Part shown: in pieces, positions 1 to 64,000 of the stretch
Position numbering within the stretch: the stretch's first letter is position 1
Layout: each line of letters starts with the position of its first letter
Source: Streptomyces antimycoticus
GTDB lineage: Bacteria > Actinomycetota > Actinomycetes > Streptomycetales > Streptomycetaceae
Length of the DNA stretch: 64,000 nt
Direction of reading: 5' to 3'
NCBI RefSeq assembly: GCF_005405925.1
Contig: NZ_BJHV01000001.1
Span: 8,804,001 to 8,868,000 of the forward strand
Notes under the pieces: generated by a model
Databases searched by the model: none
Told to the model about the DNA's origin: nothing
What the model saw: the letters and a program-made list of their open reading frames with translations, nothing else
Program-made: the position numbers and the translations under genes

Positions 1-1929
1 GCGACACGTTCTGCCCGACCGGCAGTTTCACCGTCGCGCCCAGTGACCGGGACGCCGCGATGAGGGCCTGGTTGGCCGTCCGGACCCGGGCCTGGTCGAC
101 CTTGACCACCTGGCGGTCGTAGGACATGAGCCCGTTGGCTTCGTTCTCGACGTCGGTGATCTGGGTGTAGACGGAGGCCGACAGGCCGCCCGCGGGCATG
201 GTGTTCTCCCGCATCCCGTCGAGCAGGCCGACGAGGCGGTTGTTGAGCGCGGTCATGGTGGGCTGGTCCTCGTAGCTGAACCCGCCGCCCGGGTACCACT
301 CATGGCCGGGCACCCGGTAGCCGAGGCCGCCGTACTCCCCGAGCACCGAGGCGCGTACCGGCTCGGTCGGGGTGTTGCCGGGCCCGACGTAGTTGTGGTT
401 GTCGATGACGTCGCCGTTGCCACCGTCCTTGGCGGCGCAGCAGTTGACGCCGCTCATGTTGTCGACCAGGCGGGAGGGGTCGTACGCCTTGACCATGTCC
501 GCGATGCGGGCCTGGTCGTACTGGCCCCAGCCCTCGTTCTGGTCCACCCACTGGATGAGCGAGGGCGAGCTGCGGTGCTGGTCGATGATGGCGCGGTATT
601 CGCTCTCCCACTGGGTGCGGGCCGCGGTGTCCGGGGTCTTGCCGCTGTCCATCGAGGGCATGTCCTGCCACACCAGCAACCCGAGCCGGTCCGCCCAGTA
701 GAACCAGCGCTGCGGCTCGACCTTGATGTGCTTGCGGACCATGTTGAAGCCCAGGTCCTTGTGTTTTTGCAGGTCGTACTTGAGGGCCTCGTCGGTGGGC
801 GCGGTGTAGATGCCGTCCGGCCAGTAGCCCTGGTCCAGGGTGCCGGTCTGGAAGACGAACCGGCCGTTGAGCACCGGCCGCCGGACCCCGCCCACGTCCT
901 TCACCGCGATCGACCGCATGCCGGTGTAGGAGCCGACCTTGTCGGCGCCGGTGCCGGTCAGTTCGGCCTTGACGTCGTAGAGGAACGGATCCTCCGGCGT
1001 CCACAGGTGGGTGCCCGGCACCGGCACGGAGATTTCGGCGCCCACCGTGCCGGTGGCGCTGCCGACGGTGGTGCCGCCGCCGGCGACGGTGACCTTGACG
1101 CCCGTGCCATCCGCTCCTCCGGCGCCGCGCACGGTGACCCGCAGGGTGTTGTCCTCCAGACGCGGGACCATGTCCAGGCGGGTGATGTGCGCGGTGGCGG
1201 TGGGCTCGAGCCAGACGGTCTGCCAGATCCCGGACGAGGCGGTGTAGACGATGCTCTTGCCGGGGTGCGGGGTGACGTCCTGGATGCGCTGCTTGCCGAT
1301 GGCCTGGCCACCGGTCTCCGTCGGGTCGTACACGGAGATGACGATGGTGTTGGTGCCGCCGTTCAGCAGGGGCGTGATGTCGTACGAGAAGGCGTCGTAG
1401 CCGCCGCGATGGGCGGCGCCGGCCTGCCGACCGTTGACCCAGACCGTGGTTTCCCAGTCGGACGCGCCGAAGTTGAGCTGGATGTGGCGGCCGCTCCAGC
1501 CGGACGGCACCGTGAAGGTGCGCTTGTACCAGAGCTTGTCATTCTGGGTGATCTTGCGCTGGACGCCGGAGAGCGCGGACTCGGGCACGAACGGCACCCG
1601 GATCTGCTCGCCGAACGTCGACGGCTGTCCGGCGTCGCGGGAGGTGACCGCGAAGTCCCAAATGCCGTTGAGATCCGCCCAGTCGGGCCGGGTGAGCTGC
1701 GGGCGCGGATACTCCGGCAGCGGGTGGTCGACCGGGACCTGGTTCGTCCACGGAGTCGTCATCGGGGAGGGCTTGGGGTCCCAGGCCGGGCGGCGTGGGA
1801 GGGGCCGGCACCGGAGACGAGCAGGGCGGTGGCGGCCAGCGCGGGGACCACGGCGGCGGCAACGCGCCGCCGCCAGGTCCGTCTTGGACGGAGAAGGGAG
1901 GGGAAGCGGAGGAACAAGTGTTTCAGCAC
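1..1929 (-). CDS. Secreted glycoside hydrolase family 2 protein, 3' partial, apparent frameshift
   Basis: The reverse strand encodes a GH2 (beta-galactosidase/beta-glucuronidase clan) enzyme that runs off the left edge. A GTG at 1929 with GGAG seven bases upstream begins an arginine-rich leader and hydrophobic segment ending AGPSHAA, a Sec signal peptide. The mature frame begins AWDPKPSPMTTPW but lies one base out of phase. Restoring one C at the run 1788-1790 joins them as HAAPAWDP. Downstream are the sugar-binding and immunoglobulin-like domains and the TIM barrel with the acid/base motif WVDQNEGWGQ and nucleophile motif GEYGG. It probably cleaves extracellular beta-linked glycans; the substrate cannot be told. 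Either a sequencing indel or a loss of secretion. Confidence 0.8.
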
Positions 1930-2112
1930 GCTGCTGCTCCATGGTCCGGTTGGCGCCGCCGCCCGGTGGCGGCGGAACTCTTCCACAGGGAACACTTGCT
2001 GCACGAATACCAGAGCATTCACAACCGGTGTTTGTCCAGAGCTGGGACAACGTTGTCGGCCTTGCTGGGCCTCGTGCGGAGCATCAGCGTGCGGGGGGCG
2101 GTACGGTCCGGC

Positions 2113-2559
2113 TCACACCGTTTGGGACGGCCCGGTGGCGTCCCCCGGTGACCAATGCGGCCGGATACCGGCGATATGGCAGGTCATGAAGTACAGCGGA
2201 ATCGGCGGTGTGTACGGCGAGTCGTCCTGGGGGTGATGGACCAGGCGGGGGAGGCGCGAGCAGGCGCTCAGGTCGGTCATATGGGCCCCGACCGCATAGC
2301 TGGTGAACGACGGCCAGGCGACGTCGATATGCGATCCGGACGGCACGATCCACCACCACCGCTGATCGTCGGCGAACACACAGCCGATGCGGGGCAGGCA
2401 CTTCATGACCCGCCGGCCGATGTCCGCGGGCATCCCCACCGCGTCGTATCCCAGCCTGGCGGGCAGCCCGTCCGGTAGCCGCAGCCGGCCGCTGTGGCCT
2501 CGCCAGCGGTTCGGCGCGCTGAGTGATGGCGCCTCGGGGGCGACAAACTGTCGGTCCAT
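2113..2559 (-). CDS. Conserved hypothetical protein downstream of the RsbW-like ATPase
   Basis: A 148-aa protein without signal peptide or membrane segment. It contains a tryptophan-rich core, FADDQRWWWIVPSGSHIDVAWP, seen here as two halves around a WWW triplet, and conserved-looking Cys and His residues. It starts three bases after the stop of the upstream ATP-binding gene, so the two are almost surely co-transcribed. I recognise this arrangement from Streptomyces loci next to XRE-DUF5753 regulators but know no function. A longer start at 2572 lies in another frame and is less likely. Confidence 0.6.
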   Translation of the reverse strand: MDRQFVAPEAPSLSAPNRWRGHSGRLRLPDGLPARLGYDAVGMPADIGRRVMKCLPRIGCVFADDQRWWWIVPSGSHIDVAWPSFTSYAVGAHMTDLSACSRLPRLVHHPQDDSPYTPPIPLYFMTCHIAGIRPHWSPGDATGPSQTV

Positions 2560-2562
2560 CGG

Positions 2563-3102
2563 TCAGTGACACTCTTCCGTGTGCGCCGGCAGCTCGGCCC
2601 AGATGATCCGCCCCGGCCCGTGCGGGGCGTCCCGGACGCCCCAGGCGCTGCTCACCGCGCCGACCAGCAGCAGCCCTCGTCCGCCGTGCTCATCGGGGTC
2701 GGGGGTGCGCGGCGCGGGGAGGGTGTGGGCCCGGATCTCTTCCTCGACCTCGATGCGCAGATGACCCGCACCGATGCTCAGCCTGCACTCCACGTGATCG
2801 CTGAGCGTATGTGTGATCACGTTGGTGACCAGTTCGGAGACCACGAGGAGCGCGTCGTCGCGCACATGGGCGCTCATGCCCCAGGCGAGCAGCCGCTCGC
2901 GCACGGCCGTGCGCACCGTGCTCACCGAGGAGGCGATGGCCGGCAGCCGTAAGGCGACTGCCGGATGCGTGTCCCGCTCCCGGGACGTCCGAAGGGGAGT
3001 CAGGGGAAGGGCGAGGGGAGCCACGAGCGGCCGCCTTTCGTCTGCCTGCGCGTCATGGACCGTGCCGTTCCCGCACTGCGCAGTGCCTACGGACGTACCC
3101 AC
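2563..3102 (-). CDS. RsbW-like ATP-binding protein (HATPase_c_2)
   Basis: About 179 aa from a GTG at 3102 (GGGA eight bases upstream); the frame stays open to 3351, and an ATG at 3195 is an alternative. The C-terminal two thirds match the anti-sigma/serine kinase ATPase fold: the N-box region reads VVSELVTNVITH and the G-box region reads DEHGGRGLLLVGAVSSAWGV. In Streptomyces such proteins either bind sigma factors or act beside XRE-DUF5753 regulators, as the divergent neighbour here suggests. The N-terminal 50 residues are low in conserved features. Cytoplasmic. A role in signalling is inferred from family and context only. Confidence 0.75.
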   Translation of the reverse strand: MGTSVGTAQCGNGTVHDAQADERRPLVAPLALPLTPLRTSRERDTHPAVALRLPAIASSVSTVRTAVRERLLAWGMSAHVRDDALLVVSELVTNVITHTLSDHVECRLSIGAGHLRIEVEEEIRAHTLPAPRTPDPDEHGGRGLLLVGAVSSAWGVRDAPHGPGRIIWAELPAHTEECH

Positions 3103-3160
3103 GCAAGCGTTCCCACCGTGATCGGACGGTATGACCACTGTGACAGGTGCAACGAACGAG

Positions 3161-3188
3161 TTGCAAGCGGTAAATTGGAAATTGCAAG
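3161..3188 (+). promoter_or_regulatory. Paired TTGCAAG sites between divergent RsbW-like and XRE genes
   Basis: TTGCAAG occurs at 3161-3167 and again at 3182-3188, exactly 21 bp (two helical turns) apart, each with a preceding or following GTTGC-like extension. The pair sits in the short AT-richer interval between two divergent starts. Such phasing suits a dimeric regulator, most simply the XRE protein itself. Binding is inferred. Confidence 0.4.
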
Positions 3189-3269
3189 TTGCCATCGGAG
3201 GTTCCGCTTGTCCGGTCCGGCGACCGTGGCAGACTGCAGCCGTAAAGCCCGGTGTGGGGAGGTAGAGCG

Positions 3270-4145
3270 TTGGCCGCGGAAACCGCATGGGGCGGTGCGC
3301 CCTCTGTCCTCCGCATGATCCTCGGCAGGCAGCTGGAGGAGCTGCGGACACGCGCCGGCCTCACATACGACCAGGCCGGTGCGGCGATCGGGGTCAGCCA
3401 CTCCACGATCCGCAGGATGGAAGCCGCCAAGGTGGCCCGGCTCAGGCTCGCGGACGTGGAGAAGCTGCTCCAGACGTACGGCGTCACCGACCGGCATGAG
3501 ATCGACACCTTCTTGAAGTCGGTCCGCGAGGCCAACAAGCGCGGCTGGTGGCACACCTACCGCGATGTGATGCCGGACTGGTTCGCCGCGTATCTGAACC
3601 TGGAGCAGGCGGCGCTTCAGATCCGCGCCTACGAGGCGCAGTTCGTCCACGGGCTGCTGCAGACCGAGGACTACGCCCGTGCGCTGCTCAGCGCCGGTAA
3701 CCCGCACGCTCCGGCGGAGGCCACCGAGCGCCGGGTCGCCCTGCGCATGCAGCGCCAGGAACTGCTGTCCCGGGAATCCCCTCCCCGGCTGTGGGTCGTG
3801 ATGGACGAGACCGTGCTGAGGTGGCCGGTCGGCGGCGCGGCCGTGATGCGCGCCCAGATCGACCACCTGATCGAGATCAGCGCCCTCCCTCATGTGACCG
3901 TGCAGATCATGCCGTTCGGAAGCGGTCCGCATCCGGCCATGCGGGCCGGTGCGTTCCATGTCTTCCGGTTCAGGGCCGCGGAGTTGCCCGACATCGTCTA
4001 CCTCAGCGGCCTGGTCGGCGCGGTATATCTGGACAAAGAGGAAGACGTGGTGGTGTATCGCGAGGTCCTGGACCGGATGGGCGCCCAGTCGGTGCCCGCC
4101 AGGAAAACCGAGGCCGTCCTCGGCGCCATTCGCAAGGAGCTCTGA
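3270..4145 (+). CDS. XRE-family regulator with DUF5753 domain (Scr1-like)
   Basis: A TTG at 3270, eight bases after GGGGAGG, gives about 291 aa beginning MAAETAWGGAPSVLRMILG, a start typical of the family; a GTG at 3252 is less well placed. Residues 15-70 form the helix-turn-helix (LTYDQAGAAIGVSHSTIRRME). The rest is the DUF5753 domain, including an FVHGLLQTEDYARALL segment. The next gene encodes DUF397, so this is the common Streptomyces pair exemplified by Scr1/Scr2 of S. coelicolor, described as a regulator/small-protein system affecting antibiotic production. The effector is unknown. Confidence 0.85.
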   Translation: MAAETAWGGAPSVLRMILGRQLEELRTRAGLTYDQAGAAIGVSHSTIRRMEAAKVARLRLADVEKLLQTYGVTDRHEIDTFLKSVREANKRGWWHTYRDVMPDWFAAYLNLEQAALQIRAYEAQFVHGLLQTEDYARALLSAGNPHAPAEATERRVALRMQRQELLSRESPPRLWVVMDETVLRWPVGGAAVMRAQIDHLIEISALPHVTVQIMPFGSGPHPAMRAGAFHVFRFRAAELPDIVYLSGLVGAVYLDKEEDVVVYREVLDRMGAQSVPARKTEAVLGAIRKEL

Positions 4146-4146
4146 A

Positions 4147-4383
4147 GTGCACCACCACATACGCAGCGGCATGCCCTCCCATGATCTCGGCACCAGGGGC
4201 TGGTCCAAGCCGTGGAGCGACGACGCCGGGGGCGCCTGCGTCGAAGCCAAGAAGCTGCACGACGGGCGGGTGGCGCTGCGTCAGTCGACCGATCCCGACG
4301 GCCCCGCGCTGGTTTTCACCACGAACGAGATGACCCGGTTTCTGGCAGGGGTGAAGGCGGGCGACGCCGACTTCCTCTGCTAG
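4147..4383 (+). CDS. DUF397 small protein (Scr2-like partner)
   Basis: A 78-aa protein from a GTG at 4147, with AAGGAG at 4134-4139 inside the end of the XRE gene and one base between stop and start. It has the DUF397 pattern: a W-S-K segment (GWSKPWSDDAGGACVEA), then DGRVALRQSTDPDGPALVF and FLAGVKAGDADFL. In the studied pairs the DUF397 partner binds or modulates the XRE-DUF5753 protein. The tight coupling supports the same role here. Confidence 0.85.
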   Translation: MHHHIRSGMPSHDLGTRGWSKPWSDDAGGACVEAKKLHDGRVALRQSTDPDGPALVFTTNEMTRFLAGVKAGDADFLC

Positions 4384-4488
4384 CGCCACGGCACCGCAAC
4401 CTTCCCCGTCCGTGCGAGGCCGGCCCGGCCCCGCACGGACGGGGGGCCACACCGACAGCGAACTGACGATCCACTGGGAGGGGACGCC

Positions 4489-5304
4489 TTGAGCGACAAC
4501 GGATGGTCGGCCGACCGCATCGACACCGAGAGCGCGCATTCGGCACGTATCTACGACTACATCCTCGGCGGTAAGGACTACTACCCGGCGGACAAGGAAG
4601 CGGGCATCGCCATGTCCCGGGAGTGGCCCGCCCTCCCGATCCATATGCGGGCCAACCGCGACTTCATGAACCGGGCCGTGCGCTATCTGGCCGAAGAGGC
4701 GGGGATCCGGCAGTTCCTCGACATCGGGACCGGCATCCCGACCTCGCCCAACCTCCATGAGATCGCCCAGGCGGTCGCCCCGGACTCCCGGGTCGTCTAC
4801 GTGGACAACGACCCCATCGTCCTCACCCTCTCCCAGGGGCTGCTGGCCAGCACACCCGAGGGCAGGACCGCCTATGTCGAGGCGGACATGTGCGAGCCCG
4901 CCTCCATCCTGGACGCCCCCGAGCTCCGCGAGACCCTCGACCTCGGCCGCCCGGTCGCCCTGACGGTCATCGCCATCGTGCACTTCGTCCTGGACAAGGA
5001 CGACGCGTATGGAATCGTCAACCGCCTCCTTGAGCCGCTGCCCTCCGGAAGCTATCTGGCGATGTCCATCGGCACCGCCGACTTCGCGCCGGACGAGGTG
5101 GCCCGGGTCGCCCGCGAGTACGCGGCCCGCGACATGCCCATGCGGCTGCGCACCGAGGCCGAGGCCGAGCGGTTCTTCGACGGCCTCGACCTGGTCGAGC
5201 CCGGCCTCACCCAGGTCCACAAGTGGCGCCCGGACGGCACCTCCACCGAAACCATCAAGGACGAGGACATCGCGATGTACGGAGCGGTGGCCCGCAAGCC
5301 CTGA
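4489..5304 (+). CDS. SAM-dependent methyltransferase, Methyltransf_19 (DUF574) family
   Basis: 271 aa, start TTG at 4489 after GGGAGGGG. The N-terminus carries the family hallmark DTESAHSARIYDYILGGKDYY. A Rossmann SAM-binding motif follows (FLDIGTGIPTSPNLHE, residues about 80-95), then VYVDNDPIVL. The family is abundant in actinomycetes, often near XRE-DUF5753/DUF397 genes, as here. Small-molecule O- or N-methylation is assumed, but I know no characterised substrate. The 105-bp gap after the DUF397 gene leaves co-transcription possible. Confidence 0.85.
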   Translation: MSDNGWSADRIDTESAHSARIYDYILGGKDYYPADKEAGIAMSREWPALPIHMRANRDFMNRAVRYLAEEAGIRQFLDIGTGIPTSPNLHEIAQAVAPDSRVVYVDNDPIVLTLSQGLLASTPEGRTAYVEADMCEPASILDAPELRETLDLGRPVALTVIAIVHFVLDKDDAYGIVNRLLEPLPSGSYLAMSIGTADFAPDEVARVAREYAARDMPMRLRTEAEAERFFDGLDLVEPGLTQVHKWRPDGTSTETIKDEDIAMYGAVARKP

Positions 5305-5333
5305 GGCCGTTTCCCTCGGCGTCCGCCCTCCAT

Positions 5334-5384
5334 GGGCCCGCCGGTGCGGACGGCCGCGTCATCGCGGTCCGCACCGGCGGGCCC
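5334..5384. terminator. Bidirectional hairpin terminator
   Basis: A perfect 18-bp stem (5334-5351 with 5367-5384, starting GGGCCCGCCGGTGCGGAC) and a 15-nt loop lie between the convergent methyltransferase and MFS genes. No U-tract is present, as is common for Streptomyces terminators. Confidence 0.7.
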
Positions 5385-5409
5385 GGCACCGTGTCCGGGC
5401 CCCCGACCA

Positions 5410-5540
5410 CCCCTCGGCGCGAGGGATGCCGTTCACCGACCGCCCCTCGGCGCGAGGGATGCCGTTCACCGACCGCCCCTCGGCGCGAGGGATGCCGTTC
5501 ACCGGCTGCCCTCAGTGCGAAGGATGCCGCTCCCGGCCGG
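5410..5540. repeat. 33-bp tandem repeat, four copies
   Basis: Three near-identical 33-bp units (5410-5442, 5443-5475, 5476-5508) are followed by a degenerate fourth (5509-5540). Read on the minus strand the unit would encode the 11-aa motif GERHPSRRGAV. The degenerate copy contains the last codons and stop of the MFS gene (GRERHPSH, then stop at 5512), so the array looks like a duplication of that gene's 3' end lying just beyond the stop. Confidence 0.85.
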
Positions 5541-6855
5541 CCACGCGCCGCGGCTGATCGGCCGGGAGGGCCGGGCGCTGCCCGGGACCCCAGGTCTCGC
5601 GGGTGGACAGCACACCGACGAGCCCCACCAGCGCGATGCACACATAGAACCCGGCCGGGCCCGGCCAGCCGAAGGACTCCGCGAGCAGGACGGCGAGGAA
5701 CGGCGCGAAACCGGCCACCGACGCCGCCGTCTGGTAGCCCAGCGAGGCCCCGGACGTGCGGGTGGCGGTGTTGAACAGCTCGGCGAACCATGCCGCTTGC
5801 GTGCCCGTCAGCGCGGCGTGGATCACCCCGATGCCGATCAGGAAGATCAGCACGATGAGCACCGGCGTCCCGGAGTTGGCCATCAGGAACATCGGGAAGC
5901 CGAAGACCGCGGCCAGCACACAGGCCACGAGGTAGACCGTGCGGCGGCCCACGCGGTCGGTGAGCGCGCCGGAGAGCACGGTGGTGGCGGTGGCGAGCAG
6001 ACTGGCGGTGACCACCCCGGCCAGTGCCACGCCACGGTCACCGGAGTCGCGGTCGGTGATGTAGGACAGGAGATAGGTGGCGGTCAGGTAGTAGGCACAG
6101 GACTCCACGACGCGCAGGGCGATGATGCGCAGGATGTTGCGCCAGTCCTCGCGCACCACGCTGAGCAGCGGGTTGCGGACGGTGGTGCCCTTCGCCCGGG
6201 CGGCCTCGAACTCCGGGGACTCGGTGAGCTTCATCCGGATGACCACTCCGGCTACGATCAGCAGGGCGCTGGCCAGGAAGGGCAGCCGCCATGCCCAGTC
6301 GGAGTCGAGGGTGGAGGAGAGCAGGAAGGCGATGTTGGCGAGCGCGATGCCCAGCGGGTTTCCGGCCTGCGGTATCGCCGAGTACAGGCCGCGGCGGGTG
6401 CGGGGCGCGTGCTCGTACGTCATCATCACGGCGCTGCCCCACTCGGCGCCGAACGCCAGCCCCTGAATACAGCGGATGACCACCAGCAGCACCGGCGCGA
6501 ACACCCCGACCTGCTCATAAGTGGGGAGCATGCCGATCAGGACGGTGGCGATGCCCATCGTCAGCAGGGCCGCGACCAGGACCGGTTTACGGCCGTGGCG
6601 GTCGCCGAGGTAACCGCCGATGGCCCCGCCGATCGGGCGCATCAGAAAGCCGACGCCGAGGGTGACGAAGGCCAGCAGGGTGCCGACCACCGGGTCCGAG
6701 TTGGGGAAGAACGCGTCGCCGAAGTACAGGGCGGACGCGGTGCCGTAGGCGACGAAGTCGTAGTTCTCGACACAGGTGCCGACGGCGGACGCGAGGGCTG
6801 TCCGGACGCGTCCACGCGTGGGTGGCGGGGTCGGGGACGAGGCGGGAGCGCTCAT
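5512..6855 (-). CDS. MFS transporter, metabolite:H+ symporter (MHS) family
   Basis: 447 aa from ATG 6855, preceded by AAGGAGA. About twelve membrane segments are visible. The loop 2-3 signature RPIGGAIGGYLGDRHGRKPVL is present across residues near 85-105, and the opening TCVENYDFVAYGTAS is typical of the MHS branch (KgtP, ShiA, ProP). Members import organic acids or small polar metabolites with protons. The gene follows rpiB by 35 bp and ends the lacI-rpiB-MFS operon, so import of the sugar or polyol processed by RpiB is the likely role. Confidence 0.9.
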   Translation of the reverse strand: MSAPASSPTPPPTRGRVRTALASAVGTCVENYDFVAYGTASALYFGDAFFPNSDPVVGTLLAFVTLGVGFLMRPIGGAIGGYLGDRHGRKPVLVAALLTMGIATVLIGMLPTYEQVGVFAPVLLVVIRCIQGLAFGAEWGSAVMMTYEHAPRTRRGLYSAIPQAGNPLGIALANIAFLLSSTLDSDWAWRLPFLASALLIVAGVVIRMKLTESPEFEAARAKGTTVRNPLLSVVREDWRNILRIIALRVVESCAYYLTATYLLSYITDRDSGDRGVALAGVVTASLLATATTVLSGALTDRVGRRTVYLVACVLAAVFGFPMFLMANSGTPVLIVLIFLIGIGVIHAALTGTQAAWFAELFNTATRTSGASLGYQTAASVAGFAPFLAVLLAESFGWPGPAGFYVCIALVGLVGVLSTRETWGPGQRPALPADQPRRVAGRERHPSH

Positions 6856-6890
6856 ACCGGTCTCCTTCGTTCGGAGGTGTGCCAGAGAAG

Positions 6891-7361
6891 TCAGATGTGG
6901 TCGGCGAGCTCGCGGGCCGAGCGCAGTTCCAGGTCGCGGAGCTTGGCCACACGGCGCACCGTGTCGGCGTCGTCGTCGAACGTCGCGGCCAGGAACGCCT
7001 CCAGGACCTCCGTGGCCATGGCCGGTCCGATGAGCCACGCACCCATGGCGAGCGCGTTGGCGTCGTCGTGCTCGACGGCCTGGTGGGCGGAGTACACGTC
7101 ATGTCCGAGACCGCATCGAATGCCCGCGATCTTGTTGGCGGCCATCAGCGCTCCCGCGCCCGTCCCGCACACCAGCACGGCGCGGTCGGCCTCACCGCGG
7201 CGTACGGCGTCGCAGGTGGCGAAGGTGATGTCGGGGAAGTCGACGGGGGTTTCGGTGTCGGGGCCGAAGTCGGCCACCTCGTGTCCCAGACGTCGCAGCA
7301 CCTGGCGGACGTGTTCCTTGAGCGCCAGCCCCGCGTGGTCGTTGCCGAGTGCGATGCGCAT
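6891..7361 (-). CDS. rpiB: RpiB/LacAB-family sugar-phosphate isomerase
   Basis: 156 aa, full length for the family. Early residues show the phosphate/substrate site (GNDHAGLALKEH), then the catalytic cysteine region LVCGTGAGALMAANK and the conserved DVYSAHQAVEHDDANALAMG. The family includes ribose-5-phosphate isomerase B and tetrulose-phosphate isomerases of polyol pathways. Because this copy sits in an operon with a LacI regulator and an MHS transporter, it is more likely a dedicated catabolic isomerase than the housekeeping enzyme. The symbol reflects family only. Confidence 0.85.
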   Translation of the reverse strand: MRIALGNDHAGLALKEHVRQVLRRLGHEVADFGPDTETPVDFPDITFATCDAVRRGEADRAVLVCGTGAGALMAANKIAGIRCGLGHDVYSAHQAVEHDDANALAMGAWLIGPAMATEVLEAFLAATFDDDADTVRRVAKLRDLELRSARELADHI

Positions 7362-7491
7362 GGTCAGCCTTTCGTTGTGCCTCAGGCAGGTGAGGGTGGT
7401 CCGCGAAGGCCGCGCCGAGGCGGCGGGGCCGCACGGTGGGCGGCTCCGCGGAGTGGGTGTTCGGGCTGTGGGTGTGGGTGAGTTGGGGCCG

Positions 7492-8528
7492 TCAGACGGA
7501 GGAGGGACGGACGGCGGCGGTGTGCGTCGGCCGTGCCGAGGACGACCGGCGCGGGATCAGCCGCATCGGCAGGACGACGGACTCGGCCGTGCCGCCATTG
7601 ATGACATCGAGCAGGAGCCGCATCGCGGTCGCCCCTAAGGCGCGGGCGTCGTGGGCCACCACGGTGAGCGGGGGGTCGAGTTCGGCGAACCACTCGATGT
7701 CGTCGAAGGCGACCAGCGCCAGATCCTCGCCGATCCGCGGCCCGCGTCGGCGCACCTCGCTCACGGCGCCGACCGCCATCAGGCTGTCGGCGGCGAGCAA
7801 CGCGGTCGGCGGCCGGTGGTGTGCGAGGAGTTTCCCCGCCGCCGTGCCACCGCTCGCCCGGCGGAAGTCGCCCGCCGTGATCAGCGCGGGGTCGTCGTCC
7901 AGATGGTGGCGGGCGATCGACTCCAGAAACGCGCTCAGACGCGCCCGCCCGGTGGACACGGACGGCGGTCCGCCGATGTATCCGATGCGGGTGTGGCCCT
8001 GTTCGGCGAGATGGGCGACGGCGAGCTCGACCCCTGCGCGTTGTCGGCGGTCACGCTGGGCACCTCGAACCCGTCGACGGTGCGGTCCACGAAGACCAGC
8101 GGCACCCGCGCCTGTTCCAGAGCGCGCAGGTCGCCGCGGCCCTCTCCTTGGGGAGCGATGATGATGCCGTCCACCCGCTGGGTGAGGAACACATCCAGGT
8201 AGGTGTCCTGCTGTGCGGTGTCCTCGTTGGCGTTGGCCAGCAGCGTGACGTACGACGAGGCGAGCGCGGTCTGTTCGGCGCCGTGTGCGATGTCCGCGAA
8301 GAACGGGTTGCGTACGTCGGAGACAAGGAGCCCCACCGCATGGCTGCGCGCCGAACGCAGTGCCTGCGCCCGGGCGTTCACCCGATAGCCGAGCTCGGTG
8401 GCCGCCGCCCGCACACGTTCGCGGGCCGCTGGTGAGGTGGCCGAGTGGCCGGAGAGCACCCGTGACGCGGTCCCCACGGAGACACCGGCGCGCGCTGCGA
8501 CGTCCTTGAGGGTAACGGTGGCGTCCAC
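7492..8528 (-). CDS. LacI-family transcriptional regulator, apparent frameshift
   Basis: A GTG at 8528 (AAAGG upstream) starts VDATVTLKDVAARAGVSVG, the LacI helix-turn-helix with following hinge. The sugar-binding domain reads normally up to VPSVTADNAQG, then shifts frame at the C run 8031-8034. The remainder continues in the adjacent frame to 7492 (STGRARLSAFLESI onward). Adding one C gives AQGVELAVAHLAEQGHTRIG, a normal LacI sequence, so one base is missing. The gene is first in an operon with rpiB and the MFS gene and lies behind its own probable double operator. Confidence 0.85.
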
Positions 8529-8627
8529 ATGCGGCCTTTCACTGGGTCGGGCTCGTGCGGGTACGGCGAAGCGGCCGCCCTGGTGGTGAGGTTGGGGGAG
8601 GGACAGGGACGGCGATGCTCGGAATGC

Positions 8628-8669
8628 ATCCCACTGGAACCGATTCCATGGAATCGATTCCAGTGGGAT
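8628..8669. promoter_or_regulatory. 42-bp near-palindrome with two LacI-type operators
   Basis: TGGAACCGATTCCA (8635-8648) and the perfect palindrome TGGAATCGATTCCA (8649-8662) lie head to tail around a central CCATGG. With flanking ATCCCAC/GTGGGAT they form a 42-bp palindrome with one mismatched pair. The 14-mers are classic LacI/GalR-type half-site pairs. The site is about 100 bp upstream of the lacI start, so autoregulation of the operon is likely. Confidence 0.75.
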
Positions 8670-8784
8670 CTTGGTGGACGCGCCGACCCGCGTCAAGGGT
8701 CATGACAGGGCTCGTTCGGCTCTCTCGCCACGTGTCGTCGTCCGCCGGGCCAGGTGCGAACCGATGCGCACCGGACCGGGGTTG

Positions 8785-9477
8785 CTACGCCCGCCAGGTG
8801 TAGCGGCGCTCCGGGCGGCCGGCGGTGCCGTAGCGCAGGGCGACGTCGGCGTTGCCGATGGCGTGGAAGTACTCCAGGTAACGGCGGGCGCTGACCCGGG
8901 AGATGCCGATCGCGGTGGCCGCCTCGGCGGCGGAGACGGTGCCGTCCGCCTCGCGGAGGGCACGCTCGACGAGCTGGGCCGTCTCCACACTCAGGCCCTT
9001 CGGGAGGGCGCCGCCCGCCGGGGGCGCGAACGCCCCGGCCAGGACCCGGTCCACATCCGCCTGGCCGCGTACGACCGTGGTGAGCAGCCGTCCGCGCTGG
9101 GTCGCATAGCGTTCGAGGCGGGGCTGCAGATCCTCGTAGTCGAAGGGCTTGAGGAGGTAGTCCACTACGCCTTGGCGGACGGCGCCGCGCACCGCGTCGG
9201 CCTCCCGGGCCGCGGTGATCACCATGACGTCGCAGTCGTGCCCGGCGGTGCGCAGCCGGGGGATGACGTCCAGGCCGAAGAGGTCCGGCAGATAGAGGTC
9301 GAGCAGGACCAGGTCGGGCCGGAGCGCGTCGACCGCCTCGATCGCCTGCTCGCCGGTGTGCGCGGTGCCGACGACGCGGAACGGCGCCACCCGCTCCACG
9401 AAGGTGCGGTGGACACGGGCCACCATGAAGTCGTCGTCCACGACGAGCACATCGATCGTGCCGGCCGACTCGGTCAT
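8785..9477 (-). CDS. Response regulator of CitB/DcuR type
   Basis: 230 aa. The receiver domain shows the acidic pocket VLVVDDDFMV, phospho-acceptor LVLLDLYLPD near residue 60 and the lysine in YLLKPF near 110. The C-terminal part (ETAQLVERALREADGTVSAAEAATAIGISRVSARRYLEYF, quoted here in pieces only) is the CitB-type helix-turn-helix, whose core is AATAIGISRVSARRYLEY. The start ATG overlaps the kinase stop (ATGA). It should activate genes for uptake of a C4/C6 carboxylate, probably the divergent tctC-like gene. Confidence 0.9.
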   Translation of the reverse strand: MTESAGTIDVLVVDDDFMVARVHRTFVERVAPFRVVGTAHTGEQAIEAVDALRPDLVLLDLYLPDLFGLDVIPRLRTAGHDCDVMVITAAREADAVRGAVRQGVVDYLLKPFDYEDLQPRLERYATQRGRLLTTVVRGQADVDRVLAGAFAPPAGGALPKGLSVETAQLVERALREADGTVSAAEAATAIGISRVSARRYLEYFHAIGNADVALRYGTAGRPERRYTWRA

Positions 9478-11177
9478 CGGGTCGCTCCTTCCGCCACCGC
9501 GTCGGCGGGGTGGCTGACGGACATGCGGGCGCTGAACATCGCGCCCTGAGGGGTGTTGGTCACCGCGATCTCGCCACCGCGGCGCTCGCAGACGAGCCGG
9601 GTGAGGGCGAGCCCGATGCCGCGCTCGCCCTCCCGGGCGGCCTTGGTGGTGAAGCCATGGGCGAAGACCTCCTGGGCGAGGTCGGGGGCGACACCGGGGC
9701 CGGAGTCGCGTACCACGATCTCCACACTGGCGTTGTCCTGGCGCAGCTCGACCTCCACCCAGGGCTCGTCGCCGCCGCGGCCCGCGGCCATGTCCCCGGC
9801 CACCTTGCTGCCACCGCCCCCCTTCCCGTCGCCGCGCTCGGATGTGGCGGCGTCGATGGCGTTGTCGACCAGGTTGCCGACCACGGTCGCCACATCGGCG
9901 GCGTCCTCGGGCGTCAGCCGGTCCAGCGCGGTGCGGTCCGAGAGGCGCAGGGCCACCTTCCGCTCGGCGGCCTGGGACGCCTTCGCCATCAAGAGCGCGG
10001 CCACGGCGGTGTCCCGGACCCGGCGGCCGATGGACATGTCCAGCGACTGGCGGCGCTGGTTCAGCGCCCTGATGTAGCGCACCACTTCCTCCTGCTCGCC
10101 GATCTGGATCAGCCCGGAGATGGTGTGCAGCTGGTTGGCGAACTCATGGGTCTGCGCGCGCAGCAGCTCGGAGGTGCCGCGGAAGGAGCCGATCTCGCGC
10201 TCCAGCCTCGCCAGCTCGGTGCGGTCCCGCAGTGTGGTGACGGAGCCGAGCGGGCGTCCGTCCTTGACGACGGTCATCCGGTTCATCACCAGGACGCGGC
10301 CGTGCCGGACGACGACCTCGTCCTTCGGGTCTCTCGATTCCTTCCGCGCACCGGCCAGCACGTCCAGCAGCCGTCCCTCGATGCCGAGCTCGGCCAGGTT
10401 CCGGCCCACGCAGTCCTCGGGCAGGTCCAGCAGCCGTCTGCCCATGTCGTTCACGAGCGTCACCCGGTGCTGCGGATCGAGCGCGACGACGCCCTCGGCG
10501 ATGCCGTACAGCATCGCCTCGCGGTGCTCGGCCAGCCCGGTGATCTCACGCGGCTCCAGCCCGAGCGTCTGCCGTTTGACGCGCCGGGCCAGCAGCCAGG
10601 AGCCGACGACGCCGAGCGCGCTGGCGACGCCGAGGTAGACGGGCAGGTACGAGGACGCGCCGCTGAGCCGCTGCCACACCGTGGGGGACGCCTCGCCGAT
10701 CATGACGGTGCCCAGATGCCGTCCCAGGTCGTCCCTCGTCGCACCGAGGACCGGCACCTGGGCCACCAGCTCCCGGCTGCCGTCCCAGTCCAGCGTGCCC
10801 GACCAGCCGCGCCCCGCGCCGACCCCCTTCCCCAGCGGCAGCCGGTCGCCGAGCACCGTGGGATTCGTCGAGCTGACGACGCGCCCGTCACCGTCGGCCA
10901 CCGTGACGGACGTCACCCGCGACTGCACCCGGGCCGAGTACACCAGCGGGGCCAGCGCCTCCGCCGGCGAGGGGCCCACCAGGCGGGTGCGCACCAGTGG
11001 CTGGGCGGCAAGCTGCTCGGCGAGCGCACCGACCCGGCGGCCCTCCACCCGGTTGAAGGTGGCCTCCGACTGCGCGAGCGAGACCGCGGCGACCGCCATC
11101 AGCACCACCACGACGATGGCGAGCTGCAACACCAGCATCTCGCCCGCGAGCGTTTGACGACGGAACGCGGTGACCAC
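9474..11177 (-). CDS. Sensor histidine kinase of CitA/DcuS type
   Basis: About 567 aa from a GTG at 11177; the frame extends to an ATG at 11240, so the start is uncertain. Order: membrane helix LVLQLAIVVVVLMAVAAVSL, an extracytoplasmic PAS-like sensor of about 150 aa, a second helix (VYLGVASALGVVGSWLLA), a cytoplasmic PAS, the H-box LRAQTHEFANQLHTISGLIQ, and an HATPase with NLVDNAIDAA and RDSGPGV. CitA-type kinases sense citrate or other di/tricarboxylates outside the cell. It is coupled to the response regulator and divergent from a TctC-type binding protein. Confidence 0.9.
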   Translation of the reverse strand: MVTAFRRQTLAGEMLVLQLAIVVVVLMAVAAVSLAQSEATFNRVEGRRVGALAEQLAAQPLVRTRLVGPSPAEALAPLVYSARVQSRVTSVTVADGDGRVVSSTNPTVLGDRLPLGKGVGAGRGWSGTLDWDGSRELVAQVPVLGATRDDLGRHLGTVMIGEASPTVWQRLSGASSYLPVYLGVASALGVVGSWLLARRVKRQTLGLEPREITGLAEHREAMLYGIAEGVVALDPQHRVTLVNDMGRRLLDLPEDCVGRNLAELGIEGRLLDVLAGARKESRDPKDEVVVRHGRVLVMNRMTVVKDGRPLGSVTTLRDRTELARLEREIGSFRGTSELLRAQTHEFANQLHTISGLIQIGEQEEVVRYIRALNQRRQSLDMSIGRRVRDTAVAALLMAKASQAAERKVALRLSDRTALDRLTPEDAADVATVVGNLVDNAIDAATSERGDGKGGGGSKVAGDMAAGRGGDEPWVEVELRQDNASVEIVVRDSGPGVAPDLAQEVFAHGFTTKAAREGERGIGLALTRLVCERRGGEIAVTNTPQGAMFSARMSVSHPADAVAEGATR

Positions 11178-11275
11178 AATGAACTCAATCTCTCCTGCTG
11201 ACACAACCTGGGCGCATTTCTCACCAGGCTGCACAATCATGGCGTCCGCCGTTTGGGAAGCGAAAGGGAGGTGCC

Positions 11276-12265
11276 ATGAGAGGCCGCACCCGCGCCCTGT
11301 CCGGCCTCCTGGCCGCTGTGCTGTCCCTGTTCGTCGGCGCCTGCGGCACCTGGCCGGGGTCGGGGGGCACCGCGGACGACGGTCTGCGGATCCTGGTGCC
11401 GAACACTCCCGGAGGCGGGTACGACACCACGGCGCGGACCGTGGCCCGGGTGCTGGAGGAGACCGGGAGCGCCTCGGACATGGAGGTGTTCAACCTGCCC
11501 GGAGCCGGCGGCACCGTCGGCCTGCAGCGCACCGTGGACGAACGGGGCAATGGCCGGCTCGCCCTGCAGATGGGCCTCGGTGTCCTCGGCGCGGCCCATG
11601 TGCAGGGCGCGAAGGTGACCGTCGCGCGGACCACCCCGATCGCCCGCCTGATCCAGGAGCCCGAAGCGGTGGTGGTCCGCGAGGACTCGCCGTACCGCAC
11701 CCTCACCGACCTGGTCGCCGGGTGGCGCAAGAACCCCGGAGGCGTCACGGTCGGTGGCGGCTCATCGCTGGGCGGCCCGGACCACCTGCTGCCGATGGCA
11801 CTGGCCGGTGCGGTCGGCATCCAGCCGAAGAAGGTGCGGTACGCGGCCTACGACGGCGGTGGCGGCGATCTGCTCCCCGCCCTGCTGGACGGCCGGGTCG
11901 ACTTCGCCACCAGCGGCATCGGCGAGTTCCTCGACCAGATCGCCGCCGGACAGCTCAGGGTGCTCGCGGTCACCAGCGACCGGCCGGTGGCGGCGCTGCC
12001 CAGGGTGCCGACGCTGAAGGCCGCCGGGATCGATCTCGTCTTCGACAACTGGCGGGGGATCGTCGCCCCGCCCGGCATCAGCTCCGCGGACCGCAAACGC
12101 TGGATCGAGGTGCTGACCGCGCTGCACACCTCCCGGCAGTGGAAGGCCGAGCTCACCCGCCACGGCTGGGCCGACGCCTTCACCACCGGTGGCGCCTTCG
12201 CCACCTATCTGGCCCGGCAGGACAAGGCCGTGGCCGAACTGGTCGGACACCTGGGACTGGACTGA
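11276..12265 (+). CDS. TctC/Bug-family tricarboxylate-binding lipoprotein
   Basis: 329 aa from ATG 11276 with GGGAGG upstream. A lipoprotein signal peptide ends in the lipobox LFVGAC. The mature protein has Bug/TctC features: ILVPNTPGGGYDTTAR, NLPGAGGTVGLQR and LDGRVDFATSGIGEF. TctC normally delivers carboxylates to the TctAB permease, but neither tctA nor tctB is in this window. It is divergent from the CitA/CitB-type system. In Bordetella BctC/BctDE such a protein relays ligand binding to the sensor, so a co-sensor role is plausible. Confidence 0.9.
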   Translation: MRGRTRALSGLLAAVLSLFVGACGTWPGSGGTADDGLRILVPNTPGGGYDTTARTVARVLEETGSASDMEVFNLPGAGGTVGLQRTVDERGNGRLALQMGLGVLGAAHVQGAKVTVARTTPIARLIQEPEAVVVREDSPYRTLTDLVAGWRKNPGGVTVGGGSSLGGPDHLLPMALAGAVGIQPKKVRYAAYDGGGGDLLPALLDGRVDFATSGIGEFLDQIAAGQLRVLAVTSDRPVAALPRVPTLKAAGIDLVFDNWRGIVAPPGISSADRKRWIEVLTALHTSRQWKAELTRHGWADAFTTGGAFATYLARQDKAVAELVGHLGLD

Positions 12266-12487
12266 CCGACCCCCGCCGGGGCGGCCGCCACCGGTGACCG
12301 CAATGGCGGCTGCCACCGGCTACCGCCTCACGCCCGCATGCCTCCGATCCGCACCGCCCCACCACCCCCACTCCCTTACCCACCCATGCCCTCGACCCGG
12401 ACCACCCCCGCCCCCACCCATGCCCTCGTGGCCGTACGAACCCGCCCGCATGTCCCGTAAAGACACGCATGTCCCGGAAGGCACCGC

Positions 12488-13918
12488 ATGACCGCACACA
12501 CCTGGTGGCTGCTGCTCATCCTCACGGTGGCGATAGCAGCACTGATCTACCTCATCAACTCCCGGCTGCGTGTCCACCCGTTCGTCGCGCTGATCCTGGT
12601 CAGCGTGGGCACGGGGATCGCGGCCGGGGAACCCGCCGCGAAACTCGCCGGATCCATCGAGGAGGGCGCCGGCGGCACCCTCGGCGACGTGGGCGTCACC
12701 CTCGCCCTGGGCGCCATGCTCGGCCGTCTGCTCTCCGACTCGGGCGCGACCGACACCATCGCCCGCGCCCTCGTCGCCCGCGCCGAGCCGCGCAGGCTGC
12801 CCTGGCTGGTCGGTGCCGCGGCGTTCGTCATCGGCGTGCCCATGTTCTTCGAGGTGGGCCTGATCGTGCTGCTGCCCCTGATCTTCAGCGTCGCCCGCAG
12901 GATGGAGAGCCACGGCGGCACGAAGGGCAGCCCGTACGTCCTCCTCGGCGTGCCCGCCATCGCCTCGCTGTCCACCCTGCACGGCATGCTGCCGCCCCAC
13001 CCCGGCCCGCTGACCGCGATGACCGGTCTCCACGCCGACCTCGGTCTCACCCTCGGCGTCGGCATCGTCTGCGCCGTGCCCACCGTCATCCTGGCGGGTC
13101 CCGTCTACGCCCGCTGGATCGCGCCCCGGCTGCCCGACGTCGCCCCGGACGCCGAACTGGTGGCCCAGTTCGCCGGCGCCGAGCGGCAGCCCGCTGCGAC
13201 CGGCTCGGGGTCCGGTGTCCAGGCGGGAACGGACACGCCCGGCCGCCGGACCGGTGTGCCCACCGGCCTGGCCGTGGCGGCGGTGCTGGTCCCCGTCGTC
13301 CTGATGCTGCTGCGTACGCTCGCCGAGACGGTGCTGGACGAGTCGAGCGGGCTGGGCGCGGCCCTCGTGTTCGCCGGAGAACCCCTGGTGGCGATGCTCG
13401 CCGGTTTCGTCTTCGCCTTCGGGGTGACGGTGTTCGGCTCCGGCCGTTCCGGTGACGAGACTCGCGCCTCCCTGACCGACAGCCTGAAGTCCATCGCCGC
13501 GATCCTGCTCATCATCGGTGGGGGAGGGGCGTTCAAGCAGGTCCTCCAGGACTCGGGCATCGGCGATGCCATCGCCTCGGCCGCCGAGGGCGCCCATATC
13601 AATGTGATCCTGCTGGGCTGGCTGATCGCCCTGCTGCTGTCGCTGACCACGGGCTCCGCCACCGTCGGCATCGTCTCCGCCACCGGCATCGTGGCACCGC
13701 TGATCGGTGACGGCGGGGGCCTGGAGGCATCCCTACTCGTGGTCGCGATCGGGGCCGGTTCCCTCGGCCTCAACTATGTCAACCACGCGGGGTTCTGGCT
13801 GGTGAAGGAGTCGTTCGGAATGGACCTCAGCCAGGCCACCAAGACCCAGACCGTCGTGCAGACGCTGGTCAGCGTGTTCGGCCTGGCGATGGCCCTGCTG
13901 CTGTCGGTGTTCGCCTGA
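12488..13918 (+). CDS. GntP-family gluconate/organic acid permease
   Basis: 476 aa with about 12-14 hydrophobic segments. Family motifs include FVALILVSVGTGIAAG, GVTLALGAMLGRLLSDSGA and VIGVPMFFEVGLIVLLPL near the N-terminus and TTGSATVGIVSATGIVAPL in the C-terminal half. GntP proteins are H+ symporters for gluconate and related hydroxy acids. The gene begins 222 bp after the TctC-type gene and could be controlled by the same two-component system. The FGGY kinase at 14.7 kb would be a logical partner if the substrate is a sugar acid. Confidence 0.9.
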   Translation: MTAHTWWLLLILTVAIAALIYLINSRLRVHPFVALILVSVGTGIAAGEPAAKLAGSIEEGAGGTLGDVGVTLALGAMLGRLLSDSGATDTIARALVARAEPRRLPWLVGAAAFVIGVPMFFEVGLIVLLPLIFSVARRMESHGGTKGSPYVLLGVPAIASLSTLHGMLPPHPGPLTAMTGLHADLGLTLGVGIVCAVPTVILAGPVYARWIAPRLPDVAPDAELVAQFAGAERQPAATGSGSGVQAGTDTPGRRTGVPTGLAVAAVLVPVVLMLLRTLAETVLDESSGLGAALVFAGEPLVAMLAGFVFAFGVTVFGSGRSGDETRASLTDSLKSIAAILLIIGGGGAFKQVLQDSGIGDAIASAAEGAHINVILLGWLIALLLSLTTGSATVGIVSATGIVAPLIGDGGGLEASLLVVAIGAGSLGLNYVNHAGFWLVKESFGMDLSQATKTQTVVQTLVSVFGLAMALLLSVFA

Positions 13919-14054
13919 GGCGAGGCGGCGGCCGGGCGGTCGCGGCGGGTCCGGCCGTGGTGGCGCCGGCCGTGGTGGGGCTGGTCGCGACGGCGCCGGC
14001 CGCGGCGGGCCCGGCCGCCCGGAGGCTGTCGGACCCGCCTGCCAGACTCCGGCC

Positions 14055-14696
14055 ATGGATCTTGACCAGCTGTTGCGGTGTCTCGCGGAGGCCGAGTCGG
14101 GTGAGCTGCGGGAGGAGCTGACCGGTGGGCGCTATGTGGTCGTGCAGTACGACCCCGAGGAGACGGTGTTCGACGACGCGGCCCTCGCGGAACTCTTCGG
14201 TGTCCCGACCCCCGACACCGGCGCGGCGGCCCCGGACGCGGTCGAGGACCCAGACGCCATCGGGGACACCGACGAGGAGTCCGAGGACGAGGAGTACGAG
14301 GACGAGGACGGCGCCTGGTTCTCCCTCATCGGCATCGCGCCCTCGCTCTACGAGGCGCTGGATCTCCTCGGCGATGAACTCCCCGATGAGGAGGGCCTGA
14401 CGGAACTGGACGAGGAGGAGTGGGCGGAGGAGGCGGCCGAGTTCGGCGCGCACGTTTTCGGCGCGGACGTGATCGGCGCGGCCGCGGAGGCCAAAGACGG
14501 AGAAGCAGGCGGTGAAGAGGGGAACGAATGGCTCGCTCTTCTGCGAGGCATACGGGACCCGCGACGGCGCGCCGTCGTCCAGCTGCTCTGTGGTGTCCTC
14601 GGCCCGATGGACTTCCTGACGGAGGACTTCGAGGAGGACTGCTACCTGGGGCATGTGGCGACACGGCTCCCCGGAGCACGGTTCGGGCTTCCTTGA
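14055..14696 (+). CDS. Highly acidic hypothetical protein
   Basis: 213 aa from ATG 14055. The sequence is rich in Asp and Glu, with a central run EESEDEEYEDEDG around residues 75-88 and an acidic stretch DELPDEEGLTELDEEEWAEE near 115. There is no signal peptide or membrane segment. The C-terminal 45 residues (GIRDPRRRAVVQLLCGVLG onward) are less acidic and look folded. I do not recognise a family. It ends 32 bp before the kinase start. Overlapping open frames on the other strand are biased by GC content. Confidence 0.55.
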   Translation: MDLDQLLRCLAEAESGELREELTGGRYVVVQYDPEETVFDDAALAELFGVPTPDTGAAAPDAVEDPDAIGDTDEESEDEEYEDEDGAWFSLIGIAPSLYEALDLLGDELPDEEGLTELDEEEWAEEAAEFGAHVFGADVIGAAAEAKDGEAGGEEGNEWLALLRGIRDPRRRAVVQLLCGVLGPMDFLTEDFEEDCYLGHVATRLPGARFGLP

Positions 14697-14728
14697 CGCT
14701 GAAATCGCCTTCTGCCAGCGTGCTCGCC

Positions 14729-16252
14729 ATGCCTCGCAACGCAGTCATCGGTGTGGACATCGGCACCTCGAGCAGCAAGGGCGTTCTCGTCGGCCTCGAT
14801 GGGACACTGATCCGCTCGGCCACTCGGGAGCACACCCCCGCAAGGCCCGGCCCCGGCCACTTCGAGATGGACGCTGCCGTCTGGTGGCGCGAGTTCGTCG
14901 AACTCGCCCGGGAGTTGACCGCCGCCGATGACACCGCCTCCGGTGACACCGCTGCCAATGACGCCGCCTCTGGTGACACCACCGTAGTCGCCGTCGGGGT
15001 CAGCGGCATGGGGCCCTGTGTCCTGCTGGCCGATGAGCACGACACCCCGCTGCGCCCCGCCGTTCTGTACGGTGTGGACACCCGCTCCGTCCACCAGATC
15101 CAGCGCATCGAGGCGCGGCTCGGCGCCGAGGAGATCAGCCGCCGCTGCGGCTCCGCCCTGACCACACAGGCCGCCGGACCGAAAATCGCCTGGATCGCCG
15201 AGCACGAGCCCGAGGTCTACGCGCGGGCCCGGCGGCTGTACATGCCGAGCTCCTGGCTGGTCAGGAAGCTCACCGGAAACTACGTCCTGGACCACCACTC
15301 GGCCGGCCAGTGCACTCCGCTGTACGACACGCTCGCCGGTGAGTGGTACGCCCCCTGGGCCGCCGAGATCGCCCCCGGTATCGAACTGCCGCCACTGCGC
15401 TGGCCCGGTGAGGCGGCCGGTGCCCTCACCGCCGAGGCCGCCGGGGCGACCGGTCTGCCCGCCGGGATCCCCGTCACCACCGGCACCATCGATGCCTGGG
15501 CCGAGGCCCTGAGCGTGGGGGCACAGCACATCGGCGACCTGATGCTGATGTACGGCACCACGATGTTCCTCATCCACACCGTGCCCAAGCCGCTGACCAG
15601 TCCGTCCCTGTGGGGCACGGTCGGCGCCCTGCCCGGAACCCGAAATCTGGCCGGTGGCATGGCCACCTCCGGTGCGGTCGCCAACTGGCTCCGTGACCTG
15701 TTCGCCGACGGCGACCATGCCCAACTCACCGCGCTGGCCGCCGAGTCGGGCCCCGGCGCCAATGGCCTGCTGATGCTCCCGTACTTCTCCGGGGAGCGCA
15801 CCCCGATCATGGACCCGGACGCCCGCGGAGTGATCGCCGGGCTGACCCTGTCCCACACCCGCGGCGACCTCTACCGGGCCGCGCTCGAAGCCACCGGGTT
15901 CGGCGTCCGCCAGAACATCGAGGTCATCGAGGCGGCCGGTGGCGACATCCGCCGTGTGGTCGCCGTCGGCGGCGGAACCCAGGGCTCCCTGTGGACGCAG
16001 ATCGTCTCCGACATCACCGGCCGCCCGCAGGAACTGCGCACCATCACCATCGGCGCCGGTTACGGCGATGCTCTGCTGGCCGCGCAGCTCGTCGGGGACG
16101 CCTCCATCGAGGACTGGAACCCGGTGCGTGAGACGGTGACGCCCCGCGCCGAGCACACCGGGCGCTACGACGAGCTGTACGCCCTCTACCGGCGGCTGTA
16201 CCCGGACACCGCCGCGACCGTCCACGCCCTGGCCGCGCTGCAGGAGCGCTGA
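14729..16252 (+). CDS. FGGY-family carbohydrate kinase
   Basis: 507 aa from ATG 14729; the frame extends upstream to 14528, but IGVDIGTSSSKGVLVGLDG marks the true N-terminus, the ATP-phosphate loop of FGGY kinases. The catalytic Asp region is YGVDTRSVHQIQ, and the C-terminal ATP-binding motif is VVAVGGGTQGSLWTQIVSDI. Substrate could be xylulose, gluconate or another sugar or polyol; nearby GntP favours a sugar acid. A short run of degenerate repeats (DTASGDTAANDAASGDTT, residues about 68-85) interrupts the N-terminal domain and looks like a variable linker. Confidence 0.88.
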   Translation: MPRNAVIGVDIGTSSSKGVLVGLDGTLIRSATREHTPARPGPGHFEMDAAVWWREFVELARELTAADDTASGDTAANDAASGDTTVVAVGVSGMGPCVLLADEHDTPLRPAVLYGVDTRSVHQIQRIEARLGAEEISRRCGSALTTQAAGPKIAWIAEHEPEVYARARRLYMPSSWLVRKLTGNYVLDHHSAGQCTPLYDTLAGEWYAPWAAEIAPGIELPPLRWPGEAAGALTAEAAGATGLPAGIPVTTGTIDAWAEALSVGAQHIGDLMLMYGTTMFLIHTVPKPLTSPSLWGTVGALPGTRNLAGGMATSGAVANWLRDLFADGDHAQLTALAAESGPGANGLLMLPYFSGERTPIMDPDARGVIAGLTLSHTRGDLYRAALEATGFGVRQNIEVIEAAGGDIRRVVAVGGGTQGSLWTQIVSDITGRPQELRTITIGAGYGDALLAAQLVGDASIEDWNPVRETVTPRAEHTGRYDELYALYRRLYPDTAATVHALAALQER

Positions 16253-16324
16253 GCGCCCTTCCAGATACTGGAAGCGAATTCACTTTGGTGACCCCTGGCT
16301 TACCCCGCCCCACTGCTTGTGTTT

Positions 16325-16341
16325 TGAATTGGATTCGGTTT
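16325..16341. promoter_or_regulatory. Cluster operator copy A (TGAATTGGATTCGGTTT)
   Basis: This 17-mer recurs as an exact inverted copy at 21145-21161 upstream of the acyl-CoA dehydrogenase operon. It fits the consensus of at least six other sites in the cluster. It lies about 75 bp before the flavoprotein gene. Confidence 0.6.
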
Positions 16342-16413
16342 TGCTGGGAGGGTCGCCAAGGGCGTGTCGCCGCCCTTGGCGAGCCGTCGAGCTCATCGCC
16401 GGAGGGGAGTCAC

Positions 16414-17844
<1,431 letters not shown>

Positions 17845-17852
17845 GCGCTCGC

Positions 17853-17900
17853 CGCCCCACCGCCCGGCTCGTCCGCCGCGACGAACGGGGTGGTGGGGCG
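17853..17900. terminator. Convergent hairpin terminator
   Basis: CGCCCCACCGCCC pairs with GGGTGGTGGGGCG (one mismatch) across a loop of about 21 nt, between the convergent flavoprotein and SDR genes. Confidence 0.6.
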
Positions 17901-18671
17901 TCAGCGTGCCGTCCAGCCGCCGTCCACATACAGCTCGGAGCCGGTCACGAAGCTCGCGTCCTGGGAGGCGAGGAACGCGACGGCCCCCGCGACCTCATCC
18001 GGCGTGCCGAGCCGCCCCATGGGGGTGCCCTCGACCATCGCGGTGTGACGGGGAGTGCCCCGCCACAGTTCGCGCGAGAGAGGCGTCTCGATGAAACCGG
18101 GATGGATCGAATTGACGCGGACGCCGCGCGTGGCCCAGTGCAGGGCGGCGTTCTTCGTCATCAGCCGGACCGCACCCTTCGCCGCGTGGTACGAGAACTG
18201 GCTGCCGAAGCCGCCCACCGTGCCGAAGATCGACGCGATGTTGACGATCGAGCCGCCCCCGGAGCCTTCGATCGCGGGTCCACCGTGCTTCATGCCCAGC
18301 CAGACACCGCCCTGGGTCACCGCGATGACCTTGTCCCAGGACTCCTGGGTCTCCGTCTCCACGGTGCGCATCTTGGCGATACCCGCGTTGTTGACGAGCA
18401 CGGACAGGCCGCCCAGTTCGTTGACCACGTGCTCGACCGTGCCGCGCCACGCCTCCTCGTCGCTCACGTCCAGCGCGAGGCCCAGCGCCCGCGCTCCATC
18501 GGCCGCCAGGTCCTTCGTCAGCTCCTCGGCGAGCTGCTCGCAGCGATCGGCGTCCACGTCGGTCACCACCACCGTGGCGCCCTCGACGGCCAACCGCCGT
18601 GAGACGGCGGTGCCTATACCACCGGTCGCGCCGGTGACCAGGGCGATCTGTCCGGACAGTCGGTCTCGCAC
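17901..18671 (-). CDS. Short-chain dehydrogenase/reductase
   Basis: 256 aa from a GTG at 18671, chosen because AAGGAGA lies just upstream; the frame runs on to a GTG at 18785 that overlaps the preceding gene but would add a repetitive leader. Classical SDR features: ALVTGATGGIGTA, the NNAG motif (LVNNAGIAK), SIVNIASIFG and catalytic YHAAKG, with C-terminal VTGSELYVDGGW. It should oxidise or reduce a hydroxy/keto group using NAD(P). Last gene of a leftward ACAD-APH-SDR operon, matching the reductase step of Lva-type pathways. Confidence 0.88.
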   Translation of the reverse strand: MRDRLSGQIALVTGATGGIGTAVSRRLAVEGATVVVTDVDADRCEQLAEELTKDLAADGARALGLALDVSDEEAWRGTVEHVVNELGGLSVLVNNAGIAKMRTVETETQESWDKVIAVTQGGVWLGMKHGGPAIEGSGGGSIVNIASIFGTVGGFGSQFSYHAAKGAVRLMTKNAALHWATRGVRVNSIHPGFIETPLSRELWRGTPRHTAMVEGTPMGRLGTPDEVAGAVAFLASQDASFVTGSELYVDGGWTAR

Positions 18672-18738
18672 GGGCTCTCCTTCGTCTTGCGCGGCACCTT
18701 GGGCGGTAACTCGCGTGGCATCTGGCATGGCGTCTCGC

Positions 18739-18780
18739 GTGGCATCTCCGGCGTCAGCCGTGGCATCTCCGGTGTCAACG
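18739..18780. repeat. Two 21-bp direct repeats upstream of the SDR
   Basis: Units at 18739-18759 and 18760-18780 share GTGGCATCTCCGG then GTCA. They lie between the kinase stop and the SDR start and explain the repetitive leader of the extended reading frame. Confidence 0.6.
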
Positions 18781-18781
18781 G

Positions 18782-19810
18782 TCACGGCAGCAGCTCCAGC
18801 CCCGAGCGCAGCAGTGCGGGCACCGCGGAGCCGACCCGCTCGAATCCCGTTCCGACCGTCTGTCCCGCCGCGTAGCGGGCGTTGATGCCCTCAGCGATGA
18901 CGGCGAGCTTGAAACAGCCCAGCGCCTGGTAAAAGGGCAGGCCATCGATGTCCCGTCCGGACTTCGCGGCGTATCGCTCGGCCACCTCGCGGCCCGAGGG
19001 AAAGCCGGGGTTGGCCGTCGGGACGTGGCGCGCTCCGAGGACCGGTTCGCAGGTCCGGTCCCAGTACATGAGCAGCATCCCGAGGTCGGCGAGCGGATCG
19101 CCGAGCGTGGCCATCTCCCAGTCGAGGACGGCGGCGATCCGCCCGAAGTCGCCGGGTGCCAGGATGACGTTGTCCAGGCGGTAGTCGCCGTGCACGATGG
19201 CCGGGGCACCGCTCGCGGGCAGGGAGCGGGCCAGTCGGCCGTGCAGTTCGTCGAGGTCGGGCAGGCTCCGCGTGGCGACCTTGTCCCACTGCCCACGCCA
19301 CCGCCGCACCTGGCGCTCCAGATAGCCGTCGGGCCGGCCGAAGTCGCCGAGCCCGACGGTGGCGGCGTCCACCGAGTGCAGTGTGACCAGGGTGTCCACC
19401 AGCGCGTCAGCGGCGCGCCGCGCATCGTCGGGCGGGAGTGCGGCGGCCTCGTCGCCATCGCGCAGCACCGCGCCCTCCACGAAGTCGACGACGCAGAACG
19501 GTGCCCCGATCACCTCCGGGTCCGTGCACGACAGCACGGCCCGGGCGACCGGCACCGCGGTGTCGCCGAGCGCCGCGACGACGCGGTATTCGCGGTCCAT
19601 GTCGTGTGCGGTCGGCGTCAGCACCCCCAGTGGCGGGCGGCGCACCACCCACCGGTGTGCCCCGTCGGTCACCGCGTAGGTGAGATTGGAGCGCCCGCCC
19701 TGCAGCAGCGTGACCGTGAGCGGGCCCGCGCACTCGGGTACGTGGCGTTCGAAGTAGCGCTGCAACGCGGCCACGTCGACTCCGGCCACCGTCGTCCCAG
19801 AACTGGTCAC
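18782..19810 (-). CDS. APH-fold kinase (ACAD10/11- and LvaA-like), copy 1
   Basis: 342 aa from GTG 19810, overlapping the upstream acyl-CoA dehydrogenase stop (GTGA). Kinase signatures: the Brenner motif HGDYRLDNVI near residue 205 and metal-binding VLDWEMATLGDP near 225, plus WVVRRPPLG at the nucleotide lobe. The fold is that of aminoglycoside phosphotransferases. Coupling to an acyl-CoA dehydrogenase marks the metabolic branch represented by the human ACAD10/11 kinase domain and Pseudomonas LvaA, which phosphorylate 4-hydroxyacyl-CoA. Antibiotic resistance is unlikely from the context. Confidence 0.85.
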   Translation of the reverse strand: MTSSGTTVAGVDVAALQRYFERHVPECAGPLTVTLLQGGRSNLTYAVTDGAHRWVVRRPPLGVLTPTAHDMDREYRVVAALGDTAVPVARAVLSCTDPEVIGAPFCVVDFVEGAVLRDGDEAAALPPDDARRAADALVDTLVTLHSVDAATVGLGDFGRPDGYLERQVRRWRGQWDKVATRSLPDLDELHGRLARSLPASGAPAIVHGDYRLDNVILAPGDFGRIAAVLDWEMATLGDPLADLGMLLMYWDRTCEPVLGARHVPTANPGFPSGREVAERYAAKSGRDIDGLPFYQALGCFKLAVIAEGINARYAAGQTVGTGFERVGSAVPALLRSGLELLP

Positions 19811-21009
19811 AGGGTGCCCTGCCGCTCCCGCGCCGCCCGCACCGCGCGCTTGGCGATGGCCCAGCGATGGGTCTCGGAAGGGCCGTCGTAGATACGGAAC
19901 GGACGCACCTCGCGGTACAGCCGCGACAGCGGGGCGTCGCCCGAGATGCCGAGCGCACCGCATACCTGGACGGCCCGGTCGACCACCCGGTTCACCGCCT
20001 CGGAGACGTAGGTCTTGGCGATCGAGGTGTGCTGGGCGGCCGGGCGGCCCTGGTCCAGCTCCCAGCAGGCCCGCCACAGCACCGCCCGGCCGGTCTCGAT
20101 GTCGATCTCGGAGTCGGCCAGCATCTGCTGCACCATGCCCAGTTCGGCCAGCGGCTTGCCGAAGGCCGAACGGTCGGCAGCGCGCTCCAGGGCGATGTCC
20201 TGCGCCCGCCGGGCCACGCCGAGCCAGCGCATGCAGTGGGTCATGCGGGCGGGCCCGAGGCGTACCTGGGCATACGCGAAGCCCTGGTCCACCTCGCCCA
20301 GTACGGCATCGTCCGCGACCTCGCAGCCTTCGAAGGCGATTTCGCTGTGCCCGCCGAAGAGACCCTGGTCCAGGGTGTCGATATTCCGGACGATCTTCAT
20401 GCCGGGGTTGTCGGCGGGGATGAGAAACATCGTCGCGCCGCCGGCGTCGCCGGGGCCGCCGCTGGTGCGGGCCATGCAGATGGCGAAGGCCGCCCCGTCG
20501 GCGCCGCTGATGAACCACTTGCGGCCGTCGATCCGCCAGCCGCCGTCGATCTTCGTCGCGGTCGTGGTGAGCGCACGCGGGTCGGAGCCGGCGCCCGGCG
20601 CCGGTTCGGTCATCGCGAAGCACGAGCGCGCCTCACCGGCCGCCAGCGGGCGCAGATACCGCTCCTTCTGGTCCTCCGTGGCCACCACCTCGAGCAGATG
20701 CGTATTGCCCTCGTCGGGAGCCGCGCAGTTGAGCGCGAGGGGGCCGAGCAGCGAGTACCCGGCCGCTTCGAACACCACGGCCTGTCCGCACAGGTCCAGT
20801 CCGAGTCCGCCCCATTCGGCGCCGACGTGCGGGGCGAACACCCCCGCCTCGCGGGCCGCGTCCTGGAGCCGGCGGCGCAGCGGCTCCGGCCCGGCATGGA
20901 CGTTGCCGTCACACGCCTGCTCCTCGGGTATCACCACCTCCCGTACGAACTCGGTGGTGCGCCGCGCGATCCCGGCGACCCGTTCATCGATCTCGAACCC
21001 GATGGGCAC
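19807..21009 (-). CDS. Acyl-CoA dehydrogenase paired with APH kinase, copy 1
   Basis: 400 aa from GTG 21009 with GGGAG upstream. Signature [14 protein letters not shown] near residue 135, [14 protein letters not shown] in the middle domain, and the C-terminal flavin motif [22 protein letters not shown] followed by IYDGPSETH. The latter resembles the ADGPDEVH ending of ACAD10/11 enzymes. In Lva-type pathways this partner eliminates phosphate and isomerises the 4-phosphoacyl-CoA to the 3-hydroxyacyl-CoA; ordinary dehydrogenation is the alternative. First gene of the leftward operon, with cluster operator copy B upstream. Confidence 0.88.
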
Positions 21010-21409
21010 GTTGCACTCCCGAGCTTGTCTACTGCCTACCTGTACGGCGACACTTCGCGTCCTGGGCGCGCGACCGCGTACCCACGATGCGAAGCAGATC
21101 CAAAGCGCGGGCACCGGACTCGGTGCGTCCCGCTCCTTACGAGTAAACCGAATCCAATTCAGATCCTCAACCGGTCGGGCGTGTGCCGATGTGGCGACTT
21201 ACTCGCACCGCACTCCGCTGTCGACTGAGCCGCAGGTCGGACGCTGTATACGCGAAGCCTTTCCACCCCACACGCATGATCGCACTGACGGCCTCCGTCG
21301 CGCCCCCGGAGAAAACTCCCGTTCGATGGCTAGCTGTACTGAGTTCAGTTCTGTAGCGTCCCGGGCGTCGGCAAGGTACCGGACCTGCCGCGGGGAAGGG
21401 AGCCGGATC
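21010..21409. promoter_or_regulatory. 400-bp divergent control region (ACAD operon / MHS transporter)
   Basis: No convincing gene lies here. It holds two cluster operators: copy B (AAACCGAATCCAATTCA, 21145-21161), an exact inverted copy of site A, and copy C (TACTGAGTTCAGTTC, 21337-21351), each nearer one of the two divergent genes. Confidence 0.6.
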
Positions 21410-22729
21410 ATGAGAACCACACAGCAGCCCGCGCCGCCGGGGGAGGAGCCCGCGCCGCCGGAGGAGTCGGCGTCGTACGATCCACGTACGGTGCGCCGCG
21501 CGATGCTCGCCGGGAGCATCGGCACCCTGATCGAGTACTTCGATTTCAGCGTCTACGGCTATCTCGCCGTGGCCATCGCTCCGCAGTTCTTCCCGGGCGA
21601 CGATCCGGCGGCCTCGACGCTGGCGGCGCTCGCGGTGTTCGCCACGGGCCTCGTGGTGCGGCCGATCGGCGGTGTCTTCTTCGGATGGATCGGCGACCGC
21701 TGGGGGCGTCGCAAGGCGCTGGTCTCCTCGGTGCTGTGCATGGGGGTGGCCAGCAGCCTCACCGGACTGCTGCCGACCTACAGCCAGATCGGCGTGTTCG
21801 CCGCGGTGCTCCTGTTCATCACCCGGCTGGCGCAGGGCATCTCCTCGGGCGGCGAGTCGGTAGGCGCCTACACCTACATCTACGAGTCGGCGCCACCCGA
21901 GCGCAGGGCCTTCCTCGGCTCCGTCACGCCCATCGGGTCCAACCTCGGGTTCATGTTCGCGGCCTCGACGGCCGGAGCGATCTCCGCCCTCACCACCAAG
22001 GAACAGATGGGCGACTGGGGCTGGCGGCTGCCCTTCCTGATGGCCGTGCCGCTCACCCTCCTCTGCCTGTGGGCCCGGCTGCGGATCGAGGACACCCCGG
22101 AATTCAAGGAGGCCGCACAGCGCGCCGACATCCCCGCGGCTCCGATCCGAGAGGTCCTGGCCACTCACCGTACGGCGCTGCTGCAGTCCGTCGGACTGGC
22201 CATGGCACAGGGCGGCGCCATCTTCCTCGGGCTGACGTACATCGGCATCTACCTGACCACCAACCTGGGATACGACACCACGCTGGTGTACTGGCTGTCC
22301 GCGGGTGTCGTGCTCGTCACCGTGCTGCTCATGGTGCCGGCCGGCCGGCTCGCCGCCCGGTTCGGCTGCCGTCGCGTCCTGATGGGCGGGCTGCTGGGCT
22401 TCCTGGTGACCGCCTACCCCGCGATGCTGCTGATGGGCCAGGGCAGCCTGGCGCTGGCCGGTCTGGCGTATCTGCTCCTGATGCTGAGCAGTGCGTTCGT
22501 GCAGGTCCCGGCGGCGAGTCTGTGGCCGCATCTGTTCGAACGCCGGGTCCGCTACACCGGTATGGCGATCGGGTACAACGTCGGCACCGTCCTCGCGGGC
22601 GGTACGGCTCCGTACATCGCGGCCTTCCTGGTCGACCGGACCGGGAACCTGCTCTCCCCGGCGTTCTTCGTCATGCTGGTCTGCTTGATCGGCATCGGTT
22701 CCCTGCTCACCGTCCGCAAGGATGTGTAG
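21410..22729 (+). CDS. MHS-family MFS transporter of the catabolic cluster
   Basis: 439 aa from ATG 21410, with GGGAAGGGAGCC upstream. A proline/glutamate-rich N-terminal tail precedes SIGTLIEYFDFSVYGYLAV, typical of MHS symporters. The signature RPIGGVFFGWIGDRWGRRKAL is at about residues 85-105, and about twelve membrane helices follow. It presumably imports the acid degraded by the surrounding enzymes. Operator copy C, about 60 bp upstream, ties it to the cluster regulon. Confidence 0.9.
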   Translation: MRTTQQPAPPGEEPAPPEESASYDPRTVRRAMLAGSIGTLIEYFDFSVYGYLAVAIAPQFFPGDDPAASTLAALAVFATGLVVRPIGGVFFGWIGDRWGRRKALVSSVLCMGVASSLTGLLPTYSQIGVFAAVLLFITRLAQGISSGGESVGAYTYIYESAPPERRAFLGSVTPIGSNLGFMFAASTAGAISALTTKEQMGDWGWRLPFLMAVPLTLLCLWARLRIEDTPEFKEAAQRADIPAAPIREVLATHRTALLQSVGLAMAQGGAIFLGLTYIGIYLTTNLGYDTTLVYWLSAGVVLVTVLLMVPAGRLAARFGCRRVLMGGLLGFLVTAYPAMLLMGQGSLALAGLAYLLLMLSSAFVQVPAASLWPHLFERRVRYTGMAIGYNVGTVLAGGTAPYIAAFLVDRTGNLLSPAFFVMLVCLIGIGSLLTVRKDV

Positions 22730-22787
22730 CGAGTGTTCGGCCGTGGTGGCGGCAGGCGCCACGCACGGCCGCGGACTCGGCGCCGCT

Positions 22788-23528
22788 CTAATCCGCGGAG
22801 TGGGCGCCGTGGCCGATGGTCTGGCCGCCGTCGATGAGGAACTCCCCGCCCGTGGTGTAGGAGGCGTCGTCGCTCGCGAGGAAGAGCACCATGCGGGTGA
22901 CCTCCTCGGGCTCCCCGATGCGCCGCACCGGCTGATGGGCGAAGAGCGCGGGTGAGGCGGTCTCACCCATGGACGTACGGATGACACCCGGGTGGACGGA
23001 GTTCACCCGCACCCCGCTGCCCGCCATGTCCAATGCGGCGGCCTTGGTCATCCCGCGCACCCCCCACTTGCTCGCCACATAGCCGATGCCACCGGCGAAA
23101 CCCGTCATGCCGGCGGCCGAGGAGACGTTGACGACGGCCCCGTGGCCGCGGTCGCGCATGCCGGGGAGGACGGTGTGCATGCCGAGGAACGCGCCCACCA
23201 GATTGACGTCGATGATCCGGCGGAAGTGCTCGGGCGACTGCTGCTCCACATCGCCGTAGAGCATGATCCCCGCGTTGTTGACCAGGACGTCCACGGGGCC
23301 GAGGGTGTCCTCGACCGTGCGGACCACGGACCGCCACCGCGCTTCGTCGGTGACGTCGAGGTGGCAGTACCGCGTGCCGGGGAGTTCCCCGGCCAGGGCC
23401 TCCCCTTCGTCGTCCAGGACGTCACAGACGGCGACCCGGGCGCCCTCCGCGACCAGCCCCCGCACATGCGTGGCACCCATGCCCCGGGCACCGCCGGTGA
23501 CGATCGCTACTTTTCCGTCGAAGCGCAT
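22788..23528 (-). CDS. SDR, hydroxysteroid-dehydrogenase-like
   Basis: 246 aa. AIVTGGARGMGATHVRGL at the N-terminus, LVNNAGIMLYG, VVNVSSAAGMTG and catalytic YVASKWG are all present. The pattern TGGARGMG with a C-terminal GGEFLIDGG is common in the 3-alpha/20-beta-hydroxysteroid dehydrogenase subgroup, but that subgroup covers many alcohols. NAD(H)-dependent oxidation of a secondary alcohol in the pathway is likely. Convergent with the transporter gene; transcribed in the same direction as, and downstream of, the alcohol dehydrogenase at 23.7 kb. Confidence 0.88.
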   Translation of the reverse strand: MRFDGKVAIVTGGARGMGATHVRGLVAEGARVAVCDVLDDEGEALAGELPGTRYCHLDVTDEARWRSVVRTVEDTLGPVDVLVNNAGIMLYGDVEQQSPEHFRRIIDVNLVGAFLGMHTVLPGMRDRGHGAVVNVSSAAGMTGFAGGIGYVASKWGVRGMTKAAALDMAGSGVRVNSVHPGVIRTSMGETASPALFAHQPVRRIGEPEEVTRMVLFLASDDASYTTGGEFLIDGGQTIGHGAHSAD

Positions 23529-23580
23529 GCTGAACTTCCCTTCCGCGTCCGTGAGTTGCCGACATCTGTGAGTTCCCCGC

Positions 23581-23676
23581 GCCGATGAGCCCGCGCGCCG
23601 ATGAGCCCGCGCGCCGATGAGCCCGCGCGCCGATGAGTCCGCGCGCCGATGAGTCCGCGCGCCCTTAAGCCCCGCG
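23581..23676. repeat. 16-bp tandem repeat, five copies plus degenerate
   Basis: The unit GCCGATGAGCCCGCGC occurs five times without spacing (23581-23660), the last two with GAGTCC in place of GAGCCC, followed by a decayed sixth copy. It fills the gap between the zinc alcohol dehydrogenase and the SDR on the minus strand. Confidence 0.85.
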
Positions 23677-23731
23677 CGTCCCTAAGCCCCCGCGTCCATG
23701 AGCCGGAGCCATCAGTCCACCGCGAAGGTGC

Positions 23732-24772
23732 TCAGTCCGGTACGAGCACGGTCCGGCCCCGCACCCGACCCCGGCGGAGCCGGTCGATCGCCTCCGCGGC
23801 GGCGGACAGCGGGAAGCGCTCCGTCTCGACGTGGAGCGCCCCCGAACGTGCCAGTGTGACGACCGCGGCCAGTTCGTGGCGCGTTCCCCAGAAGGGCAGT
23901 GAGAGCCGGAAGCCGGGCGGGAGGACGCCCGGCTTGGACACCGTCAGGCTGCCGCCTCCGCTTCCCACGACGGCGAGTTCGCCGCCGGGGCGCAGGACGC
24001 TGGTCGCGAGTTCCAGGGTCTGTGGGGCGCCGACGAAGTCGAATACGGCGTCCGCTCCCACGCCACCGCTGCGCGCCCTCAGGACGCGGGCGGTGTCCGG
24101 TCGTATCAGGGTGCTGAAGTCCGCGCCGGAGCGGTCCGCGAGAGCCAGGGCGTCTTCCCGGACATCCACCGCCAGCACACGGCTCGCGGTGGTCGCGTGG
24201 AGGGCCTGGACGGCCAGGTGGCCGAGCCCGCCGACACCGATGACGACGGCGGTGGTGCCCTCGCCGAGGGCGTGCCGGAGCCCGGCCACGGCGTGGTAGG
24301 ACGTCAGGCCCGCGTCGGAGAGCGGGGCGGCCTGGTCGGCCGGCAGGTCGCCGATCGGCACCAGATGGCGGGCGGAGGGGACGAGCACGTACTCGGCCAT
24401 TCCGCCGTCCCGGCCCAGTCCGGCCCCGTGCCAGGCGAGGGTGTCCCGCCGGTCGCAGTAGTTGTCGGAGCCCGCGGCGCACCGGGCGCAGGAGCCGCAG
24501 CCCCACGGCCCGTAGAGCACCACGCGGTCACCTGCGCTCACCCCGTCGGCGGTCGGCCCCAGGGCCGTGACCTGCCCGGCGACCTCGTGGCCGAGGGTGA
24601 ACGGCAGCCGGTAGGGGAGCGCGCCCGGAGCACCGTCGATGACGTGCAGGTCGGAGCGGCACAGACCGGCGGCTTCGACCCGCACCAGCACCTCGGTGCC
24701 GTGGGGGACGGGCCGCTCGACCTCTGCCGATGCCGGAGCCTGGCCCCAGGTAGTCAGCCGCAGTGCCCTCAT
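23732..24772 (-). CDS. Zinc-dependent alcohol dehydrogenase (MDR)
   Basis: 346 aa from ATG 24772 (a GTG at 24778 is equally possible). Catalytic zinc ligands are in AAGLCRSDLHVIDG and LGHEVAGQV. The structural zinc site is complete with four cysteines in CGSCARCAAGSDNYC. The Rossmann motif is VIGVGGLGHLAVQA. It oxidises a primary or secondary alcohol with NAD. Operator copy D lies between it and the divergent SDR, so it belongs to the cluster regulon. Confidence 0.9.
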   Translation of the reverse strand: MRALRLTTWGQAPASAEVERPVPHGTEVLVRVEAAGLCRSDLHVIDGAPGALPYRLPFTLGHEVAGQVTALGPTADGVSAGDRVVLYGPWGCGSCARCAAGSDNYCDRRDTLAWHGAGLGRDGGMAEYVLVPSARHLVPIGDLPADQAAPLSDAGLTSYHAVAGLRHALGEGTTAVVIGVGGLGHLAVQALHATTASRVLAVDVREDALALADRSGADFSTLIRPDTARVLRARSGGVGADAVFDFVGAPQTLELATSVLRPGGELAVVGSGGGSLTVSKPGVLPPGFRLSLPFWGTRHELAAVVTLARSGALHVETERFPLSAAAEAIDRLRRGRVRGRTVLVPD

Positions 24773-24822
24773 CTTCACCGTCCCGGGTCTTGTCAGCTCT
24801 GCGGCTGCCACGGTAACAGAGG

Positions 24823-24839
24823 TGAAGTCGGTTCAATAG
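24823..24839. promoter_or_regulatory. Cluster operator copy D (TGAAGTCGGTTCAATAG)
   Basis: Weaker match to the TGAATTGAGTTCAATTC consensus (GTTCAAT half exact). It lies between the divergent alcohol dehydrogenase and SDR genes. Confidence 0.45.
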
Positions 24840-24867
24840 GTGGCTGGGGCAACGGAAGGGGATCGGT

Positions 24868-25686
24868 GTGACGAGCGAAGACCTGACGCACGAAGAGGTC
24901 CGAGCGGGGAGGTTCGCCGACAGGGTCGCGATGGTGACGGGAGCCGCCTCGGGCATGGGCGCGGCGGTCGCCCGGCAACTGGCCGCGGAAGGCGCGCGGG
25001 CCGTCGTCCTGGCGGATGTGAACGGCGACGGCGCGGCGGCGGTCGCCGAGGAACTGCCCGCCGCCGTGGCGGTCGCACTCGATGTCACGGACGCGACGGG
25101 TGTGGACAGCGCCTTCCAGGAGGTACTGCGCCGGTACGGGCGGCTCGACGTCCTGGTGCACGCGGCGGGGGTCGACGATCCCGAGGCGAAGCAACGCATC
25201 GCGGACGCGGCCGTCGAAGGGCGGCCGGTCGAGCTGACCGACTCCCTCGACGACGCCTCCTGGCAGCGGGTCCTGCGCGTGAACCTGGACGGAACCTTCC
25301 ATGTGCTGCGCGCCGCGGTGCGGGTCATGCGGCCCCGCGAGGCAGGGGCGATCGTGGTGATCGGATCGTCGTCGGCCTTCGACGCACCCGTCGGCTACCC
25401 CCATTACGCCGCCTCCAAGGCGGGTGTGCACGCCCTGGCCCAAGCCGTGGCCAAGGAGGTCATCGCGTCCGGGATCCGCGTGAACCTGGTGGCGCCGGGG
25501 CCGACGGACACGGGGATGGCGGCCCGCACCCCCGAGGCGCTGCGGTCGGCCTTCGCCGACCCCCGGGTGCGCCCGTACGCGACGCCCGAGGAGATATCCG
25601 AGATCGCCCTCTTCCTCGCGAGCGATGCCGCGGCGAACCTCGTCGGCGCGGTGCTGCTCGCCAACGGCGGCCGGTTCACCGCCTGA
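24868..25686 (+). CDS. Short-chain dehydrogenase/reductase
   Basis: 272 aa from GTG 24868 with GGAAGGGG upstream. AMVTGAASGMGAAVA, LVHAAGVDD in the NNAG position, VVIGSSSAFDAP and catalytic YAASKAG are visible, ending VGAVLLANGGRF. An insertion of about 20 residues after LVHAAGVDDPEAKQR distinguishes it from the other SDRs here and may shape the substrate pocket. It is followed by a strong hairpin, so it is probably transcribed alone, from a promoter overlapping operator copy D. Confidence 0.87.
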   Translation: MTSEDLTHEEVRAGRFADRVAMVTGAASGMGAAVARQLAAEGARAVVLADVNGDGAAAVAEELPAAVAVALDVTDATGVDSAFQEVLRRYGRLDVLVHAAGVDDPEAKQRIADAAVEGRPVELTDSLDDASWQRVLRVNLDGTFHVLRAAVRVMRPREAGAIVVIGSSSAFDAPVGYPHYAASKAGVHALAQAVAKEVIASGIRVNLVAPGPTDTGMAARTPEALRSAFADPRVRPYATPEEISEIALFLASDAAANLVGAVLLANGGRFTA

Positions 25687-25694
25687 GCGGATTC

Positions 25695-25740
25695 GGGTCG
25701 GCCCCCTGATCCTGGCCGGCCCCGTTCCGGGGGCCGACCC
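25695..25740 (+). terminator. Hairpin terminator after SDR
   Basis: GGGTCGGCCCCC (25695-25706) pairs perfectly with GGGGGCCGACCC (25729-25740) around a 22-nt loop, just after the SDR stop. Confidence 0.7.
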
Positions 25741-25807
25741 GATCCGGGTCCGCCCCGATCCTGGCGCCGGATGGTCTTGCCTGCCTGGAGTCCCATGCCT
25801 ACGGTCA

Positions 25808-25824
25808 TGAATTGAGTTCAATTC
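25808..25824. promoter_or_regulatory. Cluster operator copy E, best palindrome
   Basis: TGAATTGAGTTCAATTC contains GAATTGA-GT-TCAATTC, perfect 7-bp arms around 2 bp. It lies about 40 bp before the acyl-CoA dehydrogenase start and is the best representative of the shared motif. Confidence 0.7.
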
Positions 25825-25864
25825 TTGCGCTCCTCGCCCGCCGTACGAGCACGATGGAGATCCC

Positions 25865-27046
25865 ATGCACCGTCGCCACCCCGAGATCGACCCCCAGCTA
25901 CTGTCCGAAACGGACGAACAGCGACAATTGCGTACCGTCCTGCGCGACCTCTACGCCGAGGCGAGTGGCGTCGAGGAGGTGCGCAAGCATCTGGCCACCC
26001 CACGCGGATACGACGAAGCGCTCTGGGCTCGCCTCGCGGGCGAGATCGGCGTCCACGGCCTGGCCATTCCGGAGGAGTACGGCGGGTCGGGCTTCACCTT
26101 CGCCGAACTGGCCGTGGTCCTGGAGGAATCCGGGCGTGCCCTCTACTGCGCGCCGCTGCTCCCCACGGTGGTCCTGGCCGCAAACGCCCTCGTGCTCAGC
26201 GGCGACCGTACGGCATGTGAGCGCTACCTGCCCCGGATCGCCGACGGCACGCTCACCGCCACCGTCGCCGGGTTCGGCCCCGATGGCCCCGGTCGGCCCG
26301 GTGGGTCCGATCAGTCCCGCGAGCCCGCCGTCACCGCGGAACAGGGGAGCGACGGCTGGGTGCTGCGCGGCCGGGCGGACTTCGTGCTCGACGGGGCCGG
26401 TGCGGATCTGCTCCTGGTGCGGGCCGGAACCCCCGCCGGGCCTCGGATCTTCGCCTGTGAGCCCGCCCCCGACACCTGTCGGCGGACTCCGCGCCGCGTC
26501 CTGGACGAGACGCGGCGCCAGGCGCTGGTGGAGTTCTTGGGTGCCCCGGCCACTGCCGTGGGCGCGGCGGAGGAGGCCGAGGGCACAGTTTCGGCCACGC
26601 TGGACACCGGGCGGGCCGCGCTGGCGGCCGAACAGGTAGGCGGCAGCGGGCACGCGCTGGACGCCACGGTCGCGTTCGTGGCCCAGCGCCGCCAGTTCGG
26701 CCGCCCCATCGGGTCCTTCCAGGCCGTCAAGCACCGGCTGGCCGATGTGCTGGTGGCGCTGGAGGCGGCGCGCTCGGGGTCCGCGTACGCGACCGCCTGC
26801 GCCGCCATCGCCTCGCCGCAGCTTCCGGTGGCCGCCTGCGCCGCCGCCGTGGTCTGCTCCGAGACCTTCCGCCTGGCGACGGCCGAGTACGTCCAGCTGC
26901 ATGGCGGGATCGGCTTCACCTGGGAGCACCCGGCTCATCTGTACGTACGCCGGGCGCGCGCCGCCGAGGTGCTGTTCGGCACGGCGGACCAGCACCGGAC
27001 CCGGCTCGCCGGGCTCGTCGGCCTCGCCAGCCGCCCCGCTGCCTGA
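25865..27046 (+). CDS. Acyl-CoA dehydrogenase
   Basis: 393 aa from ATG 25865. The N-terminal helical domain includes HGLAIPEEYGGSGFTFAE; the central signature is degenerate (no clear TEP motif). The C-terminal part shows QRRQFGRPIGSFQAVKH and YVQLHGGIGFTWEHPAHLY. Such FadE-type subunits with a weak central domain often form heterotetramers with a second subunit, as in actinobacterial steroid catabolism. The ACADs at 29.6 or 31.8 kb would be candidate partners. FAD-linked alpha,beta-desaturation of an acyl-CoA is expected, with electrons passed to ETF. Confidence 0.88.
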   Translation: MHRRHPEIDPQLLSETDEQRQLRTVLRDLYAEASGVEEVRKHLATPRGYDEALWARLAGEIGVHGLAIPEEYGGSGFTFAELAVVLEESGRALYCAPLLPTVVLAANALVLSGDRTACERYLPRIADGTLTATVAGFGPDGPGRPGGSDQSREPAVTAEQGSDGWVLRGRADFVLDGAGADLLLVRAGTPAGPRIFACEPAPDTCRRTPRRVLDETRRQALVEFLGAPATAVGAAEEAEGTVSATLDTGRAALAAEQVGGSGHALDATVAFVAQRRQFGRPIGSFQAVKHRLADVLVALEAARSGSAYATACAAIASPQLPVAACAAAVVCSETFRLATAEYVQLHGGIGFTWEHPAHLYVRRARAAEVLFGTADQHRTRLAGLVGLASRPAA

Positions 27047-27075
27047 ACTCGATTAGGTATGTCTCGATCAAGGGG

Positions 27076-27127
27076 TTGACACCGTGCGGCTCTGGAATCA
27101 AAGTTGTAGTGAATTCAGTTCAGTTTC
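27076..27127 (+). promoter_or_regulatory. Promoter with overlapping cluster operator copy G
   Basis: TTGACA at 27076-27081 is followed after 17 bp by CAAAGT, a fair -35/-10 pair. TGAATTCAGTTCAGTTTC at 27110-27127 lies just downstream and matches the cluster operator. It would control the enoyl-CoA hydratase and following genes. Confidence 0.5.
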
Positions 27128-27140
27128 GAAGGGGTGAGGG

Positions 27141-27929
27141 ATGACAACGGAAGAAGAGATCCAGTTCGAGCGTGACGGCCACGTCGCCCGTGTGTGGCTC
27201 AACCGTCCGTGGAAGAAGAACTGCGTCACCGTGCCGATCCTGGACCGGCTCGACGAGATCATCACCGAGGTGGACGAGGACCCCGAGCTGCGGGTCCTGG
27301 TGGTGCGCGGCCGTGGTGGCACGTTCTGCTCGGGGTTCGACCTCGACAGCCTGAAGGCCGAGTACGTCGGCAAGTCGAACGCGATCGACGTCGCGGTGAA
27401 GTCCGCGAAGGTGTGCGACCGCCTGTACTCGATGAAGACCCCCTCGGTCGCGGTCCTGGAGGGCCATGTCACCGCAGGCGGCTTCGAGATCATGATCTCC
27501 TGCGACTTCGCGATCTCCGCCGACGACGCGAAGATCGGCGACTTCCACATCCGCCGCGCGCTGTTCGGCGGGGCCGGTCCGATCTACCGGGTGCCGCGCA
27601 TGATCGGCATCCGTAAGACCAAGGAGCTGATGCTCACCGGCAAGCTCCTCTCCGGCGTCGAGGCCGCCGAGTTCGGCCTGATCAACAAGTCGGCCCCGGC
27701 CGAAGAGCTGGACGCGACGGTCGAGGAGTTCATCAGCCACCTCGCCGACAAGAGCCCCTTCACCATGTGGCTCACGAAGATGACGATCGACCGCAGCCTG
27801 GACGCCGACACCCAGTCGCTGATGGTGATGGAGCACCTCGCCGTGGGTGTGGCGCTCAACTCCGAGGACGCGAACGAGGGCGTGTCGGCGTTCCTGGAGA
27901 AGCGCGAACCCAAGTGGCAGGGGCGCTGA
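27141..27929 (+). CDS. Enoyl-CoA hydratase/isomerase (crotonase)
   Basis: 262 aa from ATG 27141. Crotonase oxyanion motifs are GTFCSGFDLDSL and GHVTAGGFEIMISCDF. The region of the second catalytic glutamate reads RRALFGGAGPIYRVPRMIG, without the usual Glu, so the reaction may not be simple hydration; hydrolase or isomerase chemistry is possible. Preceded by its own promoter and operator, it heads a long operon of tightly spaced genes (hydratase, DUF35, thiolase-like and onward). Confidence 0.87.
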   Translation: MTTEEEIQFERDGHVARVWLNRPWKKNCVTVPILDRLDEIITEVDEDPELRVLVVRGRGGTFCSGFDLDSLKAEYVGKSNAIDVAVKSAKVCDRLYSMKTPSVAVLEGHVTAGGFEIMISCDFAISADDAKIGDFHIRRALFGGAGPIYRVPRMIGIRKTKELMLTGKLLSGVEAAEFGLINKSAPAEELDATVEEFISHLADKSPFTMWLTKMTIDRSLDADTQSLMVMEHLAVGVALNSEDANEGVSAFLEKREPKWQGR

Positions 27930-27934
27930 TCCGG

Positions 27935-28318
27935 ATGACCACGGATCCGCGGAGCCCCGCCGCCGGCGGGCTCCAGGGCGCACGCTGCTCCGGCTGCTCG
28001 GTGACGGTGTACCCCGCGGACGACACGTGCCCGCGCTGCGGAGGGCCGGCCGCTCCGGCGGCCCTCCAGGGCACGGGCACGCTGTGGACCTGGACGGTGC
28101 AGCGGTACGCCCCCAAGTCGCCGCCCTACCAGGCCCCGCCCGGAGGCTTCGAGCCGTTCGCGCTCGGCTATGTCGAGTTGGCGGAGGGCGTGCGGGTGGC
28201 CGCCGTCCTCGACGTCGACGACCTCGACGCCGTCCGCATCGGCATGCCGCTCTCCGTGACCGCCGGTCCCGGGGTGCCCCGGGCCAGGCCCACACCCGTG
28301 AGCGAGGAGGGCTCGTGA
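27935..28318 (+). CDS. Zinc-ribbon/OB-fold DUF35 protein, thiolase partner
   Basis: 127 aa from ATG 27935, five bases after the hydratase stop. The N-terminal rubredoxin-like zinc ribbon has CSGCSVTVYPADDTCPRCG (four cysteines). The OB-fold follows (GTLWTWTVQRYAPKSPPYQ, FALGYVELAEGVRVAAVL). DUF35 proteins form complexes with SCP2-thiolase-like proteins, for example ChsH2-DUF35 with the Ltp2 aldolase in cholesterol side-chain loss. The GTGA overlap with the next thiolase-like gene supports a dedicated complex. Confidence 0.88.
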   Translation: MTTDPRSPAAGGLQGARCSGCSVTVYPADDTCPRCGGPAAPAALQGTGTLWTWTVQRYAPKSPPYQAPPGGFEPFALGYVELAEGVRVAAVLDVDDLDAVRIGMPLSVTAGPGVPRARPTPVSEEGS

Positions 28319-29460
28319 GCACCGATGTGCTGATCTGTGGCGCGGGGCGCACCCCGTTCGGCCGGTCGGAGGCGACCGGCCGGCAGCTCGCCGTCACCGC
28401 CGTCAACGCCGCGCTGACGGACGCCGGGATCCCGTGGTCGCGGGTGCGGGCCGCGTTCGGCGGCAGCGACAGCGCGGGCCTCGCGGACACCCTGGTGGCC
28501 CAACTCGGCCTGACCGGACTGCCGTTCGTCAACGTCAAGAACGGCTGCGCCACCGGTGGCAGCGCGCTGGTCTCCGCCGTGAACGCGATCCGCTCCGGCA
28601 TGGCGGACGTCGTCCTCGCCGTCGGCTTCGACAAACACCCGCGCGGCGCCTTCGACCCCAGGCCCGAGGACTGGGGCCTGGGTGCGGAGTACGGCAGCGA
28701 CGGGCTGATGGTGACCACCCAGTTCTTCGGCATGAAGATCCAGCGCTATATGCACGACCACGGGATCACCTCGCGGACCCTGGCCCTGGTCGCCGAGAAG
28801 GCGTACCGCAACGGCGGCCTGACCCCCGAGGCATGGCGTCGCACACCGGTGTCCGCCGAGGAGGTCCTGGAATCCGGCATGGTCAGCGATCCGCTGACCC
28901 GCTTCATGTTCTGCTCCCCGGGAGCGGGCGCGGCGGCGCTGGTCCTCTGCTCGCCCGAGGCCGCCGGCGCGATGGACGGCACACCGGTCACCCTGCGCTC
29001 GGCGGCCGTACGCACCCGGCGCTTCGGCTCGTTCGAGGTGTTCAGCCCGTGGATTCCCGGAGGCGCGCTGACCAGCGTCAGCCGTGACGCCTCGGCCGCC
29101 GCCTTCGAGGAGGCGGGGCTCGGCCCGGGTGATGTCGACGTCGCTCAGCTGCAGGACACCGAGAGCGGTGCCGAGGTCATGCACATGGCCGAGTGCGGAT
29201 TCTGCGAGGACGGCGAGCAGGAGCGGTTGATCGCCTCCGGCGCCACCGCGATCGACGGGACGCTGCCGGTCAACACCGACGGCGGCTGCATCGCCAACGG
29301 CGAACCCATCGGCGCCTCGGGACTGCGCCAGGTCTACGAGGTCGTCCAGCAGTTGCGCGGCCGGGCCGGTGAGCGCCAGGTCCCGGACCGTCCCAGGATC
29401 GGCTTCACCCATGTGTACGGCGCCCCAGGCGTGAGCGCCTGCACGGTCCTGTCCCGTTGA
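28315..29460 (+). CDS. SCP2-thiolase-like (Ltp-type) protein
   Basis: 381 aa from GTG 28315. The nucleophilic cysteine region is FVNVKNGCATGGSALVSA. The usual C-terminal GHPxGATG motif reads NGEPIGASGLRQ, so the catalytic His is replaced by Glu. The last conserved segment is HVYGAPGVSACTVLSR. This mix suggests a specialised member: a thiolase with altered base, or a retro-aldolase like Ltp2. It is coupled to the DUF35 gene. It could release acetyl-CoA, propionyl-CoA or a ketone from the degradation intermediate. Confidence 0.87.
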   Translation: MSTDVLICGAGRTPFGRSEATGRQLAVTAVNAALTDAGIPWSRVRAAFGGSDSAGLADTLVAQLGLTGLPFVNVKNGCATGGSALVSAVNAIRSGMADVVLAVGFDKHPRGAFDPRPEDWGLGAEYGSDGLMVTTQFFGMKIQRYMHDHGITSRTLALVAEKAYRNGGLTPEAWRRTPVSAEEVLESGMVSDPLTRFMFCSPGAGAAALVLCSPEAAGAMDGTPVTLRSAAVRTRRFGSFEVFSPWIPGGALTSVSRDASAAAFEEAGLGPGDVDVAQLQDTESGAEVMHMAECGFCEDGEQERLIASGATAIDGTLPVNTDGGCIANGEPIGASGLRQVYEVVQQLRGRAGERQVPDRPRIGFTHVYGAPGVSACTVLSR

Positions 29461-29565
29461 AAGTCCCGCCGAATATCCCGTCGCCGAATGACTCGCCGAA
29501 TACTCCGCGCGCTGGCCCGCGGAATGTCCGGCTGAACGGCTCCCCGATCGGAGGTGGAGGAAGAG

Positions 29566-30804
29566 ATGAGCGGTATCCCGGAACCCGATGAGTTCCGCGC
29601 CGAGGCCCGGACGTGGCTCGCCGGTGTGGCCCGGCCCCGCGCCGCCGACGGGGAGTGGGGCAGCGGCTCCGACTCCGTCGCCGTGTTCGAGAACTGGACC
29701 GAGGAGCAGGAGCGCGAGCACACCGCCCGCGTCCAGGAGTGGGAACGCACCCGCTACGACCAGGGCTGGTCCGCGCTCAATTGGCCGCAGGAGTACGGCG
29801 GCCGAGATCTGCCCGCGTACTACGAGCAGCTCTACCGTGGCGAGGAGGCGGCCTTCGACGTACCGCACCGCCCCGAGATCTTCCCCGTGACCCAAGCGCT
29901 CGTCGCCCCCGCGATCGGCCTGTGGGGCACCGAGGAACAGAAGCGGCGCTGGCTCGTGCCCATGCTGCGCACCGACGAACTGGCCTGCCAGCTGTTCTCG
30001 GAGACCGAGGCCGGATCCGACCTCGCCGCGGTGCGCACCCGGGCGGTGCGCGAGGAGGGGGCCACCGCCCGCTCGAGCGAAGCCGAGAGCGGGGGAGGCT
30101 GGGTGCTGACCGGACACAAGGTGTGGACCTCCGGGGCTCGCGTGGCGACCTGGGGCGTGGCGGTGTGCCGCACCGATCCGGACGTCCGTAAGCACGCCGG
30201 CATCACCGTCTTCCTGGTGCGCATGGACGCGCCGGGCGTCACCGTACGGCCCATCCGGCAGATGACCGGTGGCACCAGCTTCAACGAGGTCTACCTGGAC
30301 GGGGTGCGGGTGCCCGACACCGACCGGCTCGGGCCGGTCGGCGAGGGGTGGCGGGTCACGCTCAGCGTGCTGGCCGCCGAACGGCTCGACTCCGGCAGTC
30401 TCGGCCTGGACAACGCCGACCGGGCGCTGGACCTGGCCGGAAACCTGTCGCGCCCCCTCACCGGTAGCGAACAGCAGCGGGCCGCCGACCTCCACCTGCG
30501 CACCCTCGTCCAGCGGCTCATGGGACTGCGGGTGACCGCCGCCCTCGTCGCCGGGCGCGAACCGGGCGCGGAGGCGTCGGTCGGCAAGCTGTACGCCACC
30601 GAGACCATGCGGCGCACCAGCGACCTGGTGTCCGAGCTGCTGGGGTCGAGCCTCGTGGCGGACACGGGGGAGTGGGGCACCTACGCCTGGACGGAACACC
30701 TGCTGGGCGCCCCCGGCTACAGCATCGCGGGCGGCACCGACGAGATCCAGCGCACCATCCTCGCCGAGCGCGTACTCGGCCTGCCCAAGGAGCCCGTCCG
30801 ATGA
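29566..30804 (+). CDS. Acyl-CoA dehydrogenase
   Basis: 412 aa from ATG 29566 after GGAGGAAGAG. The signature LFSETEAGSDLAAVRT replaces the common TEP with TEA. HKVWTSGARVATWGVAV and the C-terminal GAPGYSIAGGTDEIQRTILA are typical of FadE enzymes. Full-length, with good FAD and ETF contacts. Its stop overlaps the start of the APH-kinase gene (ATGA), making a dehydrogenase-kinase-dehydrogenase series. It should perform alpha,beta-dehydrogenation of an acyl-CoA. Confidence 0.88.
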   Translation: MSGIPEPDEFRAEARTWLAGVARPRAADGEWGSGSDSVAVFENWTEEQEREHTARVQEWERTRYDQGWSALNWPQEYGGRDLPAYYEQLYRGEEAAFDVPHRPEIFPVTQALVAPAIGLWGTEEQKRRWLVPMLRTDELACQLFSETEAGSDLAAVRTRAVREEGATARSSEAESGGGWVLTGHKVWTSGARVATWGVAVCRTDPDVRKHAGITVFLVRMDAPGVTVRPIRQMTGGTSFNEVYLDGVRVPDTDRLGPVGEGWRVTLSVLAAERLDSGSLGLDNADRALDLAGNLSRPLTGSEQQRAADLHLRTLVQRLMGLRVTAALVAGREPGAEASVGKLYATETMRRTSDLVSELLGSSLVADTGEWGTYAWTEHLLGAPGYSIAGGTDEIQRTILAERVLGLPKEPVR

Positions 30805-31775
30805 GCATGGCCACCGAGGTGCCGGAGCTGGCCGCCCGGGTCCGCGACCGGCTCGCCCGCCACCACCCGGGAGCGCCGGTCGGCGAGTTGACGGTGCTGC
30901 CGGGCGGCCACTCGGGGCTGACGTACGAGGTCGCGGCCGGGGATGCCCGGTACGTCGTCAAGGCGGTGCCCCCGGGCCAGCGGCCCGTCGGGCGCAACGA
31001 CGTCCTGCGCCAGGCACGAGTGCTCGGCGCGCTGGCCGGATCCACCGTGCCGGTCCCGGGCGTCGTGGCCGTCGACGAGACCCAACCCGCCTGGTTCGCC
31101 ATGGACTTCGCGGCCGGGGAGGCCGTCGAGCCGGTATTGGACGACCACGAGGTGGACCCCGCGACGTCCCGCGCCCGGATGCTGGAGATCGCCTCCGTAC
31201 TGCGCCGACTGCACGGCACCGATGTGGACACGCCCGGGCTCGACGCGCCCGCGCCGCTGGACGCCGCCGGCGAGCTGGCGCGCTGGAGCCGCACCCTGCG
31301 TGCCGTTCCCACCGAACTGCGGCCCGGCGGCGAGGAGTTGCTGGCGCGTCTCGCCGACGACGTACCCCGCGGCCTCCCGCCGGTGCTGCTGCACGGGGAC
31401 TTCCGGCTCGGCAATGTGCTGTGCGTGGGCGAGCGGGCGGTGGCCGTCGTCGACTGGGAGATCTGGAGCGTCGGCGACCCGCGCATCGACCTGGGCTGGT
31501 TCCTGCTCTTCGCCGACCACCGCAACTTCCCCCAACTGGGACACGCCGTGCCCGGACTGCCCGGCGAGGCCGAACTGCTGGACACCTACCGCGACGGGCG
31601 GCCCGCGCTGCCCGCGATGGACTGGTTCCGGGCACTCGGCCGCATGAAGATGGCCGCGATCATGGGCCACAACCTCCGCCGGCACCGCGAGGGCAAGCAC
31701 CACGACCCGGACCAGGAACGCCTGCCGCCCACCATCGCCGCGATGATCCGCACCGCCCGCGACATCCTCGGCTGA
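30801..31775 (+). CDS. APH-fold kinase (ACAD10/11- and LvaA-like), copy 2
   Basis: 324 aa from ATG 30801. Kinase motifs: LTVLPGGHSGLTYEV near the nucleotide loop, YVVKAVPPG with the lysine, catalytic LLHGDFRLGNVL near residue 200 and AVVDWEIWSVGDP near 215. It lies between two acyl-CoA dehydrogenase genes, overlapping the first and 37 bp before the second, which is ACAD10/11-like. The context points to phosphorylation of a hydroxyacyl-CoA rather than drug resistance. It shares little beyond core motifs with copy 1, so the two are not a recent duplication. Confidence 0.86.
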   Translation: MSMATEVPELAARVRDRLARHHPGAPVGELTVLPGGHSGLTYEVAAGDARYVVKAVPPGQRPVGRNDVLRQARVLGALAGSTVPVPGVVAVDETQPAWFAMDFAAGEAVEPVLDDHEVDPATSRARMLEIASVLRRLHGTDVDTPGLDAPAPLDAAGELARWSRTLRAVPTELRPGGEELLARLADDVPRGLPPVLLHGDFRLGNVLCVGERAVAVVDWEIWSVGDPRIDLGWFLLFADHRNFPQLGHAVPGLPGEAELLDTYRDGRPALPAMDWFRALGRMKMAAIMGHNLRRHREGKHHDPDQERLPPTIAAMIRTARDILG

Positions 31776-31812
31776 TCCGGCACCGGTACCCCCCCACCGA
31801 ACAGGAGCAATC

Positions 31813-33045
31813 GTGGATTTCGGATACTCGCCACGGGCGAGTGAACTCCAGGACCGCATGCGGTCGTTCATGGACGAACACGTCTTCCCCGCAGAAGCGA
31901 CGTACGACCGGCAGCTGGCCGAGGGCGACGACCCGCACGCCCTGCCGCCGGTGATGGCCGAGCTGAAGGAGAAGGCCCGCGCCGAGGGCCTGTGGAACCT
32001 CTTCATGGCGCACGGCGACTGGGGCGCGGGGCTCAGCAACCTCGAATACGCGCCGCTCGCCGAGCTGGCGGGCCGCTCCATCATCGGCCCCGAGGTGTTC
32101 AACTGCTCGGCGCCCGACACCGGCAACATGGAGCTGCTCGCCCTGTACGCCACCCCCGAACAACAGGAACGCTGGCTGCGGCCGCTGCTCGACGCTCGGA
32201 TCCGCTCATGCTTCGCCATGACCGAGCCGGAGGTGGCGAGCTCCGACGCCCGCAACATCCGCACCCGCATCACCCGCGACGGCGACAGCTACGTCGTCAA
32301 CGGCCGCAAGTGGTACACCTCCGGGATCCTCGACCCCGACTGCAAGCTGATCATCCTGATGGGCAAGACCGACCCGGACGCGCCCACCTATCGGCAGCAG
32401 TCCATGCTGCTCGTCCCCCGGGACACCCCGGGCGTCACCGTCCTGCGCGACCTGCCGATGTTCGGCTACACCGACCGGCTCGGACACGGCGACGTGCTCT
32501 TCGAGAACGTCCGCGTCCCGGCGGAGAACATCCTCGGAGGGGAGGGCGAGGGCTTCGCGCTCGCCCAGGGACGGCTCGGTCCGGGGCGGATGCACTACGC
32601 GATGCGCGCCGTGGGTTTCGCCGAGCGCGCCCTGCGGCTGATGTGCGAGCGCGTCACCGAACGCACCGCCTTCGGCGGGCGGCTCGCCGACCAGGGAGTG
32701 GTCCGGGAGTGGATCGCCCGCAGCCGCATCGAGATCGAGCAGCTGCGTCTCCTCGTCCTCAAGTCGGCCTGGCTGATGGACACCGTGGGCAACGCCGCCG
32801 CCCGTATGGAGGTCGCCGCCATCAAGGTGGCGGCGCTGGAGGTCGCCCACAAGGTGGTCGACCGGGCGGTGCAGGCACACGGCGCGGCGGGGGTCAGCGA
32901 CGACACCGTACTGGCCCGGCTGTACGCCATCACCCGGGCGCTGCAGATCGCCGACGGTCCCGACGAGGTCCATCTGCGGACGGTGGCCCGCCAGGAACTC
33001 GCGCCATACAAGAAGAAGACCGACACGGAGACGGGGGCGGCGTGA
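31813..33045 (+). CDS. ACAD10/11-like acyl-CoA dehydrogenase
   Basis: 410 aa from GTG 31813 with AGGAGC upstream. FAMTEPEVASSDARNI near residue 135 and the C-terminal AHGAAGVSDDTVLARLYAIT with RALQIADGPDEVHLRTVA closely follow the ACAD10/11 pattern. These enzymes, with their kinase domain, convert 4-hydroxyacyl-CoAs through 4-phosphoacyl-CoAs to 3-hydroxy or 2-enoyl-CoAs. In mammals kinase and dehydrogenase are fused; here they are adjacent genes. Overlaps the following SDR start (GTGA). Confidence 0.9.
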   Translation: MDFGYSPRASELQDRMRSFMDEHVFPAEATYDRQLAEGDDPHALPPVMAELKEKARAEGLWNLFMAHGDWGAGLSNLEYAPLAELAGRSIIGPEVFNCSAPDTGNMELLALYATPEQQERWLRPLLDARIRSCFAMTEPEVASSDARNIRTRITRDGDSYVVNGRKWYTSGILDPDCKLIILMGKTDPDAPTYRQQSMLLVPRDTPGVTVLRDLPMFGYTDRLGHGDVLFENVRVPAENILGGEGEGFALAQGRLGPGRMHYAMRAVGFAERALRLMCERVTERTAFGGRLADQGVVREWIARSRIEIEQLRLLVLKSAWLMDTVGNAAARMEVAAIKVAALEVAHKVVDRAVQAHGAAGVSDDTVLARLYAITRALQIADGPDEVHLRTVARQELAPYKKKTDTETGAA

Positions 33046-33818
33046 GCGCCAACAGCCTCGACGGCAAGGTGGCCGTCATCACCGGTGGTTCCCGTGGCAT
33101 CGGCCTCGGCATCGCCACCGCCTACCGGGCGGCCGGCGCACATGTGGTGATCGCGGCCCGTAAACCGGCCGGACTCGCCGAGGCCCGCGAGGAGTTGTCG
33201 CGCGTCAGGGGCGACGGCGATGTGCATACGGTGGTGGCGAACGCGGGTGAACCCGAGCAGGCCGAGCGGTGCGTCGAGGAGACCATGGCCCGCTTCGGCC
33301 GCCTCGACATCCTCGTCAACAACGCGGCGACCAACCCGTACCACGGCGATCTGCTCGACCTGGACCTGCCGCGCGCGGAGAAGACCGTCCGCGTCAACCA
33401 GTACGGCATGATCGCCTGGACCCGGTGCGCCTGGCGAATGTGGATGGCCGAACACGGGGGAGCGGTGGTCAACATCGCCTCCGTCGGCGGGCTCATCGTC
33501 GACCCGCACATCGGCTACTACAACGCCACCAAGGCCGCCATGCTCCATATGACCCGGCAGCTCGCCTACGAACTGGGGCCGCACGCGCGCGTCAACGCCA
33601 TCGCCCCCGGGCTGATCAAGACCGAGCTGGCGCGGGCGGTGTGGGAGGTCCGCGAACCGATCCTCACCGCCAAGCTGCCGCTGCGGCGCCTCGGCACCGT
33701 GGAGGACGTGGCCCACGCCGCGCTGTTCCTGGCCTCCGACGCCTCCGCCTGGATGACCGGCCAGACCCTGGTGCTCGACGGTGGCGCGACCGCCCTGCCG
33801 ATCGGGGTGGAGGGATGA
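33042..33818 (+). CDS. Short-chain dehydrogenase/reductase
   Basis: 258 aa from GTG 33042, overlapping the ACAD stop. AVITGGSRGIGLGIATAY, LVNNAATNPYHG (NNAA in place of NNAG), VNIASVGGLIVDP and catalytic YYNATKAAM are visible, ending GQTLVLDGG. It is immediately followed by another SDR, with an ATGA overlap. The pair could interconvert the 4-keto/4-hydroxy and 3-hydroxy/3-keto stages of the proposed pathway; which does which cannot be told. Confidence 0.88.
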   Translation: MSANSLDGKVAVITGGSRGIGLGIATAYRAAGAHVVIAARKPAGLAEAREELSRVRGDGDVHTVVANAGEPEQAERCVEETMARFGRLDILVNNAATNPYHGDLLDLDLPRAEKTVRVNQYGMIAWTRCAWRMWMAEHGGAVVNIASVGGLIVDPHIGYYNATKAAMLHMTRQLAYELGPHARVNAIAPGLIKTELARAVWEVREPILTAKLPLRRLGTVEDVAHAALFLASDASAWMTGQTLVLDGGATALPIGVEG

Positions 33819-34594
33819 GCGCGCCACCAGCCGCCGCGGAGCTGTTCTCGCTCGAAGGCAGGACGGCCGTGGTCACCGGCGCGTCCGCGGGGCTCGGCGC
33901 ACGCTTCGCCGCCGTCCTCGCGCAGGCCGGCGCCACCGTGTTCGCCGCCGCCCGGCGGATCGACCGGCTGAAGGAACTCGCCGACTCCGACGCACGCATC
34001 CACCCCGTCGCCTGCGACGTCTCGCTCGCCGCCGACCGCACGCGGCTGATCGAGACCGCGCGAACCGCCACCGGCCGCGTCGACATCCTGGTCAACAACG
34101 CGGCCACGTCCGGCGAGACCCGCGCCGAGGACGAATCCCCGGACGCCTTCGCCGACGTCCTCGGCACCAACCTCACCGCCCCCTTCCACCTGGCACGCCT
34201 CGTGGCGGAGGCACCCGCCGGGGACAACGCGCCACCTCGGAGCGTCATCAACGTCTCCTCCATCCTCGGCCTGGTCACCGCCGCCCCCCTGGGCGGCGCG
34301 AGCTACGCGGCGTCCAAGGCCGGGCTGCTCGGGCTGACCCGGGAGCTGGCCGGACAGTGGGGCGGAAGCGGGACCCGTGTCAACGCGCTCGCCCCGGGCT
34401 GGTTCCGCACCGAGATGACCGCGGACCTCTTCGGCGACGAGCGCTCGAGCCGCTGGGTCGAGCGCAACACCCTGCTGCGGCGCGGTGGCGACGCCCATGA
34501 ACTCGATGGCGCGCTCCTGTTCCTGGCCTCGGACGCCTCCTCGTACTGCACCGGGCAGATCCTGACCGTCGACGGCGGATGGACCGCGCGATGA
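33815..34594 (+). CDS. Short-chain dehydrogenase/reductase
   Basis: 259 aa from ATG 33815. AVVTGASAGLGARFAAVL, ILVNNAATSGET, INVSSILGLVTA and catalytic SYAASKAGL are present, ending GQILTVDGGWTAR. It resembles 3-oxoacyl-ACP/CoA reductases and gluconate-5-dehydrogenase-like SDRs. It shares ATGA overlaps with genes on both sides, so the operon is translated as a coupled unit. Likely role: oxidation of 3-hydroxyacyl-CoA, or reduction of a keto group, before thiolysis. Confidence 0.88.
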   Translation: MSAPPAAAELFSLEGRTAVVTGASAGLGARFAAVLAQAGATVFAAARRIDRLKELADSDARIHPVACDVSLAADRTRLIETARTATGRVDILVNNAATSGETRAEDESPDAFADVLGTNLTAPFHLARLVAEAPAGDNAPPRSVINVSSILGLVTAAPLGGASYAASKAGLLGLTRELAGQWGGSGTRVNALAPGWFRTEMTADLFGDERSSRWVERNTLLRRGGDAHELDGALLFLASDASSYCTGQILTVDGGWTAR

Positions 34595-35382
34595 GGGTCG
34601 GCATCGAGATCGACGACGGTCTGGCCCGCGTCACCCTGCGCCGCGGGGAGGCGGGCAACGCCATTGACCTGGAGATGGCACGCGAACTGCTGGACGCGGC
34701 GCGGGTGTGCGCCACCGAGTCCGTACGGGCCGTGCTGCTGACCGGCGAGGGGAAGTCCTTCTGCGTCGGCGGCGACCTCGGGGAGTTCTCCCGGCTCTCC
34801 GGCGAGGCGCTGGAGAAGCACCTCCTCGAGGTGACCGGCGCACTCCACGAGGCCCTGCGCACGTTCGCGGCGGGCGACGCGCCCGTGGTGGCCGCCGTGC
34901 AGGGCGCCGTCGCCGGTGCGGGCATCGGCCTGGCCGCCTCCGCCGATGTGACCCTGGCCGCCGACAACGCCTCGTTCACCACCGCCTATACCGGGATCGG
35001 CTACTCACCGGATGCCGGAGTGAGCTGGTTCCTGCCCCGGCTCGTCGGTCCCAAGCGGGCCCTGGACCTGCTGCTGACCAACCGCCGCGTCAAGGCGGCG
35101 GAAGCCGAGGCCATCGGCCTGGTGAGCCGGATCGTCGCCCCCGACCGGCTGGCCGCCGAGGCCGTCCGTACGGCCGAGGCGCTGAGCGGCGGTCCCACCG
35201 TCGCCTTCGGAGCCACCCGCCGTCTCGTCGCCACCGGGCTGACCTCGGACCTCGGTCCGCACCTGGACCGCGAGGCGCGAGCGATCGCCGCCGCGGCCGC
35301 CTCCGCCGCGGGCCGCGAGGGCGTCACCGCCTTCCTGGGCAAGCGGGCACCCGACTTCACCCGCGCCGCCCCCAGCACCTGA
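34591..35382 (+). CDS. Enoyl-CoA hydratase/isomerase, PaaG-like
   Basis: 263 aa from ATG 34591, overlapping the SDR stop. Oxyanion-hole motifs are GKSFCVGGDLGEFS and GAVAGAGIGLAASADVTLA. The catalytic stretch TGIGYSPDAGVSWFLPRLVG has Asp where hydratases have Glu, like PaaG-type isomerases. It may shift a double bond (3-enoyl to 2-enoyl) rather than add water. Together with the other crotonase it would cover hydratase and isomerase needs. Confidence 0.87.
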   Translation: MRVGIEIDDGLARVTLRRGEAGNAIDLEMARELLDAARVCATESVRAVLLTGEGKSFCVGGDLGEFSRLSGEALEKHLLEVTGALHEALRTFAAGDAPVVAAVQGAVAGAGIGLAASADVTLAADNASFTTAYTGIGYSPDAGVSWFLPRLVGPKRALDLLLTNRRVKAAEAEAIGLVSRIVAPDRLAAEAVRTAEALSGGPTVAFGATRRLVATGLTSDLGPHLDREARAIAAAAASAAGREGVTAFLGKRAPDFTRAAPST

Positions 35383-35411
35383 CACCTCCCCGAAACCCCT
35401 GGAGCCCCACC

Positions 35412-36560
35412 GTGTCGGAAGCATTCATCGTCGGAGCCGTCCGCACCCCCGTCGGCCGCCGCAAGGGCACGCTCAGCGGTGTGCATCCCGCCGATCTCGG
35501 CGCCCATGCGCTGCGCGCACTGCTGGAGCGCACCGGAGCCGACCCGGGCGCCGTGGACGACGTGTACTTCGGGTGCGTCAGCCAGATCGGCGCGCAGACC
35601 GGCAACGTCGCACGCACCGCATGGCTGTCGGCCGGGCTGCCGCAGCACGTCCCCGGCACCACCATCGACCGCCAGTGCGGCTCCTCCCAGCAGGCCGTGC
35701 ACTTCGCCGCCCAGGCGGTCGGCTCCGGGGCCGCCGATCTGGTGGTCGCCGGCGGGGTGGAGGTGATGAGCCTGGTACCCATCGCCAGCCCCATGACCGT
35801 CGGCGAACAGGCCGGTATGGGCAGCCCGTACGCGGGGGACGGCTGGCGCGAGCACTTCGGGGACCAGGAGGTCTCCCAGTTCCGCGGGGCCGAACTGATC
35901 GCCGAGAAGTGGGGCGTCTCCCGGGCGGACATGGAGGAATTCGCGCTCACCAGCCACCAGCGCGCCCTCGCCGCCCAGGCCGAAGGCGCCTTCGACGACG
36001 AGATCACCCCGGCCTTCGGACTCACCGCCGACGAGGGCCCGCGCGCCGATACCACCCTGGAGAAGATGGCCGGGCTGAAGACCCTCACCGAGGACGGCCG
36101 GCTGACCGCCGCCGTCTCCAGCCAGATCTCCGACGGAGCCGCCGCCCTGCTGATCGCCTCCGAGGAGGCGGTGCGCCGCCACGGCCTGACCCCGCTCGCT
36201 CGGGTGCACACCATGGCCGTCGTCGGCTCCGATCCGATCCATATGCTGACCGGCCCGATCCCCGCCACCGAGAAGGTCCTGGACCGGGCCCGGCTGTCGA
36301 TCGGCGACATCGACCTGGTGGAGATCAACGAGGCGTTCGCCTCCGTCGTACTCGCCTGGCAGAAGGAGATCGGCCCCGACCCGGAGCGGGTCAACGCCTT
36401 CGGCGGCGCCATCGCGCTCGGACACCCGCTCGGCGCCACCGGCGCCCGGCTGATGACCACGCTCGTTCACCAACTGCGCAGGACCGGTGGGCGCTACGGT
36501 CTGCAGACGATGTGCGAGGGCGGCGGCATGGCGAACGCGACCGTGCTGGAGCGCCTTTGA
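35412..36560 (+). CDS. Acetyl-CoA acyltransferase (thiolase II)
   Basis: 382 aa from GTG 35412. All catalytic residues are present: the nucleophile Cys in TIDRQCGSSQQAVHF, the His in FGGAIALGHPLGATGAR and the second Cys in LQTMCEGGGMANATVLERL. EINEAFASVVLAW is also conserved. The sequence is of the FadA type used in actinobacterial beta-oxidation, including steroid rings and side chains. It should carry out the final thiolytic cleavage. Last gene of the long operon; no clear hairpin follows before the TetR promoter. Confidence 0.92.
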   Translation: MSEAFIVGAVRTPVGRRKGTLSGVHPADLGAHALRALLERTGADPGAVDDVYFGCVSQIGAQTGNVARTAWLSAGLPQHVPGTTIDRQCGSSQQAVHFAAQAVGSGAADLVVAGGVEVMSLVPIASPMTVGEQAGMGSPYAGDGWREHFGDQEVSQFRGAELIAEKWGVSRADMEEFALTSHQRALAAQAEGAFDDEITPAFGLTADEGPRADTTLEKMAGLKTLTEDGRLTAAVSSQISDGAAALLIASEEAVRRHGLTPLARVHTMAVVGSDPIHMLTGPIPATEKVLDRARLSIGDIDLVEINEAFASVVLAWQKEIGPDPERVNAFGGAIALGHPLGATGARLMTTLVHQLRRTGGRYGLQTMCEGGGMANATVLERL

Positions 36561-36584
36561 CCCGGATCTGTTCACGTCGATTGG

Positions 36585-36600
36585 CAACTGAGTTCAGCTT
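36585..36600. promoter_or_regulatory. Cluster operator copy H (CAACTGAGTTCAGCTT)
   Basis: Lies about 50 bp upstream of the TetR gene and within a possible promoter (TTGGCA to GCTACT), so autorepression is likely. Confidence 0.6.
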
Positions 36601-36650
36601 GGGGCTACTCTCGGGTACGGACACGGTGGGCTGCAGCCAGGAGACGAGGC

Positions 36651-37274
36651 ATGGCGACGAGAATCGTTGAACCGGAAGCGGGACCGAGGTCCAAGCGCGC
36701 CGCCATCCTGGCGGCCGCCGTCGACTGCTTCGGCGAGACGGGGTTCGAGGCCACCAAGTGGTCCACCGTGGCGGAGCGGGTCGGCATCGGGCAGACGGCG
36801 CTGTACCACTACTTCGAGTCCAAGACGCACTGCCTGCTGACCATCATGCGGCTGGAGCTCCAGCGGTCCCATGACAACTTCACGGAGGCGACCGAGGGCG
36901 TCGAGGACCCGACCGAGGCGCTCCGGGCGGCCGTGCGCGCGGCGTACGACGTCTCGGACCAAGAGGTCCTGCAGATGCGGATCCTGCACAACCACATGGA
37001 TCTGCTCTCCGGCACGCGCAAGTCCAAGCGGGAGGAGGCCGAGCGCGTCGAGGCCCGCAAGCTGGTCCAGCTCGTCGAGCGGAACTGGACGAACCTGCTG
37101 GTCCGGGGGATGTCCATGGGTGCCTTCCCGCTCCGGGACGCGCAACTGCTGGGCTCGGGCGTGCTCGGCCTGATCGTCAGTGTGTGGCGGTGGTACCGGC
37201 CCTCGGGGCCGACGCCGCTGTCGGAGGTCAGTGAGCTGATCGAGGGCGCCTGCGTACGTATGGTCGCCACGTGA
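36651..37274 (+). CDS. TetR-family regulator, probable cluster repressor
   Basis: 207 aa from ATG 36651. The helix-turn-helix spans residues about 18-60: KRAAILAAAVDCFGETGFE, then STVAERVGIGQTALYHYFESK. The C-terminal domain is all-helical, with a TetR_C pattern I cannot subclassify; the ligand is probably an acyl-CoA intermediate. Position at the centre of the cluster and the operator copies at its own promoter and at most neighbouring promoters make it the likely pathway repressor. A strong terminator follows. Confidence 0.9.
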   Translation: MATRIVEPEAGPRSKRAAILAAAVDCFGETGFEATKWSTVAERVGIGQTALYHYFESKTHCLLTIMRLELQRSHDNFTEATEGVEDPTEALRAAVRAAYDVSDQEVLQMRILHNHMDLLSGTRKSKREEAERVEARKLVQLVERNWTNLLVRGMSMGAFPLRDAQLLGSGVLGLIVSVWRWYRPSGPTPLSEVSELIEGACVRMVAT

Positions 37275-37300
37275 CCCCCTGAGCGGCGCCTTGTCGCTTC

Positions 37301-37330
37301 CGGCCCCCGGCGGATATCCGCCGGGGGCCG
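37301..37330. terminator. Strong hairpin terminator after TetR gene
   Basis: A perfect 30-bp palindrome (CGGCCCCCGGCGGAT mirrored about 37315/37316), followed by a short T-containing stretch (GTTTCGTGTTTCC). Confidence 0.85.
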
Positions 37331-37387
37331 TTTCGTGTTTCCTACAAACTCTTGTCAGCCGTGTTTCCCCGGGATTAGCATCCAATC

Positions 37388-37406
37388 TGAATTGAACTGA
37401 ACTCAG
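37388..37406. promoter_or_regulatory. Cluster operator copy I (TGAATTGAACTGAACTCAG)
   Basis: Strong match to the shared motif, about 75 bp before the first SnoaL-like gene. It probably controls the 37.5-41.3 kb operon. Confidence 0.65.
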
Positions 37407-37478
37407 GTTGATCCGGGGGTCGTCGCAACGGCTCCGGGTCCCCGAGAGCGCTCGGCCACCCATCGAAAGGGCGCAGGC

Positions 37479-37847
37479 ATGACGTTGCGCACGTATATGG
37501 CCAGTATGGACAGCGACCATCCGGAACGGACGCTGGACCTGCTCGAACCCGACTTCCGCTTCCTGATCGCCCTCCCGGGCAGTGAGGTCACCGGCACATC
37601 CAAGGAGGACTTCGCCGCCTACATCGCCGGCCGGAACCCCAAGGACCGGTCGCATGAGATCCTGCGCCACAGCCGGGACGGCGACGTCGAGACCGTGTAC
37701 GGGGTGGTGACGGAGGGCGGGCGGTACACCGGCTCCTTCCTCTCGGCCGCGGTGATCTCGTCCGGCGGGCTCCTGTCGCGCTACCAGTCCTTCTTCACCA
37801 CCTCGTTCGAACTGGTCGACTGGGCGGACGACGGGAGCCGGGCATGA
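37479..37847 (+). CDS. SnoaL-like (NTF2-fold) protein 1
   Basis: 122 aa from ATG 37479. A cone-shaped NTF2-like fold is suggested by MASMDSDHPERTLDLLEPDFRFLIALPG followed by alternating strands (quoted in part; core DLLEPDFRFLIALPG). The family includes polyketide cyclases, ketosteroid isomerases and small hydrolases. It overlaps a second SnoaL-like gene (ATGA), suggesting a heterodimer. A role in isomerisation or dehydration of a pathway intermediate is plausible, without direct evidence. Confidence 0.7.
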   Translation: MTLRTYMASMDSDHPERTLDLLEPDFRFLIALPGSEVTGTSKEDFAAYIAGRNPKDRSHEILRHSRDGDVETVYGVVTEGGRYTGSFLSAAVISSGGLLSRYQSFFTTSFELVDWADDGSRA

Positions 37848-38221
37848 CGGACACCCCGGCCGCGGCCCCCTTCCTCACCGCGTGGTTCGAGATACTGGAC
37901 GGTGACGAGCCGTCCCGGATCCTCGACCTGATCAGCGACGACTTCTCGCTGTCCATCCTGTTCTCCACCGGTGACGGCAACGCCACCGACTTCGCCGGGG
38001 ACCGCGCCGCCCTCGTCGGCTATCTCGAACAGCGCGAGAAGGGCACCCGCACCCACCATCTGCTGTCGGCGACCACGCTCGGCCAGGACGAGCTCTTCCT
38101 GGGCGAGGTACGACGCGCGGGCGTCCCCGAGGCCAGCTTCGTCGCCGCCGGGCAGGTGAACGGCGAAGGCCGACTGCGGCGCCTGCTCATCGGGCGCTCG
38201 TCCGAGATCCGCTTCACCTGA
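37844..38221 (+). CDS. SnoaL-like (NTF2-fold) protein 2
   Basis: 125 aa from ATG 37844. FLTAWFEILDGDEPSRILDL and ISDDFSLSILFSTGDG recall the opening of the preceding protein, as do FAGDRAALVGYLEQR and the TRTHHLL segment. The two are diverged paralogues in coupled genes. Heterodimeric NTF2-fold enzymes are known in steroid and polyketide metabolism. Substrate unknown. Confidence 0.7.
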   Translation: MTDTPAAAPFLTAWFEILDGDEPSRILDLISDDFSLSILFSTGDGNATDFAGDRAALVGYLEQREKGTRTHHLLSATTLGQDELFLGEVRRAGVPEASFVAAGQVNGEGRLRRLLIGRSSEIRFT

Positions 38222-38277
38222 GCGGTCTCGGACCCGCTCACCACCCACATCCCCTCGACCCCGTGCGGAGCACCGTC

Positions 38278-38598
38278 ATGTACAACCTCGTCCTGCTGGC
38301 AGCCCGGCCCCCGGAGTGGACGCATGAGCAGTTCATCACCTGGTGGCGCGGCGACCACGCGGAGCTGACCTACCGCCTGCCCGGGCTGCGCTCCTGGCGC
38401 CACACCGACATCGACGCCGCTCTGGAGCCGCGTTCCGAAGGCTGGGACGGGATCTCCGTGCTCGGCTTCGACTCCCCGGAGGACCTGAAGAAGGCCCTCG
38501 CGAGCCCCGAGTGGGCCGAGGCCGTCGCCCAGGTCGGCGACATGAAGGGCCGCCGGATCGCGGTCATGGGGCATGAGGCGGAGATGTTCGCCGCCTGA
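38278..38598 (+). CDS. EthD-domain protein
   Basis: 106 aa from ATG 38278 with GGAG seven bases upstream. The EthD (dimeric alpha-beta barrel) pattern is clear: LLAARPPEWTHEQFITWWRG near the N-terminus, HTDIDAAL, then WDGISVLGFDSPEDLKKALA and SPEWAEA. EthD-type proteins accompany oxidative catabolic operons and some are enzymes acting on small carbonyl compounds. It lies between the SnoaL pair and the CoA ligase, in the same direction. Confidence 0.8.
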   Translation: MYNLVLLAARPPEWTHEQFITWWRGDHAELTYRLPGLRSWRHTDIDAALEPRSEGWDGISVLGFDSPEDLKKALASPEWAEAVAQVGDMKGRRIAVMGHEAEMFAA

Positions 38599-38688
38599 GG
38601 ATCCGGGGCCACTCGGCCCGGTCCAGCGGCAGCTCAAGCACCACAGCGTTCGGCAAGCGGAGTTCAGCACAGCGCAACGAGGGGCAGG

Positions 38689-40194
38689 ATGCGACAGGTA
38701 GCGCGGGAGTTCCAGCAGAAGGCGGAAGAAGCCGACTTCACCGCCGTGATCGACGACACCGGCAGTCATACGGCCCGGGAGCTGCTCGACGAGGCCGTAC
38801 GGCTGGCCGGAGCGCTGTCCGCGGGCGAGGCCGACGGCTCGGTCGGCACCGTCCTGGTCCAGGCGGACAACTCGTGGCGCACCGTCGCCGCCACCCTTGC
38901 CGTGGGGCTGCGGGGCGGGGTCCTCGCGGTGGTCAACCGGCACACCACACCCGCTGAGTTCACCGCCGCATGGGAGGACATCCGCCCGGACGCCGTCGTC
39001 GCCGAGCCCTCGGCGATGGACGAGTGGGCGGTGCCCACCCGGCTGCCGGACCCGGCGCGGACGGTGCTCGACGGCTGGACCTGCCGGTCCGCACCCGACA
39101 GCCGTGAGGTGTCGCGGTGGGCCGGCGGCGCCCTCATCGGCCTGACCTCCGGGTCGACCGGGCGCCCCAAAGGCGTCGTCCAGTCCGAGCGGGCCCTACG
39201 CTACGCCGCCACGAGCACCATCGACGTCAACGGCCTGGCGCCGGGCGACGCCGTCGCCGCGATCGTGCCGCTGTCGTCCACGGCGGCGTACTGCTTCGGG
39301 GTCTATCTCTCCCTCCTGCTGCGCGGGCCGCTCGTCCTGACCGGGAAGTGGGACCGGGCGGTCGCGCTGCGGCGGATGGCCGACGCCGGTGTCCGCTGGA
39401 CCATGTGCGTACCGACCATGGCGCTGCAGATGGGCACCGAAGCGGCCGGCTCCGGCGTCCTCCGGGGCGTCCGGTCGATCACCGTCGGCGGCGGGCCCAT
39501 GGACCGCGGAGCCCTGGCCCGGGCCGAACGGTCTCTGGGCACGAAGATCCTCCGCGTCTTCGGCATGTCCGAATGCCTGGGCCACACCTCGCCGAGTCCC
39601 GACGACCCCGAGGAGATCCGGCTCGGCAGGGACGGCCGCCCCTTCCCGGGGACGGACGTGCGCGCGCTCACCGCCGACGGTCAGACGGCCGGCCCGGGGG
39701 TGACCGGCCGGGCGCAGGTCCGCGGCCCCTCCCTCTTCCTCGGGTACGCCCGCGAGGGCAGGACCGATCCGCCGGAGCTGACGGAGGACGGCTATCTGCC
39801 CACCGGCGATCTGCTGATGGTCCACGACGACGGCACCCTCACCATCATGGGCCGCGAGAAGGACATCATCATCCGCGGCGGCCGCAACATCGACATCACC
39901 GAGATAGAGCGCGCGGTCGCCAGCCATCCCCGCGTGGCCAGAGCCTGTGTCGCGCCGGTCCCCGACGATGTCCTCGGCGAACGCGTGGCTCTGCTCGTCG
40001 TCGCCGAGGACGGCAGCGGCGTCGAGCTGGCCGAGGTGACCGGCCATCTGGAGAGCGTCGGTCTGTCCAAGACCAAATGGCCCGAGTACGTCTACGGTGT
40101 CGAGGAGCTGCCCCAGACGAAGGTCGGCAAGCTCGACCGGGGCGGGGCCCGGGACCTGGCCATCAGGCTGCACACCCGCGAAGGAGGATCATGA
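38689..40194 (+). CDS. Acyl-CoA synthetase (AMP-forming)
   Basis: 501 aa from ATG 38689. The adenylation P-loop GLTSGSTGRPKGVVQSE is near residue 150. FGMSECLGHTS lies in the A5 region; then YLPTGDLLMVHDDG and the hinge GREKDIIIRGGRNIDITEIE. The C-terminal catalytic lysine is in PQTKVGKLDR. It activates a free acid to its CoA thioester, the entry step for the cluster; the acyl group cannot be deduced. It overlaps the MBL gene (ATGA). Confidence 0.9.
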   Translation: MRQVAREFQQKAEEADFTAVIDDTGSHTARELLDEAVRLAGALSAGEADGSVGTVLVQADNSWRTVAATLAVGLRGGVLAVVNRHTTPAEFTAAWEDIRPDAVVAEPSAMDEWAVPTRLPDPARTVLDGWTCRSAPDSREVSRWAGGALIGLTSGSTGRPKGVVQSERALRYAATSTIDVNGLAPGDAVAAIVPLSSTAAYCFGVYLSLLLRGPLVLTGKWDRAVALRRMADAGVRWTMCVPTMALQMGTEAAGSGVLRGVRSITVGGGPMDRGALARAERSLGTKILRVFGMSECLGHTSPSPDDPEEIRLGRDGRPFPGTDVRALTADGQTAGPGVTGRAQVRGPSLFLGYAREGRTDPPELTEDGYLPTGDLLMVHDDGTLTIMGREKDIIIRGGRNIDITEIERAVASHPRVARACVAPVPDDVLGERVALLVVAEDGSGVELAEVTGHLESVGLSKTKWPEYVYGVEELPQTKVGKLDRGGARDLAIRLHTREGGS

Positions 40195-41252
40195 CGGCAC
40201 GGTTCGACCAGGCTCCCTGGGCGGAGGCCGGAATCCAGACCGTACAGCCCGGGGTGCATCGCGTGCCGCTGCCCCTGCCGGGCGACGGGCTGCGCGCCGT
40301 CAACGTCTACCTCCTGGAGGATCTGGCCGACGACGGCATCGTCATGATCGACGGGGGCTGGGCGATCCCCGAGGCGCGCAAGGTGCTCGAGAACGCCCTG
40401 GCCGCCATCGGGCGCGACCCCGGCGACATCAGCCACATCCTGGTCACCCACATCCACCGCGACCACTACACCCAGGCGGTGGAGCTGCGCAGGCTGCTGG
40501 GCTCGCGCGTCTACCTCGGCGCGGGGGAGCGCCCCGGCCTGGAGATGCTCGACCGGCTGCGCAGCGACCAGCCCGTGGGCTCGCTGCGCACCCTGCGCGC
40601 GGCGGGAGCCGGGGACCTCGCCGACCGCATCGAGGCGATGGACCACGGCGGCTACGACCCGAGCGTGTGGGAGGCCCCCGACCGCTGGCTCGGCGCCGAG
40701 ACCCTGCGCTTCGGGGAGCGCGAGCTGCGTGTCGTCCCCACCCCCGGACACACCAAGGGCCATGTGGTCTTTCTGGACGAAGAGCGGGGGCTGGTGTTCT
40801 CCGGGGACCACGTCCTGCCGCATATCACCCCGTCCATCGGCTTCGAACTCGCCGAACCGGGCGGCCGTCCGCTCGCCGACTACCTGGACTCGCTGCGGCT
40901 GATGACCCGCTACGCCGACGCCCGCCTGCTGCCCGCACACGGGCCGGTGGCCGACAGCACCCACACCCGGGTCGACGAACTGCTCACCCACCACGACGAG
41001 CGACTCGCCGGAAGCCTGGCGGCGCTGGGCGAGAACACACTCGACGCCCACGCGGTGGCGCGCAAACTCGCCTGGACGCGCCGGGCCGTGCCGTTCGCGG
41101 AGTTGAGCGCCTTCAACCAGATGCTCGCGATCAATGAGACGGCCGCACACCTGGATGTCCTCGTGCTGCGGGGGCGGGCGACGGTGGCGTTCGCCGACGG
41201 TGTGCATCGGTACACGCGGGCGGTAACCAACCGGTCGGCGCTGCCCTCATGA
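40191..41252 (+). CDS. Metallo-beta-lactamase-fold hydrolase
   Basis: 353 aa from ATG 40191 with GGAGG. The metal site is intact: THIHRDHYTQ (HxHxDH), then TPGHTKGHVVF, VFSGDHVLP and LLPAHGPV. The C-terminal extension of about 90 aa, including HAVARKLAWTRRAVPFAELS, matches the LACTB2/glyoxalase-II-like branch with an added helical domain. Likely a thioesterase or lactonase working with the preceding CoA ligase. Lactone opening would fit a gamma-hydroxyacid pathway. Confidence 0.88.
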   Translation: MTARFDQAPWAEAGIQTVQPGVHRVPLPLPGDGLRAVNVYLLEDLADDGIVMIDGGWAIPEARKVLENALAAIGRDPGDISHILVTHIHRDHYTQAVELRRLLGSRVYLGAGERPGLEMLDRLRSDQPVGSLRTLRAAGAGDLADRIEAMDHGGYDPSVWEAPDRWLGAETLRFGERELRVVPTPGHTKGHVVFLDEERGLVFSGDHVLPHITPSIGFELAEPGGRPLADYLDSLRLMTRYADARLLPAHGPVADSTHTRVDELLTHHDERLAGSLAALGENTLDAHAVARKLAWTRRAVPFAELSAFNQMLAINETAAHLDVLVLRGRATVAFADGVHRYTRAVTNRSALPS

Positions 41253-41270
41253 ACCCGGCACACGGCCACG

Positions 41271-41308
41271 GTATGGCACTGAGTACCCTCTCCGGGCGCT
41301 GAGTGCCA
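41271..41308. promoter_or_regulatory. Inverted operator copies downstream of the second TetR gene
   Basis: GTATGGCACTGAGTACCCTC at 41271-41290 is the exact reverse complement of 42129-42148 on the other side of the TetR gene. A second half-like copy, CGCTGAGTGCC, is at 41298-41308. Confidence 0.6.
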
Positions 41309-41317
41309 CGCCGGTGG

Positions 41318-42076
41318 CTAGTCGTCTCCCAACGCCTTCTCGATCTTCTGCACCACGCGCCACAGAGGAGCCTTCCGCGGCGCGACGATGACGACCACAT
41401 CGTCCTCCTCGCTCGGCGGCGCGGGCGCGGCGCCGCTCTCCGCGGATTCGCGGGCACTGCCCCATGTCTGCCGGACGAATGCCAGCGACTGATCCACCGC
41501 CGGCGCGCCATCGCCGTGCCCCCCGCTCCGCAGCCAGGTCCGCAGCCCGTTGTTGTGCGCGGCGACGATGGCCGCTGCCTGCACTTCGGCCCGCAGGGCT
41601 CCGTTCGGGTCTCCCGCATAGCGTTGCCGCAGGTAGTGGGCCATGGTGCGCTCGTAGCGGTGCACCACGGACAACTCGTAGCCGCGCAGGCTGGGCACCT
41701 CGCGGGTGAGCCGATAGCGCTGCACGGAGAACTCCGGATTCGCGGCGTACATCCGCATCACGAGGCGGGCCGCGTCACAGATCACGTCGAGCGGTTCGCC
41801 GTCGGTGCTCGTGGCGAGGAAGGCGCTCATCTCGGTCAGGCAGCGCTCATGGTCGGGGAAGACGACGTCTTCCTTGGACGGGAAGTAGCGGAAGAACGAC
41901 CGGCGCCCCACTCCGGCCCGCGCGACGATGTCGTCCACCGTGGTCCGCTCGAAGCCATGCTCCACGAAGAGCTGGAAGGCGGCCTCGATGAGCGCCTCGC
42001 GCATGGGCGCCTTGCCGGACGGCCCGGGCCCGCCCACCGCCGCGGTCGCCCTGCCCTCGTCGCGTACGTCCGCCAT
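41318..42076 (-). CDS. TetR-family regulator divergent from etfBA
   Basis: 252 aa from ATG 42076; no good Shine-Dalgarno is seen, and the frame extends to 42154. The helix-turn-helix covers REALIEAAFQLFVEHGFERT and TVDDIVARAGVGRRSFFRYF. A long polar C-terminus (GAAPAPPSEEDDVVVIVAPR) is unusual. The FFRYFPSKEDV motif is typical of actinobacterial regulators of beta-oxidation genes. The gene is flanked by identical inverted operator sequences and is divergent from etfB, its most likely target. Confidence 0.85.
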   Translation of the reverse strand: MADVRDEGRATAAVGGPGPSGKAPMREALIEAAFQLFVEHGFERTTVDDIVARAGVGRRSFFRYFPSKEDVVFPDHERCLTEMSAFLATSTDGEPLDVICDAARLVMRMYAANPEFSVQRYRLTREVPSLRGYELSVVHRYERTMAHYLRQRYAGDPNGALRAEVQAAAIVAAHNNGLRTWLRSGGHGDGAPAVDQSLAFVRQTWGSARESAESGAAPAPPSEEDDVVVIVAPRKAPLWRVVQKIEKALGDD

Positions 42077-42110
42077 GGAGGGAACGTAGCACCAGCGCCC
42101 GGCGAAAGCG

Positions 42111-42148
42111 ATACTGAGTGCCTTTACTGAGGGTACTGAGTGCCATAC
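42111..42148. promoter_or_regulatory. Operator region between TetR and etfB
   Basis: Holds ATACTGAGTGCC at 42111-42122 and the pseudo-palindrome GGTACTGAGTGCC at 42132-42144 (GGYACT-N-AGTRCC). It is the likely site for repression of both divergent genes. Confidence 0.65.
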
Positions 42149-42208
42149 TCTCATTCAGGTGCTCCGGTGGGGCAGCGCGGACATCCACGAACAGTAAGGA
42201 GAGCCGGC

Positions 42209-43006
42209 GTGAGCTTGAGGATCGTTGTCTGTGTGAAGTACGTGCCCGACGCCACCGGCGACCGGCACTTCGCCGAGGACCTGACCGTCGATCGCGACGA
42301 TGTGGACGGCCTGCTCTCGGAGCTCGACGAGTACGCGGTCGAGCAGGCCCTCCAGATCGCAGAGGAGCGCCAGCGGGCAGGGGACGAGGCGGAGATCACC
42401 GTGCTGACGGTCGGTCCGGAGGATGCCAAGGACGCGCTGCGCAAGGCGTTGTCGATGGGTGCGGACAAGGCGGTGCATGTCGAGGACGACGATCTGCACG
42501 GCACGGACGCGCTGGGTACCTCGCTGGTGCTGGCCAAGGCCGTCGAGAAGACCGGCTATGACCTGGTGGTCTGTGGCATGGCGTCCACCGACGGCACGAT
42601 GGGTGTGCTCCCGGCGATGCTGGCGGAGCGTCTGGGTGTGCCGCAGGTGTCGCTGCTGTCGGAGGTGTCGGTCGAGGACGGCACGGTGAAGGGGCGCCGT
42701 GATGGTGACTCCGCGACGGAGTTGCTGGAGGCGCGGCTTCCGGCGGTGGTGTCGGTGACCGACCAGTCGGGTGAGGCGCGTTACCCGTCGTTCAAGGGCA
42801 TCATGGCGGCGAAGAAGAAGCCGGTGACCTCCTGGGACCTGGAGGACCTGGAGATCGAGGCGGACGAGGTCGGTCTCGAGGGTGCCTGGACCGCGGTGGA
42901 CGGTGCCACGGAGCGTCCGGCCCGTACGGCGGGCACGATCGTCAAGGACGAGGGCGAGGGCGGCAAGCAGCTCGCCGCCTTTCTCGCGGAGCGCAAATTC
43001 ATCTGA
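42209..43006 (+). CDS. etfB: Electron transfer flavoprotein beta subunit
   Basis: 265 aa from GTG 42209 with AAGGAG six to seven bases upstream. The N-terminal LRIVVCVKYVPDATGDRHF, the AMP-site region ITVLTVGPEDAKDALRKALS and the recognition-loop-like AARLPAVVSVTDQ-type segment (here LEARLPAVVSVTDQSGEARY) are standard. EtfB binds AMP and contacts dehydrogenases. It would collect electrons from the four acyl-CoA dehydrogenases of the cluster. Paired with etfA 87 bp downstream. Confidence 0.95.
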   Translation: MSLRIVVCVKYVPDATGDRHFAEDLTVDRDDVDGLLSELDEYAVEQALQIAEERQRAGDEAEITVLTVGPEDAKDALRKALSMGADKAVHVEDDDLHGTDALGTSLVLAKAVEKTGYDLVVCGMASTDGTMGVLPAMLAERLGVPQVSLLSEVSVEDGTVKGRRDGDSATELLEARLPAVVSVTDQSGEARYPSFKGIMAAKKKPVTSWDLEDLEIEADEVGLEGAWTAVDGATERPARTAGTIVKDEGEGGKQLAAFLAERKFI

Positions 43007-43093
43007 GGCCGCCTCGCGGGTCAGAAGTTCATCTGATCCCTTTCCCCGCCCCCATATCTTTCGCATTTCGCATGTCGCAGGAGAGCGATTCCC

Positions 43094-44056
43094 ATGGCTG
43101 AAGTCCTTGTCTATGTCGACCACGTGGACGGTGCCGTCCGCAAGCCCACTCTGGAGCTGCTGACCCTGGCCCGTCGCATCGGCGAGCCCGTCGCCGTCTC
43201 CCTCGGTTCCGGTGCCGGGAACACCGCGTCCGCCTTGGCCGAGCACGGCGCCGCGCGGGTGCTGACCGCTGACGCGCCCGAGTTCGCCGACTACCTGGTG
43301 GTCCCGAAGGTGGACGCGCTGCAGGCCGCGTATGAGGCGGTGTCGCCGGCCGCCGTGCTGTTCCCGTCCTCCGCGGAGGGCAAGGAGATCGCGGCCCGGC
43401 TCGCGGTCCGTATCGGCTCGGGCATCATCACCGACGCGGTGGACCTGGAGGCGGGTGAGGAGGGTCCGGTGGCGACGCAGTCGGTGTTCGCGGCCGCCTT
43501 CACCACCAGGTCCCGGGTCAGCAAGGGCACGCCGGTGATCACGGTGAAGCCGAATTCGGCGGCGGTGGAGGCCGCCCCGGCCGCGGGTGCGGTCGAGGCG
43601 CTTCAGGTGTCCTTCTCGGAGCAGGCGACGGGGGCGAAGGTGGTCTCGCGTACGCCGCGTGAGTCGACGGGGCGTCCGGAGCTGACCGAGGCGGCGATCG
43701 TGGTCTCCGGTGGCCGTGGTGTGGGCGGCGCGGAGAACTTCCCTGTCGTCGAGGCCCTCGCCGACTCCCTCGGCGCGGCCGTCGGCGCCTCGCGTGCGGC
43801 GGTGGACGCGGGCTGGTATCCGCACACCAATCAGGTGGGTCAGACCGGTAAGACGGTTTCGCCGCAGCTGTATGTGGCGGCGGGTATCTCGGGTGCGATC
43901 CAGCACCGGGCCGGTATGCAGACCTCGAAGACGATCGTGGCGGTCAACAAGGACGCCGAGGCTCCGATCTTCGACTTGGTCGACTACGGCGTGGTCGGTG
44001 ACCTCTTCGAGGTGGTCCCGCAGCTGACCGAGGAGGTCAAGACCCGCAAGGGCTGA
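43094..44056 (+). CDS. etfA: Electron transfer flavoprotein alpha subunit
   Basis: 320 aa from ATG 43094 with AGGAGAG upstream. The C-terminal FAD-binding domain is intact: [40 protein letters not shown] and [15 protein letters not shown]. It pairs with EtfB to carry electrons from acyl-CoA dehydrogenases to ETF:quinone oxidoreductase in the membrane. Streptomyces genomes usually hold a housekeeping etf pair as well, so this could be either. The adjacent cluster and TetR argue for inducible expression. Confidence 0.95.
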
Positions 44057-44138
44057 CGTCGGACCGACGGCCCTTGCTCCTCCCGCGACCGGAGTCGGAT
44101 AGTGATGCCGACGGCCACCGCCACCCTACTGTTGGCTG

Positions 44139-44807
44139 ATGCGCGCACACCGTATAGACCGCCCCGCCGATCTCGACGTGGTCCGTGAGTCCTATGACCG
44201 GGTGGCCGACAACTACGTCCACATGGTGGTGACGACGGGAGTCGGCGACATCCGTCGCCATCCCTGGCTCAAGGCGTCCATCGATGCCTTCGCCGACACC
44301 GTGGGCGATCTCGGGCCCGTCCTCGACGTCGGCTGCGGACCCGGAATGGTGACCGCCTACCTCGCCGAACGCGGACTCGACGTGTCCGGAGTCGACCTCT
44401 CACCCCGCATGATCGAAAACGCGCGCCGTCTTCATCCGCAATGCCGCTTCAGCGTCTCCTCCGTCACCGACCTCGACCTTGAGGAAGCGTCGCTTGGCGG
44501 CGTACTCGGGTGGTGGTCGCTGTTCACCCTCCCTCGCGACGTCCTTCCCCAAGTCCTCACCCTGTTCGCGCGCGCACTGAAGCCAGGCGGACACTTCATC
44601 ACCGGAACACACGTCGGCGACGAGGACAAGGTGCGCACCGAGGCCTACGGAGGTGTGCCCGTTCGCTGGACGACACATAAATGGCGGCCGGAACAACTCG
44701 TGGACCTGATCGAGCAGGCCGGCCTGCACCCGGTCGCCGAACTTCGGCTCCCCGCGGCTGAGCACACCGGGCCGAGCGTGGTCATCATGGCCAAGCGCCC
44801 CGCCTGA
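44139..44807 (+). CDS. Class I SAM-dependent methyltransferase
   Basis: 222 aa from ATG 44139. Motif I is VLDVGCGPGMVTAYLAERGL near residue 63, followed by VSGVDLSPRMIENAR. The post-motifs are LGGVLGWWSLFTLPRDVLP and FARALKPGGHFITG, as in Methyltransf_11/25 proteins. Small-molecule methylation is expected; substrate unknown. The gene is 82 bp after etfA but lacks obvious functional ties to it. Convergent with the hydrolase at 44.9 kb. Confidence 0.85.
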   Translation: MRAHRIDRPADLDVVRESYDRVADNYVHMVVTTGVGDIRRHPWLKASIDAFADTVGDLGPVLDVGCGPGMVTAYLAERGLDVSGVDLSPRMIENARRLHPQCRFSVSSVTDLDLEEASLGGVLGWWSLFTLPRDVLPQVLTLFARALKPGGHFITGTHVGDEDKVRTEAYGGVPVRWTTHKWRPEQLVDLIEQAGLHPVAELRLPAAEHTGPSVVIMAKRPA

Positions 44808-44855
44808 GGACCGGGCGCGCCCGGATGTCGGGTTCGGCGACTCGGCGGGCCGGGC

Positions 44856-45812
44856 TCAGGAGCCGGCCGTGAGGAATTCGATGAGCGCGGCGTTCACCTC
44901 TGCCGGGCGTTCCTGCTGTGTCCAGTGTCCGCAGCCCGCCAGTTCGAGGGGCGGGCGTCGTAGGTTGGGCATCAGATCGGGCAGGCTCGCGATGAGTTCG
45001 GGCGTGCCGGGGAAAGCGGAAACGGGGTCGCGGTCGCCGTAGATGTACAGGGCGGGCGAGGTGACGACGGCGCCGTGCCACGGCGCGGTCAGTTCCCAGT
45101 TGCGGTCGAGGTTGCGGTACCAGTTGAGGGCTCCGGTGAAGCCCTGGGAGAAGCTCTCGGTGAGCGTGTCGAGGTCGTCCTCGGTGAACCACTCCGGCAG
45201 TACGTCGGGGTCCGGCATGGTGTCGAGCCAGCCCTGCTCCGGGACGACGAGCGGCTGCTCGACCGTGTCGGGAGCGTCGCCGGAAATCGAGTAGAAGATT
45301 TTCCGCAACGCGGTGCGGGTGTCCCTCGCGAGCTCGGCGTCGGCGACACCGGGGCGGTTGAAGTAGTTCCAGTAGAAGCGGCCACCGAACCTCTTCTCCA
45401 TGGTGGCCAGCGGAGGCTGCGCGCCCCGGAAGGGCGGTGGCACGCTCAGACCGGCCACCCCGAGCACCATGTCCGGCCGTAGCAGCGCGGTGTTCCAGGC
45501 GACCGGCGCGCCCCAGTCGTGCCCGACGACATACGCCTTGTCCTCGCCCAGTGCCCGAATCAGTCCGACGACGTCGCCGACCAGGTGGAGGATGCTGTAC
45601 GCGTCGACGTCCTCGGGATGGTCGCTACGCCCGTATCCACGCTGGTCGGGGGCGACCACTCGGAAGCCCGCCTCGACCAGGGGGCCGAACTGGTGGTGCC
45701 AGGAGTGCCATGACTCGGGAAAGCCGTGCAGCAGCACGACCAGGGGGCCTTCGCCTTCCTCGGCGATATGCAGCCGAATCCCGTTCGTGTCGACCATTCG
45801 ATGCTCAACCAT
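44856..45812 (-). CDS. Alpha/beta hydrolase, epoxide-hydrolase-like
   Basis: 318 aa from ATG 45812 (a GTG/ATG choice up to 45833 is possible). The oxyanion motif HGFPESWHSW, nucleophile elbow VGHDWGAPVAWN with Asp, and catalytic His in LAGCGHWTQQE form the soluble epoxide hydrolase pattern. The lid carries the tyrosines of FYWNYFNRPG. It would open epoxides to diols by an aspartyl ester; dehalogenase activity is less likely. Cytoplasmic, no signal peptide. Divergent from the secreted propeller gene. Confidence 0.88.
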   Translation of the reverse strand: MVEHRMVDTNGIRLHIAEEGEGPLVVLLHGFPESWHSWHHQFGPLVEAGFRVVAPDQRGYGRSDHPEDVDAYSILHLVGDVVGLIRALGEDKAYVVGHDWGAPVAWNTALLRPDMVLGVAGLSVPPPFRGAQPPLATMEKRFGGRFYWNYFNRPGVADAELARDTRTALRKIFYSISGDAPDTVEQPLVVPEQGWLDTMPDPDVLPEWFTEDDLDTLTESFSQGFTGALNWYRNLDRNWELTAPWHGAVVTSPALYIYGDRDPVSAFPGTPELIASLPDLMPNLRRPPLELAGCGHWTQQERPAEVNAALIEFLTAGS

Positions 45813-46057
45813 GCGTACGAGCGTACGCGCCATGATCGTCGGCGATGTCGAGGACCGGACTCCGCCGGACAGCATGGTCCTGCGATTCCAGGGATAAGCC
45901 GGGTACTGGCTGAGCGACGCGGGTGCGCTGATGCTTCTTCCCGCAGGCCAGTTTGCGGATGCCGGGGCAGATCTGGCGGAACGTCCGTCGTTCCCCCTCC
46001 CTCCCGCTTGCCGCGGTGGCCCGTCTGTTATGCAGCGCATCACCTTCGGAGGCGATC

Positions 46058-47026
46058 ATGCCGAAACACCTTGTCTTCCAGCTGGCGGTGACCACTGCCG
46101 GTGCCCTGATCGGACTTACCGCGGTCTCGTCAACAGCCGAAGCGGCTGTGCCGCCCCTCTCGCACCCGCGGATCGTCGCCCATTTCGACCGTCCGGCCGG
46201 ACAGGTGGCGGAGAGCGTCACCGTGCGGCCGAACGGGTCCGCGGATGTCGGCCTCATCCTGTCGCGGCAGGTGGCTCACGTCACGCTCGGCGGACGCGTC
46301 GAGGTATTGGCGACCATGCCGCTCCCCGCGGATGGGGGAGTGAACACCCCTGGCCCCGGGTCCGCCGCGGTGACAGGGATCGAACGAACCGGAGACGGAA
46401 CCCTTTACTTCCTGTATTCGGCAGGGGACGCATCCCTCACCGGCCTCTGGAAACTGCGCCCGGGAGGCAAACCGGAGCGTGTCGCCGCTCTTCCGGCGGC
46501 GAGCTTCCTCAACGGACTTGCCAGGGACGACCGTACGGGCAACTTCTACATCACCGACTCCACTCAGGGCAGAGTGTGGCGGGTCGGATCGCACGGCGGA
46601 ACTGCCACGCTCTGGGCCGCGGGAGAGGATCTGGCCCCGACGCACTTCTTCGGCGCCAACGGCGTGAAGGTGCACAACGGAGCTGTATGGGTCTCCAACC
46701 TCGATCGAGGAACAATCCTTCGTATACCGCTGACAGAAAAGGGAACGGCCGGTCCGCATCAGGTCATGGCATCCGGACTCGACAGCGTCGATGATTTCGC
46801 CTTTACCGGCTGCGGTGATCAACTGCTGGCCGCACTCAATGTCCCGAGCGAGGTGGTCCTCATCACTCCGGGCAAGGCCAACCGTATCGTCCTCGATGAG
46901 AGCGATGGTCTGCAGAACACCACAGCACTGGCGGTCGACGGCGACACGGTCTACGTGGCCAGCGGTGCGCTCACCACAGGCGGGGATGCGAATCTTCTGA
47001 CGGCCCACCTCGGTCACCACGGCTAA
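46058..47026 (+). CDS. Secreted beta-propeller protein (ScyD/ScyE, SMP-30-like)
   Basis: 322 aa from ATG 46058 with CGGAGG seven bases upstream. The signal peptide is LAVTTAGALIGLTAVSSTAEA, with an Ala-X-Ala cleavage site before AVPPL. Repeating blades follow, with LNGLARDDRTGNFYITDSTQ, GANGVKVHNGAVWVSNLDRG and TTALAVDGDTVYVASG. The closest families are ScyD/ScyE-type proteins and gluconolactonase-like propellers. It is an exported protein of unknown ligand. Codon use is slightly less GC-rich than its neighbours. Confidence 0.82.
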   Translation: MPKHLVFQLAVTTAGALIGLTAVSSTAEAAVPPLSHPRIVAHFDRPAGQVAESVTVRPNGSADVGLILSRQVAHVTLGGRVEVLATMPLPADGGVNTPGPGSAAVTGIERTGDGTLYFLYSAGDASLTGLWKLRPGGKPERVAALPAASFLNGLARDDRTGNFYITDSTQGRVWRVGSHGGTATLWAAGEDLAPTHFFGANGVKVHNGAVWVSNLDRGTILRIPLTEKGTAGPHQVMASGLDSVDDFAFTGCGDQLLAALNVPSEVVLITPGKANRIVLDESDGLQNTTALAVDGDTVYVASGALTTGGDANLLTAHLGHHG

Positions 47027-47114
47027 GGCGGCCGCGGCCGCGCCGGCTGCCCGGCAGTTATCCCAGGAACGGCAGTCCCATGTTGCCGACCGCAGGGTCG
47101 GTAACAATGGGAAC

Positions 47115-47981
47115 ATGAGTCGTCCAGAGAACTCGCTGGGTAACGCGCTGCGTGGATGGCGTGCCCGCATTACGACGGAAGACGTCGGACTGCCCGCCAC
47201 CCGCCGGCGACGCACCGCCGGCTTGCGCCGCGAAGAGCTCGCCCACTTGGCGGGAATATCCACGGATTACCTTCTGCGCCTTGAACAGGGCCGGTCCCAG
47301 CGTCCCTCTCGCGACGTCGTGGCCTCACTCGCCCGCGCGCTGCAACTCAGTACGGATGAAACCTGCCATCTGCACCTGGTGGCCGGGCTTCGTCCGCCGA
47401 CGCCGCCCACAATCCCGCATCAGATGCCGCCTGGTGTACAACGGCTCGTCAGCCGCTGGGGAAACATCCCGGTGGGCGTGTTCTCCGCCTCATGGACCCT
47501 GCTGACATGGACGTCCATGTGGGCGGCCTTGCTGGGTGACCCGTCCCTTCGATCGCCAGAAGAGCGAAACCTGGTAGGCGCGGTGTTCAACGAGCCGTCG
47601 GACACGGGCCGTCCGCTCTTTCCCGTCGAGCAGAGCACCCCCGAATTCAAAGCCGCTCTCGTCGTAGACCTTCGGATAACGCACGGAGCATATCCTCATG
47701 ATGAGGACTTCAGAATGCTGATTGATGAGGTCATGGGTAACAGCGAGGAGTTCCGGGAGCTATGGAGTACTCCAGCGCTCGGCTCCCGCCTGGGCGGCCA
47801 TAAACGCCTGCGGCATCCTCTTGTGGGGGAGATACGTCTCGACAACGATGTGCTGAAGGTACCCGACCACGATGTGAGGATCGTGACCTATACGGCAGAG
47901 CCGGGCTCTTCGGACGAGGAAAAACTGGAGTACGTGCGAATTGCCGCCACCCAGACCACGCTGCCGCTGTCATCCGGCTGA
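47115..47981 (+). CDS. XRE regulator with MmyB-type ligand-binding domain
   Basis: 288 aa from ATG 47115. The helix-turn-helix (residues 30-75) contains RTAGLRREELAHLAGISTDY and LLRLEQGRSQRPSRDVV. The C-terminal PAS-like MmyB domain starts near residue 110, with GNIPVGVFSASWTLLTWTSM and AALLGDPSLRSPEERNLVG. Streptomyces MmyB-like regulators often act on an adjacent divergent or downstream oxidoreductase gene; the alcohol dehydrogenase at 48.3 kb is the candidate target. A fatty-acid-like ligand has been reported for the family fold. Confidence 0.88.
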   Translation: MSRPENSLGNALRGWRARITTEDVGLPATRRRRTAGLRREELAHLAGISTDYLLRLEQGRSQRPSRDVVASLARALQLSTDETCHLHLVAGLRPPTPPTIPHQMPPGVQRLVSRWGNIPVGVFSASWTLLTWTSMWAALLGDPSLRSPEERNLVGAVFNEPSDTGRPLFPVEQSTPEFKAALVVDLRITHGAYPHDEDFRMLIDEVMGNSEEFRELWSTPALGSRLGGHKRLRHPLVGEIRLDNDVLKVPDHDVRIVTYTAEPGSSDEEKLEYVRIAATQTTLPLSSG

Positions 47982-48253
47982 GCCGTTGGGAGCGGACCGG
48001 GCCGAGCGACTGGTCGAAGGACGGCGAGCCCGCACATGCGCCCATGTGCCTCATGTGGGATGCGGGGCGGCCACCACCCCACTCGTCGCCGATCACCCCG
48101 CACAGATCCGGATGCGTCGCAGCCGCGGACACGGGAAAATGGTGATATCCGCAGCGGCGGCCGACGGCCGTGATGACCGACGGCGGAAACCCTTTCGTGC
48201 CCACTGTGCCCGGCCCGAGCCGCTTTCCGCTCGTCGGCGAAGGCGAGGCGACC

Positions 48254-49330
48254 ATGACGCAGATGCAGGCAGCCCGGATGCACGGCTACAAGGAACCCCT
48301 TCGGGTCGAAGAGGTTCCCGTGCCCGAGCCCGGGCCGGACGAGATCCTCCTGAAGGTCGCCGCGACAGGCATGTGCCGCAGCGACTACCAGCTCCTGGAC
48401 GGCTACTTCGAGGGTCCGTTCCCCGTGGATCTGCCGTACATCCCCGGTCACGAGGTAACGGGCCGAGTGGCGGGACTGGGCAGCGCCGTGCCCACGACGG
48501 TGGGCTATTCCGAGGGCGACATGGTGGTGGTCAATCCCAGCTGGGGAGACGGCACATGCCGGCAGTGTCGCGAAGGCAATGAACAGTTGTGCAGCGGCAA
48601 CGGCCGGTGGGTGGGGTTCGGGCCTCCGGGCGGCTTCGCCGAGTACATGGCGGTGGAGTGCCGCCATGCGATTCCGGTGTCGGAGGAGGCCGCGAAAGCA
48701 CCTGAGGTCCTCGCCCCGATGACCGACGCGGGCATGACCCCGTACCGGGCGATGAGGAAGCTCCGGGACGCGCGCAAGCTCGGAGCCGACCGTACCCTCG
48801 CGGTCACGGGCATCGGCGGCCTGGGAAGCTACGCGATCCAGTACGCGAAACTGCTGGGAGGCGGCGCGACCGTGGTGGCCTTCGCACGCTCGGACGGCAA
48901 ACTGGGCGTGGCGAAGGAGAACGGCGCGGATCACGGGATCAACGTACGGGGCAAGTCCACCGAGGCCATCCAGGACGAACTGGAGAGGCTGACCGGCCGT
49001 CGAACAGTCCACGCGATCCTGGACTGCGTCGGCAGCGAGGCGTCCATCTCCATGGGGTTCGACCTCCTGGGCCCGGAAGGGGCGCTGGCGGCTGTCGGCC
49101 TCATGAGCCAGCGCGTCGAGCACCGCCAGTTTCCCTTCGTGGGGACGGAGCTGTCCTATCTCGGTTCGTTCTGGGGCAACCACCTGGACCTGGTCGAGGT
49201 GCTCTCACTCGCCGAGGCCGGCCTCGTCAAACACAACGTCACCAAGGTCAGGCTCGAAGACATCAACGAGAACCTGGAGGCCCTTGGCCGTGGCGACGTG
49301 GTCGGACGCCAGGTCATCGTCTTCGGATGA
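48254..49330 (+). CDS. Zinc-dependent alcohol dehydrogenase (MDR)
   Basis: 358 aa from ATG 48254; the Shine-Dalgarno is weak and the frame extends to 48170. Catalytic zinc ligands: ATGMCRSDYQ and PGHEVTGRV. The structural site has three cysteines (GTCRQCREGNEQLC), with Asp where the first Cys usually stands, similar to the Glu found in archaeal ADHs. The NAD fold is VTGIGGLGSYAIQYAK. It oxidises an alcohol or reduces an aldehyde. Likely controlled by the MmyB regulator upstream. Confidence 0.88.
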   Translation: MTQMQAARMHGYKEPLRVEEVPVPEPGPDEILLKVAATGMCRSDYQLLDGYFEGPFPVDLPYIPGHEVTGRVAGLGSAVPTTVGYSEGDMVVVNPSWGDGTCRQCREGNEQLCSGNGRWVGFGPPGGFAEYMAVECRHAIPVSEEAAKAPEVLAPMTDAGMTPYRAMRKLRDARKLGADRTLAVTGIGGLGSYAIQYAKLLGGGATVVAFARSDGKLGVAKENGADHGINVRGKSTEAIQDELERLTGRRTVHAILDCVGSEASISMGFDLLGPEGALAAVGLMSQRVEHRQFPFVGTELSYLGSFWGNHLDLVEVLSLAEAGLVKHNVTKVRLEDINENLEALGRGDVVGRQVIVFG

Positions 49331-49513
49331 GACCCGCAGGCTCATCACCTCTCTGGCATGCGACCCCGCCCATTGCGGCAACTCATCTACTGGGGCAGGG
49401 TTTTGCCCTGCCGATGGTGGCACTTCCCACTGCCGGCACGCTGACCTCGTCAGCCAGTTGGTGTGGCGGGTGACCCCACACTCCCACCATCGGTAGCGAC
49501 AGGAGCAGGTCTG

Positions 49514-51699
49514 ATGACCGGCTACGTGATGGCGGCCACCGATGCCGGCGGCGAACGGTTCGGAGAACGTGTCGTCCCCACGGCGCCCACCCTCGGCGAG
49601 GCCGCCGCGTTCGGCGACAGCTACCGGATGAACTATGTGTCGGTCCGCCGTGGCCACGACGACATCACCCTCTATGGGAGAGACGCCACCGGCACCTGGT
49701 CGGTCCTCGTCGCCGATGCCCCGCCCTCGTCGTCGTACAAACGCGTCGCCGGCACGACGTCCTGTGCCGACCGGAGCCGGTCTGGGACACCAGCCCTCAG
49801 GTCGGCTTCGAGTACGCCCCCACCCCTGACGGCGACTACGTGTTGACCGCCGTCGATGTGAGCGGGGAACCGTTCGGTCAGCGTGTCAGCTCCTCGGCGC
49901 CTACGCTCGCCGAGGCCGCCGGGCTGGGCGATCTCCATGAGGCGGACTACGTCGTGGCCGGCCGGGACGACGGCGACGTGGTCACGCTCTACGGGCGGGA
50001 TGCCGGCGGCTCCTGGTCGGTGATCGCGGCCGATGTCGATGTCGAGGCGGCCGAGGAGGTGTGCCTCTGGTTCGACCTCACGCAGCACTACCGCGGCCGG
50101 ACGTCGCCCGGCACCGACCCCGGCGGCCGGGCCGACCACCCCCTCGGCCACGTCCCGATGCCCGAGGGCGGGCAAATGGCCGCGGCACGGGCGATATCAC
50201 TGGTCGTGGAGCGGATCCGGGCCCGCCGCCTGGACTACCCCACGCAGGGGCTGGCGGCGGACCGCTTCGAAGCGGGCTGGAGCGTGTACGCGCCGGTGGA
50301 CGCCGACGAAAGCGATCCCATGGCGTTCCTGGACATGCCGGTGGGCCGGGCGGTGTTCCTGGTGAGCGATGTCGGGCGGGTCAAGGAGACGTCGAGCTCG
50401 ATCCCTCCGCAGCAGGCGGAGGACATGTTCACCGCCGAAGAGGCGTACGTTCGCCGCAGGCCCGCCGAGGAACGATTCATGGCCGACCTCAGAGACCAGG
50501 TCATGGGGCTCGACCGGGCATCGGGAGGCTCCGCGGGCATCAGCTCGTTCACCATCGACGCCCCCACCGAGCAGGTGGTCGCGGCCAGGGCGTCCCGGCT
50601 GGTCGACCCGATCGTGCAGCAGGTGGCCCTGCTCGGCCCGCCGGGGTGGGACCGCTTCGCGGTGGCCTTCTCCTTCACGGTCTCCGGCGAGGTCGCGCAG
50701 CTGCGGTTCTGGTGCGGGAACCGGAGTACCGATGTTCGGGTACCCGAGCAGATAGCCGTGCTGGTCCGCCGGCAGCGTCATCTCGCCGCGCGGATGCCGG
50801 CCGGGCCGTGGTGGCGCCTGCTGCTTGCCGTCAGCCACAGCAGGGGAACGGGCGCCCAGGTCACCACCGAGTACGACTACGGCGACGAGCCCTTCCCCGA
50901 CGACCATCTGCAGGCCCCCGAACACTACCGGGATGACCTGGCCGCCTACCCGCGCGCCCACACACCGGCCTGGCTGTCCGCGTACGTCGCCGGCGCCGGC
51001 GAGGCCGGCCGCGCGAGCCGGGGCCCGGGGCCGCCGGCGACCCAGGGCCCGAGGCCCTCCGCGAGGCCGGCCCAGCCTGCCCCGGCCCCGGCGGCCCCGA
51101 CCCCGGTCCCGAAGACCCCGGCCCCGGCCCCGGCCCCGGTCCTCGATACGAAGGTCCGCCGGAAACGTCTCTACGCCAGCCCACAGGAGATCATCTTCGG
51201 CAGGCACTCACTCGCGCTCGACCAGGCGGAGTGGGTCAGTTATACGGCGACCCACACCGCCACCAAGCGCTTCCTGTACCCGACCACCCACGACAGCACA
51301 TGGGACTTCGCGGTGGGCAGGTACCCGTACTACGGCGGGCCGGTGGTGCGCGTGCACTTCTACGAGCCAGGCCGCCGAGCCGACCAGCCTGAGGAGTGGA
51401 CGTTCCTGGTGCACCTGGCCAGGCAGCACCTGGAGCCCCGGCTGCTCACCGAGCTGGTCGCCCGGGTTCGCCGTGGCGAGACCATCACGGTCGGCGGCAG
51501 CGTGAAGGTGAACCAGGGCGGCATCGCGTGTGCGAAACCACGGCTCTCCCTGCCCTGGGCGTCGATCAGCGCTCCGCGGCTGCACAACGGCATGATCTAC
51601 ATCTATCAAGCGGGTGTCGAGAAACCGGTGCTGACCGTGCCTTTGAGCTACCCCAACGCGCAGTTGATTCCGGCCCTCTTCGCCAGACTCACGTCGTGA
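49514..51699 (+). CDS. Two-module orphan protein with proline-rich linker, apparent frameshift
   Basis: From ATG 49514 (AGGAG upstream). Residues 1-68 and about 95-165 are copies of one module (YVMAATDAGGERFGERV and YVLTAVDVSGEPFGQRV), each ending TLYGRDA, G/T-TWSV or GSWSV. The frame breaks at the C run 49719-49722. Adding one C gives 729 codons and a smooth join (ADAPALVVVQ then EPVWDTSPQVGFEY). A middle domain of about 220 aa, a Pro/Ala linker (51 kb) and a C-terminal beta-rich, PH-like domain starting KRLYASPQEIIFGRHSL follow. No known family recognised. The gene precedes the TerB-TerC region and may belong to it. Confidence 0.7.
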
Positions 51700-51991
51700 T
51701 GGATCGAGCACCGGTGGGCGGGCGGCTCGGCGGTGCCGATGTGCCCACCTCGTCGATCGTGCTCACGGATGCCTCTTATTCCGCGGTCGGTGGCCGCAGC
51801 GTTGGGTGAACGGTTGGGCGACCCGGTAAGTATCACCAACCGGCGATTCGCCAGGCGGCCGCGGCGTGCCGCAACCGATCATTTGAAGCCAAGGGGAGCG
51901 AGGGTGCCGCGGCGGCGCGCGAGGGGGCTCTACAAACCTGTAGATTCTGTTTTCTCCTCACTATGGAGGTATTACTGACAAGGAGATGCAG
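51700..51991. other. Intergenic region before TerB
   Basis: No gene is seen. Near the 3' end an AT-richer stretch includes the small inverted repeat CTACAAACCTGTAG and CCTC-ACTAT-GGAGG just before the TerB ribosome binding site; they might act at the promoter or mRNA level. Confidence 0.3.
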
Positions 51992-52447
51992 ATGACGCTG
52001 TGGGACCGCCTCAAGGACTCGGTCCAGACGATGCAGGCTCAGCTCACGGCGAAGAAGAACGACTTGCGGAGCGGGGCTTTCCGGGACGCGAGCATGGCGA
52101 TGTGTGCCTTGGTGGCTGCGGCGGACGGCACGATCGATCCGTCCGAGCGGCGGCGCGTCGCCCAGCTCATCGCCACCAACGACGTGCTCCAGAACTTCCC
52201 CGCGGACGATCTGCACCGCCGCTTCGAGGACCACCTCGACGAGCTCACCACGGACTTCGCCCTCGGCAGGGCGAGCGCCATGCGGGAGATCGGCAAGGCG
52301 AAGCGGAGGCCCGCCGAGGCCCGGGCCGTCATCCAGATCGGCATCGTCATCGGCTGCGCCGACGGCTACTTCGACGACAGCGAACGGGACGTCGTCCGCG
52401 AGGCGTGCTCAGCCCTGGAGATCCCCCGACCGAGTTCGACCTCCACC
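51992..52447 (+). CDS. TerB-family stress protein, apparent frameshift and missing stop
   Basis: ATG 51992 (AAGGAG six bases upstream) starts a TerB domain of about 150 aa: KKNDLRSGAFRDASMAMCAL, VAAADGTIDPSERRRVAQL and IQIGIVIGCADGYFDDSERD. The acidic metal-binding pairs expected of TerB are present. The frame breaks at the C run 52423-52427. Adding one C gives the usual ending EIPPTEFDL. In normal TerB the stop follows, but here the restored frame continues into the ArsR-like module at 52.5 kb. TerB works with TerC/TerD proteins in tellurite and phage-stress resistance. Confidence 0.75.
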
Positions 52448-52539
52448 GCCCCCTCCGCGTCCCCCGGCCGTCCCGGGCCCCGGATGAGCTCCCGCGGGCG
52501 GCCGGCGACCAGGTGTCCGGGCGGGCGGAATCCGGTACG

Positions 52540-52872
52540 GGAGTGGCCATACGCCCCGAGGCCGCCGTGCCCGGCGACGACCTCCAGGTCTTCCTCAAGG
52601 CGCTGACCAGCGGAACCCGTCAGAAGCTCTTCGCGCACTTCATCAATGGCGAGGAACTGACCGTCGGCGAGGTGGCCGAGCGGGCCGGACTCGGCCCGTC
52701 GACCACCTCCGAGCACCTCGCGGTCCTCCGGCGCGGCGGCCTGCTCCAGTCGACGCGCAGCGGCAAACTGGTCCGCTACCGCGCCGACCGGGAAGGCATC
52801 GCCGAACTGCTCGGGCAGCTCCATTCCTACCTTCTCGCCCCTCCGAACCGCCGGACCCCCTCTCACCCAGGA
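52540..52872 (+). CDS. ArsR-like helix-turn-helix module, end unclear
   Basis: From GTG 52540, about 95 residues match an ArsR regulator: VFLKALTSGTRQKLFAHFIN, GEVAERAGLGPSTTSEHLAV and LRRGGLLQSTRSGKLVRYR. No cysteine metal motif is obvious. The frame has no stop until 54159, deep in the antisense of the TerC-like gene, so the natural end (expected soon after LHSYLLAPPNRRT) is lost or hidden by another indel; the end given is approximate. The frame also joins the restored TerB frame, raising a TerB-ArsR fusion. Confidence 0.5.
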
Positions 52873-52935
52873 CTGAGCAGCACCGTCCGCTTGGCGGCGG
52901 CCCTGCGGCCCTGCGGTCCGCGCCGGCGGTCCGGC

Positions 52936-54084
52936 TCAGACGCCGGAGGAGACCTCAGCCTTCTCGTTGGACCCCGTGTCCTTCCCCTCGGCCGCCGCCG
53001 ACCTGCGGTTGCGCTGGACCGAGGAGAAGAAGGACCAGGCGATCAGGACGACGCCGACGAGGCCCGTGATGACCTCGTGGATCTCGTACTGGATGGTGAC
53101 GAGCAGGATCACGGCGAGGGCGCCGATCGCGTAGTGCGCGCCGTGCTCCAGGTAGACGTAGTCGTCGAGGGTGCCCTGGCGGACCAGGTAGACCGTGAGC
53201 GAGCGGACGTACATCGCGCCGATGCCGAGGCCGAGCGCCATCAGGACGATGTCGTTGGTGATCGCGAAGGCGCCGATGACGCCGTCGAAGGAGAAGGACG
53301 CGTCCAGGACCTCCAGGTAGAGGAACATGAAGAACGCGGCCTTGCCGGCCATCACGACCGCCGGGACCTTCTTGCCGCTCCGCTTGGCCTCTTCCTCGGC
53401 CTCGTGCTCACGCTCCTCCTCTTCCTCGAGCTTGTTCTCGAAGTAGCCGGAGAGGCCGCCGACGATCAGGTAGGTGATCAAGCCCGCGATGCCGGCGAGC
53501 AGGACAGTCTCCGTCTTGTCCGCATGGATGCCGCCGTGCTGGTGGGCGTTGGTGGCGAAGGTCATCGCGGAGACGAGCAGCACGACGAGCGCGATGCAGA
53601 CGGAGAGCATGTCGACCTTGCCGAGCTTGGCGAGCGGACGCTCCAGCCAGGCGAGCCACTTGATCTCCCGGTCCTCGAAGATGAAGTCGAGGAAGATCAT
53701 CAGCAGGAACATGCCACCGAAGGCGGCGATCGACGGATGGGCGTCGGTCACCAACTGCTGGTATTTGTCCTTGTCGTCGAGCGCGAGCCGTACCGCTTCG
53801 ACCGGACCGATCTTGGCGCTGATGGCGACGATCGCGACCGGGAAGACCAGGCGCATGCCGAAGACCGCGATCAGGACGCCGATGGTGAGGAAGATCTTCT
53901 GCCAGAAGGCATTCATCTTCTTCAGGACCCCGGCGTTGACCACGGCGTTGTCGAAGGACAGCGAGATCTCGAGGATGGACAGGATCGCCACGATCCCGAA
54001 GCCGGTCCACCCCCCGTAGAACACCGCCGCGACCAGACCGAGCGCGGTGACCGCGAACGACCAGCCGAACGTTTTCAGAAGCAC
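52936..54084 (-). CDS. TerC-like integral membrane protein (DUF475)
   Basis: 382 aa from ATG 54084. About nine membrane helices. The acidic intramembrane motifs are typical of the TerC/DUF475 group: LEISLSFDNAVVNAGVLKKM and LEVLDASFSFDGVIGAFAIT. A charged cytoplasmic loop, KLEEEEEREHEAEEEAKRSG, lies in the middle. Proteins of this group export or bind metals, and belong to ter-type stress modules. It is convergent with TerB, the arrangement of many Streptomyces ter loci. Full-length and intact. Confidence 0.92.
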   Translation of the reverse strand: MLLKTFGWSFAVTALGLVAAVFYGGWTGFGIVAILSILEISLSFDNAVVNAGVLKKMNAFWQKIFLTIGVLIAVFGMRLVFPVAIVAISAKIGPVEAVRLALDDKDKYQQLVTDAHPSIAAFGGMFLLMIFLDFIFEDREIKWLAWLERPLAKLGKVDMLSVCIALVVLLVSAMTFATNAHQHGGIHADKTETVLLAGIAGLITYLIVGGLSGYFENKLEEEEEREHEAEEEAKRSGKKVPAVVMAGKAAFFMFLYLEVLDASFSFDGVIGAFAITNDIVLMALGLGIGAMYVRSLTVYLVRQGTLDDYVYLEHGAHYAIGALAVILLVTIQYEIHEVITGLVGVVLIAWSFFSSVQRNRRSAAAEGKDTGSNEKAEVSSGV

Positions 54085-54367
54085 TGGCTACCCAATCGTT
54101 GTGTACGGGGCTCCCCCGCGCCGTACCTGGCTTTGCGAAACATTGACCCTGCAGTCTAGAGCGATGCCCCGCAGTCCCGACACATATTCCGGGCCAACAG
54201 CACGAGACTTCCACTCGCCGCCGTGCCCGCCGCCGATCGTTTGGCCGCCTCCTTGTCCGCCCACCGCTCGGCCGAAGGCAGCCCGGTGAGCATCCCGGTG
54301 CTCAACGACGACCGCACATCGGTCGCCGACGGGCTCGTGGGCCCGGGGGCGGGCCCACGAGCGGCGG
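54085..54367. other. Intergenic region with hairpin and possible gene fragment
   Basis: The plus strand at 54.2-54.34 kb reads like a short coding fragment (DRLAASLSAHRSAEGSPVSI) that I cannot assign. A perfect hairpin occupies the last 35 bp. Confidence 0.35.
54333..54362. terminator. Hairpin terminator at the 3' end of the RidA gene
   Basis: GCTCGTGGGCCC pairs perfectly with GGGCCCACGAGC around a 6-nt loop, just downstream of the leftward RidA gene. Confidence 0.75.
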
Positions 54368-54790
54368 CTACCGGGATGCGTCGGGGTACGCGGCGGTCGC
54401 GCGGATTTCGACGAGGAGTCCCGGGCTGGCGAGGCCGCTGACCCCGATGATCGTCCAGGTCGGGTAAGGCGGTGCGACGAGGCGCTGTTTGGCCTCGATG
54501 AAGCCGGGCAGATGCCGGCGGATGTCGACGTGGTAGCTGGTGACGTCGACGAGGGCGGACAGGTCGAGGTTCTCCAGCCGAAGGATCTCCTCGATCTTCC
54601 GGATGGCGATCTCGGTCTGTTCCTCGATGGTGTCCGGGATGGTTCCGTCGGCTCGGCGGCCGATGGTTCCCGCGATGAACAGGAGGCCGTGCGCGCGGAC
54701 CGCGGCGGAATAGCCGAAGCCCGCGAAGGCGCTGGTGGTCTGCCCGAAGACGGCGTTGTCCTCGGGGACCTCGACGGTGTGGATGGTCAT
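54368..54790 (-). CDS. RidA/YjgF-family protein
   Basis: 140 aa from ATG 54790. The RidA fold is visible: LLFIAGTIGRRADGTIPDTI, EEQTEIAIRKIEEILRLENL and the C-terminal ASPGLLVEIRATAAYP, with the substrate-binding arginine in the last strand. RidA proteins hydrolyse reactive enamines/imines formed by PLP enzymes; relatives act on other small carbonyl-nitrogen compounds. It is downstream of, and co-directional with, the HD-domain gene 48 bp away, so the two probably form an operon. Confidence 0.9.
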   Translation of the reverse strand: MTIHTVEVPEDNAVFGQTTSAFAGFGYSAAVRAHGLLFIAGTIGRRADGTIPDTIEEQTEIAIRKIEEILRLENLDLSALVDVTSYHVDIRRHLPGFIEAKQRLVAPPYPTWTIIGVSGLASPGLLVEIRATAAYPDASR

Positions 54791-54838
54791 GACGGTGCTT
54801 CCTCTTTCTTGTTGACGTAAGGCGTGGAGTCCGCGGAG

Positions 54839-55513
54839 TCAGTTGCCCCAGCGGGACGAACGGCAGGCGTGCTCCAGCCGGGTCCGGCCGAAGGTCTCGC
54901 GTTCGCGGAGGAATTCGCCGGGAATCGTGTACCGGGGTGCGTTCGTCGGGTTCTTCGCGGCCTGCGTGACGATCGCGTCGGTGAGTGAGCGGATCATGTC
55001 CAGCCGTGGATAGGCGGCGTGCATGGCGTCGGCCTGCTCATCGGTGACGGCGTCGACGTGGCCGGCACCCAGTGGGCCGCCGAAGTCGAGCGCGACGCCT
55101 TCGCGGACGAGCACGCACAGCGTGCCGTGGCGTTCCGCGATACCCGGTGAGGTGTGCAGGGCGATGGCCTGCCAGACCTGGTCGGCGTCGGCCGCGGGCA
55201 GTCCGCGTTCGATGAGGAACGCGGCGGCCCGGTCGGCGCCTTCGACCTCGAACCGCTGGCTGTGCGGGCCGTCCGGCGCCACGCCGAGGTCGTGCATCGC
55301 GCACGCGGCGAACAACAGGTCGTCGTGGTAGTCGTGGCCGACGGCCAGGCCGAGGCGGCCGGCCACCAGCCGGGCGAACAGATAGCTGCGGAGGCTGTGG
55401 TTGAACACGGACGGCGTTTCCACCGGTCGGATGAAGTTCACGACGGCGTCGGCAAGCGATGTGCCGGGCAGCGTGATCAGGTCGGCGGTCGCCTCGTGGG
55501 GAGATCCGGTCAT
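54839..55513 (-). CDS. HD-domain hydrolase (cyanamide-hydratase-like)
   Basis: 224 aa from ATG 55513. Metal ligands: SVFNHSLRSYLFARL (first His), then the HD pair in AACAMHDLGVAPDGPHSQRF and the later His in AIALHTSPGIAERHG. This order matches small HD proteins annotated as cyanamide hydratase-like or phosphohydrolase. Its neighbours are RidA and a divergent GlxA-type regulator, suggesting a small inducible detoxification operon for a nitrogenous compound. The substrate is not deducible. Confidence 0.85.
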   Translation of the reverse strand: MTGSPHEATADLITLPGTSLADAVVNFIRPVETPSVFNHSLRSYLFARLVAGRLGLAVGHDYHDDLLFAACAMHDLGVAPDGPHSQRFEVEGADRAAAFLIERGLPAADADQVWQAIALHTSPGIAERHGTLCVLVREGVALDFGGPLGAGHVDAVTDEQADAMHAAYPRLDMIRSLTDAIVTQAAKNPTNAPRYTIPGEFLRERETFGRTRLEHACRSSRWGN

Positions 55514-55584
55514 GTCCTCAGCCTGGCCGCGACCGCTCTGACCTGGCGAGAGGCAAAATTTCCTTACTTCGATAGAATCTTGCC

Positions 55585-56574
55585 ATGACAGTGCATCGAG
55601 TCGCGGTCCTGGCGCTGGACGGGGTCACCCCGCTCGACCTGGCGATCCCGACGCAGATCTTCACCACCCGGCCGGAAACCCCTTATGAGATGACCCTGTG
55701 CGCGCTGGACGCGAAGGTGGTCACCAGCGCGGGCTTCGCCCTGGTCGCCGACGGGGACCTGGAGCAGGTGCGCACCGCCGACACCGTGGTCGTGCCGGGA
55801 TTCGAACCGATCCTCCAGCTGCCGGACGCCGTGCTGGACACGCTGGCCGGGGCCCGCGACCGAGGCACGCGTGTGGTGTCGATCTGCACGGGCGCCTTCG
55901 CACTGGCCGCGGCGGGCGTGTTGGACGGGCTGCACGCCACGACCCACTGGAAGCACCTCGACGAGTTCGAGCGGGGCTTCCCGGCCGTCGAGGTCGACCG
56001 CGATGTGCTCTACGTCGACGAGGGCGACGTGCTCACGTCGGCCGGGGTGTGCTGCGGCATCGACCTGTGCCTGCACCTCGTGCGCCGCGACCTGGGGGCG
56101 GTGGTGGCCAACGAGATCGCCCGCGGTCTGGTGGCCGCCCCCCACCGGGACGGTGGGCAGGCCCAGTACGTGCCCGCTCCCGTCGCGGTGGCCGGTGAGG
56201 CGTCACTTTCCGGTACCCGGGGATGGGCCCTGCACCGGCTCGGCGAGCCGCTCACGCTGCGCGTGCTCGCCCGGCACGCGGGTCTCTCACAGCGCACCTT
56301 CATGCGCCGGTTCACCGAGGAGACGGGTACGACCCCATTGCAGTGGTTGCAGGGCGCCCGCCTCAGCAGGGCGCGGGAACTGCTGGAAACCACGGACCAT
56401 CCGATGGATCGGGTGGCGCGGGACTGCGGACTGGGCACGGCGGCCAACCTGCGGCTGCACTTCCGGCGGGCACTGGGCACCACCCCCACCGCCTACCGCC
56501 GCACCTTCGGGCGCTCTGTCAAGTGCGATGTGTTGGGGCGTAGTCGGGCGCCGGAACAGGGGCCTGTCCGGTGA
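55585..56574 (+). CDS. GlxA-family AraC regulator with DJ-1/PfpI domain
   Basis: 329 aa from ATG 55585. Residues 1-180 are a DJ-1/PfpI amidotransferase-like domain, with VVSICTGAFALAAAGVLDG carrying the elbow cysteine and TTHWKHLDEFERGFP. Residues about 215-310 hold the AraC DNA-binding pair: LRVLARHAGLSQRTFMRRFT and MDRVARDCGLGTAANLRLHF. The domain probably senses a small molecule. Divergent from the HD-RidA operon with a 71-bp gap, so that operon is the likely target. Confidence 0.9.
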   Translation: MTVHRVAVLALDGVTPLDLAIPTQIFTTRPETPYEMTLCALDAKVVTSAGFALVADGDLEQVRTADTVVVPGFEPILQLPDAVLDTLAGARDRGTRVVSICTGAFALAAAGVLDGLHATTHWKHLDEFERGFPAVEVDRDVLYVDEGDVLTSAGVCCGIDLCLHLVRRDLGAVVANEIARGLVAAPHRDGGQAQYVPAPVAVAGEASLSGTRGWALHRLGEPLTLRVLARHAGLSQRTFMRRFTEETGTTPLQWLQGARLSRARELLETTDHPMDRVARDCGLGTAANLRLHFRRALGTTPTAYRRTFGRSVKCDVLGRSRAPEQGPVR

Positions 56575-56584
56575 CCGCGTGGCG

Positions 56585-57058
56585 TCACAGGTGCTCTGTC
56601 TCCGGGGGGAGTGGGTCGAGCACGGGGTTGGTGAGGTGCTGGTAGATGATCGAGGTGCGGAAGTTGACGATCTCCCGGCGGTTGGTGAACTGGTCCAGGA
56701 GGAAAGCGTGCAGGTGGTCGATGTCCTGGGCCGTGATGTGGACGAGGAAGTCGTCGCTGCCGGCCATCGTGTAGACGGAGACCACCTCTGGTAGCTGGGT
56801 CACCGACCGCTCGAAGTCGGCGACGACATCCCGGCGCAGCGGCCGGACCTGCGTGAAGACCATCGCCTGCACGGAGCGGTTGAGTGCCCGCAGCGAGACT
56901 TGGGCCCGGTAGCCCTGGATGATGCCGCGCTTGTGCAGCAGCCTGGTGCGTTCGAGGCAGGTGGAGGGGGCGATACCGAGCTTCTCGGCGAGGGCCCGGT
57001 TGGACAGCCGACCATCGGCCTGCAGATGGTGCACGATCGCCGAATCAAGTTCATCCAT
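56585..57058 (-). CDS. Lrp/AsnC-family regulator
   Basis: 157 aa from ATG 57058. N-terminal helix-turn-helix: SAIVHHLQADGRLSNRALAE and KLGIAPSTCLERTRLL. The C-terminal RAM domain (ligand binding and octamer formation) includes VVSVYTMAGSDDFLVHITAQ. Divergent from the amino acid dehydrogenase gene across 78 bp, a standard arrangement in which the Lrp protein senses the amino acid and controls the dehydrogenase. Confidence 0.92.
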   Translation of the reverse strand: MDELDSAIVHHLQADGRLSNRALAEKLGIAPSTCLERTRLLHKRGIIQGYRAQVSLRALNRSVQAMVFTQVRPLRRDVVADFERSVTQLPEVVSVYTMAGSDDFLVHITAQDIDHLHAFLLDQFTNRREIVNFRTSIIYQHLTNPVLDPLPPETEHL

Positions 57059-57136
57059 GACTGCCTCCTGGATCGCGACGCCGAATGTACTTCGGCGTCA
57101 CGTCAACCGTTCCGTGCATCAGCCTAGCTTCGGGGC

Positions 57137-58180
57137 ATGAGCCAAGCACTTGCACATGAAGACGTGGTCATTCGACGCGGACGCCGTTCTGGGCTGGCGC
57201 TGATCGTGGCGGTCCACTCCCGCGCCCTGGGCCCGGCGGTCGGCGGCTGCCGACTGCGCCGCTACGCCACCTGGCAGCATGGCCTGGCCGACGCGCTGCG
57301 CCTGTCGGAGGCGATGACCTACAAGGCCGCGGTGGCCGGTCTGGACTTCGGCGGCGGCAAGAGCGTGATCGCCCTCGACAACGACACCGCACTCACCCCA
57401 CCGTTGCGCGAGGCCGCACTGGAGGATCTGGGCGAGCTGATCGCCTCCTTCCAGGGTTCGTACCGCACCGGCCCCGACGTCGGCACCGGCCCCGAGGACA
57501 TGGTGGTCCTGCGGCGCTTCTCGCCCTACGCGTACTGCGCGCCCGAGGAGCACGGCGGTACCGGCAATTCCGGAGGCCCGACCGCCGCCGGCGTCCTGGC
57601 GGCCCTGCGCGCCGGTGCGCGGCGGGTATTCGGCGACGCCTCCTGCACCGGACGGACCGTGGTGATCAGCGGCTTCGGGTCGGTGGGCAGCGGTGTTGCC
57701 GCCGGCCTGGCCGCTGAGGGCGCGCATGTCGTCGTGTCGGACCTGGAAGCCTCCCGTAAGGAGACGGCGCTGGCGAGCGGGTACGGATGGGTCGAGCCCG
57801 GTCAGGCCCTGTCCGCACCGGCCGACATACTGGTCCCGGCCGCCGTCGGCGGTGTACTCGACGACGTGACCGTCCCGCAGATCACCGCGCGCCTGGTCGT
57901 CGGCCCGGCGAACAACCAGCTCACCGAGGAGCGCGTGGCCGATGTCCTCGCGGAGCGGGGCATCGTCTGGGTGCCCGACTATGTCGCCAGTGCCGGCGGT
58001 ATCGCCTACGCCCTGAGCCGGGAGTCGGAGGGCTACAGCCACGCGGCCGCGCAGAAGCGGGTGGAGGACATCGGCGAGACCGTGACCCGCATCCTTGACC
58101 TGGCGCTCGCGACCGGCACCACCCCGCTGCGGGCGGCCCAGCAGATCGCCGAACGCCGACTGGCGTCCCCGGCCTCGTAG
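57137..58180 (+). CDS. Leu/Val/Phe-type amino acid dehydrogenase
   Basis: 347 aa from ATG 57137. The N-terminal domain has LRLSEAMTYKAAVAGLDFGG with the GGGKSVI catalytic lysine; DVGTGPEDM is the dinucleotide-side loop. The Rossmann domain starts VVISGFGSVGSGVAAGLAAE. PANNQLTEE and the C-terminal VPDYVASAGGIAYAL are conserved. It deaminates a branched-chain or aromatic amino acid with NAD. It differs from the Streptomyces housekeeping valine dehydrogenase at the N-terminus, so it is probably a paralogue under the divergent Lrp protein. Confidence 0.9.
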   Translation: MSQALAHEDVVIRRGRRSGLALIVAVHSRALGPAVGGCRLRRYATWQHGLADALRLSEAMTYKAAVAGLDFGGGKSVIALDNDTALTPPLREAALEDLGELIASFQGSYRTGPDVGTGPEDMVVLRRFSPYAYCAPEEHGGTGNSGGPTAAGVLAALRAGARRVFGDASCTGRTVVISGFGSVGSGVAAGLAAEGAHVVVSDLEASRKETALASGYGWVEPGQALSAPADILVPAAVGGVLDDVTVPQITARLVVGPANNQLTEERVADVLAERGIVWVPDYVASAGGIAYALSRESEGYSHAAAQKRVEDIGETVTRILDLALATGTTPLRAAQQIAERRLASPAS

Positions 58181-58370
58181 GCCCAGGACGCCTGCAAGGC
58201 CGGAAACGGTGTCCTACGGTCACCGGCGTCTATGGCACCTCCGTCCCCAGCCCGGCCACGGCAGGCGACGAACTCGTCAACGTGCTCGACCGCCGCGACG
58301 GCGGCCGCCTGTCGTGGTGGAGTCACGCAGTGACCGATTGAGTCGATCGCGGTTTCGTGGGTCGCAGGCC

Positions 58371-58784
58371 TCAGGTCTCAGCAGGGCCGGCCTCGCTGGT
58401 CGGCGCGGCGGCAACCGCCTCCAACAAGGGCCAGCCATCGACCTCCACCACCTGCCGTTCCCCCGGCTGCCAACCGCGGGCCGACGCCGCGTCGAGCAGG
58501 GCCCGGACGGCGCCCGGTTCGTGCACGTTCAGGGAGCCGCCCCGGACGTACCCCACGTCCCCGGAGCCCATGGGGAACCCGCCCGGGACGTACCGGCCCG
58601 GGCCCTCGGCGAAGACGATGCGCAGCGGGGCGCCGGTGCCGGCCGGCTGCGGGTACAGCGTGAGGGTCTGGCGGCAGGCAGTGGGTCGGCCATTGTCCAG
58701 CACGCGGTGACTGTGGCGCAGCGTCCACAGGTACGCGCGCTCGTCGGCGACCAGGCGGCGTGGCTTCTTCGGATGGCGGGGCAC
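58371..58784 (-). CDS. Hypothetical protein
   Basis: 137 aa from GTG 58784 (VPRHPKKPRRLVADERAYLW); the frame is open to 58901. The basic N-terminus is followed by LRHSHRVLDNGRPTACRQTL and a beta-rich core ending EVDGWPLLEAVAAA. I recognise similar Streptomyces proteins of unknown function beginning with the same PRHPKKPRRLV motif. No signal peptide. No good Shine-Dalgarno upstream. Isolated among gene fragments. Confidence 0.55.
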   Translation of the reverse strand: MPRHPKKPRRLVADERAYLWTLRHSHRVLDNGRPTACRQTLTLYPQPAGTGAPLRIVFAEGPGRYVPGGFPMGSGDVGYVRGGSLNVHEPGAVRALLDAASARGWQPGERQVVEVDGWPLLEAVAAAPTSEAGPAET

Positions 58785-59107
58785 GGAGACGAGGGTACGA
58801 GGCTGCGGCGCCGTCACGAAGATCCCGGAGACGGTGTGGTGCCCGAAGTGCGGAATGCACCTCCGCGACCGGGGCATCCAGGAACTCGTCCGCGCGTTCA
58901 AGCGTGCCTAAAAGCTGTCCCGAAGGTGACCTTCCAGATCTCGCAACCTGATCCGGAAGGCCCACACACGGGAGTTGTGGACGCCGGCTCCCGTTGGCCC
59001 GGCTGGGAGAGGACGCTGTGCCTCGCGGCCCGCTGGCGGAGTGCCTGGACGGTGGGTCTCGGAGTCACGGGGTCCGGTTGCGCGCCTCATCGTCCACACC
59101 AGATGCA
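58785..59107. other. Region with a zinc-ribbon-like fragment
   Basis: The plus strand at about 58815-58911 reads GCGAVTKIPETVWCPKCGMH then LRDRGIQELVRAFKRA and a stop, a two-cysteine-pair ribbon that could be the tail of a lost gene. Beyond it, 58912-59107, I see no supported gene. Confidence 0.3.
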
Positions 59108-59722
59108 TCAGGTGGTCAGGTCGGCGCTGATCAGCCAGATGTGTTCGCAGGTCGAAGATGCCTTTTGCAACTCGTCGCGGGATTCCTGCGAGGCGTGGTA
59201 GAAGGTCCGCTCGATCATCCAGCACAGGGCGCGTGCCATCGCTGACGCTTGCTCTGGTTCGGTGCCGGCCTCAACGCCGGCTCGTTCCAGGACGGCGGTG
59301 ATGGCCGTGATGAACAAGTCAGCCGTGTGGCTCCACAGCTCGCCGATCTCCGGCACGGTCAACGACAGGTCGATCGCCGTGCGCATGACCAGGCCGTGCT
59401 CAGCCCACAGCTCAACCGTGCGCTGCATGGCTGCTGCGATGGCCTGGCGCGGCTCGTCGGTCTGCGCAGTGGCCCGGGACCGCTCCCACAGGTGCTCAAC
59501 GGTCCGGGCCACGAGTGCCGTGACCGCTTCTTGTTTGGAGCCGAAGTAGAAGTACAGGGCGCCGCGTGTGATGCCGGCGCCCTGGGCGATGTCGCCGACG
59601 GTCATGGCGTCGTAGCCCTTTTGCGCGAGCAGAGCTTCGCAGGTGTCCAGAATGGCCCGCTCTCGGACATCGCCCTTGCGTTCGGTGGCGCGCCGGCTTC
59701 GCGCGGGGTGGTGGCTGGGCAT
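59108..59722 (-). CDS. TetR-family regulator (EthR-like)
   Basis: 204 aa from ATG 59722, overlapping the SDR stop (ATGA). The DNA-binding part reads RAILDTCEALLAQKGYDAMT and IAQGAGITRGALYFYFGSKQ. The C-terminal domain, with ELWAEHGLVMRTAIDLSL and CWMIERTFYHASQ, fits the EthR-type family. As second gene of an SDR-tetR operon it is probably its autoregulator, acting at the palindrome near 60.65 kb. Confidence 0.9.
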   Translation of the reverse strand: MPSHHPARSRRATERKGDVRERAILDTCEALLAQKGYDAMTVGDIAQGAGITRGALYFYFGSKQEAVTALVARTVEHLWERSRATAQTDEPRQAIAAAMQRTVELWAEHGLVMRTAIDLSLTVPEIGELWSHTADLFITAITAVLERAGVEAGTEPEQASAMARALCWMIERTFYHASQESRDELQKASSTCEHIWLISADLTT

Positions 59723-60570
59723 CAGAGCTGGGCTCCCTCGGCAAAGTCGGTCGTACGAGAGAGGGGCTCCCATACGCGGATGTCCTCGTCCACGGCCGTG
59801 CGCGCGGCGGTGACCAGTCGCAGCGCGTCCGAGCCCAGGACGAGGTGGGCCGGCGGCTGGTCGACCGACGTGATGTGCACGACGGCGTCCCCGGCCTTGG
59901 CCGGATCGCCCAACTGGTTCCCGCTGGCCTTCTGCCGCGCTTCCCGGATGGGGGTGAACAGCTCGTCGTAGTCGTCGATGGACCGCACCGCGCGTGTCAT
60001 GGACCGTCCGGCCCAGTCGGTGCGGAAGGAGCCGGGCTCGATCGCCGTCACGTGGATCCCGAACTGTGCGACCTCCTTGCCCAGTGCTTCCAGGATGCCT
60101 TCCAGGGCGAACTTGCTGCCGCAGTAGGCGGACATGCCGGGCACGGCCATGAGCCCGCCCATGGAGGTGACGGCCATCAGGTGTCCGCGGCGGCGCCGGC
60201 GCATGTGGGGCAGGGCTGCCTGCAGGGTGGCCACTGCCCCGAAGACGTTGACCTCGAACTGCCGCCGCACCTCGGCCAGCGGGGTTTCCTCGAAGGTGCC
60301 CTCCAGGCCGTAGCCGGCGTTGGCGACGACGACATCCAAAGGACCGACGCTCTGCTCCACCTCCGCGACCACACTCGAGACGGCGTCGCCGTCAGTCACA
60401 TCCAGGATGCGGCCGTGAGCGTACCCGGGTTTCAGTCCTTCGAAGGCCCGCAGGTCCTCCTCGGAGCGGACCGTTCCAACGACGGTGTGCCCGGCGGTCA
60501 GGGCGGCCTGGGCGAAGGCACGGCCGAGGCCCGTGCTGACGCCGGTGATGAGCCACTTCTGCTGCTGCAC
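59722..60570 (-). CDS. SDR (oxidoreductase, retinol-dehydrogenase-like)
   Basis: 282 aa from ATG 60570. KWLITGVSTGLGRAFAQAAL, VVANAGYGLEGTF, VTSMGGLMAVPGMSAYCGSK with the catalytic YxxxK and IEPGSFRTDWAG are visible. TGVSTGLG with an extended C-terminus (VLGSDALRLVTAARTAVDED) marks the long single-domain SDR subgroup common in actinobacteria. First gene of the SDR-TetR operon. Likely a xenobiotic-inducible reductase. Confidence 0.9.
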   Translation of the reverse strand: MQQQKWLITGVSTGLGRAFAQAALTAGHTVVGTVRSEEDLRAFEGLKPGYAHGRILDVTDGDAVSSVVAEVEQSVGPLDVVVANAGYGLEGTFEETPLAEVRRQFEVNVFGAVATLQAALPHMRRRRRGHLMAVTSMGGLMAVPGMSAYCGSKFALEGILEALGKEVAQFGIHVTAIEPGSFRTDWAGRSMTRAVRSIDDYDELFTPIREARQKASGNQLGDPAKAGDAVVHITSVDQPPAHLVLGSDALRLVTAARTAVDEDIRVWEPLSRTTDFAEGAQL

Positions 60571-60643
60571 TGTTCCTCCAGAAAAGTCTCACGAGGAGCT
60601 GGACTGCCCCCTCACCCGCAAAGTCTACACCGTGTCGGTATTA

Positions 60644-60662
60644 ATCAACGTGATGTTGATTC
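60644..60662. promoter_or_regulatory. Palindromic operator for the SDR-TetR operon
   Basis: AATCAAC-GTGAT-GTTGATT has perfect 7-bp arms and a 5-bp spacer, about 75 bp upstream of the SDR start; a typical TetR operator shape. Confidence 0.65.
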
Positions 60663-60745
60663 TGTCGCCTCCAGCGGCACCATGCTCAGCCGAGGTCAAT
60701 CCGGCCCCTCACCGACCGGCTCGCCTCGGCTGAAACGATCACGGT

Positions 60746-61155
60746 GTGGGTGGAGTGATCACGGCATCGGTGCCGTCCTGGACAGGGCCCTTTACGGGGC
60801 TGAGCCCGCGCTGCTTCGGCAAGTTGGCAGCCGCGGTACGACGTGAGCAAGCCGCGGATCGACCGCGCGGCCGACCTTGGAGTCTGTCGCTGGAGGATCG
60901 CGTCCTGCTGGTCAGGGCGTACCGGCGCACAAACGTGACCATGCGCCAGCCGGCGCCGCTGTTCGGGATCTCCATGTCGGCCGCAGACCGCATCATTGAC
61001 CACATGTACACCAGCGGATCAGGGCTCGCGTTGAGCGCGTCTTCGCACGCATGAAGAGCTGGAAGATCCTTCGCGACTGCCGCCTCAAAGGCGACGGCGT
61101 CTATCACGCCATGCTCCGCATTGCCCGCCTTCATAACTTCACCTTCGCCGGATAG
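60746..61155 (+). pseudogene. IS5-family transposase remnant with internal deletion
   Basis: The N-terminal part (FGKLAAAVRREQAADRPRGR, then VTMRQPAPLFGISMSAADRI) is joined, out of frame near 61.02 kb, to the C-terminal part (RVERVFARMKSWKILRDCRL to LHNFTFAG and a stop). The central catalytic domain with the first two Asp residues is gone. It parallels the intact IS5-type transposase at 62.4-63.2 kb on the other strand but is clearly diverged, so it is an older insertion. Confidence 0.8.
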
Positions 61156-61216
61156 AGGGCCCCAGAGTCGGTGAGCCGTGCCCGAATGCGCGAGAAGATC
61201 ACTTACGGGACAGGGC

Positions 61217-62352
61217 TTACTGATCTTTTCGTAAGTTCGGTGGGTGTGGTGGGTGGATGGTCAGGCCGGTGTGGGCGAGAAAGGACCATGGCAGTCGGGG
61301 GTTGGCGTTGATGCGGTGGATGCCTTGTTCGGTGGCGTCGGCGACATCGGCGAGGTGGTCGCCGGCGAGGTTGGCGAGTTCACGCTTCTTGAGCGAGGAC
61401 CACAGCAGTTCCACCGGGTTCAGCTCGGGAGCGTAGGCGGGTAATCGTTCCAGGGTTAGCCAGTCCTGTTCGGCGACCCAGGCGCGCATCGCCCGGCTCC
61501 AGTGGGCGGACAGGCCGTCCCAGACCAGCACCACTTGCTCGCCGCGGTAGAACACCTTCATCTGCTCCAGGACCTCGATGAGCGCGGTGGTGTCGTAGCT
61601 GCCGGGCTTGAGGTGGAAGCACAGACGGGCCCCGCGTTCGGGATCGGTGGAGTGATAGCCCAGGGCCCCGGCCATCGACGCCCGCTTCCAGTTCAGGCGG
61701 TGCCGCAGCAGCGGGGTCCGGCCACGGGGTGCGTAGGTGCGGCGGATCTGAGGCAGCAGGGAGACACCTGATTCGTCGAGGAACACGATCCAGGCACGTG
61801 TGTTCACGGCCCCTTTTTGATGCGCGGCCACTCGTGCGCGATCCAGCGGGCGATCTCGGACTCGTCCCGCTCGACCGCCCTCCGCTCGGGACGTTGCAGA
61901 CTCCACCCGAGCCGGCCGGTCAGCAGCCGCCACACCGACGCCCTCGACAACACCACCCCCGTTTTCTGCTCCACGACGGCGCCGACTCGCTCCAGGGTCC
62001 ACAGGTCGGCCTCGAAACCATGAGCCCGGGCACCTCGCGCCAACGCGGCCCGGACCATCTCGACCTGGGCGTCGTCCAGCTTGGGCGGGCGCCCGGTGGC
62101 CGCACGCCGCCGCAGGGCCGAAACGCCGCCTTCCTTCCACACCCGACGCCAACGCCGCACACTCTCGGCACACACACCCACCGCCCGCGCGATCTCCGCA
62201 TTCGAGGCGCCCTCCTCGAACAACTCGACCGCCCGAACACGCCGTGCCTCCGCCAACTGAGGCCGCGACAAAGGAGGAAGAGACGAGCCGGCAGCCGAAG
62301 GCGAGGGTCGATAAGCCACCCCGAAAGCCTCCCACTCGCAAGGCCAGCACAC
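61217..62352 (-). CDS. IS630 transposase, two frames joined by -1 frameshift
   Basis: OrfA (62352 to 61804, 182 aa) carries the helix-turn-helix domain: ASNAEIARAVGVCAESVRRW and later DDAQVEMVRAALARGARAHG. OrfB (about 61825 to 61217) carries the DDE domain: WIVFLDESGVSLLPQIR, VVLVWDGLSAHWSRAM and LPAYAPELNPVELLWSSLKK. The overlap contains A-AAG-GGG near 61806-61815, a slippery site suited to -1 frameshifting, the usual IS630 mode of expression. The stop codon lies inside the terminal repeat. Both parts look intact, so the element may be active. Confidence 0.88.
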
Positions 62353-62378
62353 CCACCGAACTTACGAAAAGATCAGTA
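61218..62378 (-). mobile_element. IS630-family insertion sequence
   Basis: Perfect 32-bp inverted repeats bound the element (61217-61248 and 62348-62379, beginning TTACTGATCTTTTCGTAAGT). It is flanked by TA on both sides (61218-61219 and 62377-62378), the usual IS630/Tc1 target. It encodes a two-frame transposase. The right TA is shared with the neighbouring IS5-type element. Confidence 0.9.
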
Positions 62379-63250
62379 AAGGGTGTTGCAGAAGGCCGTG
62401 ATCAGGCAGGTCGGAGTGGTGATCGGAGGTGTGTGGTCATGCGGCGATGGCGAGGTTGTGCATGCGGGCGACGGCCTGGACGGCGTGGTGGAGGCCGTTG
62501 CCGCGTTGCCGACAGTCGCGGAGGATCTTGTAGTTCTTCATGCGGGAGAAGGTGTGCTCGACGCGGGCGCGGACCTTGCGATGCTGCGCGTTGTCCTCCT
62601 CCTCGCCCTTCAACAGCGGGCGTCCGGGGCGTTTACGGTGCGGGACAATCAGCCCGGTGTTGATATAGGCGCCGTCGCCGAGAACCGTCACGCCCTTGCA
62701 GTGCGCGGCCAGGCCGGAGTCCCGCCAGGCTTTCGCGTCCGCCGTGTTGCCGGGCACCGGCCGGGCCGCGGCCACCACCAGGCGCGTCTCCGCGTCCACG
62801 ATGACCTGCACGTTCGCCGAGCACCGGTAGTTGCGCGAGGATGCTCCGACCTTGCGGTCACGGACCGGGACGAGAGTCCCGTCCACGATCCACAGCCGCT
62901 CGGCGGCATCGGTGGCGGCCCGGGCCGGCTCGAGCGCGAGCAGCGGACCGAGCCGCTGGATCACCCGGCACACCGTCGCCGGTGAGACGCCGAACAGCGG
63001 GGCGAGCTGCCGCATGGTGAGGTTCGTGCGGTAGTACACGGCCACCAGCAGCACCCGCTCGGCCAGCGGCAGCCGCCACGGACGGCCCCAGCCGCAGCCC
63101 TCGCCACCACGTTCCCGGACGGCTTTCAGTAGCCGGCCGAACTGATCGACCCGCAACCCGGTGAACGTCTCCACCCACACCCGCTCGGCCCTCAACACCC
63201 CAGCCATACAGCGGATATGCCCTGATCACGGCCTTCTGCAACACCCTTTA
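62377..63250 (-). mobile_element. IS5-family insertion sequence
   Basis: Inverted repeats of about 28-30 bp (62377-62406 and 63221-63250; core GGGTGTTGCAGAAGGCCGTG) enclose one transposase gene. The ends are flanked by TA (62377-62378 and 63249-63250), which may be the target duplication. Its left TA is also the right TA of the IS630 element. Confidence 0.85.
62437..63207 (-). CDS. IS5-family transposase
   Basis: 256 aa from ATG 63207. N-terminal HARBI/IS5 helical region: FTGLRVDQFGRLLKAVRERG and TMRQLAPLFGVSPATVCRVI. The catalytic residues are complete: LWIVDGTLVPV (first Asp), VTVLGDGAYIN (second Asp) and RARVEHTFSRMKNYKILRDC (Glu). Full-length for the group, with inverted repeats outside; probably functional. 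Confidence 0.92.
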   Translation of the reverse strand: MAGVLRAERVWVETFTGLRVDQFGRLLKAVRERGGEGCGWGRPWRLPLAERVLLVAVYYRTNLTMRQLAPLFGVSPATVCRVIQRLGPLLALEPARAATDAAERLWIVDGTLVPVRDRKVGASSRNYRCSANVQVIVDAETRLVVAAARPVPGNTADAKAWRDSGLAAHCKGVTVLGDGAYINTGLIVPHRKRPGRPLLKGEEEDNAQHRKVRARVEHTFSRMKNYKILRDCRQRGNGLHHAVQAVARMHNLAIAA

Positions 63251-63293
63251 GGCATCGCCGACAGCCAAGGAAAAGCTTTTACGTCGTGCATTT

Positions 63294-63312
63294 GCCTACG
63301 GATTATCGTAGG
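63294..63312. other. Inverted repeat before the PAS-type gene
   Basis: CCTACG-GATTAT-CGTAGG (extended by G/C on each side) lies about 110 bp upstream of the gene at 63.4 kb; it could be an operator or a short terminator. Confidence 0.35.
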
Positions 63313-63422
63313 CGGCCGTTCACCCCCTGCGCCCTTGTTTGGGCGACATGAAGCCCTGTGGAGTCGGAGTAAAATGAATAACGCGTAAGAGGAATCGCTC
63401 GCCGACTGTCAGGGAGCGGCAG

Positions 63423-64000
63423 ATGGACGCCTCGGACGAACTTCTTCGGAGCGCTGCCCCCTCGGCTCTTCTGACCCTGGACGGTGTCATCCGCAGCCTC
63501 AACGCCACGATGGCCAGGACCCTGGGCGGGTCGGCCGAGCAGCTCGTGGGGGAAACATCGGTGATCTGTTGCCCGCAAGCCAGCGGCTGTCAGCCGAGAC
63601 TCTCGTGGTCCACGCCGCCACGACGAGGACGGTCGCGATGCGGATTCTGGAATTCTCCGGGCCAGGCCACGCACCCGTTGTCTGCTTGATCGAGGCGCGG
63701 GCAGTGCAGGATCCCTCAGGTGGTGGGCGGCTCGTGTGGCTGCACGCGTTGCACGCCGGGAACGACCGGACGGGTCTGCTGGTTCCGTTCCGATTGGCGG
63801 CCAAGGCCGCCCATCTCGGCCTGTGCATGTATTCCCCCCATGAACGCGAGTTGGAGTGGATGGGCGGCGCACCCGCCCTGGCGATGCTGTTCCCGGAGGC
63901 ATCGGTGCCCTTGTCCGACGTGGTGCGGCGAACCCACCCTGATGACCGGGTGGCCTTGAGGCGGCTCGCGCGGACGACCGCCGCCGAGTCCCGGTGGATC
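63423..64000 (+). CDS. PAS-domain sensor/phosphatase-type protein, 3' partial, apparent frameshift
   Basis: ATG 63423 starts LLRSAAPSALLTLDGVIRSL, a PAS core. The frame breaks at the G run 63548-63552. Adding one G gives AEQLVGGNIGDLLPASQRLS and an uninterrupted second stretch (AMRILEFSGPGHAPVVCLIE, FPEASVPLSDVVRRTHPDDR) to the window edge. Such PAS openings are typical of Streptomyces PAS-SpoIIE phosphatases or sensor kinases; the output domain is outside the window. The preceding 170 bp hold only the IS5 boundary and an inverted repeat. Confidence 0.65.

Follow-up and report, generated by a model that had tools for sequence, protein, structure and literature searches.

The window, a 64,000-nucleotide stretch of the genome of the soil bacterium Streptomyces antimycoticus, contains two genes for APH-fold kinases at the positions given in the original prediction, namely K1 (18782-19810, minus strand) and K2 (30801-31775, plus strand), which are recognized by the Pfam APH model at 191.2 and 109.5 bits respectively. 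It also encodes two ACAD10/11-like acyl-CoA dehydrogenases (ACADs), A1 (19807-21009, minus) and A2 (31813-33045, plus). Each kinase had been described as overlapping an ACAD gene, and this holds literally: K1 and A1 share a GTGA (19807-19810; the A1 start codon is the GTG at 21009), and K2 shares an ATGA (30801-30804) with ACADa (29554-30804, plus). However, A2 lies 37 bases beyond the end of K2 with no overlap, and ACADa is a steroid-type alpha ACAD rather than an ACAD10/11-like one, as it lacks the ACAD11 pocket residues and, besides its Pfam match, has Tcur3483 as its best PDB match (118.4 bits).

On the minus strand K1 additionally overlaps SDR1 (17901-18785; Pfam adh_short_C2), and a zinc-type alcohol dehydrogenase detected with Pfam lies at 23732-24811. 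On the plus strand K2 and A2 are embedded in a long array of CoA-metabolism genes, beginning with ACADb (25865-27046), a beta-like ACAD without a Pfam middle-domain match whose best PDB match is Tcur3481. This is followed by the enoyl-CoA hydratase ECH1 (27141-27929; Pfam ECH_1), a DUF35 protein corresponding to the C-terminal OB-fold of ChsH2 (27935-28318; Pfam OB_ChsH2_C; searched as 27926-28318, with the first ATG 9 bases further on), and the thiolase-like protein THIOLl (28315-29460; Pfam Thiolase_C_1 and alignments), which precedes ACADa. Downstream of A2 are SDR4 (33042-33818), SDR5 (33815-34594) and the enoyl-CoA hydratase/isomerase ECH2 (34579-35382), all identified with Pfam, a thiolase with both Thiolase_N and Thiolase_C domains (35412-36560), the regulator TetR1 (36651-37274; Pfam), which is found in most loci with this operon, a CoA ligase (38689-40194; Pfam AMP-binding) and the predicted MBL-fold hydrolase, whose presence we could establish (40191-41252; Pfam Lactamase_B with 40194-41249 as query).

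K1 retrieves 9o56 (243 bits), 3dxp (205) and ACAD11 (201) from the PDB and is placed in the ACAD11-kinase clade (32 rows, SH-aLRT 99) in our trees, which for both kinases and ACADs include ACAD11 and not LvaA or LvaC of P. putida. R176, a modelled CoA contact, is present in all 37 class I kinase rows, K1 included. Its partner A1, searched as 19807-21003 (a query that omits the first two residues, counted from the GTG), scores 201.8 bits against ACAD11, its best PDB match, and 182.1 against the best ordinary ACAD, a weaker margin than that of A2; in the tree it is placed in an adjacent group (7 rows, support 90) nested in a broader ACAD11-like set (72 rows, support 96). Every ACAD11 pocket residue tested was found in this pair (R626, the HCMR motif and the catalytic Asp, which replaces Glu in 11/11 A1-type rows), and the translation displays the ending YDGPSETH, related to the ADGPDEVH of A2 as had been noted from the sequence. 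Pair 1 (K1-A1) looks to be of the standard 4-hydroxyacyl-CoA type.

A2, whose translation contains both FAMTEPEVASSD and ADGPDEVH, matches ACAD11 with 441 bits and the Mycobacterium abscessus protein 4hr3, which is of the same type, with 437.5 bits, against at most 139.7 bits for any other ACAD in the PDB, and groups in the clade holding mouse ACAD11 (42 rows, support 99). The arginines at mouse ACAD11 positions 626 and 637 are shared by A1 and A2, and in the A2-type set both are retained in 45/45 rows, as is the catalytic Asp in place of Glu. The phosphate site is altered: in every one of the 45 A2-type rows (35 distinct sequences) and in the best 120 nearest proteins listed, the HCMR motif reads YAMR, so that Tyr (Tyr262 in A2) stands in for the phosphate-binding His and Ala for the Cys.

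The kinase K2 lies outside the ACAD11-kinase clade and is assigned to a different one (70 rows, support 95). Class II kinases, to which it belongs, carry a Lys in beta3 and a Gln in alphaC where class I has Arg and Glu; the R176 position is Gly in K2 and one of Ala, Gly, Asp, Glu or Ser in 95 of the 96 class II rows. The catalytic Asp and Asn (D220, N225) are conserved throughout both classes (37/37 and 96/96 rows). Its nearest folds are 3dxp, the 25-hydroxysteroid kinase and Rv3168; homoserine kinase, choline kinases and drug phosphotransferases occupy lower ranks of the same list, and a function cannot be read from fold rank by itself. Wherever a kinase row lies within 3.5 kb of a YAMR ACAD (44 rows), it is of the K2 class, with one class I kinase (locus L075) farther away; these counts are descriptive, as class I and class II loci came from different queries, and 30 of the 132 kinase rows had no ACAD11-type ACAD within 3.5 kb and were left out of the pairing. 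The joint change of kinase class and ACAD pocket, traced over 50 rows, comes down to 3 contrasts that are independent when well-supported branches are used, or 4 when every branch is counted, a number at which significance is impossible. A Thermus locus with an A1-type ACAD beside a kinase scoring weakly to both classes was left out of this contrast test.

K2 and A2 are part of a CoA-catabolic operon whose gene order is kept in 25 of 79 loci from several actinobacterial families. THIOLl preserves the thiolase Cys, with two thiolase His positions replaced in 41/41 rows, and aligns best with SCP2 thiolase and BbsB; the best NCBIfam match of ECH1 is EchA19, at 190 bits and below the cut-off of 400. 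Among the matches listed in a search of titles and abstract starts in the open-licence literature, we found no description of this operon. The two pairs had been predicted to belong together, and linkage in other actinobacteria supports this: of the 29 genomes searched, 10 have a relative of A1 no more than 20 kb away from A2, including those of Lentzea, Allosalinactinospora, Rhodococcus and Nocardioides, and in Nocardioides pocheonensis K1-A1 is situated inside the operon itself, between ACADb and ECH1.

An operator-like dyad, GAATTGAGTTCAATTC, is located upstream of ACADb (25809-25824). The same dyad recurs with 1 mismatch at 21336-21351, between A1 and an MFS gene, and as two overlapping copies with 2 mismatches each both upstream of ECH1 (27106-27126) and between TetR1 and SnoaL1 (37389-37409). 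Allowing up to 2 mismatches, the pattern GAAYTGANNTCARTTC has 19 sites in the genome as against 6 for a reversed control; it is concentrated in the cluster, with 6 of the 19 sites (4 of 17 once overlapping sites are counted as one; binomial p 2.4e-6) in the window from which the pattern had itself been derived. The dyad precedes A1 in 3/18 cases, namely the window itself and two relatives, and the site here is nearer to the start of the MFS gene (21410) than to A1. Given these points we dropped it as proof that A1 is part of the regulon. A 17-mer upstream of A1 (21145-21161, minus strand) is identical to 16325-16341, and these are its two exact copies in the genome.

Taken as a whole, we consider it probable (about 70%) that both pairs phosphorylate a hydroxyacyl-CoA and then expel the phosphate, each working on a different intermediate in the breakdown of a single substrate, branched or ring-derived. 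In such a scheme, the acid would be activated to its CoA ester, dehydrogenated by the alpha/beta ACADs, hydrated, and cleaved by the DUF35 and thiolase-like proteins. The kinases would move phosphate from ATP onto the hydroxyl of a hydroxyacyl-CoA, and the flavoenzymes, using the Asp as a base and transient reduction of FAD, would expel the phosphate, giving an enoyl-CoA that can enter beta-oxidation. Pair 1 would handle another intermediate of the substrate of pair 2 in the standard 4-hydroxyacyl-CoA manner; pair 2 would catalyze a similar reaction, relying on another kinase class and on Tyr in place of the phosphate-binding His, and because of these two differences probably on a differently shaped hydroxyacyl-CoA, be it branched, tertiary or ring-derived. 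The ACAD10/11 (Lva-type) logic of the original prediction is partly supported in that most of the active-site signature is present in both ACADs, and K1 and A2 join ACAD11 clades; two equivalent pairs are not supported, as the kinase of pair 2 falls in another clade and its ACAD has a changed phosphate pocket. In place of a simple gamma-lactone, we infer from the alpha/beta ACADs, the DUF35 protein and the thiolase-like protein that a branched or ring-derived acid is a better fit.

The pairs might instead serve different substrates, with K1-A1 an independent module that is a neighbour by chance. The placement of K1-A1 on the opposite side of the operon in three relatives (G140, G011 and G079), where it has no matching operator, is consistent with this, as are the missing A1 (at >=58%) in 10 of the 29 genomes and the 8 of 142 Streptomyces in which A1 is present but the operon is not; against it stand the recurrent proximity in 10 genomes and the Nocardioides arrangement, and we regard it as unlikely. 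Less probable still is that pair 1 alone performs phosphorylation-elimination, A2 having drifted, for example to ordinary dehydrogenation, and K2 phosphorylating another component of the pathway. The rewritten phosphate site of A2 and the position of K2 outside the ACAD11-kinase clade, without R176, would agree with such drift. Yet the invariant R626, R637 and catalytic Asp of A2-type proteins and the consistent association of YAMR ACADs with the K2 class argue for a retained function, and in 5 of the 79 loci the operon lacks A2 and carries another ACAD11-type enzyme, with HAMR. That K1 and K2 are drug-resistance phosphotransferases, as their shared APH fold and Pfam family might suggest, was rejected and appears very improbable: the NCBIfam APH and Mph models, whose cut-offs range from 205 to 725 bits, give them 19 to 40 bits, in agreement with the original prediction, the nearest fold neighbours of K2 point elsewhere, and both kinase genes are coupled to ACAD genes.

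Building on the preferred reading of two phosphorylation-elimination pairs, we tentatively propose, at somewhat less than even odds, that K2-A2 is the first known case of a second system of this kind, specific to actinobacteria, with a distinct kinase class, a rewritten phosphate site (His to Tyr, Cys to Ala), a hydroxyacyl-CoA beyond the reach of the standard system (e.g. with a tertiary or ring hydroxyl) and a side-chain-cleaving operon. Such a system could widen hydroxyl removal to new substrates, and would explain what a broadly conserved operon of actinobacteria does, along with genes now labelled phosphotransferase family protein; a natural lineage with Tyr for the essential phosphate-binding His and with another kinase class also makes the role of the phosphate pocket directly testable.

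The Pseudomonas putida lva operon has separate genes for a kinase (LvaA) and an ACAD (LvaC) along with LvaB, an SDR and a CoA ligase. The present locus likewise has separate kinase and ACAD genes, SDRs and a CoA ligase, but it has two pairs rather than one and adds the alpha/beta ACADs, the DUF35 protein and the thiolase-like protein. Actinobacterial steroid side-chain operons combine alpha/beta ACADs, ChsH2/DUF35, Ltp2 and a MaoC-type hydratase. The best matches of ACADa and ACADb, the ChsH2 C-terminal domain and the thiolase-like partner are reminiscent of these, whereas the crotonase-type hydratase, the affinity of THIOLl for SCP2 thiolase and BbsB, and the added kinase-ACAD pairs set the present operon apart. 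Animal ACAD10 and ACAD11 (PMC12440821, PMC11342911; 2024 and 2025) use a kinase and an ACAD to strip the hydroxyl off fatty acids. They share with the present pairs this combination, the catalytic Asp and the Arg pocket, and ACAD11 also shares its clades with A2 and K1; unlike in animals, kinase and ACAD are separate genes here, A2 has YAMR for HCMR and K2 comes from another kinase clade. The 25-hydroxysteroid kinase of Sterolibacterium denitrificans (PMC8449060; PDB 9fsg, 9ft5), whose lyase partner is reported as unknown in that paper, acts on a tertiary steroid alcohol that is not a CoA ester; identity to this enzyme is about 19%.

Two kinase-dehydrogenase pairs lie in a catabolic cluster spanning about 16.3 to 41.3 kb of the window, within a genome of 11.17 Mb. 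The original prediction had treated both as ACAD10/11-type pairs following the Lva logic; the evidence supports this well for pair 1 and makes it probable for pair 2, which is nevertheless not an equivalent pair. Of the two overlaps that it noted between a kinase gene and an acyl-CoA dehydrogenase (ACAD) gene, one falls within a pair: the class I APH kinase K1 (18782-19810, minus strand) and the ACAD11-like A1 (19807-21009, minus strand) share a GTGA overlap. The class II kinase K2 (30801-31775, plus strand) instead overlaps the preceding ACADa (29554-30804), which is not ACAD10/11-like (best PDB match Tcur3483), and the ACAD11-clade A2 (31813-33045, plus strand) begins 37 bases after K2. A further dehydrogenase, ACADb (25865-27046), best matches Tcur3481.

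The best PDB match of A1 is ACAD11 (201.8 bits, against 182.1 for the best ordinary ACAD), and in alignment it retains R626, H634, C635, M636, R637 and D753 of mouse ACAD11. According to Rashan et al. (PMC12440821), replacing R626, H634 or R637 by Ala or Leu impaired the ACAD step most severely. K1 matches 9o56 (243 bits), 3dxp (205) and the ACAD11 kinase (201), falls within their clade (32 rows, SH-aLRT 99) and has R176 and the Arg-Glu pair, as do all 37 class I rows. These features argue well for pair 1 as a phosphorylation-elimination pair of the ACAD10/11 type. A third pair elsewhere in the genome (kinase match C1:2638031-2638687; ACAD C1:2638968-2640176) has the phosphate-pocket motif HCMR, so that pairs 1 and 2 are additional to a standard pair.

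Pair 2, with the pocket variant YAMR, is probably also a phosphorylation-elimination pair and is a distinct, conserved variant. An ACAD11-type ACAD was found within 3.5 kb for 102 of 132 kinase rows (re-fetched copies counted): the partner of class I kinases was an HCMR or HCER enzyme in 24 cases and HAMR in two, that of class II kinases YAMR in 44, HAMR in 30 and HVMR in one, and that of one Thermus kinase of weak class HCMR. As the pocket Tyr has a single origin on the tree and independent events are few, this pairing is a correlation only. In many Mycobacterium, Nocardia and Streptomyces loci (L076-L117), class II kinases also neighbour HAMR ACADs in different genomic contexts.

Among 79 loci retrieved from named genomes with K2 as the query, drawn from the best 80 of 576 relatives, 25 preserve the order DUF35-THIOLl-ACADa-K2-A2 on a single strand, in Streptomyces, Lentzea, Nonomuraea, Rhodococcus, Nocardia, Williamsia, Aeromicrobium, Dietzia, Nocardioides and Allosalinactinospora. 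The nearest A2 proteins among the matches listed come from Streptomyces, including the S. violaceusniger group. The operon is also present on two Rhodococcus plasmids, with SDR, ADH, CoA ligase, TetR, EthD and MBL genes. In five more loci (L064, L065, L066, L070, L073), from Pseudonocardia, Saccharopolyspora and Actinomycetospora, the operon is rearranged: K2 is retained at 55-58% identity and a HAMR ACAD (38-42% to A2) stands in A2's place, pointing to non-orthologous replacement of the A2 partner. The remaining 49 encode more distant kinases. ETF beta and alpha genes downstream of the cluster (42218-44056) had no match in the 79 loci at the cut-offs used.

The block of K1, A1 and SDR1 (17901-18785) is placed as in the window in two of seven Streptomyces relatives (G055, G096); in three more, G140, G011 and G079, it flanks the operon on the other side, and the last two, G128 and G022, have SDR1 without K1-A1. 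In Nocardioides pocheonensis (L087) the operon itself encloses K1-A1. The search for A1 covered 29 more genomes that carry a K2-type operon, the rearranged type in five, with L046 outside this set: 19 encode an A1 relative at no less than 58% identity, at most 20 kb from A2 on the same contig in 10 of these, and 10 lack one at that identity. Across 150 Streptomyces, with kinship ignored, A1 is present in 6 of 8 with the operon (5 of 7 excluding the window's genome) versus 8 of 142 without.

Two His and a Cys are catalytic in thiolases. The thiolase-like THIOLl (28315-29460) retains the nucleophilic Cys78, and Gln280 and Glu330 replace the two His in all 41 rows (re-fetched copies counted), making a classical thiolase role unlikely. 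With its DUF35 partner it is predicted to be a conserved non-standard C-C bond enzyme, possibly a variant retro-aldolase or retro-Claisen enzyme.

The analysis establishes the genes, their residues and clades, the conserved gene order and the linkage, whereas activities, reaction order and substrate are inferred: an acid would be ligated to CoA, its hydroxyl set by SDR or ADH steps and phosphorylated by K2 or K1, and the phosphate eliminated by A2 or A1 to give an enoyl-CoA, which hydratases, SDRs, ACADa, ACADb and thiolases would shorten. Precedents for an APH-fold kinase acting before phosphate loss are described for ACAD10/11 and LvaA (PMC11342911) and for the 25-hydroxysteroid kinase (PMC8449060).

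The dyad GAAYTGANNTCARTTC, an operator-like inverted pattern derived from the window itself, is enriched there: allowing up to 3 mismatches, the window has 11 sites against 1.83 expected, and 0 of 100 shuffles reach 11. It occurs upstream of ACADb and of the enoyl-CoA hydratase gene ECH1, in the interval separating MFS from A1, and close to TetR1 and SnoaL1. Across the genome the dyad is concentrated here, with 6 of 19 sites, and 42 of 43 scanned loci of relatives carry one or more sites with no more than 2 mismatches. An exact 17-mer occurs twice in the genome, upstream of an FAD-binding_2 oxidoreductase gene (16325-16341) and of A1 (21145-21161). Neither dyad nor 17-mer sites were found upstream of A1 in relatives with a relocated A1. 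Upstream of SDR2 (22788-23528) lies a GC-rich near-palindrome with four repeats at 16-base steps (23593-23662); the top score of SDR2 is to the trans-4-hydroxycyclohexanecarboxylate dehydrogenase ChcB1 (257 bits, below the cut-off of 400), a hint at cyclic acids.
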